DNA of 44,433 nt from a virus, in the IMG/VR virus record IMGVR_UViG_3300042861_000451, positions 1-44,433 of that record. One strand, 5' to 3'. The first letter of the stretch is position 1. Each line of letters opens with the position of its first letter. Shown here piece after piece: positions 1 through 44,433 of the stretch. The position numbers and the translations under genes are program-made. Under the pieces are notes generated by a model that had not been told where the DNA came from, searched no databases, and was given only the letters and a program-made list of their open reading frames with translations.

Positions 1-22
1 ATCATCACAATCTTATCAACGC

Positions 23-37
23 AACAATTTAAAACAA
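23..37 (+). promoter_or_regulatory. A-rich translation leader, copy 1
   Basis: The 15-base string AACAATTTAAAACAA lies just upstream of the ATG at 44. The identical string is at 16467-16481, ending on the A of the SSB-like gene's start codon. Shorter relatives occur before 5908 and 23661. Bacteroidota often start translation from A-rich unstructured leaders rather than Shine-Dalgarno sites, so this is read as a leader element. That role is inferred. Confidence 0.35.
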
Positions 38-43
38 CATAAA

Positions 44-334
44 ATGTTTGAACTAACAAAAATAAATCCTGATTCTGACAATGTCTACACAATACTAGGC
101 ATATCAGAAAAAAGATCAGATGAAATGTTTGACTTAACAATAGCTGCCTACAAATCAGAGGAAAAGTTTGTTGACACAATAGACAAGCTAATACAACAAG
201 CTGATAATCTCAATGAGGTAGTGTTCTTTACTCTACTAGCAGCCAGAGTACATGACCAAGGTAAGGACAAAAAGCTTGAGCAAAAACTAGAAGAGTTAAA
301 ATCATTAGCAGAAATCATTAAACTACGAATGTAA
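44..334 (+). CDS. hypothetical protein, 96 aa
   Basis: I do not recognise a family. The protein is small, charged and probably mostly helical: the second half (about residues 40-96) is rich in Lys, Glu and Leu with heptad-like spacing, so a short coiled coil is possible. There is no signal peptide or membrane segment. The ATG at 44 follows an A-rich leader (23-37) that recurs before the SSB-like gene, which supports this start. The next gene begins one base after its stop, so the two are probably co-transcribed. Confidence 0.7.
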   Translation: MFELTKINPDSDNVYTILGISEKRSDEMFDLTIAAYKSEEKFVDTIDKLIQQADNLNEVVFFTLLAARVHDQGKDKKLEQKLEELKSLAEIIKLRM

Positions 335-335
335 T

Positions 336-509
336 ATGAACAACAAGGAGGAAAAAAAAGAAGTGTATTGCTACAGCTACATAAGAGATGGTATACTATA
401 CCATACATCTAATGAACAAATTGCAATGCTTAGATCTGATACAGGTGTGTATAACGTAGAGTATTTATCAGCTGAACCTGAACAAATTAATTTGAAGGAT
501 TCAAAATAA
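336..509 (+). CDS. small hypothetical protein, 57 aa
   Basis: A short open frame starts at the ATG at 336, one base after the upstream stop, and ends with TAA at 507-509. The product begins MNNKEEKKEVYCYSYIRDG and is polar, with no membrane segment. It has no motif I can name. Tight packing behind the preceding gene and codon use like its neighbours support it as real. A promoter-like sequence overlaps its 3' end (491-523), which suggests the transcription unit may restart there. Confidence 0.55.
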   Translation: MNNKEEKKEVYCYSYIRDGILYHTSNEQIAMLRSDTGVYNVEYLSAEPEQINLKDSK

Positions 510-523
510 ATAATCTATATTTG
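491..523 (+). promoter_or_regulatory. Bacteroidota-type promoter (TTTG-N21-TATATTTG)
   Basis: TTTG at 491-494 is followed by 21 bases and then TATATTTG at 516-523. This fits the Bacteroidota consensus of a -33 TTTG and a -7 TAnnTTTG box separated by 19-21 bases. It lies 21 bases ahead of the ATG at 545, which would give a leader of roughly 15 bases. It suggests recognition by the host sigma-ABfr type factor. Not tested. Confidence 0.55.
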
Positions 524-544
524 CTACTATGAAGATTGTTACTA

Positions 545-826
545 ATGTTATATCAATTACCCAACGGTAAGGTAGTCAATATATCTGTTGACGAATATCT
601 TAATCTTACTGATGAAGATATACAAGCATTAGTAGCTCTTAATTTTGGTGAATACGCAACCTCTTATTGGTTTGGATCATGCATAAATCAAACAGAAGCT
701 CCAGAAAGACTGGTGCAAGATGCAAGCATGTTATCCTTTGAAGAACAAGATGATTATCTTGACAATCTGTCTAATATAGACATCAATAATATACCCGACG
801 AGGATATTAATTTTACAGATTTATAA
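545..826 (+). CDS. conserved acidic phage protein, 93 aa
   Basis: The protein starts MLYQLPNGKVVNISVDEYLNL and is strongly acidic, ending in a run rich in Asp, Asn and Ile (residues about 70-93). From memory, similar short acidic proteins that open with a Leu-Pro-Asn-Gly stretch occur in crAss-like phages, but I know no function for them. A TTG at 536 is in frame. I chose the ATG at 545 because it sits at a natural distance from the promoter at 491-523 and the conserved part begins there. The next gene is 99 bases downstream behind inverted repeats. Confidence 0.7.
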   Translation: MLYQLPNGKVVNISVDEYLNLTDEDIQALVALNFGEYATSYWFGSCINQTEAPERLVQDASMLSFEEQDDYLDNLSNIDINNIPDEDINFTDL

Positions 827-833
827 AATCTTG

Positions 834-843
834 GTTAGCTAAC
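834..843. repeat. perfect 10-bp palindrome in the 826-926 gap
   Basis: GTTAGCTAAC at 834-843 is a perfect palindrome, flanked by CTTG-like and AAG sequences that nearly extend it. It sits just after the stop at 826 and ahead of the next gene. It has no U-tract after it, so it is more like a protein-binding site than a terminator. A regulatory role is only a guess. Confidence 0.3.
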
Positions 844-859
844 AAGAACTTCATGCACC

Positions 860-890
860 TTGACCTAGTGTATGATTTTATCGTGGTCAA
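860..890. repeat. inverted repeat in the leader of the 926 gene
   Basis: TTGACC at 860-865 is matched by GGTCAA at 885-890 with 19 bases between, followed by AAAA. This gives 6-bp arms centred on the likely promoter/leader region of the gene starting at 926. It could be an operator or an mRNA hairpin. No TAnnTTTG box was found in this gap. Confidence 0.3.
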
Positions 891-925
891 AAAATCAATT
901 TATAAACATTTCAAATCTATTAAAG

Positions 926-1393
926 ATGAAATCAAAAGTAAAAGTAACTGCTGATAAAGCAGGTAATGTAATTTCTGTGTCTAAAAACAACCCTGATTTT
1001 GGACATATCCGTGTAGAGCAAAGTAGAATGGTAATCAATGACAAGACAGGCTTTGCAACAAGTGTAAGAATTTCAGCTCTAATCCCAGGTGAAGTAGAAG
1101 CATTAGCATCATTTGGATTTACTGCAAATCAAGAATTGCCAGGTGTTATCTATGTAAAGGAGCAAACACAAGCCTTTGATACTAAATCACCTGAGCGTGA
1201 TCTTAAGATTGCAGGTACAACAGGAGTAATCTGTAGAATTGGTGATCAAGATATCTACCGTAAGAATTTCTACAGTGTTAATCCTGATAAAGCAGATGAA
1301 ACAATTGAGCATACTAATGCACAAGAGATTCAAGATGCTTATGCTAAACTTAAAGAGTCAGCAATAGCTCCTAGCCAGGAGTTCAACGTGTAA
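926..1393 (+). CDS. conserved crAss-like phage protein, 155 aa
   Basis: The frame is open from 872, but the ATG at 926 is the better start: the region before it is intergenic in character (inverted repeat 860-890), and the product then begins MKSKVKVTADKAGNVISVSK. The sequence is mostly beta-like with alternating hydrophobic residues (about 1-110) and a short helical, Ala/Glu-rich tail. It has no Cys or His motif. A compact beta-barrel such as an OB fold is possible but not shown. It stands alone between a 99-base leader and a strong terminator at 1404-1437, which suggests a separately controlled, probably abundant product. Function unknown. Confidence 0.75.
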   Translation: MKSKVKVTADKAGNVISVSKNNPDFGHIRVEQSRMVINDKTGFATSVRISALIPGEVEALASFGFTANQELPGVIYVKEQTQAFDTKSPERDLKIAGTTGVICRIGDQDIYRKNFYSVNPDKADETIEHTNAQEIQDAYAKLKESAIAPSQEFNV

Positions 1394-1403
1394 ATATATA
1401 GAG

Positions 1404-1437
1404 AGGCAGGGTGCAATATCCCTGCCTATTCTTTTAT
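1404..1437 (+). terminator. rho-independent terminator
   Basis: A perfect 8-bp stem (AGGCAGGG at 1404-1411 with CCCTGCCT at 1420-1427) closes an 8-base loop and is followed by ATTCTTTTAT. It begins 11 bases after the stop at 1393. The T-run is broken, so it may be less efficient than the terminators later in the window. Confidence 0.8.
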
Positions 1438-1454
1438 CTTCTAATTATGGAAAC

Positions 1455-1970
1455 ATGGATAAGAAAAAACAATTAGAAGAACTTAAGTCCAGGAAAGATA
1501 AGTTTGAGTACAAAGGTAGCTTGGTAGAGTATCAACTATTAGGTAACAGACATAATGAAGAAAGATACATGACGTATGAGGTAGATCCTTTTAATCAGTA
1601 TCAAAACTTCTTATACAAGCGTGCTCTATTTGGATTAAAGATCTATAGTCAAGATGAAATAAGCGTGATGAAAAAAGAAAAGCGCGCTAGAATATCTAAG
1701 GTACATAGAAAGACACAAAAAATTCTGAACGTGTATAAACAAGAAGTAGTCAACATGTTAAGCAACAACATATTTAAGAAATTATTTCCTAACAGCTCTA
1801 TCACAAAAGCATTACTAGGCGATTTAGATTTTGTTGACAACGAATTTGTAAGCACATTAGATTTTAAAACATTAGGTATAACTAAGGATCATATCGTTAA
1901 TAGATTGATACAAGAAAAGATACTACCTAAAAACTTTTATGAACTAAAGAGTATTACGCTACATGATTAG
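1455..1970 (+). CDS. hypothetical basic protein, 171 aa
   Basis: This is a Lys/Arg-rich protein (a basic stretch at about residues 70-95, KKEKRARISKVHRKTQK) that is largely helical. The basic patch makes nucleic-acid binding plausible, but I cannot name a family. The ATG at 1455 lies just behind the terminator at 1404-1437. A nearby ATG at 1447 is out of frame. Its 3' end overlaps the HNH gene by 8 bases, indicating translational coupling. No signal peptide or membrane segment. Confidence 0.7.
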   Translation: MDKKKQLEELKSRKDKFEYKGSLVEYQLLGNRHNEERYMTYEVDPFNQYQNFLYKRALFGLKIYSQDEISVMKKEKRARISKVHRKTQKILNVYKQEVVNMLSNNIFKKLFPNSSITKALLGDLDFVDNEFVSTLDFKTLGITKDHIVNRLIQEKILPKNFYELKSITLHD

Positions 1971-2382
1971 TTTAAAGACATGTGATGGGTGCTGTAAGCA
2001 ACGCAAGATTTGGAAGAATCTTGTAGTGAATGGGGAACGCAAGAGGCTATGCAAAGAATGCTGGAGTTGCCAATCAAGTCATTCACTTAAACCAACAAAG
2101 CAGAAACCTCTTGCTTCTCGTTCTCCTAAGCGCGCTAAACAAGAGAAAGAGTACAGTAATAAACGTAAAATATTTATGTCAGACAATGCTATATGTCAGG
2201 CAAATATATCAGGTTTATGTACTACTCAATCTACTGATGTTCACCATGTTAAGGGTAGGTCAGGTGAACTATTACTTGAAGTAAGTGAATGGATGTCAGT
2301 ATGTAGAGCATGCCATCAATGGATTGAGACACATCCTATAGAAGCAACAGCTTTAGGATATAGAAAAAGTAAAACAATTTAA
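1963..2382 (+). CDS. HNH-type nuclease with zinc-binding cysteines
   Basis: The 139-aa protein has an N-terminal zinc-finger-like part (C7-x2-C10 and C30-x2-C33-x2-C36), a basic linker (about 42-70), and a C-terminal core with C78, C86, the histidine pair H94-H95 in DVHHVKGR, and C114-x2-C117-H118. The HH...C-x2-CH pattern is typical of phage HNH endonucleases related to those used in recombination or packaging. The fold needs a bound zinc and one catalytic His, most likely in the HH pair. The next gene starts 11 bases downstream. It could be a NinG/Rap-like recombination nuclease rather than a packaging HNH. The class call is firm, the role is not. Confidence 0.7.
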   Translation: MISLKTCDGCCKQRKIWKNLVVNGERKRLCKECWSCQSSHSLKPTKQKPLASRSPKRAKQEKEYSNKRKIFMSDNAICQANISGLCTTQSTDVHHVKGRSGELLLEVSEWMSVCRACHQWIETHPIEATALGYRKSKTI

Positions 2383-2393
2383 CACTAGAAAAC

Positions 2394-2876
2394 GTGGGAG
2401 ATATTAAATTTAGTAGATGGTCTGATGATGAAAGAAGACAACTAACAGAAATAATTAACATTGGTAAAACTAAAGCCAGAACAGTACATGAGTCATGTAT
2501 GATTGCTGCACGCAAACTTAATCGTACTGTAGAAGGCTGTCAATGGCAGTACTATAATGTAATTTTACCTGATTTAACTGAAGTAGTTAAGCCAGAAGCT
2601 ATTGCAGAACCTGTGCGTAGGTTAGCAGGACGTCCTAAAGGTGCTAAGAATAAGCCTAAAGTAGAAGAGGTAAAAGAAGTTGCTCCTGTAGAGGAGGTAC
2701 AAGAGATAGATGCTCTGAATGCTGAACCTAAAGTAGAGGAAGTTATTCTAGCTAAAGTACCTGTCATTAAGTTGTATGCTAACTTTGGAGATCCTGAACC
2801 TGCAGAAATTATTTCTATTACAGATGATGTCATCGTAGCTAGATGTAAAGGATTCTTTATTACAATAGAAAGATGA
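2394..2876 (+). CDS. Myb/SANT-like DNA-binding protein with an AT-hook
   Basis: The 160-aa protein probably starts at GTG 2394. The next in-frame ATG would remove the conserved N-terminus. Residues about 7-60 look like a Myb/SANT or trihelix-type domain: W9 starts helix 1 (SRWSDDERRQL) and W51 lies in the recognition helix (EGCQWQYY). An AT-hook-like GRPKGAKNKP follows at residues 79-88, then an acidic Glu/Val-rich linker (about 89-122) and a small beta-like end. The combination suggests binding of AT-rich DNA. Its stop overlaps the next start by 4 bases. The role, transcription control or DNA organisation, is inferred. Confidence 0.55.
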   Translation: MGDIKFSRWSDDERRQLTEIINIGKTKARTVHESCMIAARKLNRTVEGCQWQYYNVILPDLTEVVKPEAIAEPVRRLAGRPKGAKNKPKVEEVKEVAPVEEVQEIDALNAEPKVEEVILAKVPVIKLYANFGDPEPAEIISITDDVIVARCKGFFITIER

Positions 2877-3421
2877 CTATTGATGTAGAAAAGGAAGTAA
2901 AGAAATTCCATAAGCAATGTAAGTCATTAGGTCAAACATTAATGGAGAACCATAATGAAGTACCTATGACTGTTGCTGTGCTTACCCAATCTAAGGGTAT
3001 GGAGTTTTCAATTGGTGTTGTTCCTACTGTAGGATTTCTATATGATACAGAGAACAAAGAACCCTTCGTGGATGCAATGAAGCAAGTCATCAACCTAACT
3101 AAGCCAGTAGCCATAGCATTCATATCTGAAGCATGGATGGTTAAGAAAGCAAAGAATGATACGTATGACTTCAACATTCCAGTAAGTAAGCAAGAAGATC
3201 GCAAAGAAGTATTGATGGTTCAAATAGAAACATACAAAGACACATCTCTAACTGTATATGATATCATAAGAGATGGAGACGATGTAAGTTTAGAACTAGA
3301 TATGGAAGAAACAAAGATTAGTAAAGAAAATGTAGGAGGTATGTTCTCAAACATGCTAAAGGAGAACTATGAACAGTTCCATTTAAGCATTGAAGAACAA
3401 CTGAAAAAAAGTTTGAATTAA
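2873..3421 (+). CDS. hypothetical protein upstream of the MoxR gene, 182 aa
   Basis: This is a soluble protein with a mixed alpha/beta pattern: an N-terminal helix (1-27), hydrophobic strands at about 31-55 and 78-90, and an acidic, helical C-terminus. I do not recognise it. It starts inside the stop of the Myb-like gene (ATGA overlap) and lies 20 bases ahead of the AAA+ ATPase gene, so it may belong with the ATPase/VWA pair. No signal peptide or membrane segment. Function unknown. Confidence 0.65.
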   Translation: MTIDVEKEVKKFHKQCKSLGQTLMENHNEVPMTVAVLTQSKGMEFSIGVVPTVGFLYDTENKEPFVDAMKQVINLTKPVAIAFISEAWMVKKAKNDTYDFNIPVSKQEDRKEVLMVQIETYKDTSLTVYDIIRDGDDVSLELDMEETKISKENVGGMFSNMLKENYEQFHLSIEEQLKKSLN

Positions 3422-3441
3422 ACAGTATAATAAAAAGAAAA

Positions 3442-4389
3442 ATGTCAGAAAAAGTAAAAGAAGCAGCAGAAAAAGTTAAAGAAGTAATGGCTACTAAACC
3501 AGCTGAACCAGTTAAAATGAGCCTTAAGCCTGATCTAAGTAAGATTAAGATCAATAGGAGTAAAGGAGTTGTGACTATCAATGGTTACTTTAAGTTACGT
3601 TTAGGTACTTATGAAATCTTGAAACATAATATTGAGCACTGCGTAAATACTATGATCATTGGTCCTACTGGTACAGGTAAGACTGAAGTAATTAGTAACA
3701 TGGCTGACCTGTTTAACTTACCTATTACAATCTTTGATATGGGTACTATGACAGATCCTGTTATGGGTCTAGTAGGTACTCACGTTATCACTGTAAAGGA
3801 TGGTGTGACTCACTCAGAATTTCGTAGATCAAGATTCTCTGATGTAATACAGCAACCAGGTATTGTATTGTTAGATGAGATTAGTAGAGCAGGTGCAATG
3901 AGTAATAACTTATTGTTCCCGTGTCTAGATTTCAGAAAGGAGTTACCAATGGAGTATTCATTCCATGATACAACTCCTGTGCAAGTACACCCCAACTGTG
4001 TGTTCTTCTCAACTGCAAACATGGGTAGCCAGTATACTGGTACTCATAAGCTAGATAGAGCATTACTTGATAGATTTATGTTGGTAGAGGCAGACACTCT
4101 TAAGACAGAAGATATCAAGGAAACATTGACTAGTGAGTTCCCTTCAATTGCAAAGGAAGAGATCAACAAGTTGGTAACTGTATTTGAATCTATTAATCGT
4201 GAGCATGATGAGTTTAAGATTTCATTTAACTTATCACTACGTCACCTTAAGACAATTGCACGCCTAGTGTCTAATGGATTTACAATCTATGATGGCTTCT
4301 TTGTGCTATGCAAGGGACTAGGAGGTAAAGATGGTTTAACAAGTATCAAGAGTATTCTAGATGATACTACAACAGAGGAGGAAGAATAA
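3442..4389 (+). CDS. MoxR-type AAA+ ATPase (first module)
   Basis: The 315-aa protein is an AAA+ ATPase of the MoxR/CobS type. Walker A is GPTGTGKT (74-81), Walker B is IVLLDE (141-146), a sensor-1 Asn is at about 193 (FFSTANMG), and arginine-finger-like residues lie in LDRALLDRF (about 204-212). The first 50 residues are a charged leader. MoxR ATPases use ATP to remodel or load metal into client proteins together with a VWA-domain partner, and such a partner is encoded 2 bases downstream with a GAGGAGG Shine-Dalgarno-like site at 4375-4381. A second MoxR/VWA pair lies at 19220-21597. The client is unknown. Confidence 0.85.
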   Translation: MSEKVKEAAEKVKEVMATKPAEPVKMSLKPDLSKIKINRSKGVVTINGYFKLRLGTYEILKHNIEHCVNTMIIGPTGTGKTEVISNMADLFNLPITIFDMGTMTDPVMGLVGTHVITVKDGVTHSEFRRSRFSDVIQQPGIVLLDEISRAGAMSNNLLFPCLDFRKELPMEYSFHDTTPVQVHPNCVFFSTANMGSQYTGTHKLDRALLDRFMLVEADTLKTEDIKETLTSEFPSIAKEEINKLVTVFESINREHDEFKISFNLSLRHLKTIARLVSNGFTIYDGFFVLCKGLGGKDGLTSIKSILDDTTTEEEE

Positions 4390-4391
4390 TT

Positions 4392-5816
4392 ATGATTGGT
4401 TATGCGTGGGATAAAATAAAGGGAACTATGTCAGGGTGGGAGAGATCCCACTTTGGCGGTTTTCATAGAATGATTACTGATTATCCATATATCAAATTAG
4501 ATTATGAAATCAAAATTGAACTGGATGATACATTACTTAAAAGTCTTCAGTGGTATACTGGAGAAAAGTTAATTAAGTTATATCTACTTAAGGCTAACAC
4601 TCTTGGTTTAATAACTAAGTTTCATCAGTCAGAGGATGTAGTAGTAAACAAGTGGACTAAATCAGAGACAAAAGTTATCGTTACTCATTTAGATAATGAA
4701 GATATCTTTGATGATATTACTACTCAGCTACCTGAGTTTGCTCCATTGTTTGAACACTACAAGCAAGGTATCTTTAAATCATTCTTAACAAAAGAAATTA
4801 AAGATGATAAGCAAGATGAGGGTGGTGACAGCAGCAATCCTTCTGAGGATAAGCAAGATGATTCACAATCTGATTCACAAGATGGTGATCAAGATGTTCC
4901 TAGCAAAAGCAAAGAATCTAAAACTGTAACAGCGCAAGCTGCTAAGAAAGAGATGAAGGAGAAGCTAACATCTATAAAGGAGCAAGCACCATGGTCTGCT
5001 AAAGATAGCTTGTCTAGTTTCAATGAGACGCCTAAGTTTATGTCACCTAACCCACATGGTTATACAAAGGACTATAAGTTTACTTCACAAGAGATAACTG
5101 ATGCTGAGAATCTAGTCAAGATGTTAGATATAAGCTTTGATCCTAAAGAAGATGTTGTCAAGAGTCTACGTGCTGGTAAGCTTGATGTATGTAAGATAGC
5201 TGAAGTACCTGCGGGTAGCACATCTATATACAAGCAGACAGTAGAAGACCAAGACACTAAACCATTTGGTGTATGCATCCTAGCAGATTTATCAGGTAGT
5301 ATGACATGTAACAGAAGATTAGATAAGCAAAGACATTTATTAAATGTATTGTATCTAGCTATGTCACAAACAGTAGCTGCAGATAAGCTATGGATATATG
5401 GGCACAGTGGTTGTTCACAGCCTGAGATCTATCCTTTCTATACTCCTTATGACGTTGAGTATGCAAAGTACATCAATAATTATGGTCGTATTGAATATGC
5501 TCAAAACTATGATGGTCCTGTCATTGAAGCTATACATAAGAAGATTAGAGAGGTATCTGACGATAGGATAATCTTTATATGTCTATCTGATGGCTCACCT
5601 TCAGGTGATTGCTATGGTAGTGATGAGGATGTAGAAGACATGAAGAAGATCCTTGAGAGAGCTAGACGTGATGAGTTTATCACCGTAGGTATAGGTATTG
5701 AGTACATCGCAGTAGATGGCTTGTATACTTATCACAAGGTAGTAGACGATCTTAATACTCTTGTAAAAGATGTATCTCATATCGTGAACAAAGTTGTAAT
5801 GACTGAGTTCAAATAA
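4392..5816 (+). CDS. VWA-domain protein, CobT-like partner of MoxR ATPase
   Basis: The 474-aa protein has an N-terminal helical region, an acidic low-complexity linker rich in Asp, Ser and Gln (about 137-175), and a C-terminal von Willebrand A domain (about 290-474). The MIDAS metal site is visible as DLSGS (299-303) with a second Asp at 400 (LSDGSP). This layout, with an acidic linker before a C-terminal VWA domain, matches the CobT-like partners of MoxR/CobS ATPases. The gene begins 2 bases after the ATPase stop and ends just before a strong terminator, closing the operon. It probably presents clients to the ATPase in the cytoplasm. The client cannot be read from the sequence. Confidence 0.82.
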   Translation: MIGYAWDKIKGTMSGWERSHFGGFHRMITDYPYIKLDYEIKIELDDTLLKSLQWYTGEKLIKLYLLKANTLGLITKFHQSEDVVVNKWTKSETKVIVTHLDNEDIFDDITTQLPEFAPLFEHYKQGIFKSFLTKEIKDDKQDEGGDSSNPSEDKQDDSQSDSQDGDQDVPSKSKESKTVTAQAAKKEMKEKLTSIKEQAPWSAKDSLSSFNETPKFMSPNPHGYTKDYKFTSQEITDAENLVKMLDISFDPKEDVVKSLRAGKLDVCKIAEVPAGSTSIYKQTVEDQDTKPFGVCILADLSGSMTCNRRLDKQRHLLNVLYLAMSQTVAADKLWIYGHSGCSQPEIYPFYTPYDVEYAKYINNYGRIEYAQNYDGPVIEAIHKKIREVSDDRIIFICLSDGSPSGDCYGSDEDVEDMKKILERARRDEFITVGIGIEYIAVDGLYTYHKVVDDLNTLVKDVSHIVNKVVMTEFK

Positions 5817-5827
5817 CTGTAGATAGA

Positions 5828-5886
5828 ATAGCTTGTGGTCTTAGTAGCTTTGGTTACTATCATCACAAGCTATATATCTTTTTTTT
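5828..5886 (+). terminator. strong rho-independent terminator after the first MoxR/VWA operon
   Basis: A 10-bp perfect stem, ATAGCTTGTG (5828-5837) with CACAAGCTAT (5864-5873), encloses an inner TAGTA/TACTA pairing. It is followed by eight T residues at 5879-5886. It lies 12 bases after the stop at 5816. Confidence 0.88.
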
Positions 5887-5907
5887 ACAATTTAAATCAC
5901 AGCCGTT

Positions 5908-6111
5908 ATGAGTAAAATGGGCAGAGTAGTATTTGACATCATGCAAAAGTTTGATGGTCAAGTACCAGTAGGTTACACACTTAATGATTATTTTAGAGAT
6001 GAAGAAGAAACTAAAAGAGCAGAGAAACAGGAGATTAGCGCAGATAGGAAAGGATCAGTTGATCTTTATGACAAAAGTCAAGAAGAACATGGGTCATCAC
6101 CTAATCCCTGA
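5908..6111 (+). CDS. small hypothetical acidic protein, 67 aa
   Basis: The ATG at 5908 lies just behind the terminator at 5828-5886 and follows an ACAATTTAAA leader. The product has a short ordered N-terminal half (MSKMGRVVFDIMQKF, then GYTLNDYF) and a charged, probably disordered tail from about residue 35. It resembles conserved small phage proteins but I know no function. First gene of the accessory cluster. Confidence 0.6.
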   Translation: MSKMGRVVFDIMQKFDGQVPVGYTLNDYFRDEEETKRAEKQEISADRKGSVDLYDKSQEEHGSSPNP

Positions 6112-6134
6112 TATAACATGGTATTACACCAACA

Positions 6135-6338
6135 ATGAAGAAGGAGATTAAAAACTTCATAAAGTATCTAGTGGTATGGGTATCACAGAACCTATCTATT
6201 CCATTCTGGATGGTAGGGCATGTACATTTATCTGTACATATCTATGAAGATATAACAGAAGTATTAGCGTCATTAGGTATGAACCTAATTGTAGCTACAG
6301 GATTTATTATAGACTATTTAGACCAACGCAAATCATGA
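6135..6338 (+). CDS. small membrane protein, 67 aa
   Basis: The protein is hydrophobic throughout: a possible segment at about 9-30 (IKYLVVWVSQNLSIPFWMVG) and a clearer one at about 44-59 (LASLGMNLIVATGFII), ending in a charged DQRKS tail. Its stop overlaps the start of the next gene (ATGA, 6335-6338), so the two are co-translated. It could be an inner-membrane protein acting in superinfection exclusion or lysis. This is not established. Confidence 0.6.
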   Translation: MKKEIKNFIKYLVVWVSQNLSIPFWMVGHVHLSVHIYEDITEVLASLGMNLIVATGFIIDYLDQRKS

Positions 6339-6700
6339 AAAAATTATTATTAATACTATGCTTGTTGATATCATTAATAACAACAGCACAAGAATCAATA
6401 GAAAGTTATGCATTACAAGTAGGACACTGGAATGAGTACCTAGAGGAGTTTGTGTACGATGAAGTAAGAACTTGTGATGTAAAGTTTCTATTACAAGGAG
6501 ATGTCATCATAGCAAATGATGTAGCTAAATCAATTTATTATACTTATGAAACAATTCATAATGATGAATTAGCAGCTACATGGAAAGCCTTTGACGAACA
6601 GAGACGTAACGTTATTGTATCTTTATATTTTGGTAAAGAACTTAGTCTCTTTACTGTAATCTATGATGACGTATGTTATAAGTATTTTTTAACTGACTAA
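6335..6700 (+). CDS. secreted protein with Bacteroidota-type signal peptide, 121 aa
   Basis: The N-terminus MKKLLLILCLLISLITTAQ is a classic signal peptide, and an end in T-A-Q is common in Flavobacteriia. The mature part, about 102 aa, is beta-rich with two Cys (in RTCDVKF and DDVCYKY) that could form a disulfide in the periplasm. No lipobox is seen. The layout resembles conserved Bacteroidota-phage proteins of unknown function. It overlaps the membrane-protein gene by 4 bases, so the pair may act together at the cell envelope. Export is well supported; role unknown. Confidence 0.68.
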   Translation: MKKLLLILCLLISLITTAQESIESYALQVGHWNEYLEEFVYDEVRTCDVKFLLQGDVIIANDVAKSIYYTYETIHNDELAATWKAFDEQRRNVIVSLYFGKELSLFTVIYDDVCYKYFLTD

Positions 6701-6710
6701 AAATAGAGCT

Positions 6711-6932
6711 ATGAAAACAGCAGTAGAATGGTTAGAAGAACAGGTCAATACAGCTAAATGGAAATTTGCTGATAAAACAGATAGAGAAGCTATTATTCAA
6801 CAAGCCAAAGAAATGGAGAAAGAGCAGATAATGACAGCATTTACTCAAGGAGATATATTTGGAGCAGATTTCTTTGACAGAGTAAATAGAACAGCAGAAC
6901 AATACTACAACGAAACCTTTAAATCAGAGTAA
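6711..6932 (+). CDS. conserved small phage protein, 73 aa
   Basis: The sequence opens MKTAVEWLEEQVN, has QAKEMEKEQI in the middle and ends AEQYYNETFKSE. From memory this is a very common family in Flavobacterium and related phages and plasmids, often in several copies per genome. Its function is unknown. It is helical and soluble. The last codons lie in the first copy of a 24-base direct repeat (6913-6936) that also holds the next start. Confidence 0.72.
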   Translation: MKTAVEWLEEQVNTAKWKFADKTDREAIIQQAKEMEKEQIMTAFTQGDIFGADFFDRVNRTAEQYYNETFKSE

Positions 6933-6936
6933 GATG
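6913..6936 (+). repeat. 24-bp direct repeat, copy 1
   Basis: The 24 bases from AAACCTTTAAAT to GTAAGATG are repeated exactly at 7000-7023, an offset of 87 bases. This copy spans the end of the 73-aa gene, its TAA stop and the ATG at 6934. Confidence 0.85.
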
Positions 6937-7347
6937 AAAAAGTATTTATTTGAAGTAGGTCAGCAATTAGCAGACGTATTTTACAATCAAGAAAATATAA
7001 AACCTTTAAATCAGAGTAAGATGGAAAAAGAATTTGTACCTTATGAGTTAGCTTTAAGAATGAAGCAACTTGGATTTGATGAACCTTGTATGGCATCTAG
7101 AGATATGGGTAATAACCATGGTCTTATACAAGTACCAACTTGGCAATCAGCATTTAGATGGTTTAGAGAGAAGTATGAATTACATTCTACTATTACATCT
7201 ATTAGTCAAGAATCTTGGCAGTGGCATATAACTAAACCTGGAGAATCTTTAGGTAAATTATATGATGAAGATTTTTATACTTATGAAGAGGCAGAACTTG
7301 CTTGTATTGAAAAGTTAATAGAGATTGTTGAATTAAAATTAGAGTAA
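6934..7347 (+). CDS. conserved phage protein with a possible duplicated N-terminal extension, 137 aa
   Basis: From residue 30 (MEKEFVPYELALRMKQLGFDEPC, then PTWQSAFRWFREKYELHSTI) the protein matches my memory of a widespread phage family of about 100 aa with unknown function. That family usually starts at this Met, so the ATG at 7021 may be the ancestral or main start. The extra 29 residues (6934-7020) end in the second copy of a 24-base repeat whose first copy spans the previous gene's stop. This suggests a duplication or insertion that fused a short frame in phase. The C-terminal half has a conserved-looking TYEEAELACIEKLI helix. Confidence 0.7.
   Translation: MKKYLFEVGQQLADVFYNQENIKPLNQSKMEKEFVPYELALRMKQLGFDEPCMASRDMGNNHGLIQVPTWQSAFRWFREKYELHSTITSISQESWQWHITKPGESLGKLYDEDFYTYEEAELACIEKLIEIVELKLE
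7000..7023 (+). repeat. 24-bp direct repeat, copy 2
   Basis: Identical to 6913-6936. Here it is read in another frame, inside the 137-aa gene, and ends on the ATG at 7021. It keeps the stop-G-ATG junction of the first copy, but the TAA is out of frame. Confidence 0.85.
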
Positions 7348-7348
7348 T

Positions 7349-7516
7349 ATGCCAGATATAAGTATGTGTAAGAATGAAAACTGTCTTCAGAAGAAGACAT
7401 GTTATAGATTCACAGCTGTACCAAGTAAGTACCAACAAGCATATGGTGATTTTAAGCCTGATAAAACAGGTAAATGCGAGTATCATATTTATAAACCAAA
7501 GAAAGAAGAAGAATGA
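7349..7516 (+). CDS. small cysteine-rich phage protein, 55 aa
   Basis: A short frame starts at the ATG at 7349 and ends with TGA at 7514-7516. Its N-terminus MPDISMCKNENCLQKKTCYR has Cys at 7, 12 and 18, and a fourth at 43 (KCEYH), so it could bind zinc. The pattern MCKNxxC-x5-CYRF is one I recall from many Bacteroidota phages, with no known function. It starts one base after the previous stop and overlaps the next start by 4 bases, which supports translation. Confidence 0.68.
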   Translation: MPDISMCKNENCLQKKTCYRFTAVPSKYQQAYGDFKPDKTGKCEYHIYKPKKEEE

Positions 7517-7668
7517 AAAAGTTATTGAATTATTTATTTAGTGATAAAATGTATTTTATCCTGGTAGTATTATCAGGTGCGTATTTTGTACACAGAGGCA
7601 ATTACACTATCGCCTTTATGGAGTTAGTACTTATTATTATGTTACTACTTAAGAAAGATAAAGAATGA
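7513..7668 (+). CDS. small two-segment membrane protein, holin candidate, 51 aa
   Basis: The frame starts in the ATGA overlap at 7513 and ends with TGA at 7668. The product has two hydrophobic segments (about 13-26, MYFILVVLSGAYFV, and 33-46, IAFMELVLIIMLLL) joined by a short His/Arg/Asn turn, with a Lys-rich C-terminus. This is a class II holin-like layout, and a lysin is encoded two genes downstream. Size and topology alone cannot prove it. Other small phage membrane proteins look similar. Confidence 0.55.
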   Translation: MKKLLNYLFSDKMYFILVVLSGAYFVHRGNYTIAFMELVLIIMLLLKKDKE

Positions 7669-7844
7669 AAAAGAAAATTATCATCAGCAGTATAGTAGCA
7701 GTAGTACTTGTAGTAGTATTTGCTATTATAAATGAAAGAAACAAAGCTGAAGCAGCTAGAAAGTCTAATGAAGAGTTCTTAAAAAAGTTAGATAGATACA
7801 GACATCAAGATTCTCTATACTTTGAATATCTTAAAAAACATTAA
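7665..7844 (+). CDS. small protein with one membrane anchor and a helical tail, 59 aa
   Basis: The ATG at 7665 overlaps the previous stop and the frame ends with TAA at 7842-7844. Residues about 4-22 form one clear membrane segment (IIISSIVAVVLVVVFAII). The rest is a charged, probably coiled-coil helix facing the periplasm. This is the shape of an inner-membrane spanin subunit, and it lies just ahead of the lysin gene. The family cannot be confirmed by sequence, since spanins are poorly conserved. Confidence 0.55.
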   Translation: MKKKIIISSIVAVVLVVVFAIINERNKAEAARKSNEEFLKKLDRYRHQDSLYFEYLKKH

Positions 7845-7847
7845 GGC

Positions 7848-8081
7848 ATGAAAAAGTTCAAAGAACATTTTGTAGAAGTTATAATGTTTGGTGTATTCTT
7901 AACTCTGTTTGGATTGTTAATTATAAAATTAGCAATGACATATCAAAAGAAAGAAGTTGTTGTACCTATAGAAGAAGTTGAAGTCATTCAACACAACTAT
8001 GATGATCCTAAAGATCTTGTCAATGATACAACACTAACTTATGATCAACGTAAATATTACGATAACCTATACGATTATTAA
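7848..8081 (+). CDS. single-pass membrane protein, 77 aa
   Basis: Residues about 10-30 form a membrane helix (VIMFGVFLTLFGLLIIKLAM). A positively charged start (MKKFKEHF) and an acidic, Tyr-rich tail suggest a cytoplasmic N-terminus and an outer-facing C-terminus. It lies between the small membrane genes and the lysin gene, and its TAA shares a base with the lysin ATG at 8081. It is a second candidate for a lysis or spanin component. Function unknown. Confidence 0.6.
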   Translation: MKKFKEHFVEVIMFGVFLTLFGLLIIKLAMTYQKKEVVVPIEEVEVIQHNYDDPKDLVNDTTLTYDQRKYYDNLYDY

Positions 8082-8611
8082 TGAATAGAATTAAGTATGT
8101 AAGTCAAAGGAGATTCTATAGTAGTCTCCTTTTCTTTTCAACAGCAGTAGGAATTATAATGTATATGGTGGGCTCATGTAGCAAACCCGAAGTAAACAAG
8201 ACAGTACAATATGTAGAGTCTGAACCAATCATAATTAAAGAACATCAGTCATTCAGCAAAGAGAATCTGAAATTACTAATTGATGAATTGAACATAAGAT
8301 TTGCAGACATTGTATTTGCACAAGCACTACTAGAGTCAGGAAATTTTAGATCAAGAATTTTTTTAGAGAACAATAATATGTTTGGTATGAAGTGCGCAAG
8401 AAGGAGACCAACAACACATCAAGGTGAGCTCCATGGGCATGCATATTTTCAAACATGGGAAGATTGTGTACTTGATTATGCCTTCTTTCAAACTACATAC
8501 ATGAAACATATTACAAGTAAAAAAGAGTATTTTCAGTATCTTGCAGATAATTATGCAGAAGATCCTGAATACACTGATAAGCTTAAAATTATTATTCACA
8601 ACAACAATTGA
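8081..8611 (+). CDS. glucosaminidase-type endolysin with N-terminal anchor or lipobox
   Basis: The 176-aa protein has a hydrophobic N-terminal segment (about 13-32) ending in VGSC, with C33 as a possible lipoprotein Cys. A glucosaminidase-like domain follows (about 60-176). The likely catalytic Glu is E85 in AQALLESGNF, followed by ENNNMFGMKC and the conserved-looking HAYFQTWEDCVLDYAFF. This is the FlgJ/LytG-type N-acetylglucosaminidase fold, which cuts glycan strands of peptidoglycan. The domain is short but has the core motifs. The anchor would place it on the periplasmic side of a membrane. It is the best lysin candidate in the window. A virion-associated or DNA-entry role is the alternative. 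Confidence 0.8.
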   Translation: MNRIKYVSQRRFYSSLLFFSTAVGIIMYMVGSCSKPEVNKTVQYVESEPIIIKEHQSFSKENLKLLIDELNIRFADIVFAQALLESGNFRSRIFLENNNMFGMKCARRRPTTHQGELHGHAYFQTWEDCVLDYAFFQTTYMKHITSKKEYFQYLADNYAEDPEYTDKLKIIIHNNN

Positions 8612-8643
8612 TCTTATCTTTGTTGTTATAATACATTACACAT

Positions 8644-8745
8644 ATGGAGAAGAATAGATATTATGAAGGATTCTTAGTAGGACTAGGAGTTGGTATAATT
8701 GCAGCATCAATGGCAATACTTGCTATAGTAACAATACTGCTATGA
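8644..8745 (+). CDS. tiny membrane protein, 33 aa
   Basis: A short frame starts at the ATG at 8644 and ends with TGA overlapping the next start (8742-8745). After MEKNRYYEG the product is a single hydrophobic helix (about 10-33, LVGLGVGIIAASMAILAIV). The 4-base overlap with the next gene and the spacing from a TATCTTTG box at 8615-8622 support it. No function can be assigned. Confidence 0.5.
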   Translation: MEKNRYYEGFLVGLGVGIIAASMAILAIVTILL

Positions 8746-9023
8746 AGAATTTAGATAAAGCAGTTATGCATTGTTATAGGGAGCTCTACGCAAACTCAGA
8801 GCCTCCTGCTAGCTTTGATCAGTTAATGGAAGATGCACCAACAAATGAGATGGGACAGAAAGTAATTGATTATATGGCGTATAGTATTGATGAAGAACTA
8901 TTTGTTAAGATACTCAAGGATACAATAAGCTTATATAAGATCAAATCACCTAAACTAAAGCGCGATTTTGAAGTAGCAATGTATTTAGGTGCAGGACCTA
9001 AATTTAAAGAGAAAGGAGAATAA
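8742..9023 (+). CDS. conserved small phage protein, 93 aa
   Basis: The protein opens MKNLDKAVMHCYRELYANS and ends with a helical, basic C-terminus (KLKRDFEVAMYLGAGP). I recall this family from many Flavobacterium and other Bacteroidota phages, always without a known role. It is soluble and mostly helical. Its start lies inside the upstream stop, and an AAAGGAG site near its end serves the next small gene. Confidence 0.7.
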   Translation: MKNLDKAVMHCYRELYANSEPPASFDQLMEDAPTNEMGQKVIDYMAYSIDEELFVKILKDTISLYKIKSPKLKRDFEVAMYLGAGPKFKEKGE

Positions 9024-9024
9024 T

Positions 9025-9111
9025 ATGTCACTACCAGTAGGAATACTATTAGTCGTAATAGTTGTAGCGTTTTATTTTTTAATGCGTGAAGATGATATTT
9101 TTGAAGATTAG
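9025..9111 (+). CDS. tiny membrane protein, 28 aa
   Basis: The frame ATG 9025 to TAG 9109-9111 encodes MSLPVGILLVVIVVAFYFLM followed by an acidic tail. It is one membrane helix. AAAGGAG at 9012-9018, 6 bases ahead of the ATG, is one of the few Shine-Dalgarno-like sites in the window and argues that it is translated. Function unknown. Confidence 0.48.
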   Translation: MSLPVGILLVVIVVAFYFLMREDDIFED

Positions 9112-9114
9112 TAT

Positions 9115-9378
9115 ATGACGGAAGAAGAATTAATCAATGAAGGATTTGAAAAAGTATATGTAGATAAAGAAGAAAGTGGTAATAAAGATGATTACTATTA
9201 CTATGCCTATGAGCTAGCAATAGACACATCAATTATCACATGCGCTAATGATGAAGCCAAAAATGGCTGGTATGCATATAGTGACATAGACCTATCAGGT
9301 AGAATAACTGACATTGAAGATGTTAGAATATTAAAACAACTAATAGAAAAATGGTCGATATCTCACAAGAATGGATAG
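9115..9378 (+). CDS. conserved small acidic phage protein, 87 aa
   Basis: The sequence opens MTEEELINEGFEKVYVDKEE and then has DDYYYYAYELA and ITCANDEAKNGWYAY. From memory, this pattern is widespread in Flavobacterium and other Bacteroidota phages and has no known function. It is small, acidic and probably alpha/beta. Its last 28 bases overlap the start of the DnaA-like gene in another frame. Confidence 0.7.
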   Translation: MTEEELINEGFEKVYVDKEESGNKDDYYYYAYELAIDTSIITCANDEAKNGWYAYSDIDLSGRITDIEDVRILKQLIEKWSISHKNG

Positions 9379-9851
9379 AAGCAGAAGAAATTATTGCAGA
9401 TTTTACAAATGATTTCTATAATAGATTTGGAGTATACGTTGTAGTAAACTATTCATTAGATAAGCCTACGGCTGAGACACCTAAAATACCAATGCAATGT
9501 TTGCTAGATGAGTTCAATGCATTCTTAAAAGTAGATTATCCAGATGGAATGAACTATAAGAATAGAGACAGAAGAACCATTGTAAATGTAGCAGAGTTAG
9601 GTATTAGAACTAAATACAGAATAGCAGAATTAGTAACTTACAGATATTTATTTTACTATGTATGCTATGCTATAGGACACAGCTATAACCAGGTAAGCCA
9701 ATTCATAAAAGGAAAAAGAGATCATTCTATTGTAATACATGGTAGAAAAATGGTAACTCAAAGACTAGAAGTTAAAGATCGCGAGATGACTAATCTATTC
9801 AATAGAGTTATTCCATATTTAAACAACAAGTATAATCTTAAAATACAATGA
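9351..9851 (+). CDS. DnaA domain IV-like DNA-binding protein, 166 aa
   Basis: The C-terminal half contains SYNQVSQFIKGKRDHSIVIHGRK (split here as SYNQVSQFIKGK, about 111-122, and RDHSIVIHGRK, about 123-133). The RDHSIVIHG string matches the DnaA C-terminal signature (GRDHTTVIHA) that reads DnaA boxes. No Walker motifs are present, so this is the DNA-binding domain without the ATPase. The protein starts at ATG 9351, inside the previous gene. It lies just before an SF2 helicase and near other replication genes. It could bind a phage origin or act as a regulator. Confidence 0.65.
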   Translation: MVDISQEWIEAEEIIADFTNDFYNRFGVYVVVNYSLDKPTAETPKIPMQCLLDEFNAFLKVDYPDGMNYKNRDRRTIVNVAELGIRTKYRIAELVTYRYLFYYVCYAIGHSYNQVSQFIKGKRDHSIVIHGRKMVTQRLEVKDREMTNLFNRVIPYLNNKYNLKIQ

Positions 9852-10951
9852 GTACATCAAAAAGTAAAATACAAAAAGATGCATTAAGTAAGATACTTCC
9901 ATTAAGTAAGGCAGGCGTTGAGATATCAATGGGTGTAGGTAAGACTTTATTAGGTCTTAGACATATGGATAGCTTGCTAGCATTTAGTGAAGGAGATATA
10001 AAATTTTTAGTTGTAGCACCAAAGGTATCAATATATGACAGTTGGAAATCAGATGCTAAGAAGCATAATCTAGATCATCTATTAAATCATATCACCTTTA
10101 CAACATACAGATCGTTGGAGAAGTGTAGTCATGACTATGAAGCAATCTATTTAGATGAGTGTCATAGTTTGAAATACAATCATACTACATATCTAAGAAG
10201 AGCTGAGCACAAAAACATTACCATAATAGGATTAACTGGTACATATCCAAAATATAGATCAGGAGAAAAAGGAGAGATGTGTAATCTATTCTGCCCTAAA
10301 GTATATGTATATAAGACAGATGATGCTATTGAAGCTAACATACTAAATGATTATAGAATCTATGTTCATATGGTAGATTTAGATGATGCTAGAACTATAC
10401 GCGTAACAAGTGCTAAGGGTAGCTGGCTAATATCTGAACAACAGAACTATGAATACTGGACTAATAAGATCAATAGTAGTTTTAAACAAAAAGATCTGCA
10501 GATACTACGTGTAATGCGTATGAAAGCTATGATGGGTTACAAAAGCAAAGAAGAAAAAGTATTAGAGCTTCTTGCTAGACGTAAGACTAAAACAATACTG
10601 TTTGCTAATACACAAGAACAAGCAGATAGATTAGCACCACATAGTTATCATAGCAGTAATCCTAAATCAGCAGAGAATCTTGAGCTGTTCAAGAATAATG
10701 AGATAGAACTATTATCAGCAGTAGAACAACTAAGCGAAGGTGTAAACATACCTAATCTTAGATCAGGGATAATCATGCATGCTTATTCTAACAATAGGAA
10801 GACATCTCAGAAGTTAGGAAGGATGTTAAGACTTAATCCTGATGATACAGCTGGTATACACATTCTATGCTATCGTGATACAGTTGATGAGCAATGGGTT
10901 AGGAGTGCCATTGAAAGTTTTGATAAAGATAAAATAGTATGGCTGAACTAA
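9848..10951 (+). CDS. SF2 DNA helicase
   Basis: The 367-aa protein has the superfamily 2 motifs in order: Walker A SMGVGKT (about 27-33), DECH box (103-106), motif III LTGTYP (129-134), and motif VI QKLGRMLRLNP (321-331). It lacks large accessory domains, so it is a compact translocase of the UvsW/RecG-like or Res-type size class rather than a Snf2 remodeller. Likely roles are branch migration or fork repair in phage recombination and replication. It overlaps the DnaA-like gene by 4 bases and the next gene by 13. Confidence 0.85.
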   Translation: MSTSKSKIQKDALSKILPLSKAGVEISMGVGKTLLGLRHMDSLLAFSEGDIKFLVVAPKVSIYDSWKSDAKKHNLDHLLNHITFTTYRSLEKCSHDYEAIYLDECHSLKYNHTTYLRRAEHKNITIIGLTGTYPKYRSGEKGEMCNLFCPKVYVYKTDDAIEANILNDYRIYVHMVDLDDARTIRVTSAKGSWLISEQQNYEYWTNKINSSFKQKDLQILRVMRMKAMMGYKSKEEKVLELLARRKTKTILFANTQEQADRLAPHSYHSSNPKSAENLELFKNNEIELLSAVEQLSEGVNIPNLRSGIIMHAYSNNRKTSQKLGRMLRLNPDDTAGIHILCYRDTVDEQWVRSAIESFDKDKIVWLN

Positions 10952-11160
10952 TATTGTATAAGACAAAAGGATGTGATACTACGTTCTTAACGGCATGTAT
11001 TATAAAATTTTGTGAGCATAAACCTGATCAAGCAGAACAGTGTGCTACTATAGTTAATGGTAGAGGCAGCTATGCTATTAAATCAGGAGATCTTGATACA
11101 ATAGAAGAGATGGCGTTTTTATTTGAAAACGTAGGATTAGTAACCAAAATAGTAGAATGA
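10939..11160 (+). CDS. ClpS/L7-L12-like small protein, 73 aa
   Basis: The 73-aa sequence follows the pattern of the ClpS adaptor and ribosomal L7/L12 C-terminal fold: a helix with hydrophobic and Cys residues (FLTACIIKFCEHKP), an IVNGRGSYAI strand, then a helix and a last strand (MAFLFENVGLVTKIVE). ClpS brings N-degron proteins to ClpAP. I cannot see the full N-degron pocket, so only the fold is suggested. It overlaps both neighbours, so it is made together with the helicase and zinc-ribbon proteins. Confidence 0.45.
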   Translation: MAELILYKTKGCDTTFLTACIIKFCEHKPDQAEQCATIVNGRGSYAIKSGDLDTIEEMAFLFENVGLVTKIVE

Positions 11161-11645
11161 TGACAGAGACAGGTAAGATAATTACAATACCTGTAAAGAC
11201 CTCAGATATATGGTCAGGTATGGTAGCTGTTTTATGCTCAGCAAACAAGATTATAGATTTAGTAACAGTAGATCATATTACGATGCAAGGTAACTATTAT
11301 GTGTTAGGTAAGAACATGGAGTGTTCTATGACAGATGATATGTTCCTAGCTCACTTATTTATTCAAACAGACCAAGGTAAATTACATAAGCTAAAGTTTA
11401 ACCAATGGAATTCAGCAATGAAATCTAAGTTGGTTAATACTGATCAACCCATAGATTTTGTTTTACTATCATCTACATTCTCTACAGGCTACTATCTTAA
11501 AATATGCAACACATGTGGCGCGCATTACAACGCAGCTAAAAAACAAATTGAATGTGAAGATTGCACAGATAAGAATAGATATGCCAAGATAGTTATAGAG
11601 AAGAAAGAAAAAAGACCAAGAATTAAACGCAATGATACCATTTAA
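11157..11645 (+). CDS. hypothetical protein with C-terminal zinc ribbon, 162 aa
   Basis: The N-terminal two thirds is beta-like and unrecognised. The C-terminus has a zinc-ribbon pattern, C117-x2-C120 and C133-x2-C136 (CNTCG and CEDC), followed by a basic tail ending KRPRIKRND. The ribbon and basic tail suggest nucleic-acid binding. The start could be either of the two adjacent ATGs at 11157 and 11160. It overlaps the previous stop by 4 bases and the next gene by 14, so it belongs to the same operon. Confidence 0.65.
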   Translation: MMTETGKIITIPVKTSDIWSGMVAVLCSANKIIDLVTVDHITMQGNYYVLGKNMECSMTDDMFLAHLFIQTDQGKLHKLKFNQWNSAMKSKLVNTDQPIDFVLLSSTFSTGYYLKICNTCGAHYNAAKKQIECEDCTDKNRYAKIVIEKKEKRPRIKRNDTI

Positions 11646-11886
11646 AGTTGTGTGCGTTGATGCTACAGGCATGCCTGACCAGTTACCTAGCTCTAGAAGA
11701 GTGGTAGAGGGTCAGGTATACACTGTAACAGAAATTGCATACTTACAGTTACAATCAATCCAAGGCTATAGATTAGCTGAGATTGATTCTTTTTTTCCAT
11801 ATGAATATTTTAAAGCCTCTAGGTTCAGGCCGTTAGCAGAACAAGAAGCTATCAAAGAGGAGGCAGATTTAGAAAGAGCTATATGA
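11632..11886 (+). CDS. conserved small phage protein, SH3-like, 84 aa
   Basis: The sequence has FKVVCVDATGMP, VVEGQVYTVTEI, then LAEIDSFFPYEYFKASRFRPL. I recall this as a common phage family: a small beta barrel with a final ASRFRPL strand, function unknown. The 'VVEGQVYTV' turn fits an SH3-like fold. It is followed by a charged helical tail. It overlaps the previous gene by 14 bases and the next by 4. Confidence 0.65.
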   Translation: MIPFKVVCVDATGMPDQLPSSRRVVEGQVYTVTEIAYLQLQSIQGYRLAEIDSFFPYEYFKASRFRPLAEQEAIKEEADLERAI

Positions 11887-12278
11887 AACAAAAAAAAGGT
11901 GTATTAAACATTAAGCTTACTAAAGAGAATGGTAGGCTTATACATAAAGATGCAAGTGATGCGTCTCTATACAAAATATTTATGGAAGCATTAGAAGAAG
12001 GACAGACAGTGGATGTCTTTTTTGATGCACATGTAGATAATGGCACGTATGCACAGATATCTAAACTTAAGGTATCTATACGTGAATTAGCAAATGAATC
12101 AGGAGATTCTTTTGAAGAAATGCAGAATATAGTTAAAGAGAAAGCAGGGCTATGCTGGGAAGGTCATTGCAAATCATTTGGTGATTGCAGCATAGAAGAG
12201 CTTAATCTTGCGATTCAGGCTGCTGTTGAGATTGGGGATTATCTAAATCTGAATCTACGTCAGGTGTTTGGAAAGTAG
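11883..12278 (+). CDS. conserved phage protein, possibly NinB-like recombination factor, 131 aa
   Basis: The protein has KLTKENGRLIHKDAS, then a helix (LYKIFMEALEEGQTVDVFF), RELANESGDSFEEMQNIVKEKAGLC and a final EELNLAIQAAVEIGDYLNLNL. This order recalls the NinB/Orf recombination-mediator family, in which a helical C-terminus follows a beta part, but the match is weak and from memory. Its 3' end overlaps the minus-strand gene at 12202-12549 by 77 bases, tail to tail. Confidence 0.5.
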   Translation: MKQKKGVLNIKLTKENGRLIHKDASDASLYKIFMEALEEGQTVDVFFDAHVDNGTYAQISKLKVSIRELANESGDSFEEMQNIVKEKAGLCWEGHCKSFGDCSIEELNLAIQAAVEIGDYLNLNLRQVFGK

Positions 12279-12549
12279 CAGGATCAACAATCTCAAATTT
12301 ATTTTCAGCTCTAACTACAGATTCAATTTCTTTAATCAATACAGTCAGAGTTAGCAAGTGATACTCAAAAGAATCTTTTGGCTCACGTGTAGCAATGTCA
12401 GCAAATATCTGAGCAATCTCAGCATGACTTCTTGTAGAGATGTGATCTGATAAAAGCTGTGACAGCCTTACATAAAAGCCACCAGAAATTTTGATGGATA
12501 CTATTTCCTCTACAGGGAAGATTTCTAATGGTGGTAATTTATCTGACAT
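12202..12549 (-). CDS. lone minus-strand gene, conserved hypothetical protein, 115 aa
   Basis: The frame is open from 12651, but the ATG at 12549 (minus) is the better start and yields MSDKLPPLEIFPVEEIVSIK. Residues about 15-80 are an ordered alpha/beta part (IKISGGFYVRLSQLL, then helices ending LIKEIESVVRAEN). The last 25 residues are a disordered Asp/Gln/Pro tail. The gene is divergent from the UDG gene, 31 bases apart, and overlaps the plus-strand gene before it by 77 bases. It is the only clear minus-strand gene within the plus-strand modules. I recall similar small phage proteins without known function. Confidence 0.7.
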   Translation of the reverse strand: MSDKLPPLEIFPVEEIVSIKISGGFYVRLSQLLSDHISTRSHAEIAQIFADIATREPKDSFEYHLLTLTVLIKEIESVVRAENKFEIVDPATFQTPDVDSDLDNPQSQQQPESQD

Positions 12550-12564
12550 ATAAAAAAGTTTAAA

Positions 12565-12572
12565 CAAATATA
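12565..12572 (-). promoter_or_regulatory. possible -7 box for the minus-strand gene
   Basis: Read on the minus strand, TATATTTG lies at 12572-12565, 15 bases ahead of the ATG at 12549. It matches the Bacteroidota TAnnTTTG box. No TTTG was found at the right -33 distance, so this is a weak call. Confidence 0.3.
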
Positions 12573-12580
12573 CAATATTT

Positions 12581-13285
12581 ATGAATGAGAAGTTAAAAGA
12601 AGTACAGTTAAAATTACATGATGCAATTAAGCCATCAGGATGGGGAAACAAACTTAAGATGTTTGTGTTGAGCGATGACTTTTATAAGATCCTTGAAAGA
12701 TTAATGATTGAATCTAATGCAGGTAAGAAGTTTACGCCAACAATTAAACATTTGTTTAAAGCTTTTGAAGAATGTCCTTATGATGAACTTAAGGTAGTTA
12801 TAGTAGGGCAAGATCCATATCCTAAAGAAGGAGTAGCTGACGGTATAGCTTTCAGTTGTAGTAAAACAGAGCATCCATCTCAGGTACAGCCAAGTTTAAG
12901 ATCAATACATAAAGCTTTAGATGCTGAAGGAATAGAACACTTTCATACATATAATCTAAAGGACTGGGCTAATCAAGGTATATTAATGCTAAATACAGCT
13001 CTTACTACTACAATAGGTACACCAGGAGCACATGCAGCACTATGGGAACCTTTTATGAAATATTTATTTGAAGTGTTGAATGAACAAAAGGGATTAGTTT
13101 ATATCTTTATGGGTAAGGTTGCGCAATCATGGCGTAGTCATATCAATCAAGAAGACAACTATATTTTTACATGTTCTCACCCAGCATCTGCCGCCTATTC
13201 ACAAGGTGAGTGGTACAGTAATGGTGTCTTCAAGAATACAGATAAGATTATCAAAGAAAATTATAACTACAACATAAAATGGTAA
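12581..13285 (+). CDS. ung: uracil-DNA glycosylase, family 1
   Basis: The 234-aa protein is the size of classical UDG (about 220-230 aa). It shows the active-site motif GQDPYP (76-81) with catalytic D78, the uracil-recognition loop with N138 (GILMLNTALT), and the C-terminal HPAS motif with H200 (CSHPASAAY), which corresponds to the E. coli HPSP loop. It removes uracil from DNA by cutting the glycosidic bond. The start at 12581 opens the main replication block, divergent from the minus-strand gene. UDG is often present in crAss-like phages. Its job may be to clear misincorporated uracil or to process replication intermediates. Confidence 0.95.
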   Translation: MNEKLKEVQLKLHDAIKPSGWGNKLKMFVLSDDFYKILERLMIESNAGKKFTPTIKHLFKAFEECPYDELKVVIVGQDPYPKEGVADGIAFSCSKTEHPSQVQPSLRSIHKALDAEGIEHFHTYNLKDWANQGILMLNTALTTTIGTPGAHAALWEPFMKYLFEVLNEQKGLVYIFMGKVAQSWRSHINQEDNYIFTCSHPASAAYSQGEWYSNGVFKNTDKIIKENYNYNIKW

Positions 13286-13497
13286 GAAAGAAAGAAAAGA
13301 TTTACTTAGTTGAAAATGATCACAGATTCCAGGAATATTGTGAGGAGAATGGATTTACAGCTAACAACGTACCTATAGATAATTTTATAGATGTTGCTAA
13401 AGAAATTGGGTGGGCTATGACAACAAATGAATTTGAGATGCATCATAACACAAGGACTTTACCAACACATTATTTCATGCGTATAAAAGATAACTGA
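13279..13497 (+). CDS. small hypothetical protein, 72 aa
   Basis: The product is a charged, probably helical protein (MVRKKEKIYLVENDHRFQEY, then PIDNFIDVAKEIGW) with no motif I can name. Its start overlaps the UDG gene by 7 bases, and its stop shares one base with the next start, so all three genes are coupled. Unknown function. Confidence 0.65.
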   Translation: MVRKKEKIYLVENDHRFQEYCEENGFTANNVPIDNFIDVAKEIGWAMTTNEFEMHHNTRTLPTHYFMRIKDN

Positions 13498-14102
13498 TGC
13501 TAGCACATAAAGAAGTATTTGATATCATTGCCTCTAAAGGATTAAGTCCTAATCAATACTACTTACTTGCATGTATACAAGACAATATCCAAAGCAAGAA
13601 GATTAATGTAGCGCTAGAACTTAATGCACTGGTACATGAAGAATATGTCATAGTCACTAAAGATGATAAGTTAATTATGACAGATAAAGCAAAGAAGTTA
13701 ATTAGAAAAGTAGAAGATCTGTTTGTAACTCAGGCCAAGAATGCTGCTAAGCAAAAGCTTGGAGATGATTATGAGCAGATGATTGCTGACTATAATGACA
13801 TCTTTCCTGCAATAAAACTCCCTACAGGCAAATATGCTAGGAGTAATGTAAAGAATCTAAAGAATGCTTTCAAATGGTTCTTTGATAATTTTGATTATTC
13901 ATGGGATGTTATCTTTGAAGCAACAGAAAAGTATATCTATGATTTTGAAATGCAAGGTTTCAAATACATGAGAACTGCTCAGTATTTTATACGCAAACAA
14001 GATACAGATAAGAGCTGGTCTTCAGACCTTGCAAACTACTGTGACATAGTATTATCAGGAGAAGATGAACAACAAAATCATTACTCAGTTAAAGTTGTTT
14101 AA
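13497..14102 (+). CDS. winged-helix replication-associated protein, possible helicase loader
   Basis: The 201-aa protein has a likely winged-helix N-terminus (about 5-70: KEVFDIIASKGLSPNQYYLLAC..., ending in EEYVIVTKDDKLIMTDKAKKL) and a separate helical C-terminal part (about 80-190) with KYARSNVKNLKNAFKWFF and FKYMRTAQYFIRKQ. It lies 45 bases before a DnaB-like helicase that lacks an N-terminal domain. By gene order it is a candidate for a DnaD-like or loader-type factor, or for a DNA-binding regulator. The winged helix is reasonably clear; the loader role is inferred. Confidence 0.55.
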   Translation: MLAHKEVFDIIASKGLSPNQYYLLACIQDNIQSKKINVALELNALVHEEYVIVTKDDKLIMTDKAKKLIRKVEDLFVTQAKNAAKQKLGDDYEQMIADYNDIFPAIKLPTGKYARSNVKNLKNAFKWFFDNFDYSWDVIFEATEKYIYDFEMQGFKYMRTAQYFIRKQDTDKSWSSDLANYCDIVLSGEDEQQNHYSVKVV

Positions 14103-14125
14103 GTCAAAAAAATATATTATATTTA
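14094..14125 (+). promoter_or_regulatory. possible promoter before the DnaB-like helicase gene
   Basis: GTTG at 14094-14097, a 20-base gap and TATATTTA at 14118-14125 match the Bacteroidota -33/-7 pattern with one mismatch in each box. The box lies 22 bases before the ATG at 14148, the same spacing as the promoter at 491-523 has to its gene. Confidence 0.35.
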
Positions 14126-14147
14126 CTTCTAATTAACCAGATAAATA

Positions 14148-15149
14148 ATGTCAGATAAAGAGAGAGCATTGCCTTGGAAATCAAGGCGAGAAGGGTACAT
14201 ATCCGCCCTAAAATATATGAAAGGAAGAATGGAGGGTACTGTAAAAACATACAGAACTCCATGGGAAAAGGTAAATGAAGCAGGTGTTGATGGTATAGAA
14301 TGGAACTCCTTAGTTGTAATAGGAGGAAGACCAGGCACAGGCAAGACACTTATCAAAGATCAAATCATACGTGAAGGTTTCAGATTAAACAAAGGACAAA
14401 GTATTAAGGTACTTGAGTTTACTCTTGAAATGGTATCAGAAAAATCAAGACTAAGAGAATTTACAAGTGTAGCAAAGAAGTCTTACCGTTATCTATGTAA
14501 TGCTGATAAGAAAGAAGATGGGCCTCTATCAGCAATTGACTTTGAGAAATGTAAAGACTATGCTATAGAGGCATCTAAGCTACCTGTAGATGAAGTAGAA
14601 ACACCACCAAGTATAGATCAATTTGAAGCTACAGTTACAAGCTATTTAGAATCAAGTGCAGTAGTAGAAGATGGAGTTAAGATATACTGTAATACAGTTA
14701 TCACTCTTGACCACTCTATTTTAATTAAAGGTTCTAATAAACAAGAGCTACTCTATCAACTAGGAGAGACATGTACAAAGCTTAAAAGAAAGTACCCAAT
14801 CATATTTATAATCTTAAGTCAATTAAACAGATCAGTTGAATCTCCAGAAAGAAATGAAGATGGAAAGTATGGAAACTACATTCTTGAATCAGATTTATTT
14901 GGAGCAGATGCTTTACTACAACATGCAGATTTAGTTATAGGAATCAACAGACCCAAGATGAAATTTATCAACTACTATGGCCCTGATAAATACATCATAG
15001 AAGATGATTCCGTTTTAGTTTTTCATTTTATAAAGTGCAGAAATGGTGATACGCGAATGAGCTTTTTTAGAGCAAAATACAAGACAATGGAGATTGAGGA
15101 GATGGATACACCTCCAAGATACACAGCAGTAAAAAGAAGTAAAACTTAA
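14148..15149 (+). CDS. DnaB-like replicative helicase, RecA core only
   Basis: The 333-aa protein is a superfamily 4 helicase. Walker A is GGRPGTGKT (59-67), a conserved Glu is in FTLEM (91-95), a Walker B-like LDH is at 187-189, and SQLNR (224-228) is the DnaB motif 3 polar sequence. It lacks the DnaB N-terminal domain, which would add about 150 residues, so it may need another protein for primase or loader contacts. It unwinds DNA at the phage fork. The neighbouring genes (winged-helix protein, RecA-fold ATPase, SSB-like protein, primase) support this. Confidence 0.85.
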   Translation: MSDKERALPWKSRREGYISALKYMKGRMEGTVKTYRTPWEKVNEAGVDGIEWNSLVVIGGRPGTGKTLIKDQIIREGFRLNKGQSIKVLEFTLEMVSEKSRLREFTSVAKKSYRYLCNADKKEDGPLSAIDFEKCKDYAIEASKLPVDEVETPPSIDQFEATVTSYLESSAVVEDGVKIYCNTVITLDHSILIKGSNKQELLYQLGETCTKLKRKYPIIFIILSQLNRSVESPERNEDGKYGNYILESDLFGADALLQHADLVIGINRPKMKFINYYGPDKYIIEDDSVLVFHFIKCRNGDTRMSFFRAKYKTMEIEEMDTPPRYTAVKRSKT

Positions 15150-15159
15150 TTAGTTAAAA

Positions 15160-15690
15160 ATGGTACATGAAAAAACAGCAAAAGAAAAGATTGATGAATT
15201 AAAAGCTTTGCACCAACCAACTTTTGACAAATTGAAATTAACTAATCCGTTATTTATACCACGGATATGTTACATTCCAATAGGAGAGAAGGAGCAAGTA
15301 GTGTCTTTCTTTGAGCAAGATTTTGCCAAAGGGAAAGATATCTATACGCATTTTGTAAGCAAAGGGTATGATTCTGAAGATGCTAAAAACAGATTATGGA
15401 AATGGGCATATAATCCATATTATGCTACTGAGTATAAAAGATCTGAGCCACATCATGAAACAGGACATATAAGATTCATTGTTCCTGTAGATGAGTTAGA
15501 ACTTATCGATGAAAAATATATTGACGATGTAGTTGGTATAGATGTAAGTAAATTTGATATTGAGAATGCTATTCCCAATCCAAATGAAGATCCGCTTATA
15601 GAGCAGATGACAATTAGAGATCTTGCAGCTATCTTATTAAAGAGACCTGTAAGTAGAAAGAAATGGTTAAATGAAATAGTAAATAAATGA
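15160..15690 (+). CDS. conserved hypothetical protein in the replication block, 176 aa
   Basis: I do not recognise it. It begins with a charged helix (KTAKEKIDELKALHQPTF) and ends with IRDLAAILLKRPVSRKKWLNEIV, a basic helix that could contact DNA or a partner. There is a central part with HHETGHIRFIVPVDELELI. It sits between the helicase and the Sak4-like gene, with a 4-base overlap to the latter, so a role in replication or recombination is likely by context. No membrane segment. Confidence 0.6.
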   Translation: MVHEKTAKEKIDELKALHQPTFDKLKLTNPLFIPRICYIPIGEKEQVVSFFEQDFAKGKDIYTHFVSKGYDSEDAKNRLWKWAYNPYYATEYKRSEPHHETGHIRFIVPVDELELIDEKYIDDVVGIDVSKFDIENAIPNPNEDPLIEQMTIRDLAAILLKRPVSRKKWLNEIVNK

Positions 15691-16463
15691 GTAAGATAGT
15701 TCTTCCAACAGCAAAAGTATCTGCTGAAACAAAAAGTCCAAAAAATTTAATTATATTTTCTAAGCCAAAGGTAGGTAAGACAAGTCTGTTAGCAGAGTTA
15801 CCTAATTGTTTGATACTAGATTTAGAATCAGGTACTGACTATGTAGATGCTATGAAACTTAAAGCTTCTTCTACAGCAGAGATAAAAGAGATAGGTCAAG
15901 CAATTATTGAAGCAGGTAAACCATATGATTATATTGCTGTTGATACAATCACTGCATTAGAAGCTATGTGTACTGTTGATGCAGAAAAGATGTACATGGG
16001 AACATCAATGGGTGTTAACTGGGTTAAGAAAAATGCAGATGGCTCTATTAACTATAAGGAGTCTCAAAAATCCAAATATGGTAGCGTTCTTAATTTACCT
16101 AATGGTCAGGGCTATGGTTACCTTAGAGAAGCAATTGTTAATCAAATTGAGTATATCAAAACGTTAGCACCTAGAATTATTCTTTTAGGTCACGTAAAGG
16201 ATACTCAGCTAGAGAAGTCAGGAGTAGAGGTAAGCTCTATGGATCTTGATCTAACAGGTAAGATTAAAAGAATTGTATCCTCTCAATCAGATGCTATTGG
16301 TTATCTATATAGAAAAGGCAAAGACAATGTTCTTACCTTTAAAACTAATGATGAGGTAGCATGTGGTGCAAGACCAGTACATTTAAGAAATCAAGAGATG
16401 GTTATCTCTGAATTAAAAGATGGGCAGTATGTTGCTCATTGGGACAAAGTATATATTGACTAA
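15687..16463 (+). CDS. RecA-fold ATPase of the Sak4/AAA_24 type
   Basis: The 258-aa protein has Walker A SKPKVGKTS (25-33) and a Walker B-like YIAVDTITAL (82-91, D86), in the order typical of AAA_24 (Sak4-like) phage ATPases. The short length and lack of the long RecA C-terminal domain fit this family, which promotes single-strand annealing or strand exchange in phage recombination. It lies directly before the SSB-like gene, as is common for this pair. It also overlaps the preceding gene by 4 bases. Confidence 0.8.
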   Translation: MSKIVLPTAKVSAETKSPKNLIIFSKPKVGKTSLLAELPNCLILDLESGTDYVDAMKLKASSTAEIKEIGQAIIEAGKPYDYIAVDTITALEAMCTVDAEKMYMGTSMGVNWVKKNADGSINYKESQKSKYGSVLNLPNGQGYGYLREAIVNQIEYIKTLAPRIILLGHVKDTQLEKSGVEVSSMDLDLTGKIKRIVSSQSDAIGYLYRKGKDNVLTFKTNDEVACGARPVHLRNQEMVISELKDGQYVAHWDKVYID

Positions 16464-16466
16464 ACA

Positions 16467-16481
16467 AACAATTTAAAACAA
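16467..16481 (+). promoter_or_regulatory. A-rich translation leader, copy 2
   Basis: AACAATTTAAAACAA, identical to 23-37, ends on the A of the SSB-like start codon. The exact reuse before a gene expected to be highly translated suggests an enhancing leader. The role is inferred. Confidence 0.35.
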
Positions 16482-17263
16482 TGGGATTAAGTACATTAGA
16501 CATTACTATACCTGGATCAGGTAGTAATAACAGTAATAACAACGGTGGTGGTTATAAAGGATTGAATCCAGGTAACTATAAAGTTAAAGTGCATAGATTT
16601 GAGCTATGGGATCAACCATTTGCTCCTGAAGAAAAGGGTCTATTTCTAGTTATGAAAATGGAAAGTGCAAAACCATCTCCTGACTTTGAAGGTTATCCAG
16701 TAGATGAAAACAATCCTGATGGGCCTAAGTATGAAGGGCTTATTGGTAATGTAAGAACAAGCGCATTTGCATTTAAAGATGGATACAACGCTAAAAAGAA
16801 TGTACCAGTTGTAAGAGACAGAGCTATCTTAGAGGAGCTTCTTAGACTATGCACAGAGTTTGATTGCGTTCAGTGGTTTAAAGATGCACATGGTAAGTAT
16901 GGTACTATCCATGAATGGGTAGATGCTTTCAATGAAGCTGCTCCTTTTAAAGATAAGTATCTTGAAGTATGTATTGCAGTTAAAGAATACATGGGTAAAG
17001 ATGGTAAAGTAAAAAAACCATTAGCAATTGCACCATATGAGAAAGTAGATGGTAAGTATCATAACGGATATAAAGCACTTACAAGTCAGAAAACTGTTGT
17101 AAAGTTTGATGCTGATAAACATTGGAAGAAAGTAAATCCAGAGCCTGTATCTGAATTTAAAGCTGATGATCAACCAGATGATGCAGCATTTGAATCTATA
17201 ACAAAGTTTGATAAAGATGGTGATGAAATGCCATTTGATTTAGATGCTGGATTTGATATCTAA
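16481..17263 (+). CDS. single-stranded DNA-binding protein (SSB-like)
   Basis: The 260-aa protein has a Ser/Asn/Gly-rich N-terminal stretch (about 10-25), a beta-rich central domain (about 28-205), and an acidic C-terminal tail ending DGDEMPFDLDAGFDI. The tail is the usual SSB feature that binds partner proteins. The OB fold itself cannot be proved by eye. Its position, right after a Sak4-like ATPase and ahead of a primase, and a strong terminator immediately after it, fit an abundant SSB. Longer than bacterial SSB (about 180 aa). Confidence 0.75.
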   Translation: MGLSTLDITIPGSGSNNSNNNGGGYKGLNPGNYKVKVHRFELWDQPFAPEEKGLFLVMKMESAKPSPDFEGYPVDENNPDGPKYEGLIGNVRTSAFAFKDGYNAKKNVPVVRDRAILEELLRLCTEFDCVQWFKDAHGKYGTIHEWVDAFNEAAPFKDKYLEVCIAVKEYMGKDGKVKKPLAIAPYEKVDGKYHNGYKALTSQKTVVKFDADKHWKKVNPEPVSEFKADDQPDDAAFESITKFDKDGDEMPFDLDAGFDI

Positions 17264-17279
17264 TAATTAACTAATATTG

Positions 17280-17310
17280 AAGGGGGATATGATGTCCCCC
17301 TTTTTTATTT
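17280..17310 (+). terminator. rho-independent terminator after the SSB-like gene
   Basis: AAGGGGGA at 17280-17287 pairs with TCCCCCTT at 17295-17302 around a 7-base loop, followed by TTTTTTATTT. The next gene starts only 8 bases later at 17318, so it must depend on readthrough or on a promoter buried upstream. Confidence 0.88.
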
Positions 17311-17317
17311 CCATACT

Positions 17318-18331
17318 ATGCTAAAGTCAAACCCCGCAGTATTTTTTATTGAAGATGTTCCAAGTAACTGGATATTTGAAAGTTATTTGAACTTAAATGA
17401 AAAGCTTACAGGTCAGTCTATCAAGATACATTCCATATTTAAAGCAGAAAAAACTCCTTCAATGTGCATCTATTATTCTGATGCAGATAAGATGTACAAG
17501 TACAAAGATTTCTCTACAGATAAATCAGGTAATGGTGCAGGATTAGTATCAGATATGTTTAACATATCATATGCTAGTGCATGTAGTAAAATTATGGATG
17601 ATTATAATCTATATCTTAGTAAAGGAGATTTATCAAATGATGACCAAATAAGAAAGCATATAATTCCTACACCAAAATATAAGATTACAGAATTTGTAAC
17701 GCGTGGTTGGAATAATATTGATGCAGCATATTGGTTGCAATTTGGTATAGGATCTGATGTATTAAAGCACTATGGAGTAGTTCCTCTACAGGAGTATACA
17801 ATGTGCAGACAATATTCAGATGGTAAAGAGGAAGTAATAAAGATAGCTAGACTAAATGTATATGGTTACTTTAATAAACAAGGAGATCTCTGCAAGGTAT
17901 ATCAGCCTATGCAGAAGAATAAGAAGTTCATTAAGGTAAATGATTATATACAAGGATCAGATCAATTAACAGAAACAAATAAGTATCTAGTCATATGCAG
18001 TTCATTAAAAGATGTAATGGCATTGAAAGCAATGAAGTTCAACAACATTGATGCAGTAGCACCAGATAGCGAGAACTCTAGAATTCCAAAAGAAATAATG
18101 AGTGCGTACCTTGAAAGATATACTACAGTATGTACAATGTTTGATGATGATGTAGCAGGTATGAAATCTATGCAGAAATACAAAGATGACTACGGTATAG
18201 AATCAATTCATCTACAGATGAGTAAAGATCTATCAGATTCAATTAGAGATTATGGAATGAGCAATGTAAAGATTGTATTACATCCTATATTAAAGAAAGT
18301 ATTAACACCAAAAAGTTTGAAGCATGAGTAG
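17318..18331 (+). CDS. DnaG-like primase with TOPRIM domain
   Basis: The 337-aa protein starts with the primase-like FKAEKTPSMCIYY...YKYKDFST part (about 40-70) but lacks the Cys/His zinc ligands of the CHC2 finger. A TOPRIM domain follows: CSSLKD (227-232), FDDDVAG (275-281), and KDLSD (303-307). The Glu expected in the first TOPRIM motif is Ser (S228), while the acidic metal-binding residues of the second and third motifs are kept. It probably makes primers for the phage fork. It starts right behind a terminator and overlaps the next gene by 8 bases. Confidence 0.75.
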   Translation: MLKSNPAVFFIEDVPSNWIFESYLNLNEKLTGQSIKIHSIFKAEKTPSMCIYYSDADKMYKYKDFSTDKSGNGAGLVSDMFNISYASACSKIMDDYNLYLSKGDLSNDDQIRKHIIPTPKYKITEFVTRGWNNIDAAYWLQFGIGSDVLKHYGVVPLQEYTMCRQYSDGKEEVIKIARLNVYGYFNKQGDLCKVYQPMQKNKKFIKVNDYIQGSDQLTETNKYLVICSSLKDVMALKAMKFNNIDAVAPDSENSRIPKEIMSAYLERYTTVCTMFDDDVAGMKSMQKYKDDYGIESIHLQMSKDLSDSIRDYGMSNVKIVLHPILKKVLTPKSLKHE

Positions 18332-18764
18332 TTATTTTGACAGTTGGATCTATAACAATATAGAATTTACTGAAGACATGATACCTGAAGGAGCTGTAGG
18401 TTTTGTATATGAAATGACAGCAGTTATAGATGGAAAATCTCGTATATATATTGGAAAGAAAAACTTTTACTCAGATGTTAAAACAAAGCTGGGTAAAAAA
18501 GTATTAGCTCAGCAAACAGATAAACGCCTTAAGACATACAAGCGTGTAAGAAAAACTGTTTATCAGAAGTATTACAGTAGCAATGAAGTGCTTAAGAAAG
18601 CGCATAAAGATGGAGTTAAAATACGTAGAAAAATACTGATGATATGTTACAGTCCTACAGAGCTAACTTATCAAGAAGCTAAGCATCTATTCTGTAATGA
18701 TGTATTAGATTATGATATGTATTTGAACTCCAATATATTAGGTAAATTTTATAAATCAAAGTAG
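18324..18764 (+). CDS. GIY-YIG-like phage nuclease, 146 aa
   Basis: The protein has GFVYEMTAVIDGKSRIYIGKKNF (split as GFVYEMTAV at about 26-34 and RIYIGKKNF at about 40-48), which matches the GIY-YIG core with a 12-residue spacing. Later, KYYSSNEVLKKAHKDG and KILMICYSPTELTYQEAKHLF match the pattern seen in phage GIY-YIG proteins, where the YSSN part is followed by a glutamate-containing helix. Such proteins nick DNA or are homing-related. No accessory DNA-binding domain is obvious. Overlaps the primase gene by 8 bases. Confidence 0.65.
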   Translation: MSSYFDSWIYNNIEFTEDMIPEGAVGFVYEMTAVIDGKSRIYIGKKNFYSDVKTKLGKKVLAQQTDKRLKTYKRVRKTVYQKYYSSNEVLKKAHKDGVKIRRKILMICYSPTELTYQEAKHLFCNDVLDYDMYLNSNILGKFYKSK

Positions 18765-18765
18765 T

Positions 18766-18927
18766 ATGGATCCACTAAGAGTAATTGAATTACGTGCACA
18801 GTATCTTATATTATCTGAAATAGAAGAAATGTTTGTAGCAAAATCAAAACACAAAGTAGCAAAATATGTAGACAGAAAAATGATTGATATTCTTAAAGAA
18901 TTAAATATTAAATCTAAAGTAAGATGA
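18766..18927 (+). CDS. small helical protein, 53 aa
   Basis: The frame ATG 18766 to TGA 18925-18927 encodes MDPLRVIELRAQYLILSEIE followed by a basic helical part. It starts one base after the upstream stop and overlaps the next start by 4 bases, which supports translation. Coiled-coil-like; unknown function. Confidence 0.58.
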   Translation: MDPLRVIELRAQYLILSEIEEMFVAKSKHKVAKYVDRKMIDILKELNIKSKVR

Positions 18928-19214
18928 AGATAACACATGAAAATTTATTGGAAAACGGATGGGATTGTATTGATGCAAATAATCAAAAGTACATAAGTAA
19001 ATTTCATTTAAACGTAATTCTGTTTTTAAGCAAAAATTATGGTATAGATGATAATTATATGATACAGTTATTATTTCCATCTACTGATTTTGCAAGTGAG
19101 GCAGTTAAAGTTAATATAAATTGTATCAGCATTAAAGATTTACAAACACTTGAACATTTAGTTTATAAAGCAAGTGCTGTAAGTTCAATGAAAAGATTAT
19201 TGTTAAACTATTAA
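18924..19214 (+). CDS. conserved small phage protein, 96 aa
   Basis: The opening MKITHENLLENGWDCIDANNQKY is shared, from memory, with small proteins in many Bacteroidota phages that start ITxENLLxNGW, but I know no function for them. It is mixed alpha/beta, with no membrane segment. The start overlaps the previous stop by 4 bases, and the VWA gene begins 5 bases downstream. Confidence 0.65.
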   Translation: MKITHENLLENGWDCIDANNQKYISKFHLNVILFLSKNYGIDDNYMIQLLFPSTDFASEAVKVNINCISIKDLQTLEHLVYKASAVSSMKRLLLNY

Positions 19215-19219
19215 TACAT

Positions 19220-20407
19220 ATGAACATACATCAGGAAAGCTTAGCTAAAGCTACTAAAGAACTGATGTTTAGTGAACCTTTTTACGGTCTATTTCTAGTA
19301 TCATTAAATAAACAATGGGATGAAAAGGTATCTACTGCATGTGTAGGAGTATCAGGTATCTCTTTTGGTTTAAAGATAAGCCCAACATTTTGGGAGAAGT
19401 TGACACCTTTACAAAAGAAAGGTATACTTAAGCATGAGTTAATGCATATTGCCTTATTCCATCTAACAGATTATAAACATCTAACAGATCATAAGTTAGC
19501 AAATATTGCAATGGATATAGAGATCAACCAGTACATTGATCCTACGTGGCTGCCAGAAGGCGCTATGGGACTTTCAACATTTCCTGAATTAAAATTAGAG
19601 GAAAAGAAAGGTACTAAATATTATTATGATAAGCTCAAGGAGTTGAAGGATGAGGTACAAGAGTGCCTTAAGAAAGCTATTGAGAATGGAGATACATCAG
19701 TTACATTACCTGATGGTACAGTAGTTCAGTTATCAGAGCATGATTGGGATGAAATGGATTCTTTAGATGAAGGTTCACAACGTGTTATTAGAGATCAGGT
19801 ATCAGGTATACTTAAGAATATTGCAGAAACTGTAGAGAAATCACACGGTAGTGTACCAGGAGAATTTAAAGATATACTTCAAAAGCTACTAGAAATACCT
19901 GAACCTAAGTTTGATTGGAAATCACATGTCAGAAGATTTGCTGGTAAATCTATTAAGGTTTATACAAAAAAGTCCAGAAGGAAGTTTAGCAAAAGATATG
20001 AAGACAATCCAGGTCTTAAAATCAAACAAAAGAAACACATATTAGTAGGTATAGATACATCAGGATCTGTAAAGAAAGAAGAGCTCCAAGAATTTCTATA
20101 CGAGATACATCACCTAAATAAAACAGGTAATGATGTTACTATAGTACAGTGTGATACAGCTATATCTCATGTAGGTAAATACAAACCAGGTGAAGATTAT
20201 GCTATACATGGTAGAGGAGGAACAGATTTTCAACCTGTAATAGACTATTATAACGAGCACTTCAATGAGATAAGCTGTTTAATATACTTTACAGATGGTG
20301 AATGTAGTCCTCCAATTAATGCAAAAGGAAACATCCTATGGGTGTTAAGTAGTGAAAGTGAAATGAATGATGATCTCCCTGGAGAAAAAATTAAATTAGA
20401 ATTATGA
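19220..20407 (+). CDS. VWA-like protein with zincin motif (DUF2201-type), second module
   Basis: The 395-aa protein joins an N-terminal metallopeptidase-like domain and a C-terminal VWA-like domain. The zincin motif is HELMH (72-76), followed by AMDIEINQ with D99 as a likely third ligand. The VWA part (about 273-395) has DTSGS (280-284), GGTDF with T336, and TDGE with D360. This is the arrangement of the DUF2201/VWA-like family that pairs with MoxR ATPases. The MoxR gene follows with a 4-base overlap. In this family the peptidase activity is not generally shown, so hydrolysis is uncertain. The module may act as a chaperone or activator. Confidence 0.85.
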   Translation: MNIHQESLAKATKELMFSEPFYGLFLVSLNKQWDEKVSTACVGVSGISFGLKISPTFWEKLTPLQKKGILKHELMHIALFHLTDYKHLTDHKLANIAMDIEINQYIDPTWLPEGAMGLSTFPELKLEEKKGTKYYYDKLKELKDEVQECLKKAIENGDTSVTLPDGTVVQLSEHDWDEMDSLDEGSQRVIRDQVSGILKNIAETVEKSHGSVPGEFKDILQKLLEIPEPKFDWKSHVRRFAGKSIKVYTKKSRRKFSKRYEDNPGLKIKQKKHILVGIDTSGSVKKEELQEFLYEIHHLNKTGNDVTIVQCDTAISHVGKYKPGEDYAIHGRGGTDFQPVIDYYNEHFNEISCLIYFTDGECSPPINAKGNILWVLSSESEMNDDLPGEKIKLEL

Positions 20408-21597
20408 AAAGTAATAGCGTAAGATTAGACAGTAATGAATTAAAAAGTTTTTTAATGCACATGATTAGCAATAATCGTCATATACAAGCGGAGGGTAAGA
20501 ACCCTGTAGCAGTAGAGATTATTGGTGAATCAGGTTTAGGTAAAACAAGTAGTGTAATTCAGTTAGCAACAGATGAAAAGTTAAACTTTGTAAAGCTGAA
20601 TTTAGCTCAGATAGAAGAACTAGGTGACCTTGTAGGCTTTCCTATTAGACAATTTAAGATGCTTAAGGAAGCTGAATCTGGATTAAAAGTACATCAGTGG
20701 ATTGATGAGCATGCAGTAGAAGAATACAGTAGACAAGGATATAAATTCACTGGTCAAAAAAGAATGTCATACTGTCCACCAGAATGGATTGCAGATAAAA
20801 TAGGTGGTGGTATCTTATTACTAGATGACTGGAACAGAGCAGATGTAAGATTTATTCAAGCAGTAATGGAACTAGTAGACCGTCAAGAATACATATCATG
20901 GAAGCTGCCTAAAGACTGGCATATACTATTAACAGCTAACCCTGACGATGGTAACTATATGGTAAATAGTATTGATGTTGCACAAAGAACCAGATTTGTT
21001 AGTGTTGAATTTAAGTTTGACGTAGATAGATGGGCAGAGTGGGCAGAAGCTAATAACATTGATGGCAGATGTATCAACTTCTTATTAATGCATCCAGAGG
21101 TAGTTAATGAAAGAGTTAATCCAAGATCCATTACTACATTCTTTAATGCAATTAGTTCTATCCCAAAGTTTGAAGAACAACTAGGATTAATCCAACAAAT
21201 AGGAGAAGGTTCTGTAGGTACAGAAGTAGCAAGTTTGTTTACGCAGTTTATTGCAAACAAATTAGATAAGCTTATCACACCTAAACGAATGCTATTAGAA
21301 GGAGATACTAAAACAGTTATTGAAGAAATCACCAATATAACAAATGATTATAGCGGATACAGAGCTGACATAGCAAGTCTATTGACTAGTCGTATAACAA
21401 ACTTTGGTTTATACTATGCAGAGAAGAATCCTATTGATCAAAAAGTTATAGATAGAATTACAGAAATAATTAAACACGAAGCAGCATTTAATTATGATCT
21501 TAAGTATATCATTGCCAAGAAGTTAGTAGGAGGTAACAAAGCTAAGTTTCAAAAGTTAGTTCTTGTACCTGAAGTTAATGATCTTATAACAAAGTAA
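20404..21597 (+). CDS. MoxR-type AAA+ ATPase (second module)
   Basis: The 397-aa protein has Walker A GESGLGKT (41-48), Walker B GILLLDDW (136-143) with Asp-Asp where Asp-Glu is usual, and a sensor-1 Asn at 179 (LLTANPDD). It is longer than the first MoxR by about 80 residues, with a helical C-terminus. It overlaps the VWA/zincin gene by 4 bases, and a 340-aa gene of unknown type follows 2 bases after its stop. The low similarity to the first MoxR in the insert and C-terminal regions suggests different clients. The substitution in Walker B may slow ATP hydrolysis. Confidence 0.85.
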   Translation: MKSNSVRLDSNELKSFLMHMISNNRHIQAEGKNPVAVEIIGESGLGKTSSVIQLATDEKLNFVKLNLAQIEELGDLVGFPIRQFKMLKEAESGLKVHQWIDEHAVEEYSRQGYKFTGQKRMSYCPPEWIADKIGGGILLLDDWNRADVRFIQAVMELVDRQEYISWKLPKDWHILLTANPDDGNYMVNSIDVAQRTRFVSVEFKFDVDRWAEWAEANNIDGRCINFLLMHPEVVNERVNPRSITTFFNAISSIPKFEEQLGLIQQIGEGSVGTEVASLFTQFIANKLDKLITPKRMLLEGDTKTVIEEITNITNDYSGYRADIASLLTSRITNFGLYYAEKNPIDQKVIDRITEIIKHEAAFNYDLKYIIAKKLVGGNKAKFQKLVLVPEVNDLITK

Positions 21598-21599
21598 TT

Positions 21600-22622
21600 A
21601 TGTTAAAGAAAAGAGTTATTTTAAAATTTCATGAACATGCTCCAGGAGGATTGGTTTATGAATTAGCGTATTTAATTGAACATGTAGATGCTTTAGCTCA
21701 AGCAAGTAAAGCAGACTTTAAATTTGAAGAAGGAAAGACATACTTTTATTTACCAGATGTATCAATACCAAGGTTCAAATTAAAAGCAACAACAGAAGCT
21801 TTAAATGTAAAGTCTACAAGATCAAGTGAAAAAGCAGACTACATATTTATGGGCCCTGTTAAGAAAAACAAATCATCAGATAGCTTGTCTAATGCAGAAG
21901 TTACATATAAGAGTTACTATAGAATAAATGATGATTTGCATAGATTTGATCAAGTTAAAAACTTTTCTACTGAATTAGATAGTAAGCTGAATGAAATTGC
22001 ACTTTTATCAACGTCATATGATATACTTATTGATCATGATGTAATTGATAAATTAAGAGGGCAATGGAAAGAACAATATGGAAAATGGTTATGGATGTCT
22101 TTTTATACAACAAAAAATTTCATATCTTTGAAACATCCAAGTCTCCTTTCCAAATTAAGACATCAAGACGATCTTATTGATTTAGTTAACAAAGACTCTA
22201 TTGTTATAACAGATGAGAAGATGAAAGATCTTCAAGGCATGTTTGACAGCAAAGATAATGATAACATAGTGTTAGCAATGGAGATTATGGCCAATTCAAA
22301 CTTTGAAGAAAGCATCCTTAATAACTACTTTTTACTTATCAATAATCTTGCTAAGATAAGTCAGGCAAAAGAATCAAGTCATAGAAACTTTCAAAACTTC
22401 ATGTTATTTTACGGATTAGATTTAAGACATCTACACGGTAGAATAAGAAACTCTGATGTAGATTATATTTCATCATTCTTAAAAGAGTATGGTAAACTAA
22501 CTCAAGAAGCTATGAATAAAATACTAAAAATGTATGCAGATACAAATAGTCAATACATAGGTAAATATTGCAATTCAAGATTAGTAGCTAACACAGATGT
22601 AGAGTATGACGAGTTTGAATGA
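21600..22622 (+). CDS. hypothetical protein coupled to the second MoxR/VWA module, 340 aa
   Basis: I cannot assign a family. The first 60 residues (MLKKRVILKFHEHAPGGLVY, then the helix LIEHVDALAQASKADF) are alpha/beta, and the C-terminal half is helical, with a long run from about 230 to 325. The gene starts 2 bases after the MoxR stop and overlaps the nuclease gene by 17 bases, so it is made with the module. It could be the client or a third subunit, but that is context only. Confidence 0.65.
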   Translation: MLKKRVILKFHEHAPGGLVYELAYLIEHVDALAQASKADFKFEEGKTYFYLPDVSIPRFKLKATTEALNVKSTRSSEKADYIFMGPVKKNKSSDSLSNAEVTYKSYYRINDDLHRFDQVKNFSTELDSKLNEIALLSTSYDILIDHDVIDKLRGQWKEQYGKWLWMSFYTTKNFISLKHPSLLSKLRHQDDLIDLVNKDSIVITDEKMKDLQGMFDSKDNDNIVLAMEIMANSNFEESILNNYFLLINNLAKISQAKESSHRNFQNFMLFYGLDLRHLHGRIRNSDVDYISSFLKEYGKLTQEAMNKILKMYADTNSQYIGKYCNSRLVANTDVEYDEFE

Positions 22623-23649
22623 AAAATTAATGTTGGAGTCTGAATTTTATAACAGACCCTTTTGGTTCAGCTATAGCAGTCTTAATAGGCTGCTATACGC
22701 ACCATCAATATTTTATAATGAATATGTTTTAGGAAATAAGCAGCAGAGAACTGATGCGCATCTTATTGATGGAAAGCTTATTCATTATTTAGTACTTGAC
22801 AGTGCACAATTTGGAGATAAATTTATTCTTGCATCAGGAGATCTTCCTACAGCAGGAGTAAAGGATGTCGTAGACATCGTGTATGAAGTTATTGATAAGA
22901 ATGAAGACAAAGAGTTTAGTTCTTATAATAACATAATACAAACAGTACTTAAGCAAATCAACTTATATCAGAAGTTTGTAGATGATAAGAAGCCAGACAA
23001 AGATGGGATACAAAAAACTGCAGATGAAAAAAGATTTGAAAAAATTGTTACAGATCAAGCAAGTAAGTATTTTGAATTTCTAAAAGTAAAAGGTAATAAA
23101 GATATCATAGACCAAGATACATTAGACAGATGTACCAGAGCAGCAGATGCAATTAAATCAAACCAAACAGTTGTAACTCTACTAGGGTTAGACAGAACAC
23201 ATGATAATGAAGCATTTGGTATCTATAATGAACTTGAAATAAATGGTGACCTAGAAGGCATGCCATTTGGAATTAAAGGTATTATAGATAACATGGTAGT
23301 TGATGTTGAACGTAAATTAATTATAATCAATGACCTTAAGACAAGTCATAAGTCATTATCAGATTTTCCAGAATCTATAGAATACTGGAATTACTGGATG
23401 CAGGCTGCCATGTATAAAAAATTAGCTAAGTTATTCCTAAAGGATGTAATAGATAACACGTGGAGAATAGAATTTAATTTTATTGTAATTGACAAATACA
23501 ATCAGGTATACCCATTTAAAGTAAGCAATGCTACTATGAGTATGTGGACTACAAGATTAGATGAGCAATTAGTAGAAGCAAATTATCATTACACAAATAG
23601 AGACTACACTCTACCTTATAAATTTGTAGCAGGCGAAGTTTTATTATAA
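22606..23649 (+). CDS. RecB-like PD-(D/E)XK exonuclease
   Basis: The 347-aa protein has the RecB/Cas4-like motif order: a His in GKLIHYLVLD (H60), an Asp in KGIIDNMVVD (D228), NDLKT with D243 and K245, and Q266 in MQAAMYKKL. These are the metal-binding and catalytic positions of PD-(D/E)XK exonucleases. No four-Cys Fe-S cluster is visible, so it is closer to the lambda-exo or PHA-type group than to Cas4. It likely degrades one strand to make ends for annealing by the Sak4/SSB pair, or processes host DNA. Overlaps the previous gene by 17 bases. Confidence 0.82.
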   Translation: MTSLNEKLMLESEFYNRPFWFSYSSLNRLLYAPSIFYNEYVLGNKQQRTDAHLIDGKLIHYLVLDSAQFGDKFILASGDLPTAGVKDVVDIVYEVIDKNEDKEFSSYNNIIQTVLKQINLYQKFVDDKKPDKDGIQKTADEKRFEKIVTDQASKYFEFLKVKGNKDIIDQDTLDRCTRAADAIKSNQTVVTLLGLDRTHDNEAFGIYNELEINGDLEGMPFGIKGIIDNMVVDVERKLIIINDLKTSHKSLSDFPESIEYWNYWMQAAMYKKLAKLFLKDVIDNTWRIEFNFIVIDKYNQVYPFKVSNATMSMWTTRLDEQLVEANYHYTNRDYTLPYKFVAGEVLL

Positions 23650-23660
23650 CATTTTAAACA

Positions 23661-24242
23661 ATGAACATTGAGAATGTATATGGGAAGTATTTTCAGAAGA
23701 GTAAGCTCTTCTTATATCCCTTATTGAAGATACGACAAGGTATAAGTATAGTTCCTGTTCAAACATATATGCGGTGGTTAGATGTATATGAGCTTGGAGA
23801 TTGCAAGCTTGTATGCGTTTACCATAAGAGAAGTGATGATGAGTATAAAAGATTTGAAGAAAAATATCTTTTATCTAATCCGTTGTTTTATGACTACTTC
23901 TTATTACCAGATAATATGGTAGCATATGTGTTTGATTTTTCAGAACATATCCATGACTATTATAAAGTAGCACATGGTAAGTACTCAGAGCTATCAAGCA
24001 ATTTTAAATTTAAAGTAATTAATTTCTTTTCATCAAACCCAATACATTCAGCATATGTAGATAGTTATCTTTATCCAAATAAACATTTTGATCTCTATTC
24101 AGAACTATTAAACTGTAATATAGAGTTACTAATGGAAGTAGGAGAGCTATGTAGCATGCCTGATATTGATCAGGAAACTTTGCTATCTAAACCTATTCTT
24201 TTGGAGATAGAAGATAATTCTTTACATTTGTTAAAACAATAA
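23661..24242 (+). CDS. conserved hypothetical protein, 193 aa
   Basis: The protein is aromatic-rich (many Tyr and Phe) and alpha/beta, with stretches such as KLFLYPLLKIRQG and MPDIDQETLLSKPIL. From memory, similar proteins occur in the replication cluster of crAss-like and related phages, but the function is unknown. It has an A-rich AACATTTTAAACA leader just ahead of its ATG. It is followed 10 bases later by another conserved gene of unknown function. Confidence 0.65.
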   Translation: MNIENVYGKYFQKSKLFLYPLLKIRQGISIVPVQTYMRWLDVYELGDCKLVCVYHKRSDDEYKRFEEKYLLSNPLFYDYFLLPDNMVAYVFDFSEHIHDYYKVAHGKYSELSSNFKFKVINFFSSNPIHSAYVDSYLYPNKHFDLYSELLNCNIELLMEVGELCSMPDIDQETLLSKPILLEIEDNSLHLLKQ

Positions 24243-24252
24243 AAATAATTTT

Positions 24253-24687
24253 ATGGATTACGGAAAAAACATGCTCGTTGTGAGCAACTACTGGGGTGAG
24301 GCAAAAAGTTTTAAGCTTATTCCAGTTAGTAATGATTGTCCTTACGCAGAAGCATTGTATGATATCAATACAGGACTCTTAGCAGTTATTGGTAAAGTAC
24401 AAAAACAAGTATTTCATAATGTACCTAAGTTAGATGACAATGGTGACATGATGTACTTGAAGATGGGTAAAAGAGAAAATGGTAAGACCTATAAAGAAGA
24501 GCGTCGTACTATTGATACTTTCCAAGAATACTATATCATTGATGAAAAAGAAATCATTGATTTTGTAAATGACTTTGGTGTAAATTCAAAAGACTTTCCA
24601 TTTATTCAGTACATTGAAGCAGCGCGCAAAGATGTATCACAGATGGTTGTTTCAGATAAGCCATCTATTGCAGAGATAGAAAAGTAA
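24253..24687 (+). CDS. conserved hypothetical protein, 144 aa
   Basis: The sequence opens MDYGKNMLVVSNYWGEAKSF and contains PYAEALYDINTGLLAVIGK and an acidic DEKEIIDFVNDF helix. I recall this type from crAss-like phages, where it sits next to the 193-aa neighbour gene. It is soluble and mainly beta in the first half, helical near the end. A strong terminator follows 22 bases after its stop. Function unknown. Confidence 0.68.
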   Translation: MDYGKNMLVVSNYWGEAKSFKLIPVSNDCPYAEALYDINTGLLAVIGKVQKQVFHNVPKLDDNGDMMYLKMGKRENGKTYKEERRTIDTFQEYYIIDEKEIIDFVNDFGVNSKDFPFIQYIEAARKDVSQMVVSDKPSIAEIEK

Positions 24688-24709
24688 TCAATAGATTACA
24701 ATATAATTG

Positions 24710-24737
24710 AAGGAGGGTAAGCAGCCCTCCTTTTTTT
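24710..24737 (+). terminator. rho-independent terminator before the PolB block
   Basis: AAGGAGGG at 24710-24717 pairs with CCCTCCTT at 24725-24732 around a 7-base loop, followed by a T-run at 24731-24737. It separates the middle replication genes from the polymerase block. Confidence 0.88.
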
Positions 24738-24776
24738 GCCAACTAAAATGGGGGAACAGCTTAACTGAACTGTAGT

Positions 24777-25127
24777 ATGATAACAGAAAGAAAATATAAG
24801 AATGCTTTAGCTGTAGTTGAGCAGTATAGACTACAACAATCAGAATTACAAAGAGCTAAATTAAGTAATGCTGATATTACATTGTCTACTACCTTAGAAG
24901 AAGTGTATGATAAAAAACTTATCACAAGTAAGCTTGCACATGTATTACTTACATATCATAAACACTATGTACTAGTAGGTGATAATAATCCACCAACATT
25001 AGAATTTTTTACTGGTATACGTGTAACTGGTATTCAATGCTGGAGTGGTGTAGGTAAAAAAACTTTGAAAGAGTTTATAGATTTAATGGCTGCTGTAGGC
25101 CATGCTGTTGAAGGTACTTATATATGA
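24777..25127 (+). CDS. alpha-CTD-like helix-hairpin-helix protein, 116 aa
   Basis: The C-terminal 35 residues, with TGIRVTGIQCWSGVGKKTLKEF and IDLMAAVG, resemble the RNA polymerase alpha C-terminal domain, which has a short helix, a GKKSL-type turn and a helix that contacts DNA minor grooves. The rest is helical and unrecognised. It begins 39 bases after a terminator and overlaps the DNA polymerase gene by 4 bases. It could be a DNA-binding replication factor rather than a transcription factor. Confidence 0.5.
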   Translation: MITERKYKNALAVVEQYRLQQSELQRAKLSNADITLSTTLEEVYDKKLITSKLAHVLLTYHKHYVLVGDNNPPTLEFFTGIRVTGIQCWSGVGKKTLKEFIDLMAAVGHAVEGTYI

Positions 25128-27115
25128 GAACCCATTATGTACATGATTACGAGACAATGAGATCTTGTTTCGTAGCAGTGTTTGAAGATTATAAAGAAGA
25201 TGACACTAAGGTATTTATCATAAGTAAATTTAAGAATGATATATTTGAATTATTAGAATTCTTAAAGGACAATATGAAATATGACCAGTGGCATATAAGC
25301 TATAATGGTTTAAACTTCGATAGTCAGATAACACAATACATACTATTAAACGCACGTGAACTTGCATTTCTAGAGGGTGAAGTAATTGCTGGTATGTTAT
25401 ATTCTGTAGCGCAGGATACTATAAGACGTAAAGACATGGGTGAATTCCTAGAGTATAGTCCTAAAGATTTACTGATAAAACAGATAGATGTATTTAGATT
25501 AAACCATTGGGATAATAAAGCCAAGCTCAGCAGTCTTAAGTGGATACAGTATAGCATGGACTGGGATAATATAGTAGATATGCCGTTACATCATACGCAT
25601 AAGATATCTTCTGTAGAGGAGCAAGATATGGTTGTACAGTATTGTATAAACGATGTAAGGAGTACTAAAGAAATAATGAAGCGTAGTACAGAACAAATAA
25701 GATTACGCAAAACATTATCAGAAGAGTATAAGATAGATCTATACAGCGCATCAGAAACTAAGATCAGTAAGGAGCTATTCTTAATGTTCTTAAGTCAGAA
25801 GACAGGTATCAAGAAGTATGATCTCAAAAAGATGCGTACTATGCGTGACCGTATATTAGTCAAGGATTTGTTACTATCATACATATCCTTCAAGCGTCCT
25901 GAATTTCAACAGCTACATGAAGCTTTCAAACGTCTTACTGTCTATCCTGAGAACACCAAGGGCGCATTCACTCACAAAGTAAAGTACAAAGGAGTAGAGA
26001 CTGACTATGCGTTAGGTGGTCTACATGGTGCTAGAAAAGCTGGTATCTATGAAGCTAAAGATGGTATGATAATTATGACGTCTGACGTTACTAGTTTCTA
26101 CCCTAACCTAGCTATTAGGAATAAGTGGGCACCAGCTCATCTACCTAAAGAAACATTTTGTGAACAGTATGAGTGGTTCTTTAATGAAAGAAAGAAGATA
26201 CCTAAGAAAGATCCAAAGAATTATGTATATAAGATCATTCTTAATGCTACCTATGGGCTCAGTAATGAGAAGGACAGCTTCCTATATGATCCAGAGCTTA
26301 CTATGCGTATTACCATTAATGGTCAACTATCTCTTACTATGCTATATGAAATGCTAGCAGAAGGTATACCAGGAGCTATCCCGCTAATGCAGAATACAGA
26401 TGGTCTAGAGATGATGATCCCAGAGCAGTTCAAAGATAAATATCTAGAGATCTGTGCAGAGTGGGAACAGATTACTAATCTAAATCTAGAGCACGATGAG
26501 TATCAGAAGATGATCATAGGTGATGTAAATAATTATATTGCTGTTAACAACTATAAGGAGATCAGTAAAGAGGAATATGATAAGTATAGTACTAATCACC
26601 ATAACCTAATCAAGGAAGAAGGAGGTAAGTATTATCATGCACCTGTAAAGTGTAAAGGTAGATTTGAATTTCAAGATCTTCCACTACATAAAAACAAAAG
26701 TCATCTTATAGTACGTAAAGCAATCTATCATTATTTCTTAAACAATGTGCATCCTGAAGAGTATCTTAAAAACAATAGGAGCATACTAGACTATTGTGCA
26801 GGTGTAAAGATTAAAGGTAACTGGGAGTTTATAGAACATGCAGTACAAGATCAGGAAGCAGTGAAGATTCCTCTACAGAAAACAATAAGGTATTTTATAT
26901 CCAAGAAAGGATCTAAGATCATAAAGACTAATAAGTCTGATGGTAGAGAAATTCAGCTAGAAACTGGTAGATGGATGCAGTCCATATTCAACAAGATAGA
27001 AGATAAAGAATGGGATGAGTATGATGTAAATGATCAGTATTATCTAGAATGTATACGTAAAGAGCAGATGAACATTGTTCCTCACTTATTTGAAACACAA
27101 TTAAAAATATTTTAA
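25124..27115 (+). CDS. family B DNA polymerase
   Basis: The 663-aa protein has an N-terminal 3'-5' exonuclease domain with D8-x-E10 (HDYET), N61 and D66 (YNGLNFD), and Y173-x3-D177 (QYCINDV). The polymerase domain has motif A DVTSFYP (321-327), motif B K370-x3-N374-x2-Y377-G378 (YKIILNATYG), and motif C QNTDG (423-427) with catalytic D426. The first Asp of the usual DTDS motif is Asn here. Its size fits the compact crAss-like PolB group. It is the likely replicative polymerase, starting in the 4-base overlap with the alpha-CTD-like gene. Confidence 0.95.
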   Translation: MRTHYVHDYETMRSCFVAVFEDYKEDDTKVFIISKFKNDIFELLEFLKDNMKYDQWHISYNGLNFDSQITQYILLNARELAFLEGEVIAGMLYSVAQDTIRRKDMGEFLEYSPKDLLIKQIDVFRLNHWDNKAKLSSLKWIQYSMDWDNIVDMPLHHTHKISSVEEQDMVVQYCINDVRSTKEIMKRSTEQIRLRKTLSEEYKIDLYSASETKISKELFLMFLSQKTGIKKYDLKKMRTMRDRILVKDLLLSYISFKRPEFQQLHEAFKRLTVYPENTKGAFTHKVKYKGVETDYALGGLHGARKAGIYEAKDGMIIMTSDVTSFYPNLAIRNKWAPAHLPKETFCEQYEWFFNERKKIPKKDPKNYVYKIILNATYGLSNEKDSFLYDPELTMRITINGQLSLTMLYEMLAEGIPGAIPLMQNTDGLEMMIPEQFKDKYLEICAEWEQITNLNLEHDEYQKMIIGDVNNYIAVNNYKEISKEEYDKYSTNHHNLIKEEGGKYYHAPVKCKGRFEFQDLPLHKNKSHLIVRKAIYHYFLNNVHPEEYLKNNRSILDYCAGVKIKGNWEFIEHAVQDQEAVKIPLQKTIRYFISKKGSKIIKTNKSDGREIQLETGRWMQSIFNKIEDKEWDEYDVNDQYYLECIRKEQMNIVPHLFETQLKIF

Positions 27116-27116
27116 A

Positions 27117-28424
27117 ATGTCAAAAACAACAAAAGTAGTAACAGCAGGGGAGTTAAGATTAACAACTCTGCCAAGAAAAACAGAAACCTATACAGTAATT
27201 TCTCATGGTTTCATTATTGATACAGTAAAAGCTATGCTATCTGCTAAAGGCTTTGAAGTAGTTGTAGAAGAGTATCGTGCTAATAATAACCTAGAAGTTG
27301 CACGCGGTAGTTATATTATTAAAAGATCAGAAGATCCAACATTCTTAATGTCGTTTAACTGGGTTAACTCATATGATAAATCAACTAAGTTCCAATGTGC
27401 TATTGGTGGTTATGTATGGGAGAACAACTCTTATGTTATAGACAAAGAAGACAACACCTTTATTCGTAAGCATACAGGTGATGCAGATACACTAGCAAAG
27501 GAAACTATTGAAGAGAAGATTAATAACGCAGAAGGTTACTATCTAAAAGTTCTGAATGCTAAACAAAAGATGCAGAGCATAACTGTTAACCGCCAACAAG
27601 TAGCTAAGATGCTAGGTGAGCTTTATTTTAGTTATGATATGATTTCTATTGAGCAGCTTAGTGGAATTAAGAAAGAGTATAATAAACCAAGTTATGTTTA
27701 TTCTACTAATTCTGATAGCTTGTGGACTGTATACTGCCACATGCTTACGGTAATTAAATCTTCACATCCTAAGCAATGGTTACATCAGCAAGGTTTCATT
27801 CATAACTATATCAAGATGAACTTTCTTATGTTTGCTGATCCTATTATCACTGATGTACCAACTCCTCTTATGGAGGCTTTGCTTGCAGCACCAATGATTG
27901 CAGTAGACCCAGCTCAAACTAATATCTTAGATCAAATAGCAGATTTAGAAGCAGATCAAATTGATGAAGATATTAGATATGCTGAAGCAGAAGAAGAATC
28001 TTTACTAGCAGTACAATATCCTGTTACTGAAGAGGAAGCTTTCACACCTACTGATGAATTACTTGAATATACTGATCCACTAGGAGTAACGTTTGAAGCA
28101 CCTGTGGTAGAGGAGAAAGAACATGTGTCTCTTGATCAAGTAGTAAGATGGTTAAATGAAGATCAACCAGCTACTATAGAAGAAGAGTTTACTAAAGAAG
28201 AAATTGAAGAAGTAGAAGAAGCTAGAGCGCTTTATGAAAACAATGAAGAAAGCTTAACAGTATCTGATCCTAAAGTCATTTCTGTACTACAAAATGAAGT
28301 AAACAATATCTTTGGATATGATGTTGAGATTGAGATTTATGAAGATGGAGAAAACTACAACATCGTTACTAATGATGGACAAGAAGTAGTAGTACCAATT
28401 GATTATGTAAACAATTTAATTTAA
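27117..28424 (+). CDS. DUF932-like phage protein with acidic C-terminus, 435 aa
   Basis: The N-terminal 250 residues follow the DUF932 pattern: ISHGFIIDTVKAML near the start, then FNWVNSYDKSTKFQCAIGG, IRKHTGDADT, and SDSLWTVYCHMLTVIKS. The function of DUF932 proteins, common in phages and plasmids, is unknown. From about residue 265 the protein is strongly acidic and Glu-rich, ending in a small beta-like part (IEIYEDGENYNIVTNDG). It begins one base after the polymerase stop, with an A-rich leader. The match is from memory, so moderate confidence. Confidence 0.5.
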   Translation: MSKTTKVVTAGELRLTTLPRKTETYTVISHGFIIDTVKAMLSAKGFEVVVEEYRANNNLEVARGSYIIKRSEDPTFLMSFNWVNSYDKSTKFQCAIGGYVWENNSYVIDKEDNTFIRKHTGDADTLAKETIEEKINNAEGYYLKVLNAKQKMQSITVNRQQVAKMLGELYFSYDMISIEQLSGIKKEYNKPSYVYSTNSDSLWTVYCHMLTVIKSSHPKQWLHQQGFIHNYIKMNFLMFADPIITDVPTPLMEALLAAPMIAVDPAQTNILDQIADLEADQIDEDIRYAEAEEESLLAVQYPVTEEEAFTPTDELLEYTDPLGVTFEAPVVEEKEHVSLDQVVRWLNEDQPATIEEEFTKEEIEEVEEARALYENNEESLTVSDPKVISVLQNEVNNIFGYDVEIEIYEDGENYNIVTNDGQEVVVPIDYVNNLI

Positions 28425-28426
28425 TT

Positions 28427-28804
28427 ATGAAAAAGCAATTAAATGCAGTAGAAAGATTCCATGAAGCATTTGGACAGAAAAATGCTAAATGGCCTCAGCA
28501 TATAGCACTTGAAGAGTTTGAACTCAGACATAAGCTAATGGCTGAAGAAAATGATGAATACCTAGAAGCTTGTGATGCTAATGATATAGTTGGTATTGCT
28601 GATGCACTAGGTGATCAGATGTACATATTATGTGGTACAATACTTAAGCATGGATTGCAACACATAATTGAAGACATATTTGATGAAATCCAGTCAAGTA
28701 ATATGAGCAAGCTAGGTAAAGATGGCAAACCAATATTACGTGAAGATGGTAAGATACTTAAAGGACCATCTTACTTCAAACCTGATCTTAGTAAGTTCTT
28801 ATGA
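28427..28804 (+). CDS. MazG-like nucleotide pyrophosphohydrolase, 125 aa
   Basis: The helical protein shows the MazG/PRA-PH pattern: E40/E41-x2-E44 in MAEENDEYLEA and D59-x3-D63 in IADALGDQMYILCG, with a GPSYFKPDL end seen in phage members. Such enzymes hydrolyse NTPs or dNTPs to monophosphates, clearing abnormal nucleotides or altering (p)ppGpp signals. The UDG in the same block fits a nucleotide-hygiene role. It overlaps the next gene by 4 bases. Confidence 0.8.
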   Translation: MKKQLNAVERFHEAFGQKNAKWPQHIALEEFELRHKLMAEENDEYLEACDANDIVGIADALGDQMYILCGTILKHGLQHIIEDIFDEIQSSNMSKLGKDGKPILREDGKILKGPSYFKPDLSKFL

Positions 28805-28998
28805 AGACGGAGTCATTAAATGCAGAGTATATGGGTGACAAGGTTAACGTCATCCATGTTACTCGCGATCTTTTATATGCATTAGTAACAACTGACAAGT
28901 CACTTAAATCTGGAATATTTAGTGTAAATGTTAGAGATTTACTTAATGTAAAAAAGAAAGATCTAGAAAAATTATCAAAGAAGAAGGGGGCTTTATAA
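28801..28998 (+). CDS. small basic protein, last plus-strand gene, 65 aa
   Basis: The protein has a beta-like N-terminal half (VNVIHVTRDLLYALVTTD) and a Lys-rich helix at the C-terminus (LNVKKKDLEKLSKKKGAL). Its stop codon lies inside the loop of the terminator hairpin at 28984-29011. No function is recognised. It ends the plus-strand block, 60 bases from the convergent giant gene. Confidence 0.6.
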   Translation: MKTESLNAEYMGDKVNVIHVTRDLLYALVTTDKSLKSGIFSVNVRDLLNVKKKDLEKLSKKKGAL

Positions 28999-29011
28999 CC
29001 CCCTTTTTTTT
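28984..29011 (+). terminator. rho-independent terminator at the convergent junction
   Basis: AAGGGGG at 28984-28990 pairs with CCCCCTT at 28999-29005 around CTTTATAA, with T residues at 29004-29011. The upstream gene's TAA is in the loop. Read on the minus strand, the hairpin is followed by CTTCTTCTTT, so it could also weakly stop transcripts from the giant genes. Confidence 0.85.
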
Positions 29012-29017
29012 CTTTAG

Positions 29018-29036
29018 AAGGCTGATATATAGCCTT
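29018..29036. repeat. small inverted repeat between convergent genes
   Basis: AAGGCT at 29018-29023 and AGCCTT at 29031-29036 enclose GATATAT. No T-run follows on either strand, so it may only aid folding of the 3' ends of the converging transcripts. Confidence 0.3.
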
Positions 29037-29058
29037 ATAAGATATGCTGTTGTTGCCG

Positions 29059-32000
29059 TTATCTTCTTGCCATTGCTTGTGCGTTACTGAATTTCTGGAT
29101 AGCCATTGCACCATCAAGAGAGCTACCTGTAAATCCTAGAAGTTTAGCAAGCTTAGCAGTTAATTTACTTCCACCTTTTTGTTGGAACCAGTAAGGACCA
29201 GTATCACGTGTATAGTATGCTTGATCATCATTCTTCATAATGTGAATGAAGTCATCTAAGATACCTGAATATGAATCCATTGTAGGTCCAAATGCAATTG
29301 ATTTAATGTCAAGTAGTTCAAGATAATTATCAAGTCCTACACCTGGTATAGGTATGAACTGCTCATTCTCTGCCTGTACTTGCATAAGTAGATTTAAAGT
29401 ATGTACATTCATAAACCCTGGAAGATTAAATGGTCTATTAGGATCATCTTCTACACCAAAGAAATCTAGTGGTCCTGACTGTGCGCGTAGCTTATCATAT
29501 CTGTCATCATCATCTGGATCCCAACCAAATAATAAAGATATTGCTATAGCAAAAGCAATTAAACCTACTATCTCTGCTGTTGTTCTCATGAATGCAGCTT
29601 TCTCTTCAGCAGTAGCATACTTAAGTGTAAAGTCACCTTCTCTAATTGTATTCTTTAGTACTTGAAGAGTTCTTATATAGTAACCCATATGTGCATCACC
29701 AAGACCAGGATTTAATCTAGGCTGAGGTGCCCATAATGGACCTTTGAATCCCCATCTGTTTACAAGCATAGGAGTAAAGTATCTACGTAAGTAACTAACA
29801 AATCTAAATAGTATGTAACGTTGAGCTTCAGGTTGATCAAATTCTGAATAAGCACCATTGAGTGCATTCATTACTTGTTGCATTTTATTTTTAAAATGAT
29901 TGAATTCTCTACCTAATTCAATGCTACCATCTTCTTTAGTTGTAAAGCCATACTTAGGATCTATACCTGACTTAAGTTGTATCTTCTTACTTTCATCTAG
30001 TTCAAAAGCTTCTATATAAGGAATCTTCTGTACAGTACCATCAGGCATAGTTCTATCTATAGTCTTATGATACATCATACCACCAAATGTCTGTAGTACA
30101 GCTTGTAGTTCTAACCACTTTCTTGTACTATATAACCATGTACCTTCAACAACATCTTTAGTACCAGTACGTGTCATAGATCTACCAAACTTTTCTTGAA
30201 ATCTACCTTGAGATGGATCAAAGATTTCTACTATCTGTTGTGTTAAACTTTTAGGACCTTTAGCATATAGGTTACCACCAAAGCTTAGATCACCCATAGC
30301 TTTAGTAGCCCACAGTTCTCCTTTACCAGCAGTAATTGGATTGATATAAGTACCAGCTGCTGATTCAATCATTGTTTGAAACTTAGCACCATAGTGGTTT
30401 TTAAGTGCAGAAGGAATGTTTAATGCAAAGAATTGGAATGATGCTCTAGAAAAGAGAGCTTTAGATACATTGTTTAGCCAAACAGAGTCAGCCCCTGCAC
30501 CTTTCATCTTAACACCTTCAAACTCGCGCTCTATAAATGCGTTGATGTTTTGTGCTCTAACACTTAATCCTTTCTTTTTCTTGTATGTTACAACTTGTCT
30601 ATTGATAAAGTTGCTTTTATTAATCTTTTCAAGATCAGCTGTATTGTTAGGGTCATTGACAATTTTCTGAATAGCTTTTGCTAATGGAGCAGTCTTAACT
30701 AATGCTTTTTGACGTTCAGCAGAATACATGTATCTCATCATACTTGTAACAATGTCCTTAGATACATCTTCTGAATCTAAATTATACAAACCTGAAATAG
30801 GTATTCTTGTTACTTCATCATCAAAAATATCAAGCTTTACCATGTTAACTTGATTATTATAATTGAATCCTGATTCTGCTTGATCTCTAGTTCCCTTAAA
30901 GAACTCCTTAACACCTTTAGCCCAAGATGTAATACCGTTCCATTTTTTATGTCCTAGCTCATCTATCTTAGTACTTTGAATTCTTTCTAATCCTAATCCT
31001 AGTACAGCTCCTTTTTCTTTTGTAAATCTTGGACTATCTAAGTAAAGCTTAGAATTATTATCAAGATTAGTTTGACTTTTTAAATGCCAGTCTTTTAATT
31101 TTTCAAGAATTTCAAAAAGCTTAGGATCTTTTTCCTTTATATCAAAGTAATCTTTGTTAATGTATCTATCATCAGCAGCACCATCTTCTAGTGTTTTAGG
31201 AAGCCAGTTACCTTTATTATCAATTGTTTTTCCTACAATCTGATCTGTTTTATAATCAAGCCTAACATCTTGACGATAAAATTTCATAGATGGTAAACCA
31301 GCAATAATATCAGTTACCTTTCCTTTAGCATCTTTAATTTCAGTCTGCTCATAGTCATTGGTATCTGATGGTCTTACTACTGACCATACAGATATACGTT
31401 TATATTTTGGTTCACCTTTAAACTCATCTTGTATATGATTCTTATCAAACCATCTTGTAAACTCTGCACTCTGTTTTTTTAAATCATCAATGACTTGTGG
31501 ATCTAAAAGATTTTGTGCTGTTGTTTCTGTAATGATTCTTGAACCTGTCATTTTATATAATAGATCAGTGTTCAAGTTTTGTAAAAAGTTGTTCACTATA
31601 TCTACATAATAACCTGTAGCATCTGTAGAAGACATGCTCTCAAGTTCTTGATATAAACCATCTAGTTCTGATCTTTGGAATTTAGACAGAGACCCTCTTT
31701 GCTTTTCAGCGTAGAGTGAATTTAATTCAGATTGCTCAGCAGCTGTTAGTGATCTTGAATCACGTATATTATATAGCTCAGTAAGACGTGCTTGCTGAAC
31801 ACCAGTAAGACCTGATAAATTCTTGTATTGTTTTTTTCTTAGAGCAATCTCTTCTTCAAGTTGTTTAACTTTAGCTATTGCTTCAGGAGTCATTTCTGAT
31901 GGATTAGGTTGTCCATCTTCATCTCTAAATCCTGATTTAATATCTATGATTGCTTGATGTAGAGGAGCCAAATCTATATTTTTTGCTGCTGTATCAGGGA

Positions 32001-34680
32001 GTGTATCCATGATTTCTTGAATGCGCGCAAATATTTCTTGACGTCTTGTATACCAGGATGGTTTTATAACAACACGTGTATTTCTTCTAATCCATTCATC
32101 TCTAAGAGTCTTGTACTCTAGGGAACCTTTATCATACTTACCAGCTATTTCATCTTCATAGTTAGATAAAATCTTCTGGAATACCCCTGGTCTTTCTTTC
32201 CACTCATAAAACTGACGTGATTGATCACGATATTCTCTTAGACGTTGAGCTATAAGATAATCATTGCCTTGTTTTAGTTCACCATATAAATCAGTTAATG
32301 AATGCAATTGTCTGTATTCACGCCATAAAGCGTCAATTTGATTTGCAATATCTAACTGATCACTTTCAGAAGTTGCAGTTGCATTTACCTTACGTATCTT
32401 TTCTATAATAGAATCACGCATATGTGATGCAACTACACCAATTGAATCTCTTTCTAAAAGTTGTTGTCTTTCATAGAATGCAGGTTTGTATTCTTGATGG
32501 AAGTATTTACGTAGAAACTCTTTACGTTTTGCAACAACATCTCTTAACTTAACTAATGATGCGTCTGTACCTGTTGTAGAGAATTCAGTCTCTGCAGCAT
32601 CTACTTCATCATTCATAAGTCTTAAGTCATGACGATAGTTCTTAAATGGATTTAAAAACGTCCATACTTTCTTCTTAACTTTCTTACCTTCCTCTTCTAT
32701 AAGGAGAGTATCTTCAAATAGAACCTTATCTCCTAGCTCAGCAATGTTACGGAAATTAAATCCATAATCTTTGATGAGACCCATTATATCATTGTTGAAG
32801 TCATTAAGCTTTGCTTGTGCATTAACCATAACTTCATTCATTCTATTCTTTACATATAATGCTAGACCTCCAACTATAGGATCGTTATTATACATATATC
32901 CTTCTAGGAATCCATTGAACCAGTTAGCATCACCTAGCTGACCTTTCATAAGGTCTTCTATTTTTTCAGGTGTTATTTCAAGTCCTTGTGCAGCACTGAC
33001 TCTTAAGTTTGCATACTCAAGCTTTTCAGCATTGGACATGTATTCTTTCTTTCTTACCTTCTCACGCAGCTCATTATATCTAGCATACTCAGCTTGTGGT
33101 AACCCATAGTATTCAGTATGCCATCTATCTATTACTCTTTGAGGAGCATTCTTACTTTTTAGGTTTTCAATTATTTCTGTATATCTTTCTTTTACATCTC
33201 TGCTTATAGGTTCAAACTCTGCATACAATGTATCTCTTGCACCATTAGCATATACCTCATCTGTAATCTTTTCTATCTTTTTAAAGTTAGCAGTAATAGC
33301 ACTAACTGTTTGAAAGATTTTTGAATTAGCAGGTACACCAGATCCAGGCTCATTAAATGCTTGCTCTACCTGAGATATGTATTTAACCCAATAGTCAGTA
33401 AGCTTTCTGTAATAAGAAATCTTTTGCAAGTTAGCTTGAGAATCACCATTCTTATAAAGATCTTCCATGTGTGCAAGTATCTTGCGAATAACAGTGTCAA
33501 TATTATAAATTGTACTTACCATACTACTAGCTTGTGATTCTAATAGCTCCATGGCTTGTATCTCATTGGTAATGATATTATCTATTTGATCTTTATGTTT
33601 TGATAAATCAGTCATAATAGTTTCCATATGTGGAACTCTATACTGATCTTTCAATATGCTTGCTAATTCTTTATACTTACCGTTATTTTTTAATTCGTTA
33701 AGTTGCTGAGCTGCAAGAACATAACCCTCTTTAATTAAAGCTTGTAATTCTGTTTTGTCAATGTTCTTCATATCTTTAATCTCATCTTCATAAGATGTAA
33801 GATATGCTACCACGTCTTCTTCAGTAATAAGTTCTGTATCAATTTTAAACTTATCATTTGTTAGCATAGTTGCTAGCTCATCTAGAGTAGTAGTTGGGTC
33901 AAGCTTAGATACTTCTATTTGTCCAAATGCGTTTCTAAATAATTTCTTAAGTGCATAAAGAATATCCTTAATAAATTTAGCAAAACCAGGAGATACTTCT
34001 TGCTTAAGAGCAGCTGCTTCTAATGCCTTTACAAGAACTTCTTCTTGAAACATTTGACCATTTAATTCTACAGCTGAAGTTTGTCTAAGCTCTTCAACTA
34101 TCTTTAATCCTTCAGGTGTGTTAACTAAATCATTATATAGTTTGTTAAATAAAGTAGAATTATCTACTTGTATTTGACGTACTAGTGGATGAGAGAATTC
34201 ATGAAGTACTGAATTAATTGAAAGTGATTCACCTACAAAAAATACTTTACCACCATAATAGAAAGCAGCTTGTCCTGACCATGGATTCTTAGTGTTTGCT
34301 GTTAATTCTGTAGCTCTTTCAGCTGGAATAATTTCAAAGTCAACTCCTAATCCAAGTGATAATTTTCTAGCAATCTCATAAGCTCTAGTTGTCTTGCTTT
34401 GCTGAACCATCTTTTCAGTCATTGCTGACATGTCATTTTCAGCTGCATGAAATAGAGATAAAGATGTTTCACTAACTACACCAGACATTAAACCTTCTGT
34501 ATGAGGTTGTTTTTTAGCAGTTTCTCTTGCTTCTACCCTCTTATTAATTTTATCTTGAACTTCTTCTGGAGTTCTAATTTGATATCCAGATTCAACATAA
34601 TCTTTATACGCCTCAAATCTACCTACTGTAGCTTCAAGGGCTTTCCATTCATCTAAATTAATATTAGGGCAAACACTCAT
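29059..34680 (-). CDS. giant virion/ejection protein with zincin motif, 1873 aa
   Basis: The 1873-aa protein carries a zincin motif HEFSH (160-164) in a FVGESLSINSVLHEFSH context, with Glu 213/214 (MFQEEVLVKALE) as a possible third metal ligand. Long charged helical stretches follow, likely coiled coils (about 290-1060). Near the end, about residues 1704-1719, lies a membrane segment (IVGLIAFAIAISLLFGW). By size and position next to the RNA polymerase, it fits the giant packaged proteins of crAss-like phages. The single base between its ATG and the upstream stop implies coupled translation. The peptidase could mature virion proteins or act in the host after entry. Function inferred. Confidence 0.75.
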   Translation of the reverse strand: MSVCPNINLDEWKALEATVGRFEAYKDYVESGYQIRTPEEVQDKINKRVEARETAKKQPHTEGLMSGVVSETSLSLFHAAENDMSAMTEKMVQQSKTTRAYEIARKLSLGLGVDFEIIPAERATELTANTKNPWSGQAAFYYGGKVFFVGESLSINSVLHEFSHPLVRQIQVDNSTLFNKLYNDLVNTPEGLKIVEELRQTSAVELNGQMFQEEVLVKALEAAALKQEVSPGFAKFIKDILYALKKLFRNAFGQIEVSKLDPTTTLDELATMLTNDKFKIDTELITEEDVVAYLTSYEDEIKDMKNIDKTELQALIKEGYVLAAQQLNELKNNGKYKELASILKDQYRVPHMETIMTDLSKHKDQIDNIITNEIQAMELLESQASSMVSTIYNIDTVIRKILAHMEDLYKNGDSQANLQKISYYRKLTDYWVKYISQVEQAFNEPGSGVPANSKIFQTVSAITANFKKIEKITDEVYANGARDTLYAEFEPISRDVKERYTEIIENLKSKNAPQRVIDRWHTEYYGLPQAEYARYNELREKVRKKEYMSNAEKLEYANLRVSAAQGLEITPEKIEDLMKGQLGDANWFNGFLEGYMYNNDPIVGGLALYVKNRMNEVMVNAQAKLNDFNNDIMGLIKDYGFNFRNIAELGDKVLFEDTLLIEEEGKKVKKKVWTFLNPFKNYRHDLRLMNDEVDAAETEFSTTGTDASLVKLRDVVAKRKEFLRKYFHQEYKPAFYERQQLLERDSIGVVASHMRDSIIEKIRKVNATATSESDQLDIANQIDALWREYRQLHSLTDLYGELKQGNDYLIAQRLREYRDQSRQFYEWKERPGVFQKILSNYEDEIAGKYDKGSLEYKTLRDEWIRRNTRVVIKPSWYTRRQEIFARIQEIMDTLPDTAAKNIDLAPLHQAIIDIKSGFRDEDGQPNPSEMTPEAIAKVKQLEEEIALRKKQYKNLSGLTGVQQARLTELYNIRDSRSLTAAEQSELNSLYAEKQRGSLSKFQRSELDGLYQELESMSSTDATGYYVDIVNNFLQNLNTDLLYKMTGSRIITETTAQNLLDPQVIDDLKKQSAEFTRWFDKNHIQDEFKGEPKYKRISVWSVVRPSDTNDYEQTEIKDAKGKVTDIIAGLPSMKFYRQDVRLDYKTDQIVGKTIDNKGNWLPKTLEDGAADDRYINKDYFDIKEKDPKLFEILEKLKDWHLKSQTNLDNNSKLYLDSPRFTKEKGAVLGLGLERIQSTKIDELGHKKWNGITSWAKGVKEFFKGTRDQAESGFNYNNQVNMVKLDIFDDEVTRIPISGLYNLDSEDVSKDIVTSMMRYMYSAERQKALVKTAPLAKAIQKIVNDPNNTADLEKINKSNFINRQVVTYKKKKGLSVRAQNINAFIEREFEGVKMKGAGADSVWLNNVSKALFSRASFQFFALNIPSALKNHYGAKFQTMIESAAGTYINPITAGKGELWATKAMGDLSFGGNLYAKGPKSLTQQIVEIFDPSQGRFQEKFGRSMTRTGTKDVVEGTWLYSTRKWLELQAVLQTFGGMMYHKTIDRTMPDGTVQKIPYIEAFELDESKKIQLKSGIDPKYGFTTKEDGSIELGREFNHFKNKMQQVMNALNGAYSEFDQPEAQRYILFRFVSYLRRYFTPMLVNRWGFKGPLWAPQPRLNPGLGDAHMGYYIRTLQVLKNTIREGDFTLKYATAEEKAAFMRTTAEIVGLIAFAIAISLLFGWDPDDDDRYDKLRAQSGPLDFFGVEDDPNRPFNLPGFMNVHTLNLLMQVQAENEQFIPIPGVGLDNYLELLDIKSIAFGPTMDSYSGILDDFIHIMKNDDQAYYTRDTGPYWFQQKGGSKLTAKLAKLLGFTGSSLDGAMAIQKFSNAQAMARR

Positions 34681-34681
34681 C

Positions 34682-37600
34682 TTATGCTATATTAAAACAT
34701 CTATTCATCATATCCATGTACTCTTGGTCACTAACAGGTTGTTTAACAACTCTGATAACTTCCTTGACACCTTCAGATTCAGTTACAAAGTTAGGATTAA
34801 TATAGCCAAATTCCTCAAGTAAACGTGTAGATAAATATCTAAATGTTTCAGGAGCTTGAGCTATTCCTATTTTTTTACCTTGTTCATCAAAGAACATCTT
34901 ACCAGTTTCATCATTAGCACCAATCATATACTGACCATAACCTGCTTTACTAAATACTGGCTTAAGTCCTGAATCATCACGCTTTTTAATAACAGCTTCT
35001 ATAGATGAATCAATCTGATATTTGATATAAGGATCAACAATTGGTGCACCAGTTTCTGCATCAACTCCATCTTTTATAAATTCTTGCATTGAACCACCAC
35101 CATATTTTAATCTAGTAAGGATGCCTATCTTATTTTGATAACCTGCATGATGAATAAATCTATCTCTAACATCTACATTACCTGTTGATTTTGGTAATGG
35201 TGTAGCTGATAAACGAGTTGCAGCTACAGATATACCTCCATCTTCAGCTTCATTATATACAAGGAAGAAGTTCTTCTCATCTACATTAAATGATTCCTCT
35301 TCTTCTTGTTCTCCTGTATACTGCTCTTGTAGAGGTTTAAAAGTAAGATCTGCCTCATCATATACATACAGCTCTGATTTAATGTAGTTTCCTTCTCCAG
35401 GTACTTTAACATCTACAACAGATCCTGGTCTAATAATTCCATTAATTGCCATTTGTGATGCATCCTGTAGAGAGTTAGCTATATAAGGAGCTTTTATTCT
35501 ATCTGATCTAAAGTCACCAATAACATTGTTTGAGCTTTTGTTAGGCAAGTACTTATTTAATTTTTCAATATAGCTAGCATCTATTTTACCATCAGAAAAA
35601 ATAATTACATTAGCATTCTTTACAACATTATCCGCATTAGTCCATTCAAGTTTAAGTCTGTACTTAGGCATATTACTGCTATACTCAAGTCTACCAGCAT
35701 TTTGAATAGTATCAAATCCTAGTGGTTCCATCTCAACAACTTCAGCAGTAACTACTCTTTGACCAGCATCAAAGGACATTGTATAAGCAACCTTGTCACC
35801 TACTTGTGTAGCTTTAATATCATAAGTTCCAGGCTCACCTTCTGATATGCTGTTTAGATATCTAAGTGTATCTTTAGATATATTAATTGAAGTAGTTACT
35901 AAATCAACAGATGCAATGTTACCTGTAGGAGTTTGCCATTGAGCTAAGCTACCATCAATCTTGTATTGAAAAATATGTGTCCCTTTTTGACCATCTTTTT
36001 TTGTAACCTCAACTTCAACAACTACTCTACCATTTTCAAAATACATCTTTTGAATAACACCATCTAGCTTAATAGCTTTCTTATTGAAGTTAGTAGTCAA
36101 GTTTACTTTATCTCCTATTCTAGCATAAGCCAAAACTGGAACACCTTCATCATTAATAAATTGAGGATCATATGGTCTACTAAATCCAAGTGATGACTTA
36201 TCTGTTTGAACAAATAATGCATTAGAAAGATCTGTTGTAGCATTTCCTTCCTTGTCAGTTTTGATCATATAGTTTTTACCACGAGCATCATATCTTTTAT
36301 TAGCAGCAACAAATGCATTCCAATAGTTATTCAAAGTGCTATAAACATTTGAAGCAGCTTCAGAAGATATTTTATTTATAAATTCATCACCTGCTTGTTT
36401 TGTCATTGTAAGTACCACGTTCTGATCTACTATACGTGTAATAGCAAATTTACCTGAGCCATTCATTCCAGACTGTAGGAATGCTACTATAGGTAGTTTT
36501 CTAAATACAGTAGCAATATCATTCAACTCATCTCTTGTAAGAGACGGCATAGCTTTGGCTAGCAATACTTCATTTGATAAAACTTGTACTTGTTCATAAT
36601 AAGAATCACGAGTTTGTTTATCACTAGGAGTATTTACATAAGCTAAGTTAACACGTGTCTTATCTGATGATTTAGCATTTTCTGAATCAGGAACTAGATT
36701 CGCTAATACAGAGAATGCTTGAGTAAGACCTTCATACTTTTTAATTCTAGCGATTTCATATGCATATGCTGTTTCATTATTAAACATAGCATACATGTTA
36801 TCAACATTCTGAAGAGCTTTATTTCTAATGTACATTTCAAAAGCTGCTTTCAATCTATACTTTTTCCACTCTGCTCTACCTTTAGAATCTAATTTAGTTT
36901 CACCTTCATTAATAAATTCTGATCTATCTACAGTATTAACAGTAGCTAGAAGTAATGATTTAAATTCTGGATCTTCTTGAAGTCTATTAAGATCTTTTTT
37001 ACTACCTGTACCAATGTATTGTGCTCTTATGTATTCACGTTCAAATACAAATTTCACATACTCACCAAATGTAGTAAAGGTTTCTGTAGATTGTACTGGA
37101 GATAAGCCAGCATCTGAATACACCCCACCTTTGTCAACAAATTCTTTGTTATTAAATTGTCTGTATAATGTATCATAATCAAAATACATTATTCCATCTT
37201 GCATTATAGCTCCCATCATTGGTAATGCTACAACTTTATTTAGTCTAACTTCTTCACCTCTGTAATACATAGGTCTATCATTAGCTTCTAGTAAAGCTTT
37301 AACATCCATTCCTAAATATGAATTCTGGAATATTGCTGGTACGAGCGATGACTTAAATCCTGACATTAAATCAACATCAGTTTTTAAATATGTACTAGAC
37401 TTAGCTTCATCTTTTGAAGCAAAATCCTTATCAATCATGTACTTATTAATAACAGGATTGTTATTCAATGGGAATAAATCTTTCCATATTTCTAATTGGA
37501 AAGGTTGTTGGTAGAAGCTTGCTAATACAGATGCATTAGCTGCTGTTTCATCAAGCAATCCTGTATCATTACCTTCAGAATCTTTAAGCGTAGGAATCAT

Positions 37601-40600
37601 TCTTTCAATTACCTGTGAAGGTAATCTCCAGTACTGTGTCTGTGAATTTTTAACATCGTCAGTTCTGCTACGTTTAATTTCTTGTAACTGAATGATTTTG
37701 TTTTGTGCTTCATATAGACTACCTGACTTAGCTGTATCAACGTTAGTTCTTAACTTAACATCTTTAAGAGCTGATTCCATATCAGTAATCTGAAGGAAGT
37801 GAAGTAGTACTGATTTTTGATAATCAGCTAATTCAGGATCAGAAAAGTCTACTTCGCTTCTTCTTTTATATTCACCATTTGCAAGAAACTCAGCCATAGG
37901 ATACTTATCATAAGTATAATCCAACTGACTTCTAAGATCATCTTCTGTAAACTCTTCATTTTCAGGAGTTGCTAAAACACTTTCTCTAGCAATTACTTTC
38001 TTAAGATTTCTTACTCTATCCGCGCTAGTCTTACCTTCTACTTTAATGCCTAATTTCTCAAGCATTATTTCTTTAGCTGCAAGAACTGCCTTATCTCTAG
38101 TTATTTTTTCTTCAGTTGTAGTAGCAGTATCATTAACTATAGATGCATATGTACTTTGTAACTTGTCTATTGTTTGCATATACTCAACAATAACAGGTTG
38201 ACTTACCATAAGTGCAGCATGTCTAACTGGTACACCAGCTTGAATTAAGAACAATAGAATAGGTCCCAATTTTTCATCACCACGTAAATAGAATATCCAT
38301 GGATCTTTAGCAATATCTACCCAACCATTCATTAACTGGTTAATGACGTCACCAATTTTGTGTTCTCCATTAACATCCATTAAGTGGCTAAAAGAAATTG
38401 CCTTGTCCTTATAAGCTTCACCTTGAAGATCTTTAACTTTAAGTTGATTATGTGGTAGATACAATGTTTGTCTTTCAAAATCTTCTACAAGCTTTTGATC
38501 TTCAGAAGTAAATTCTTTTCTTGCTGCGGTCCATGCTTGCTTTTCTTCTTTTGTTCTTGCATCTCCTTTAGCTTCTTTAATTTTATCTTGTTTATAAAAC
38601 TCTTTAGCATTGTCAAGCAATTTTTTTATATCATCAGATTCCATTCCTTTAAGAAGCTCTCTGTTGTTTGGTACTAAATACATACCTACTCTGTTGAATA
38701 GTTCATTGTATGTGTTGTCAATAGCACCAATACCTAAAGCTTTCTTACCATAGTTATTAGTCATCTGCTTGTAAAGGTTGTATCCTATTTCATAGATGCG
38801 ACTTGCTTGTATTCCTTTACCAGGAGCTTTTTCATCATTTGTAGATATTTGTGGATTATACTCACGATATAATCCTTTTAACTCATCTACTATAGGATCT
38901 AAGATATCTGTACCATTAGGACGTACTAAGTTTGAATAGTTAAGTACGTTACTTGATAAAGTATTCATTGCAAACAACACATCATTTTGTGCTGTCTTTT
39001 CTTGATCAGCTAAGATAAATTCCTCTAGAGTAAGTAATTCGCCTTCTTCTAAAGCCATTTCAATTACTGAAGATAGAACCTGTTCTTGTCCACCAAATAA
39101 TGTATAGTGTAACTCAAGTGCTCTTACCTTGTCTCTTTTACTTTGATATTGTGACGTTAAAGATTTTTCAGCATAAGCTTTTTTGTATTGCTCATATCTA
39201 GTAAAGTAATCAGCTTCTGTTAAAGGAGTATATAGACCTACTGTATGGGTAGTAACTCCATCTACTGTTTTAGTTGACATACCAATGTTAGGGAACATCA
39301 TTGTCAACTTATCAATATCAAAGTCACCTCCTGACTTAGCTACAATCTCTGCAGGAAGAATGATAATGTTACCTTCTTCTTTAGGAAGGAATTCATATAC
39401 TTCAGCAAATTCATCTGAGTTCATACCTTGAATAGGAATACGATCACCATGTGTAGTAATCATTTTTCTATTATCTCCTTTATCCAACCATGCATCATCT
39501 TTAATCAACATGTTTAGATTGTTTAAAGAAGCATTGTAGTCAAGCTCTTGTACAGGTTTACCATTTCTAGTAACTACCTTACCGTTTTCCATTGTGTCTT
39601 TGAAAACAGCAACGTCATCTAAATAAAGAAGCTTTTCAAAATCACCTTGCATGGAAATCTTGATCTTCATTGGTTTGATAAACTTACCTGTTGGATCTAT
39701 TGAATAATATGTTAATCCATTTGTACCATACTTTTGTAATATTTCTTTAGTAGGTAGTTTAAACTGAGGCTCTAGCATAGCGCTAGCCACTTGGATTAAT
39801 GGTTCACCATTTACAGTTTGTTTAATCAAAGATTTAACTACAAGAGCATTAAGTAATCTTTCAATCTTTTCAGATGCAAATGAATATGAAAGGTCATTTA
39901 AAAGTTTACCTTCTTTATCTACATCTAAGAAATCAATTTCATGTTCTGCCAACTCTTGTGTTGTTAGCTGACTCTTTACATAATTGATAAGGTTCTCTAC
40001 ATTACTTATTAGTTTACCATCTTTATCAAATCTAAGCTTAGCTTTCTTGATAAGTTGCGCCTTCTTAATAATAGTAAGCTTGTATACAGCCTTCTCATAT
40101 TCTAGTGCTTGGCGATAGTTTTTAGAATTGTCAAGTTTTTCATTTTCAGAAAGACTAAACCAGCTATCTATTCTATTTTCAATGCTTTCTCCTACTTTAT
40201 AATCTGTAGGAATACCATTTTCAAATAAGTCAACTTCAATCAACTTACGTATCTGTGTAGCAAACGTTACTTTACCTTTCCATTTAGGCTCTATATTTAA
40301 CTGATTCTTAAGATACTCTATGTTGATGATGTTCTTAGTAAATGGTACATCTGTTATATCACGATCAGAATTATAAACATCATCACTAATAGATGCAATG
40401 TTTAGTTTATCACTGTATCCTTTATCTGTTGATTTTACAACTTTACCATTTGCATCTACTCTTAGTGGTTTACCTTCTGAATCAAACTGTACAGAAGTAA
40501 GTGTACCAACCTTAGATCCTGATCTGAAAGTAACATAGTCCATACCTTCAGCCATCATCTTTTCATTTAACTTATTAAGTTTAGGGCTTATTTTAGTTAA

Positions 40601-43600
40601 ACTAGGAACAATAGGAGTAAGCTGAAATTTATGGAATGCCATAATAGATACGTCATCTGTCAAAGGATTACCTTGTTTGCTTGTATCTAATGTACCCCAG
40701 TATTGTGCTTTTATAGGAGGAAAGAATGTACCAACTTTATCACCAGGTATTTCTTTACCAGCTAACATTGCTTGATACATATTTTCTTGAGCAGGAGACC
40801 AGTTACCTTGTGACTCAGCTAGTATTCTATAAGAATCAAATCCAATCCATCCTTGACCATCAGCTTCTTCCATTTTATTGTACTTAGCCATGATAGATTT
40901 ACCTGATGGCTCCATACCTTTAAGAGCTTCAAGACTTGATGCATCAATATCTTTGTTGCCAAACAACTTAATCTTGATTTCATTTTCAATCTCATTTTCA
41001 GATCTTCTCTTAGCAGTAGGTAATGAATTGTTAGCTCTTACCGCTTTAGCTTTCATTTGATTATATAAACCAAATGCAATCTCTTCTAAGTAAACACTAC
41101 GTGTAATCTTTTCTTTCATCACCCCAACATTGAAAGTACCATCATACTCTCTCATTGGTTTATCTGTAAACTGTTGTTCAAATCCTCTTTTAAGGGTATT
41201 GTTTACATAGAACAACATGTCTTTATCTACACGATATCCTGTACCAGTAGATCCTATACCAGCATTACGCTTATGGAATTCTTCTTTAGCATGATTATAC
41301 AAAGCTATATCACCATATAATGCATTCATAGATTCAATATTATGAATCCATCCATTGTACACCCATGAATTCAGTAAAGCATTAACAACATCGTTATCTG
41401 ACATAGTAGTTCCAACTGAACTTTTATCATAGTCGTTATAATCTTTTCTAAACTTGTTTGCATGGTTGTCTCCTACAAAAGCACCATTTTGATTATATAA
41501 AGCTTTAACATCAAGGAATTGATTCTTAAAGTAGTTTTCAGTTTCTTTAAGTAATGTATTTATTAAAGCTTGTGCTTTAGGATTTGTTTTATCATTAAGA
41601 TATGTTTCAAGATCTTCTGTAAGGTTAAACAGTTCCTTTTTAGTTTTTTCATTTAAGATACCTTCAAAGGACAAAAACTTCTGACCTTCTGCCAAGTAAT
41701 TAAAATCAAATACTGGAGTAGGAGTTATTTGTTTACCTTCTTTCTTTTCTTTAGCAATTTGCTTAAGAGTATCTTCAATTTGTTGTTTCTTAACTTTAAA
41801 TCTTTGTACACGATTGTGTTCAGAGATTATGTTAGGTAGTATATAATTTTGAAAAGCAGTTGCATGGAAGTCATTTCTTGAATCACCAAAATGATGATTA
41901 GCAATATACATTCCTTTTGTAGTTTCATTTAGAATATCAGGAGATGTGATATAGTTAAGAGCAACAGCATATGACGTGCTCTTATCAGAGTGACGCATAA
42001 GTTCAGGTAAACCTGCTTGTGTAGCTAAGTGTAAATCTAAAATGAATTTAGTAAATGGATCTGCTGATGCTGAAGATACACCATCAAGGTCAGAACTTTT
42101 AGCTCCACTGATATCAAACAATTCTAACTTAACTTGTCTACCACCTGTTGCTGTCTTTCTTGTTCCCCATTTTTCATCTCCTCTAGGTACATCAAGATTA
42201 AACATGTTTCTTAACCAAACATATCTTTTAGCATTAGGATTTTTGTCAATGTCAAAATGAGACATGTGACGCATATCAATAAGCTTTTGGTATGCAGAGC
42301 TCTCTTCATCATCTTGAACTTCATTAAACGAACTTACCATGATAGACATGGTACTGTTTAATGACATTTCAAATTTAGTATTACCATCAGCTGTAGTAAC
42401 CATAAAGCTAGGAACACCTGAACCTAATTGACCTTCTACTGTTTGAAGCTCATTCCAGTTTTGTTTTTCACCAGCTAGTCCTGAGATATATACGTTTCTT
42501 AGTTCACCACCTTCTTTTGTTTGACCACCAATAAGTTGACCTTTAACTTCTGAAAAAATATCTTCAGGTTTAGTTATTATGATACCATTCTTTAAAATGA
42601 TCTCAAGAAGTGAATAACCTTTTGTATTATTTGGATCTAATAAACCACCGCTTTTATCAGTATTAAGGGTATCTTTTAATAGATCTGATTTTCTAGGAGC
42701 ATACAAAGTACTAATAACATGAAATTCAGGACGGTTAGCTAATTCAACATTACCATTCTCTAATGCATCTCTTGTTTCAGCATTATCCGTCATCTTAATT
42801 CCAATAGCATTTAAGAACTTAAATACTTTATCAACATCCCATTTTCCTTTTGCTTTAAAAGAATCACTGCTTGGGTAGTCTTTAAGAAGTCTTTTAACAT
42901 CTAAGTATGTAATACCATTCTCTGTATCAAATACTGTATAGTCATTCTTTTCAAATTGGAAACTTGTGTTCCATCCTTTACCTACTTTAGCATATGGGTT
43001 AATTGCTCTACCTATAGTAGAAATAGTATTGCCATCTTCTATTCTGATATTTTGTGATATTAACCCAACACGACGCATGTTAAATACCTGATAGAAGCTA
43101 CTCCATAAGTTTTCAACTTGTCTATTAGCTATGTGCCTAAACTTACCTGCTAATCCTCTAGGTCCTAACTTATTTATTAATTGACCTACAGCCATTGTTA
43201 ATTCAGTAGGATCTTCTTGTTGAGCAAATGCAAGAAGTTTTTCATACATCTTAATGATGTCACGTTCATTCTCTAATATAACTGCAACTTTACCCCATAC
43301 TGTTTCTGAATCCATAAGAACAGGTGCACCCATTTCATTTAAAATAGGCATGCGTGTTTTAGGATCCATCTTAAACAATGTCTTGAATAAGAATTTTACA
43401 TCAGGTTTAGCAAGATCTTTTTGTGATATTGCAGCTCCATCTTTTGAACCAATTGAACCATCTCTAGTTATTGACTCTTGTTCTTCTGTCTCTAAAAGTT
43501 CTGATGCTTTGATTCCAAAGTCATCTGACTTAGCCATGTGATAAGCCATAACACCTCTAAGCTTACCATCTTTATCTGGTTTATTATTAGCTATGTTAGT

Positions 43601-44433
43601 TAGATCACCAAAGTTATTTCTTGTAAAAGCAATTAAAGAAAGCTTGTTAGCAAGATCCTGAAGCTTAGTAGAGCTTGGATCCTTTTCTCTAATGCTGTGA
43701 TACTCATCATCTAGTTCTAATTCAAGGTTACTTAAGATATCATAAATTCTTCTATATGCAATCTCTCTACCTTGTTTAGTTTTAAGGAAGCTAGCAGAAT
43801 GGGTATAAGTTAAGCGTGAAGCCATCTTTAATTTCTCTTTCTCCATTTTTTCAGGAGAAACGCGATTCATAAAGAGATCAATCTGCTTCTTAATAAATTT
43901 CTCGTATTGCGCTGGATTTTCTATACCTGCATTAGCTGAATCAATAGACTGTGCTATCCATCCATCTATTGAGTCCATGATAAGCTTAGTATCAGTATTG
44001 TTTAGATTTAAAAGATTTGCATCTTCTTGAACAGCTTGTATACCATTCTTATCTAAACTATTGAATCTTACATTGGTTTTATTAAAATTGTAATCACTAA
44101 GATCTCCTACACGAAGTTTTTCATAGATCTCATTTATCTTACTGTTTGCTTTAAAGTCAGCGGTAACTTCTTGTATAGTCAGATTACCAAAGATTGCTTC
44201 TAAAATATTAAGTAACTTTCTAAAGAATGAATTACGTTTAGGAGCTGATTTAATGATTGACTTACCATTAGAAAGCATATACTTTCTAAAGTCTTCAGCT
44301 AGGTACTCTTCTACTTGTTTGTCATTAGCATATTTAAATGCTGTTGCTTTACCTTCAAAGTCAACAAATGTACCTGCCATCTTACGTACTTCATCATAAA
44401 GTTCTTTACGTTGTGCAGGTGACATAAATGCTT
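34682..44433 (-). CDS. giant virion RNA polymerase polyprotein, partial at 5' end
   Basis: The frame is open to the window edge, with its first in-frame Met at 44425, so the real protein is longer than 3247 aa. Counting from that Met, DFDID lies at residues 1701-1705 (coding bases 39311-39325, in AKSGGDFDIDKLTMMF). This is the active-site loop of crAss-like phage RNA polymerases, where the Asp residues bind the catalytic Mg. In phage phi14:2 the homologue (about 2180 aa) is packaged in the virion and transcribes early genes. Here the polymerase is fused to long extra regions. The visible N-terminus (LAEDFRKYML, RKLLNILEAIFGN) recalls the end of a zincin-like domain. The protein is followed by the 1873-aa gene. 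Confidence 0.88.
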   Translation of the reverse strand, partial: AFMSPAQRKELYDEVRKMAGTFVDFEGKATAFKYANDKQVEEYLAEDFRKYMLSNGKSIIKSAPKRNSFFRKLLNILEAIFGNLTIQEVTADFKANSKINEIYEKLRVGDLSDYNFNKTNVRFNSLDKNGIQAVQEDANLLNLNNTDTKLIMDSIDGWIAQSIDSANAGIENPAQYEKFIKKQIDLFMNRVSPEKMEKEKLKMASRLTYTHSASFLKTKQGREIAYRRIYDILSNLELELDDEYHSIREKDPSSTKLQDLANKLSLIAFTRNNFGDLTNIANNKPDKDGKLRGVMAYHMAKSDDFGIKASELLETEEQESITRDGSIGSKDGAAISQKDLAKPDVKFLFKTLFKMDPKTRMPILNEMGAPVLMDSETVWGKVAVILENERDIIKMYEKLLAFAQQEDPTELTMAVGQLINKLGPRGLAGKFRHIANRQVENLWSSFYQVFNMRRVGLISQNIRIEDGNTISTIGRAINPYAKVGKGWNTSFQFEKNDYTVFDTENGITYLDVKRLLKDYPSSDSFKAKGKWDVDKVFKFLNAIGIKMTDNAETRDALENGNVELANRPEFHVISTLYAPRKSDLLKDTLNTDKSGGLLDPNNTKGYSLLEIILKNGIIITKPEDIFSEVKGQLIGGQTKEGGELRNVYISGLAGEKQNWNELQTVEGQLGSGVPSFMVTTADGNTKFEMSLNSTMSIMVSSFNEVQDDEESSAYQKLIDMRHMSHFDIDKNPNAKRYVWLRNMFNLDVPRGDEKWGTRKTATGGRQVKLELFDISGAKSSDLDGVSSASADPFTKFILDLHLATQAGLPELMRHSDKSTSYAVALNYITSPDILNETTKGMYIANHHFGDSRNDFHATAFQNYILPNIISEHNRVQRFKVKKQQIEDTLKQIAKEKKEGKQITPTPVFDFNYLAEGQKFLSFEGILNEKTKKELFNLTEDLETYLNDKTNPKAQALINTLLKETENYFKNQFLDVKALYNQNGAFVGDNHANKFRKDYNDYDKSSVGTTMSDNDVVNALLNSWVYNGWIHNIESMNALYGDIALYNHAKEEFHKRNAGIGSTGTGYRVDKDMLFYVNNTLKRGFEQQFTDKPMREYDGTFNVGVMKEKITRSVYLEEIAFGLYNQMKAKAVRANNSLPTAKRRSENEIENEIKIKLFGNKDIDASSLEALKGMEPSGKSIMAKYNKMEEADGQGWIGFDSYRILAESQGNWSPAQENMYQAMLAGKEIPGDKVGTFFPPIKAQYWGTLDTSKQGNPLTDDVSIMAFHKFQLTPIVPSLTKISPKLNKLNEKMMAEGMDYVTFRSGSKVGTLTSVQFDSEGKPLRVDANGKVVKSTDKGYSDKLNIASISDDVYNSDRDITDVPFTKNIINIEYLKNQLNIEPKWKGKVTFATQIRKLIEVDLFENGIPTDYKVGESIENRIDSWFSLSENEKLDNSKNYRQALEYEKAVYKLTIIKKAQLIKKAKLRFDKDGKLISNVENLINYVKSQLTTQELAEHEIDFLDVDKEGKLLNDLSYSFASEKIERLLNALVVKSLIKQTVNGEPLIQVASAMLEPQFKLPTKEILQKYGTNGLTYYSIDPTGKFIKPMKIKISMQGDFEKLLYLDDVAVFKDTMENGKVVTRNGKPVQELDYNASLNNLNMLIKDDAWLDKGDNRKMITTHGDRIPIQGMNSDEFAEVYEFLPKEEGNIIILPAEIVAKSGGDFDIDKLTMMFPNIGMSTKTVDGVTTHTVGLYTPLTEADYFTRYEQYKKAYAEKSLTSQYQSKRDKVRALELHYTLFGGQEQVLSSVIEMALEEGELLTLEEFILADQEKTAQNDVLFAMNTLSSNVLNYSNLVRPNGTDILDPIVDELKGLYREYNPQISTNDEKAPGKGIQASRIYEIGYNLYKQMTNNYGKKALGIGAIDNTYNELFNRVGMYLVPNNRELLKGMESDDIKKLLDNAKEFYKQDKIKEAKGDARTKEEKQAWTAARKEFTSEDQKLVEDFERQTLYLPHNQLKVKDLQGEAYKDKAISFSHLMDVNGEHKIGDVINQLMNGWVDIAKDPWIFYLRGDEKLGPILLFLIQAGVPVRHAALMVSQPVIVEYMQTIDKLQSTYASIVNDTATTTEEKITRDKAVLAAKEIMLEKLGIKVEGKTSADRVRNLKKVIARESVLATPENEEFTEDDLRSQLDYTYDKYPMAEFLANGEYKRRSEVDFSDPELADYQKSVLLHFLQITDMESALKDVKLRTNVDTAKSGSLYEAQNKIIQLQEIKRSRTDDVKNSQTQYWRLPSQVIERMIPTLKDSEGNDTGLLDETAANASVLASFYQQPFQLEIWKDLFPLNNNPVINKYMIDKDFASKDEAKSSTYLKTDVDLMSGFKSSLVPAIFQNSYLGMDVKALLEANDRPMYYRGEEVRLNKVVALPMMGAIMQDGIMYFDYDTLYRQFNNKEFVDKGGVYSDAGLSPVQSTETFTTFGEYVKFVFEREYIRAQYIGTGSKKDLNRLQEDPEFKSLLLATVNTVDRSEFINEGETKLDSKGRAEWKKYRLKAAFEMYIRNKALQNVDNMYAMFNNETAYAYEIARIKKYEGLTQAFSVLANLVPDSENAKSSDKTRVNLAYVNTPSDKQTRDSYYEQVQVLSNEVLLAKAMPSLTRDELNDIATVFRKLPIVAFLQSGMNGSGKFAITRIVDQNVVLTMTKQAGDEFINKISSEAASNVYSTLNNYWNAFVAANKRYDARGKNYMIKTDKEGNATTDLSNALFVQTDKSSLGFSRPYDPQFINDEGVPVLAYARIGDKVNLTTNFNKKAIKLDGVIQKMYFENGRVVVEVEVTKKDGQKGTHIFQYKIDGSLAQWQTPTGNIASVDLVTTSINISKDTLRYLNSISEGEPGTYDIKATQVGDKVAYTMSFDAGQRVVTAEVVEMEPLGFDTIQNAGRLEYSSNMPKYRLKLEWTNADNVVKNANVIIFSDGKIDASYIEKLNKYLPNKSSNNVIGDFRSDRIKAPYIANSLQDASQMAINGIIRPGSVVDVKVPGEGNYIKSELYVYDEADLTFKPLQEQYTGEQEEEESFNVDEKNFFLVYNEAEDGGISVAATRLSATPLPKSTGNVDVRDRFIHHAGYQNKIGILTRLKYGGGSMQEFIKDGVDAETGAPIVDPYIKYQIDSSIEAVIKKRDDSGLKPVFSKAGYGQYMIGANDETGKMFFDEQGKKIGIAQAPETFRYLSTRLLEEFGYINPNFVTESEGVKEVIRVVKQPVSDQEYMDMMNRCFNIA

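Follow-up and report, generated by a model that had tools for sequence, protein, structure and literature searches.

A crAss-type virion RNA polymerase gene cut by a contig end, and enzyme modules on the virion RNA polymerases of its relatives

Identification of the virion RNA polymerase

The window, that is, the whole stretch of 44433 bases (44.4 kb) analysed here, which is one complete IMG/VR record, ends inside a giant gene that very probably encodes the virion RNA polymerase (RNAP) of an environmental crAss-like phage, a member of the phi14:2 gp66 family. The more interesting point is the modules carried on such virion RNAPs, mostly outside the window: in the relatives, exchangeable modules (NADAR, AlkB-like oxygenase, SF1 helicase, kinase) form part of the RNAP gene and often precede a C-terminal tail of ~100 aa that the window also has, which is a new observation.

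The gene is represented by an uninterrupted minus-strand frame of 3249 codons, open at its 5' end and closed by a single TAA stop (Table 1). The initial annotation, which gave no strand, had correctly noticed that this frame leaves the window and contains the motif DFDID, located at residues 1703–1707 of the open frame or 1701–1705 counted from the first in-window ATG, from which 3247 aa would be translated. The 5' end of the gene is lost because the record stops inside it. The whole gene is present in a 58 kb sibling contig, IMGVR_UViG_3300032234_000118; its product of 4376 aa is 51% identical to the window protein across all 3249 residues, and the frame is likewise uninterrupted in the standard code. 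The first residue of the window protein corresponds to residue 1161 of the sibling. Since the record comprises only 44433 bases and the sibling gene extends 1160 residues further upstream, the first in-window methionine is not the true start.

Table 1. Features of the RNAP gene and its neighbours in the window. Residue numbers refer to the open RNAP frame.
Feature	Position	Strand	Remarks
RNAP giant ORF	34682..44431	-	3249 residues present; the complete sibling protein has 4376 aa
Putative zincin-like domain, C-terminal part (residues 1-110)	44102..44431	-	Third-ligand Glu inside; HExxH of the sibling 4 residues outside
Invariant third-ligand Glu, E42	44306-44308	-	HExxH and downstream E invariant in 55 sequences
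gp66-homologous region (residues 303-2252 vs gp66 195-1767)	37676..43525	-	hhalign probability 100, E 1.1e-54
AlphaFold2 model of the RNAP catalytic core (residues 1150-2340)	37412..40984	-	pLDDT 85.3, pTM 0.86
DRIPIQG (residues 1663-1669)	39425..39445	-	Counterpart of the conserved (Y)RIPTQG upstream of the active-site loop; R and P invariant
DFDID catalytic motif (residues 1703-1707)	39311..39325	-	Three Asp invariant
C-terminal extension following the gp66-like polymerase (residues ~2665-3139, inferred border)	35015..36439	-	Variable module slot in relatives
Conserved C-terminal tail of ~100 aa (residues 3140-3245)	34697..35014	-	Tail profile, 98.5 bits
RNAP-associated protein, 1873 aa	29059..34680	-	1 bp past the RNAP stop; homologue of phi-crAss001 gp49
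HEFSH, second HExxH, N-terminus of the RNAP-associated protein	34189..34203	-	Domain weakly resembles the RNAP zincin-like domain
Opposed replication block	9848..28804	+	Several replication genes
Helicase	9848-10951	+	Replication block
DnaB	14148-15149	+	Replication block
Sak4-like	15687-16463	+	Replication block
DnaG-type primase	17318-18331	+	Replication block
Exonuclease	22606-23649	+	Replication block
DNA polymerase	25124-27115	+	Replication block

The crAss-type identity proposed in the initial annotation is borne out by homology at several levels. Profile-profile comparison (hhalign) aligned the window protein with phi14:2 gp66 over 1458 columns (probability 100, E 1.1e-54; Table 1). Pairwise blastp matched it to the RNAPs of cr11_1 (2.6e-14), phi-crAss001 (gp50; 2.4e-14) and phi14:2 (g066; 8.7e-9, with two more co-linear segments). 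A tblastn search with the surroundings of DFDID returned, among the matches listed, crAss-like phages only, many of them annotated as "putative RNA polymerase." Pfam, PHROGs and PDB sequence searches with the window protein found nothing relevant, matches to MAP kinases (E 0.03) being due to chance, and scans of viral contigs, whether run with this protein by itself or with its alignment to the sibling, brought up the sibling as the sole match. The relatives, over 500 in number, were reached only by a profile built from 11 diverse RNAPs.

The catalytic motifs are intact. The DxDxD loop and the conserved residues surrounding it are present, and its three aspartates are invariant in the window protein, 55 IMG/VR sequences and nine annotated crAss RNAPs. 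In the DRIPIQG element, R and P are invariant across 11 crAss RNAPs and are kept in A4 too. The same invariant residues occur in the aligned core of Steigviridae, Intestiviridae and Suoliviridae. An AlphaFold2 model of the core was built from 56 aligned sequences, and its sole PDB match at E <= 0.001 was 6VR4, the phi14:2 virion RNAP (E 1.8e-23, 1216 columns). Judged by this whole-fold match, the region around residue 1700 is predicted to have the phi14:2 RNAP fold with its double-psi beta barrels. The initial annotation had named a lack of these barrels as grounds for rejecting its identification, and the outcome speaks in its favour.

The giant virion RNAPs of the N4 type (Schitoviridae), which descend from T7-like single-subunit enzymes, are of similar size (~3500 aa) and are packaged in virions. 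Such an origin of the window protein has a practically negligible probability and was rejected: the core matches 6VR4 and no T7/N4-like enzyme, the T7-like single-subunit fold was not encountered, the profile match is to gp66, and the DxDxD motif and the crAss-type gene neighbours point the same way.

Size and gene borders

The initial annotation described the protein as a giant fusion with roughly 1500 extra residues on each side of the active site. The polypeptide is indeed longer than the phi14:2 enzyme (3249 residues held versus 2180 aa), but this estimate of the additions does not hold: gp66 itself has 1360 residues ahead of DFDID and about 815 behind it, and residues 303–2252 of the window protein are gp66-like. 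Relative to gp66, the window protein has ~580 more C-terminal residues, including the conserved tail, and ~1270 more N-terminal ones, as reckoned from the sibling. Nor is the size exceptional. Giant RNAPs, reaching ~6000 aa, are an already published hallmark of crAss-like phages, and the ORFs that we measured in six annotated genomes with giant RNAPs span 4070–6386 aa: cr272_1 (6386 aa), cr1_1 (4551 aa), cr52_1 (4464 aa), cr11_1 (4388 aa), Rudgehvirus (4098 aa) and LMMB (4070 aa), the last annotated as "RNAP catalytic subunit/RNAP subunit fusion protein." The RNAP of phi-crAss001 has 2412 aa. Among 39 complete non-redundant environmental ORFs (median 3487, maximum 4643 aa), 34 are longer than 3249 aa. 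The size of the window RNAP is thus ordinary for crAss-like phages.

These homologues also bear on whether the long frame is an artefact, produced by fusion of neighbouring genes through assembly error or readthrough. The truncation of the gene by the contig end and the interrupted or recoded RNAP genes of other crAss groups would be compatible with an artefact, which is nevertheless very improbable: most complete environmental homologues are longer still, and the sibling frame is also uninterrupted. The 51% identity to the sibling, the blastp and profile matches to crAss RNAPs and the confident fold match indicate that the frame did not arise by chance.

Part of the extra N-terminal length reflects a shifted gene border: the zincin-like domain that precedes the polymerase (see below) forms the C-terminus of a separate protein, gp47, in phi-crAss001. 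This domain belongs to the upstream protein in phi-crAss001 and in Intestiviridae examples, and to the RNAP in Suoliviridae and in the clade of the window. Similarly, the gp49-like associated protein is a separate ORF in the window phage and is joined to the RNAP C-terminus in cr11_1. The order of the domains is conserved, and the gene borders move along it.

The known systems differ in detail. phi14:2 gp66 (g066, PDB 6VR4) is co-linear with the window protein over residues 303–2252 and shares DFDID, the fold and the place in the gene order, but its chain lacks an HExxH motif, and a Pfam match to NADAR is absent from its whole genome. In phi-crAss001, gp50 corresponds to the RNAP, gp49 to the associated protein and the C-terminus of gp47 to the zincin-like domain; these are, however, three separate, smaller proteins. 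The Suoliviridae cr52_1, cr1_1 and cr272_1 resemble the window clade in carrying HExxH and RNAP on a single giant ORF, with HExxH 1440–1620 residues ahead of the catalytic motif, followed by an associated protein of 1.6–2.3 kaa; cr272_1 also has NADAR in its RNAP ORF. They form a separate clade, with a core only about 20% identical to that of the window, and no C-terminal tail of the window type was found in them. The annotated RNAP genes of cr272_1 (L012) and cr52_1 (L014) contain 37 in-frame TAG codons each, consistent with TAG recoding, whereas the window RNAP gene contains none.

The N-terminal part in the sibling contig

By comparison with the sibling, the whole window protein would comprise about 4.3–4.4 thousand residues, arranged as an N-terminal region, NADAR, zincin-like domain, gp66-like polymerase of ~2500 residues, variable C-terminal extension and conserved tail. 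Neither HExxH nor NADAR is present in the window itself, as that part is cut off at the contig end. In the sibling, the sequence HEAWH occurs at residues 1152–1156, four residues past the window edge, within a conserved domain related to the C-terminus of phi-crAss001 gp47 (blastp E 3e-4). All 55 aligned sequences have the HExxH motif and, 50 residues further on, an invariant Glu. The presence of this motif and of the downstream Glu ligand in the sibling and relatives suggests a putative zincin-like (gluzincin-like) metallopeptidase. In cr11_1 and LMMB, the gene preceding that of the RNAP bears the annotation of an RNAP-associated protein with a fused zincin protease. No Pfam peptidase match was obtained for the sibling protein, and a model of the domain (pLDDT 66) had no PDB match at E <= 0.001, those obtained being meaningless (estrogen receptor, TM about 0.12). 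The protease domain suggested in the initial annotation is partly recovered: a zincin-like motif lies on the same polypeptide in the sibling, but just outside the window. No evidence was found for ejection functions, which had also been proposed for the extra regions.

In line with the proposal of the initial annotation that added regions must be cut away, the product might be a giant polyprotein, in which the zincin-like domain must cut the N-terminal region, the RNAP core and the C-terminal module apart before transcription. The occurrence of the motif on the same polypeptide, and of another in the adjacent associated protein, is consistent with such autoprocessing, as is the separation of the equivalent domains into gp47, gp50 and gp49 in phi-crAss001 and their fusion in cr11_1 and LMMB; being separate proteins in some lineages, the RNAP-linked domains can work apart. 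The same border shifts suggest equally that an uncut fusion is tolerated. Moreover, HExxH is missing from the phi14:2 enzyme, and gp47 is reported in phi-crAss001 virions, with a listed full-length mass of 262.5 kDa. Obligatory cleavage is possible, but we rate it as less likely than not.

N-terminal to the zincin-like domain, the sibling protein contains a NADAR domain (PF08719, Pfam E 4.9e-13, residues 873–1008). In L019, the nearest other relative, NADAR is also located directly N-terminal to the zincin-like domain (4.2e-11 in the genome search). In the tree, the window groups with L019 and the sibling in a single clade, and by extrapolation from it the window gene itself probably carries NADAR. 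The branching within the clade is not settled by the tree, so the ancestor of the window phage could have split off before NADAR was gained.

NADAR domains within RNAP genes

A search for NADAR (PF08719) in 80 whole records, chosen for having an RNAP gene, gave seven matches, and all seven fall within the RNAP ORF. Six exceed the Pfam cut-off (sibling, L019, L039, L071, L073 and cr272_1), while that in the L089 record is below it. The domain is N-terminal in the sibling, L019 and L089 and C-terminal in L039, L071, L073 and cr272_1. Were their positions random, multiplying the RNAP-ORF fractions would give 1.1e-5; this figure exaggerates the case, since the records were preselected for an RNAP gene and the domains of the sibling and L019 may go back to a single event.

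All seven domains retain the Glu and Lys seven residues apart and the phage-type His, in agreement with the catalytic Glu/Lys and phage-type His residues described for NADARs (PMC11543638, PMC11125620). In these residues they resemble the phage-type NADARs similar to T4 gp30.3. Outside eukaryotic RNA-virus polyproteins, however, viral NADARs are typically standalone according to a survey of NAD/ADP-ribose domains (PMC9503650), whereas all seven crAss-like ones lie inside the virion RNAP ORF. The arrangement also resembles the polyvalent proteins that Iyer and Aravind described from phages and plasmids, which are large, injected and composed of many domains (ART, SLOG and others of this kind), with the difference that the crAss-like carrier is the virion RNA polymerase. 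In the open-licence literature, we found no paper linking NADAR to a crAss-like RNAP, or crAss-like phages to polyvalent proteins.

Variable C-terminal modules and the conserved tail

Pfam scans of parts of the RNAP ORF in 40 relatives revealed recognisable enzymes within the variable part in many of them. Counted over the region from the core to the C-terminus, these were DUF7831 (10/40), SF1 helicase models (9/40), 2OG-Fe(II) oxygenase of the AlkB-like type (7/40), NADAR (3/40), AAA_33 kinase-like (2/40), HD (1/40) and SLOG (1/40), as well as ART-PolyVal (3/40, those displayed falling under Pfam's own cut-off). The C-terminal extension of the window's own RNAP had no Pfam match. In the RNAPs of L019–L098, helicase, AlkB-like oxygenase, kinase, NADAR and ART-type domains follow the core in differing combinations, for example, in the ORFs L025:8295-13043, L024:13409-17941 and L071:13247-17407.

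A tail of ~100 aa is found at or near the extreme C-terminus in 45 of 60 non-redundant relatives, among them some whose inserts differ widely; it was undetected in the other 15, some of which are truncated. In the relatives surveyed, the distance from the zincin-like motif to DFDID is 1401–1743 residues (s.d. 77), and that from DFDID to the tail is 880–2128 residues (s.d. 333). The accessible literature gives no reason for the length variation of crAss RNAPs, and this near-fixed span ahead of the catalytic motif versus the variable span behind it, together with the enzymes recognised in the latter in many relatives, suggests a testable answer.

In a large environmental crAss-like clade, the virion RNAP could double as a delivery vehicle: exchangeable enzymes for counter-defence and nucleic-acid repair (NADAR, AlkB-like oxygenase, SF1 helicase, kinase, and perhaps ADP-ribosyltransferase and SLOG) would be fused to it N-terminally or in the C-terminal slot, often before the tail, which may be a packaging signal, and would protect and repair the injected DNA from the outset. 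The window gene would belong to a subclade with NADAR before the zincin-like domain. We give this proposal, taken as a whole, an even chance. If it is true, the polymerase of these phages brings fused enzymes for counter-defence and repair into the host, and a packaging signal might be traced by way of the conserved tail. A role of the tail as a general cargo tag is unlikely, its profile occurring elsewhere only once upstream of an RNAP and on one short ORF. The former is a weak match (E 9e-9) within the 1611-aa frame of L070 (2 onward), and the latter a separate 432-aa ORF in L037 (14961 onward).

The phi14:2 RNAP is known to be carried inside the virion and to act in early transcription; it reportedly also has a self-inhibiting domain that blocks the cleft. 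By analogy with phi14:2 and phi-crAss001, the window RNAP would be stored in the capsid, leave it partly unfolded together with the DNA and refold inside the host, where it would transcribe the early genes. The attached domains would then arrive in the host along with the DNA, and the spare modules of sister phages, for example, one predicted to take ADP-ribose off DNA, may be injected with the polymerase. The substrates of the zincin-like domain would most likely be a host protein or the injected proteins. NADAR, in those phages that have it, would most likely strip ADP-ribose that host defence had attached to signal nucleotides or to the DNA as it enters. Protection or repair of incoming nucleic acid would be a fitting task for a hydrolase of ADP-ribosylated guanine and for an oxygenase of the alkylation-repair type, as well as for a helicase and a kinase. 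These roles of the attached domains are plausible, with a likelihood close to, or slightly short of, even.

Neighbouring genes and gene order

The gene order in the window matches that of annotated crAss phages, with the RNAP followed by its associated protein and with the replication genes opposed. Structural genes upstream of the RNAP are seen in the sibling only. The layout is that of Crassvirales, in which a giant transcription block adjoins the structural genes and the replication genes, including primase and helicases, run in the opposite direction. Neither the window nor the sibling contig, both of which are fragments, yielded an identifiable gene for terminase, portal or major capsid protein.

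The associated protein is also homologous to the C-terminal half of the fused Intestiviridae RNAPs. Its HEFSH domain aligns with the zincin-like domain of the RNAP in H, E, H and the downstream E, with weak scores (hhalign E 0.0017, probability 15%); this resemblance tells no more than that such a motif occurs repeatedly. Further HExxH motifs are present in the cr1_1 and cr272_1 associated proteins.

Elsewhere in the window, the gene at 12581-13285 reads like a uracil-DNA glycosylase, with GQDPYP recognised by eye and a PHROG match of unknown function. Two pairs of MoxR-like ATPase and VWA-like genes were noted by reading at 3442-5816 and 19220-21597; among them, Pfam backs an AAA_5 ATPase only at 3442-4389. 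Upstream of the RNAP in the sibling contig (G001, 16992-25153), two frames of 1148 and 1580 codons overlap, and the first ATG of the second falls past the end of the first, indicating a frameshift or an alternative start.
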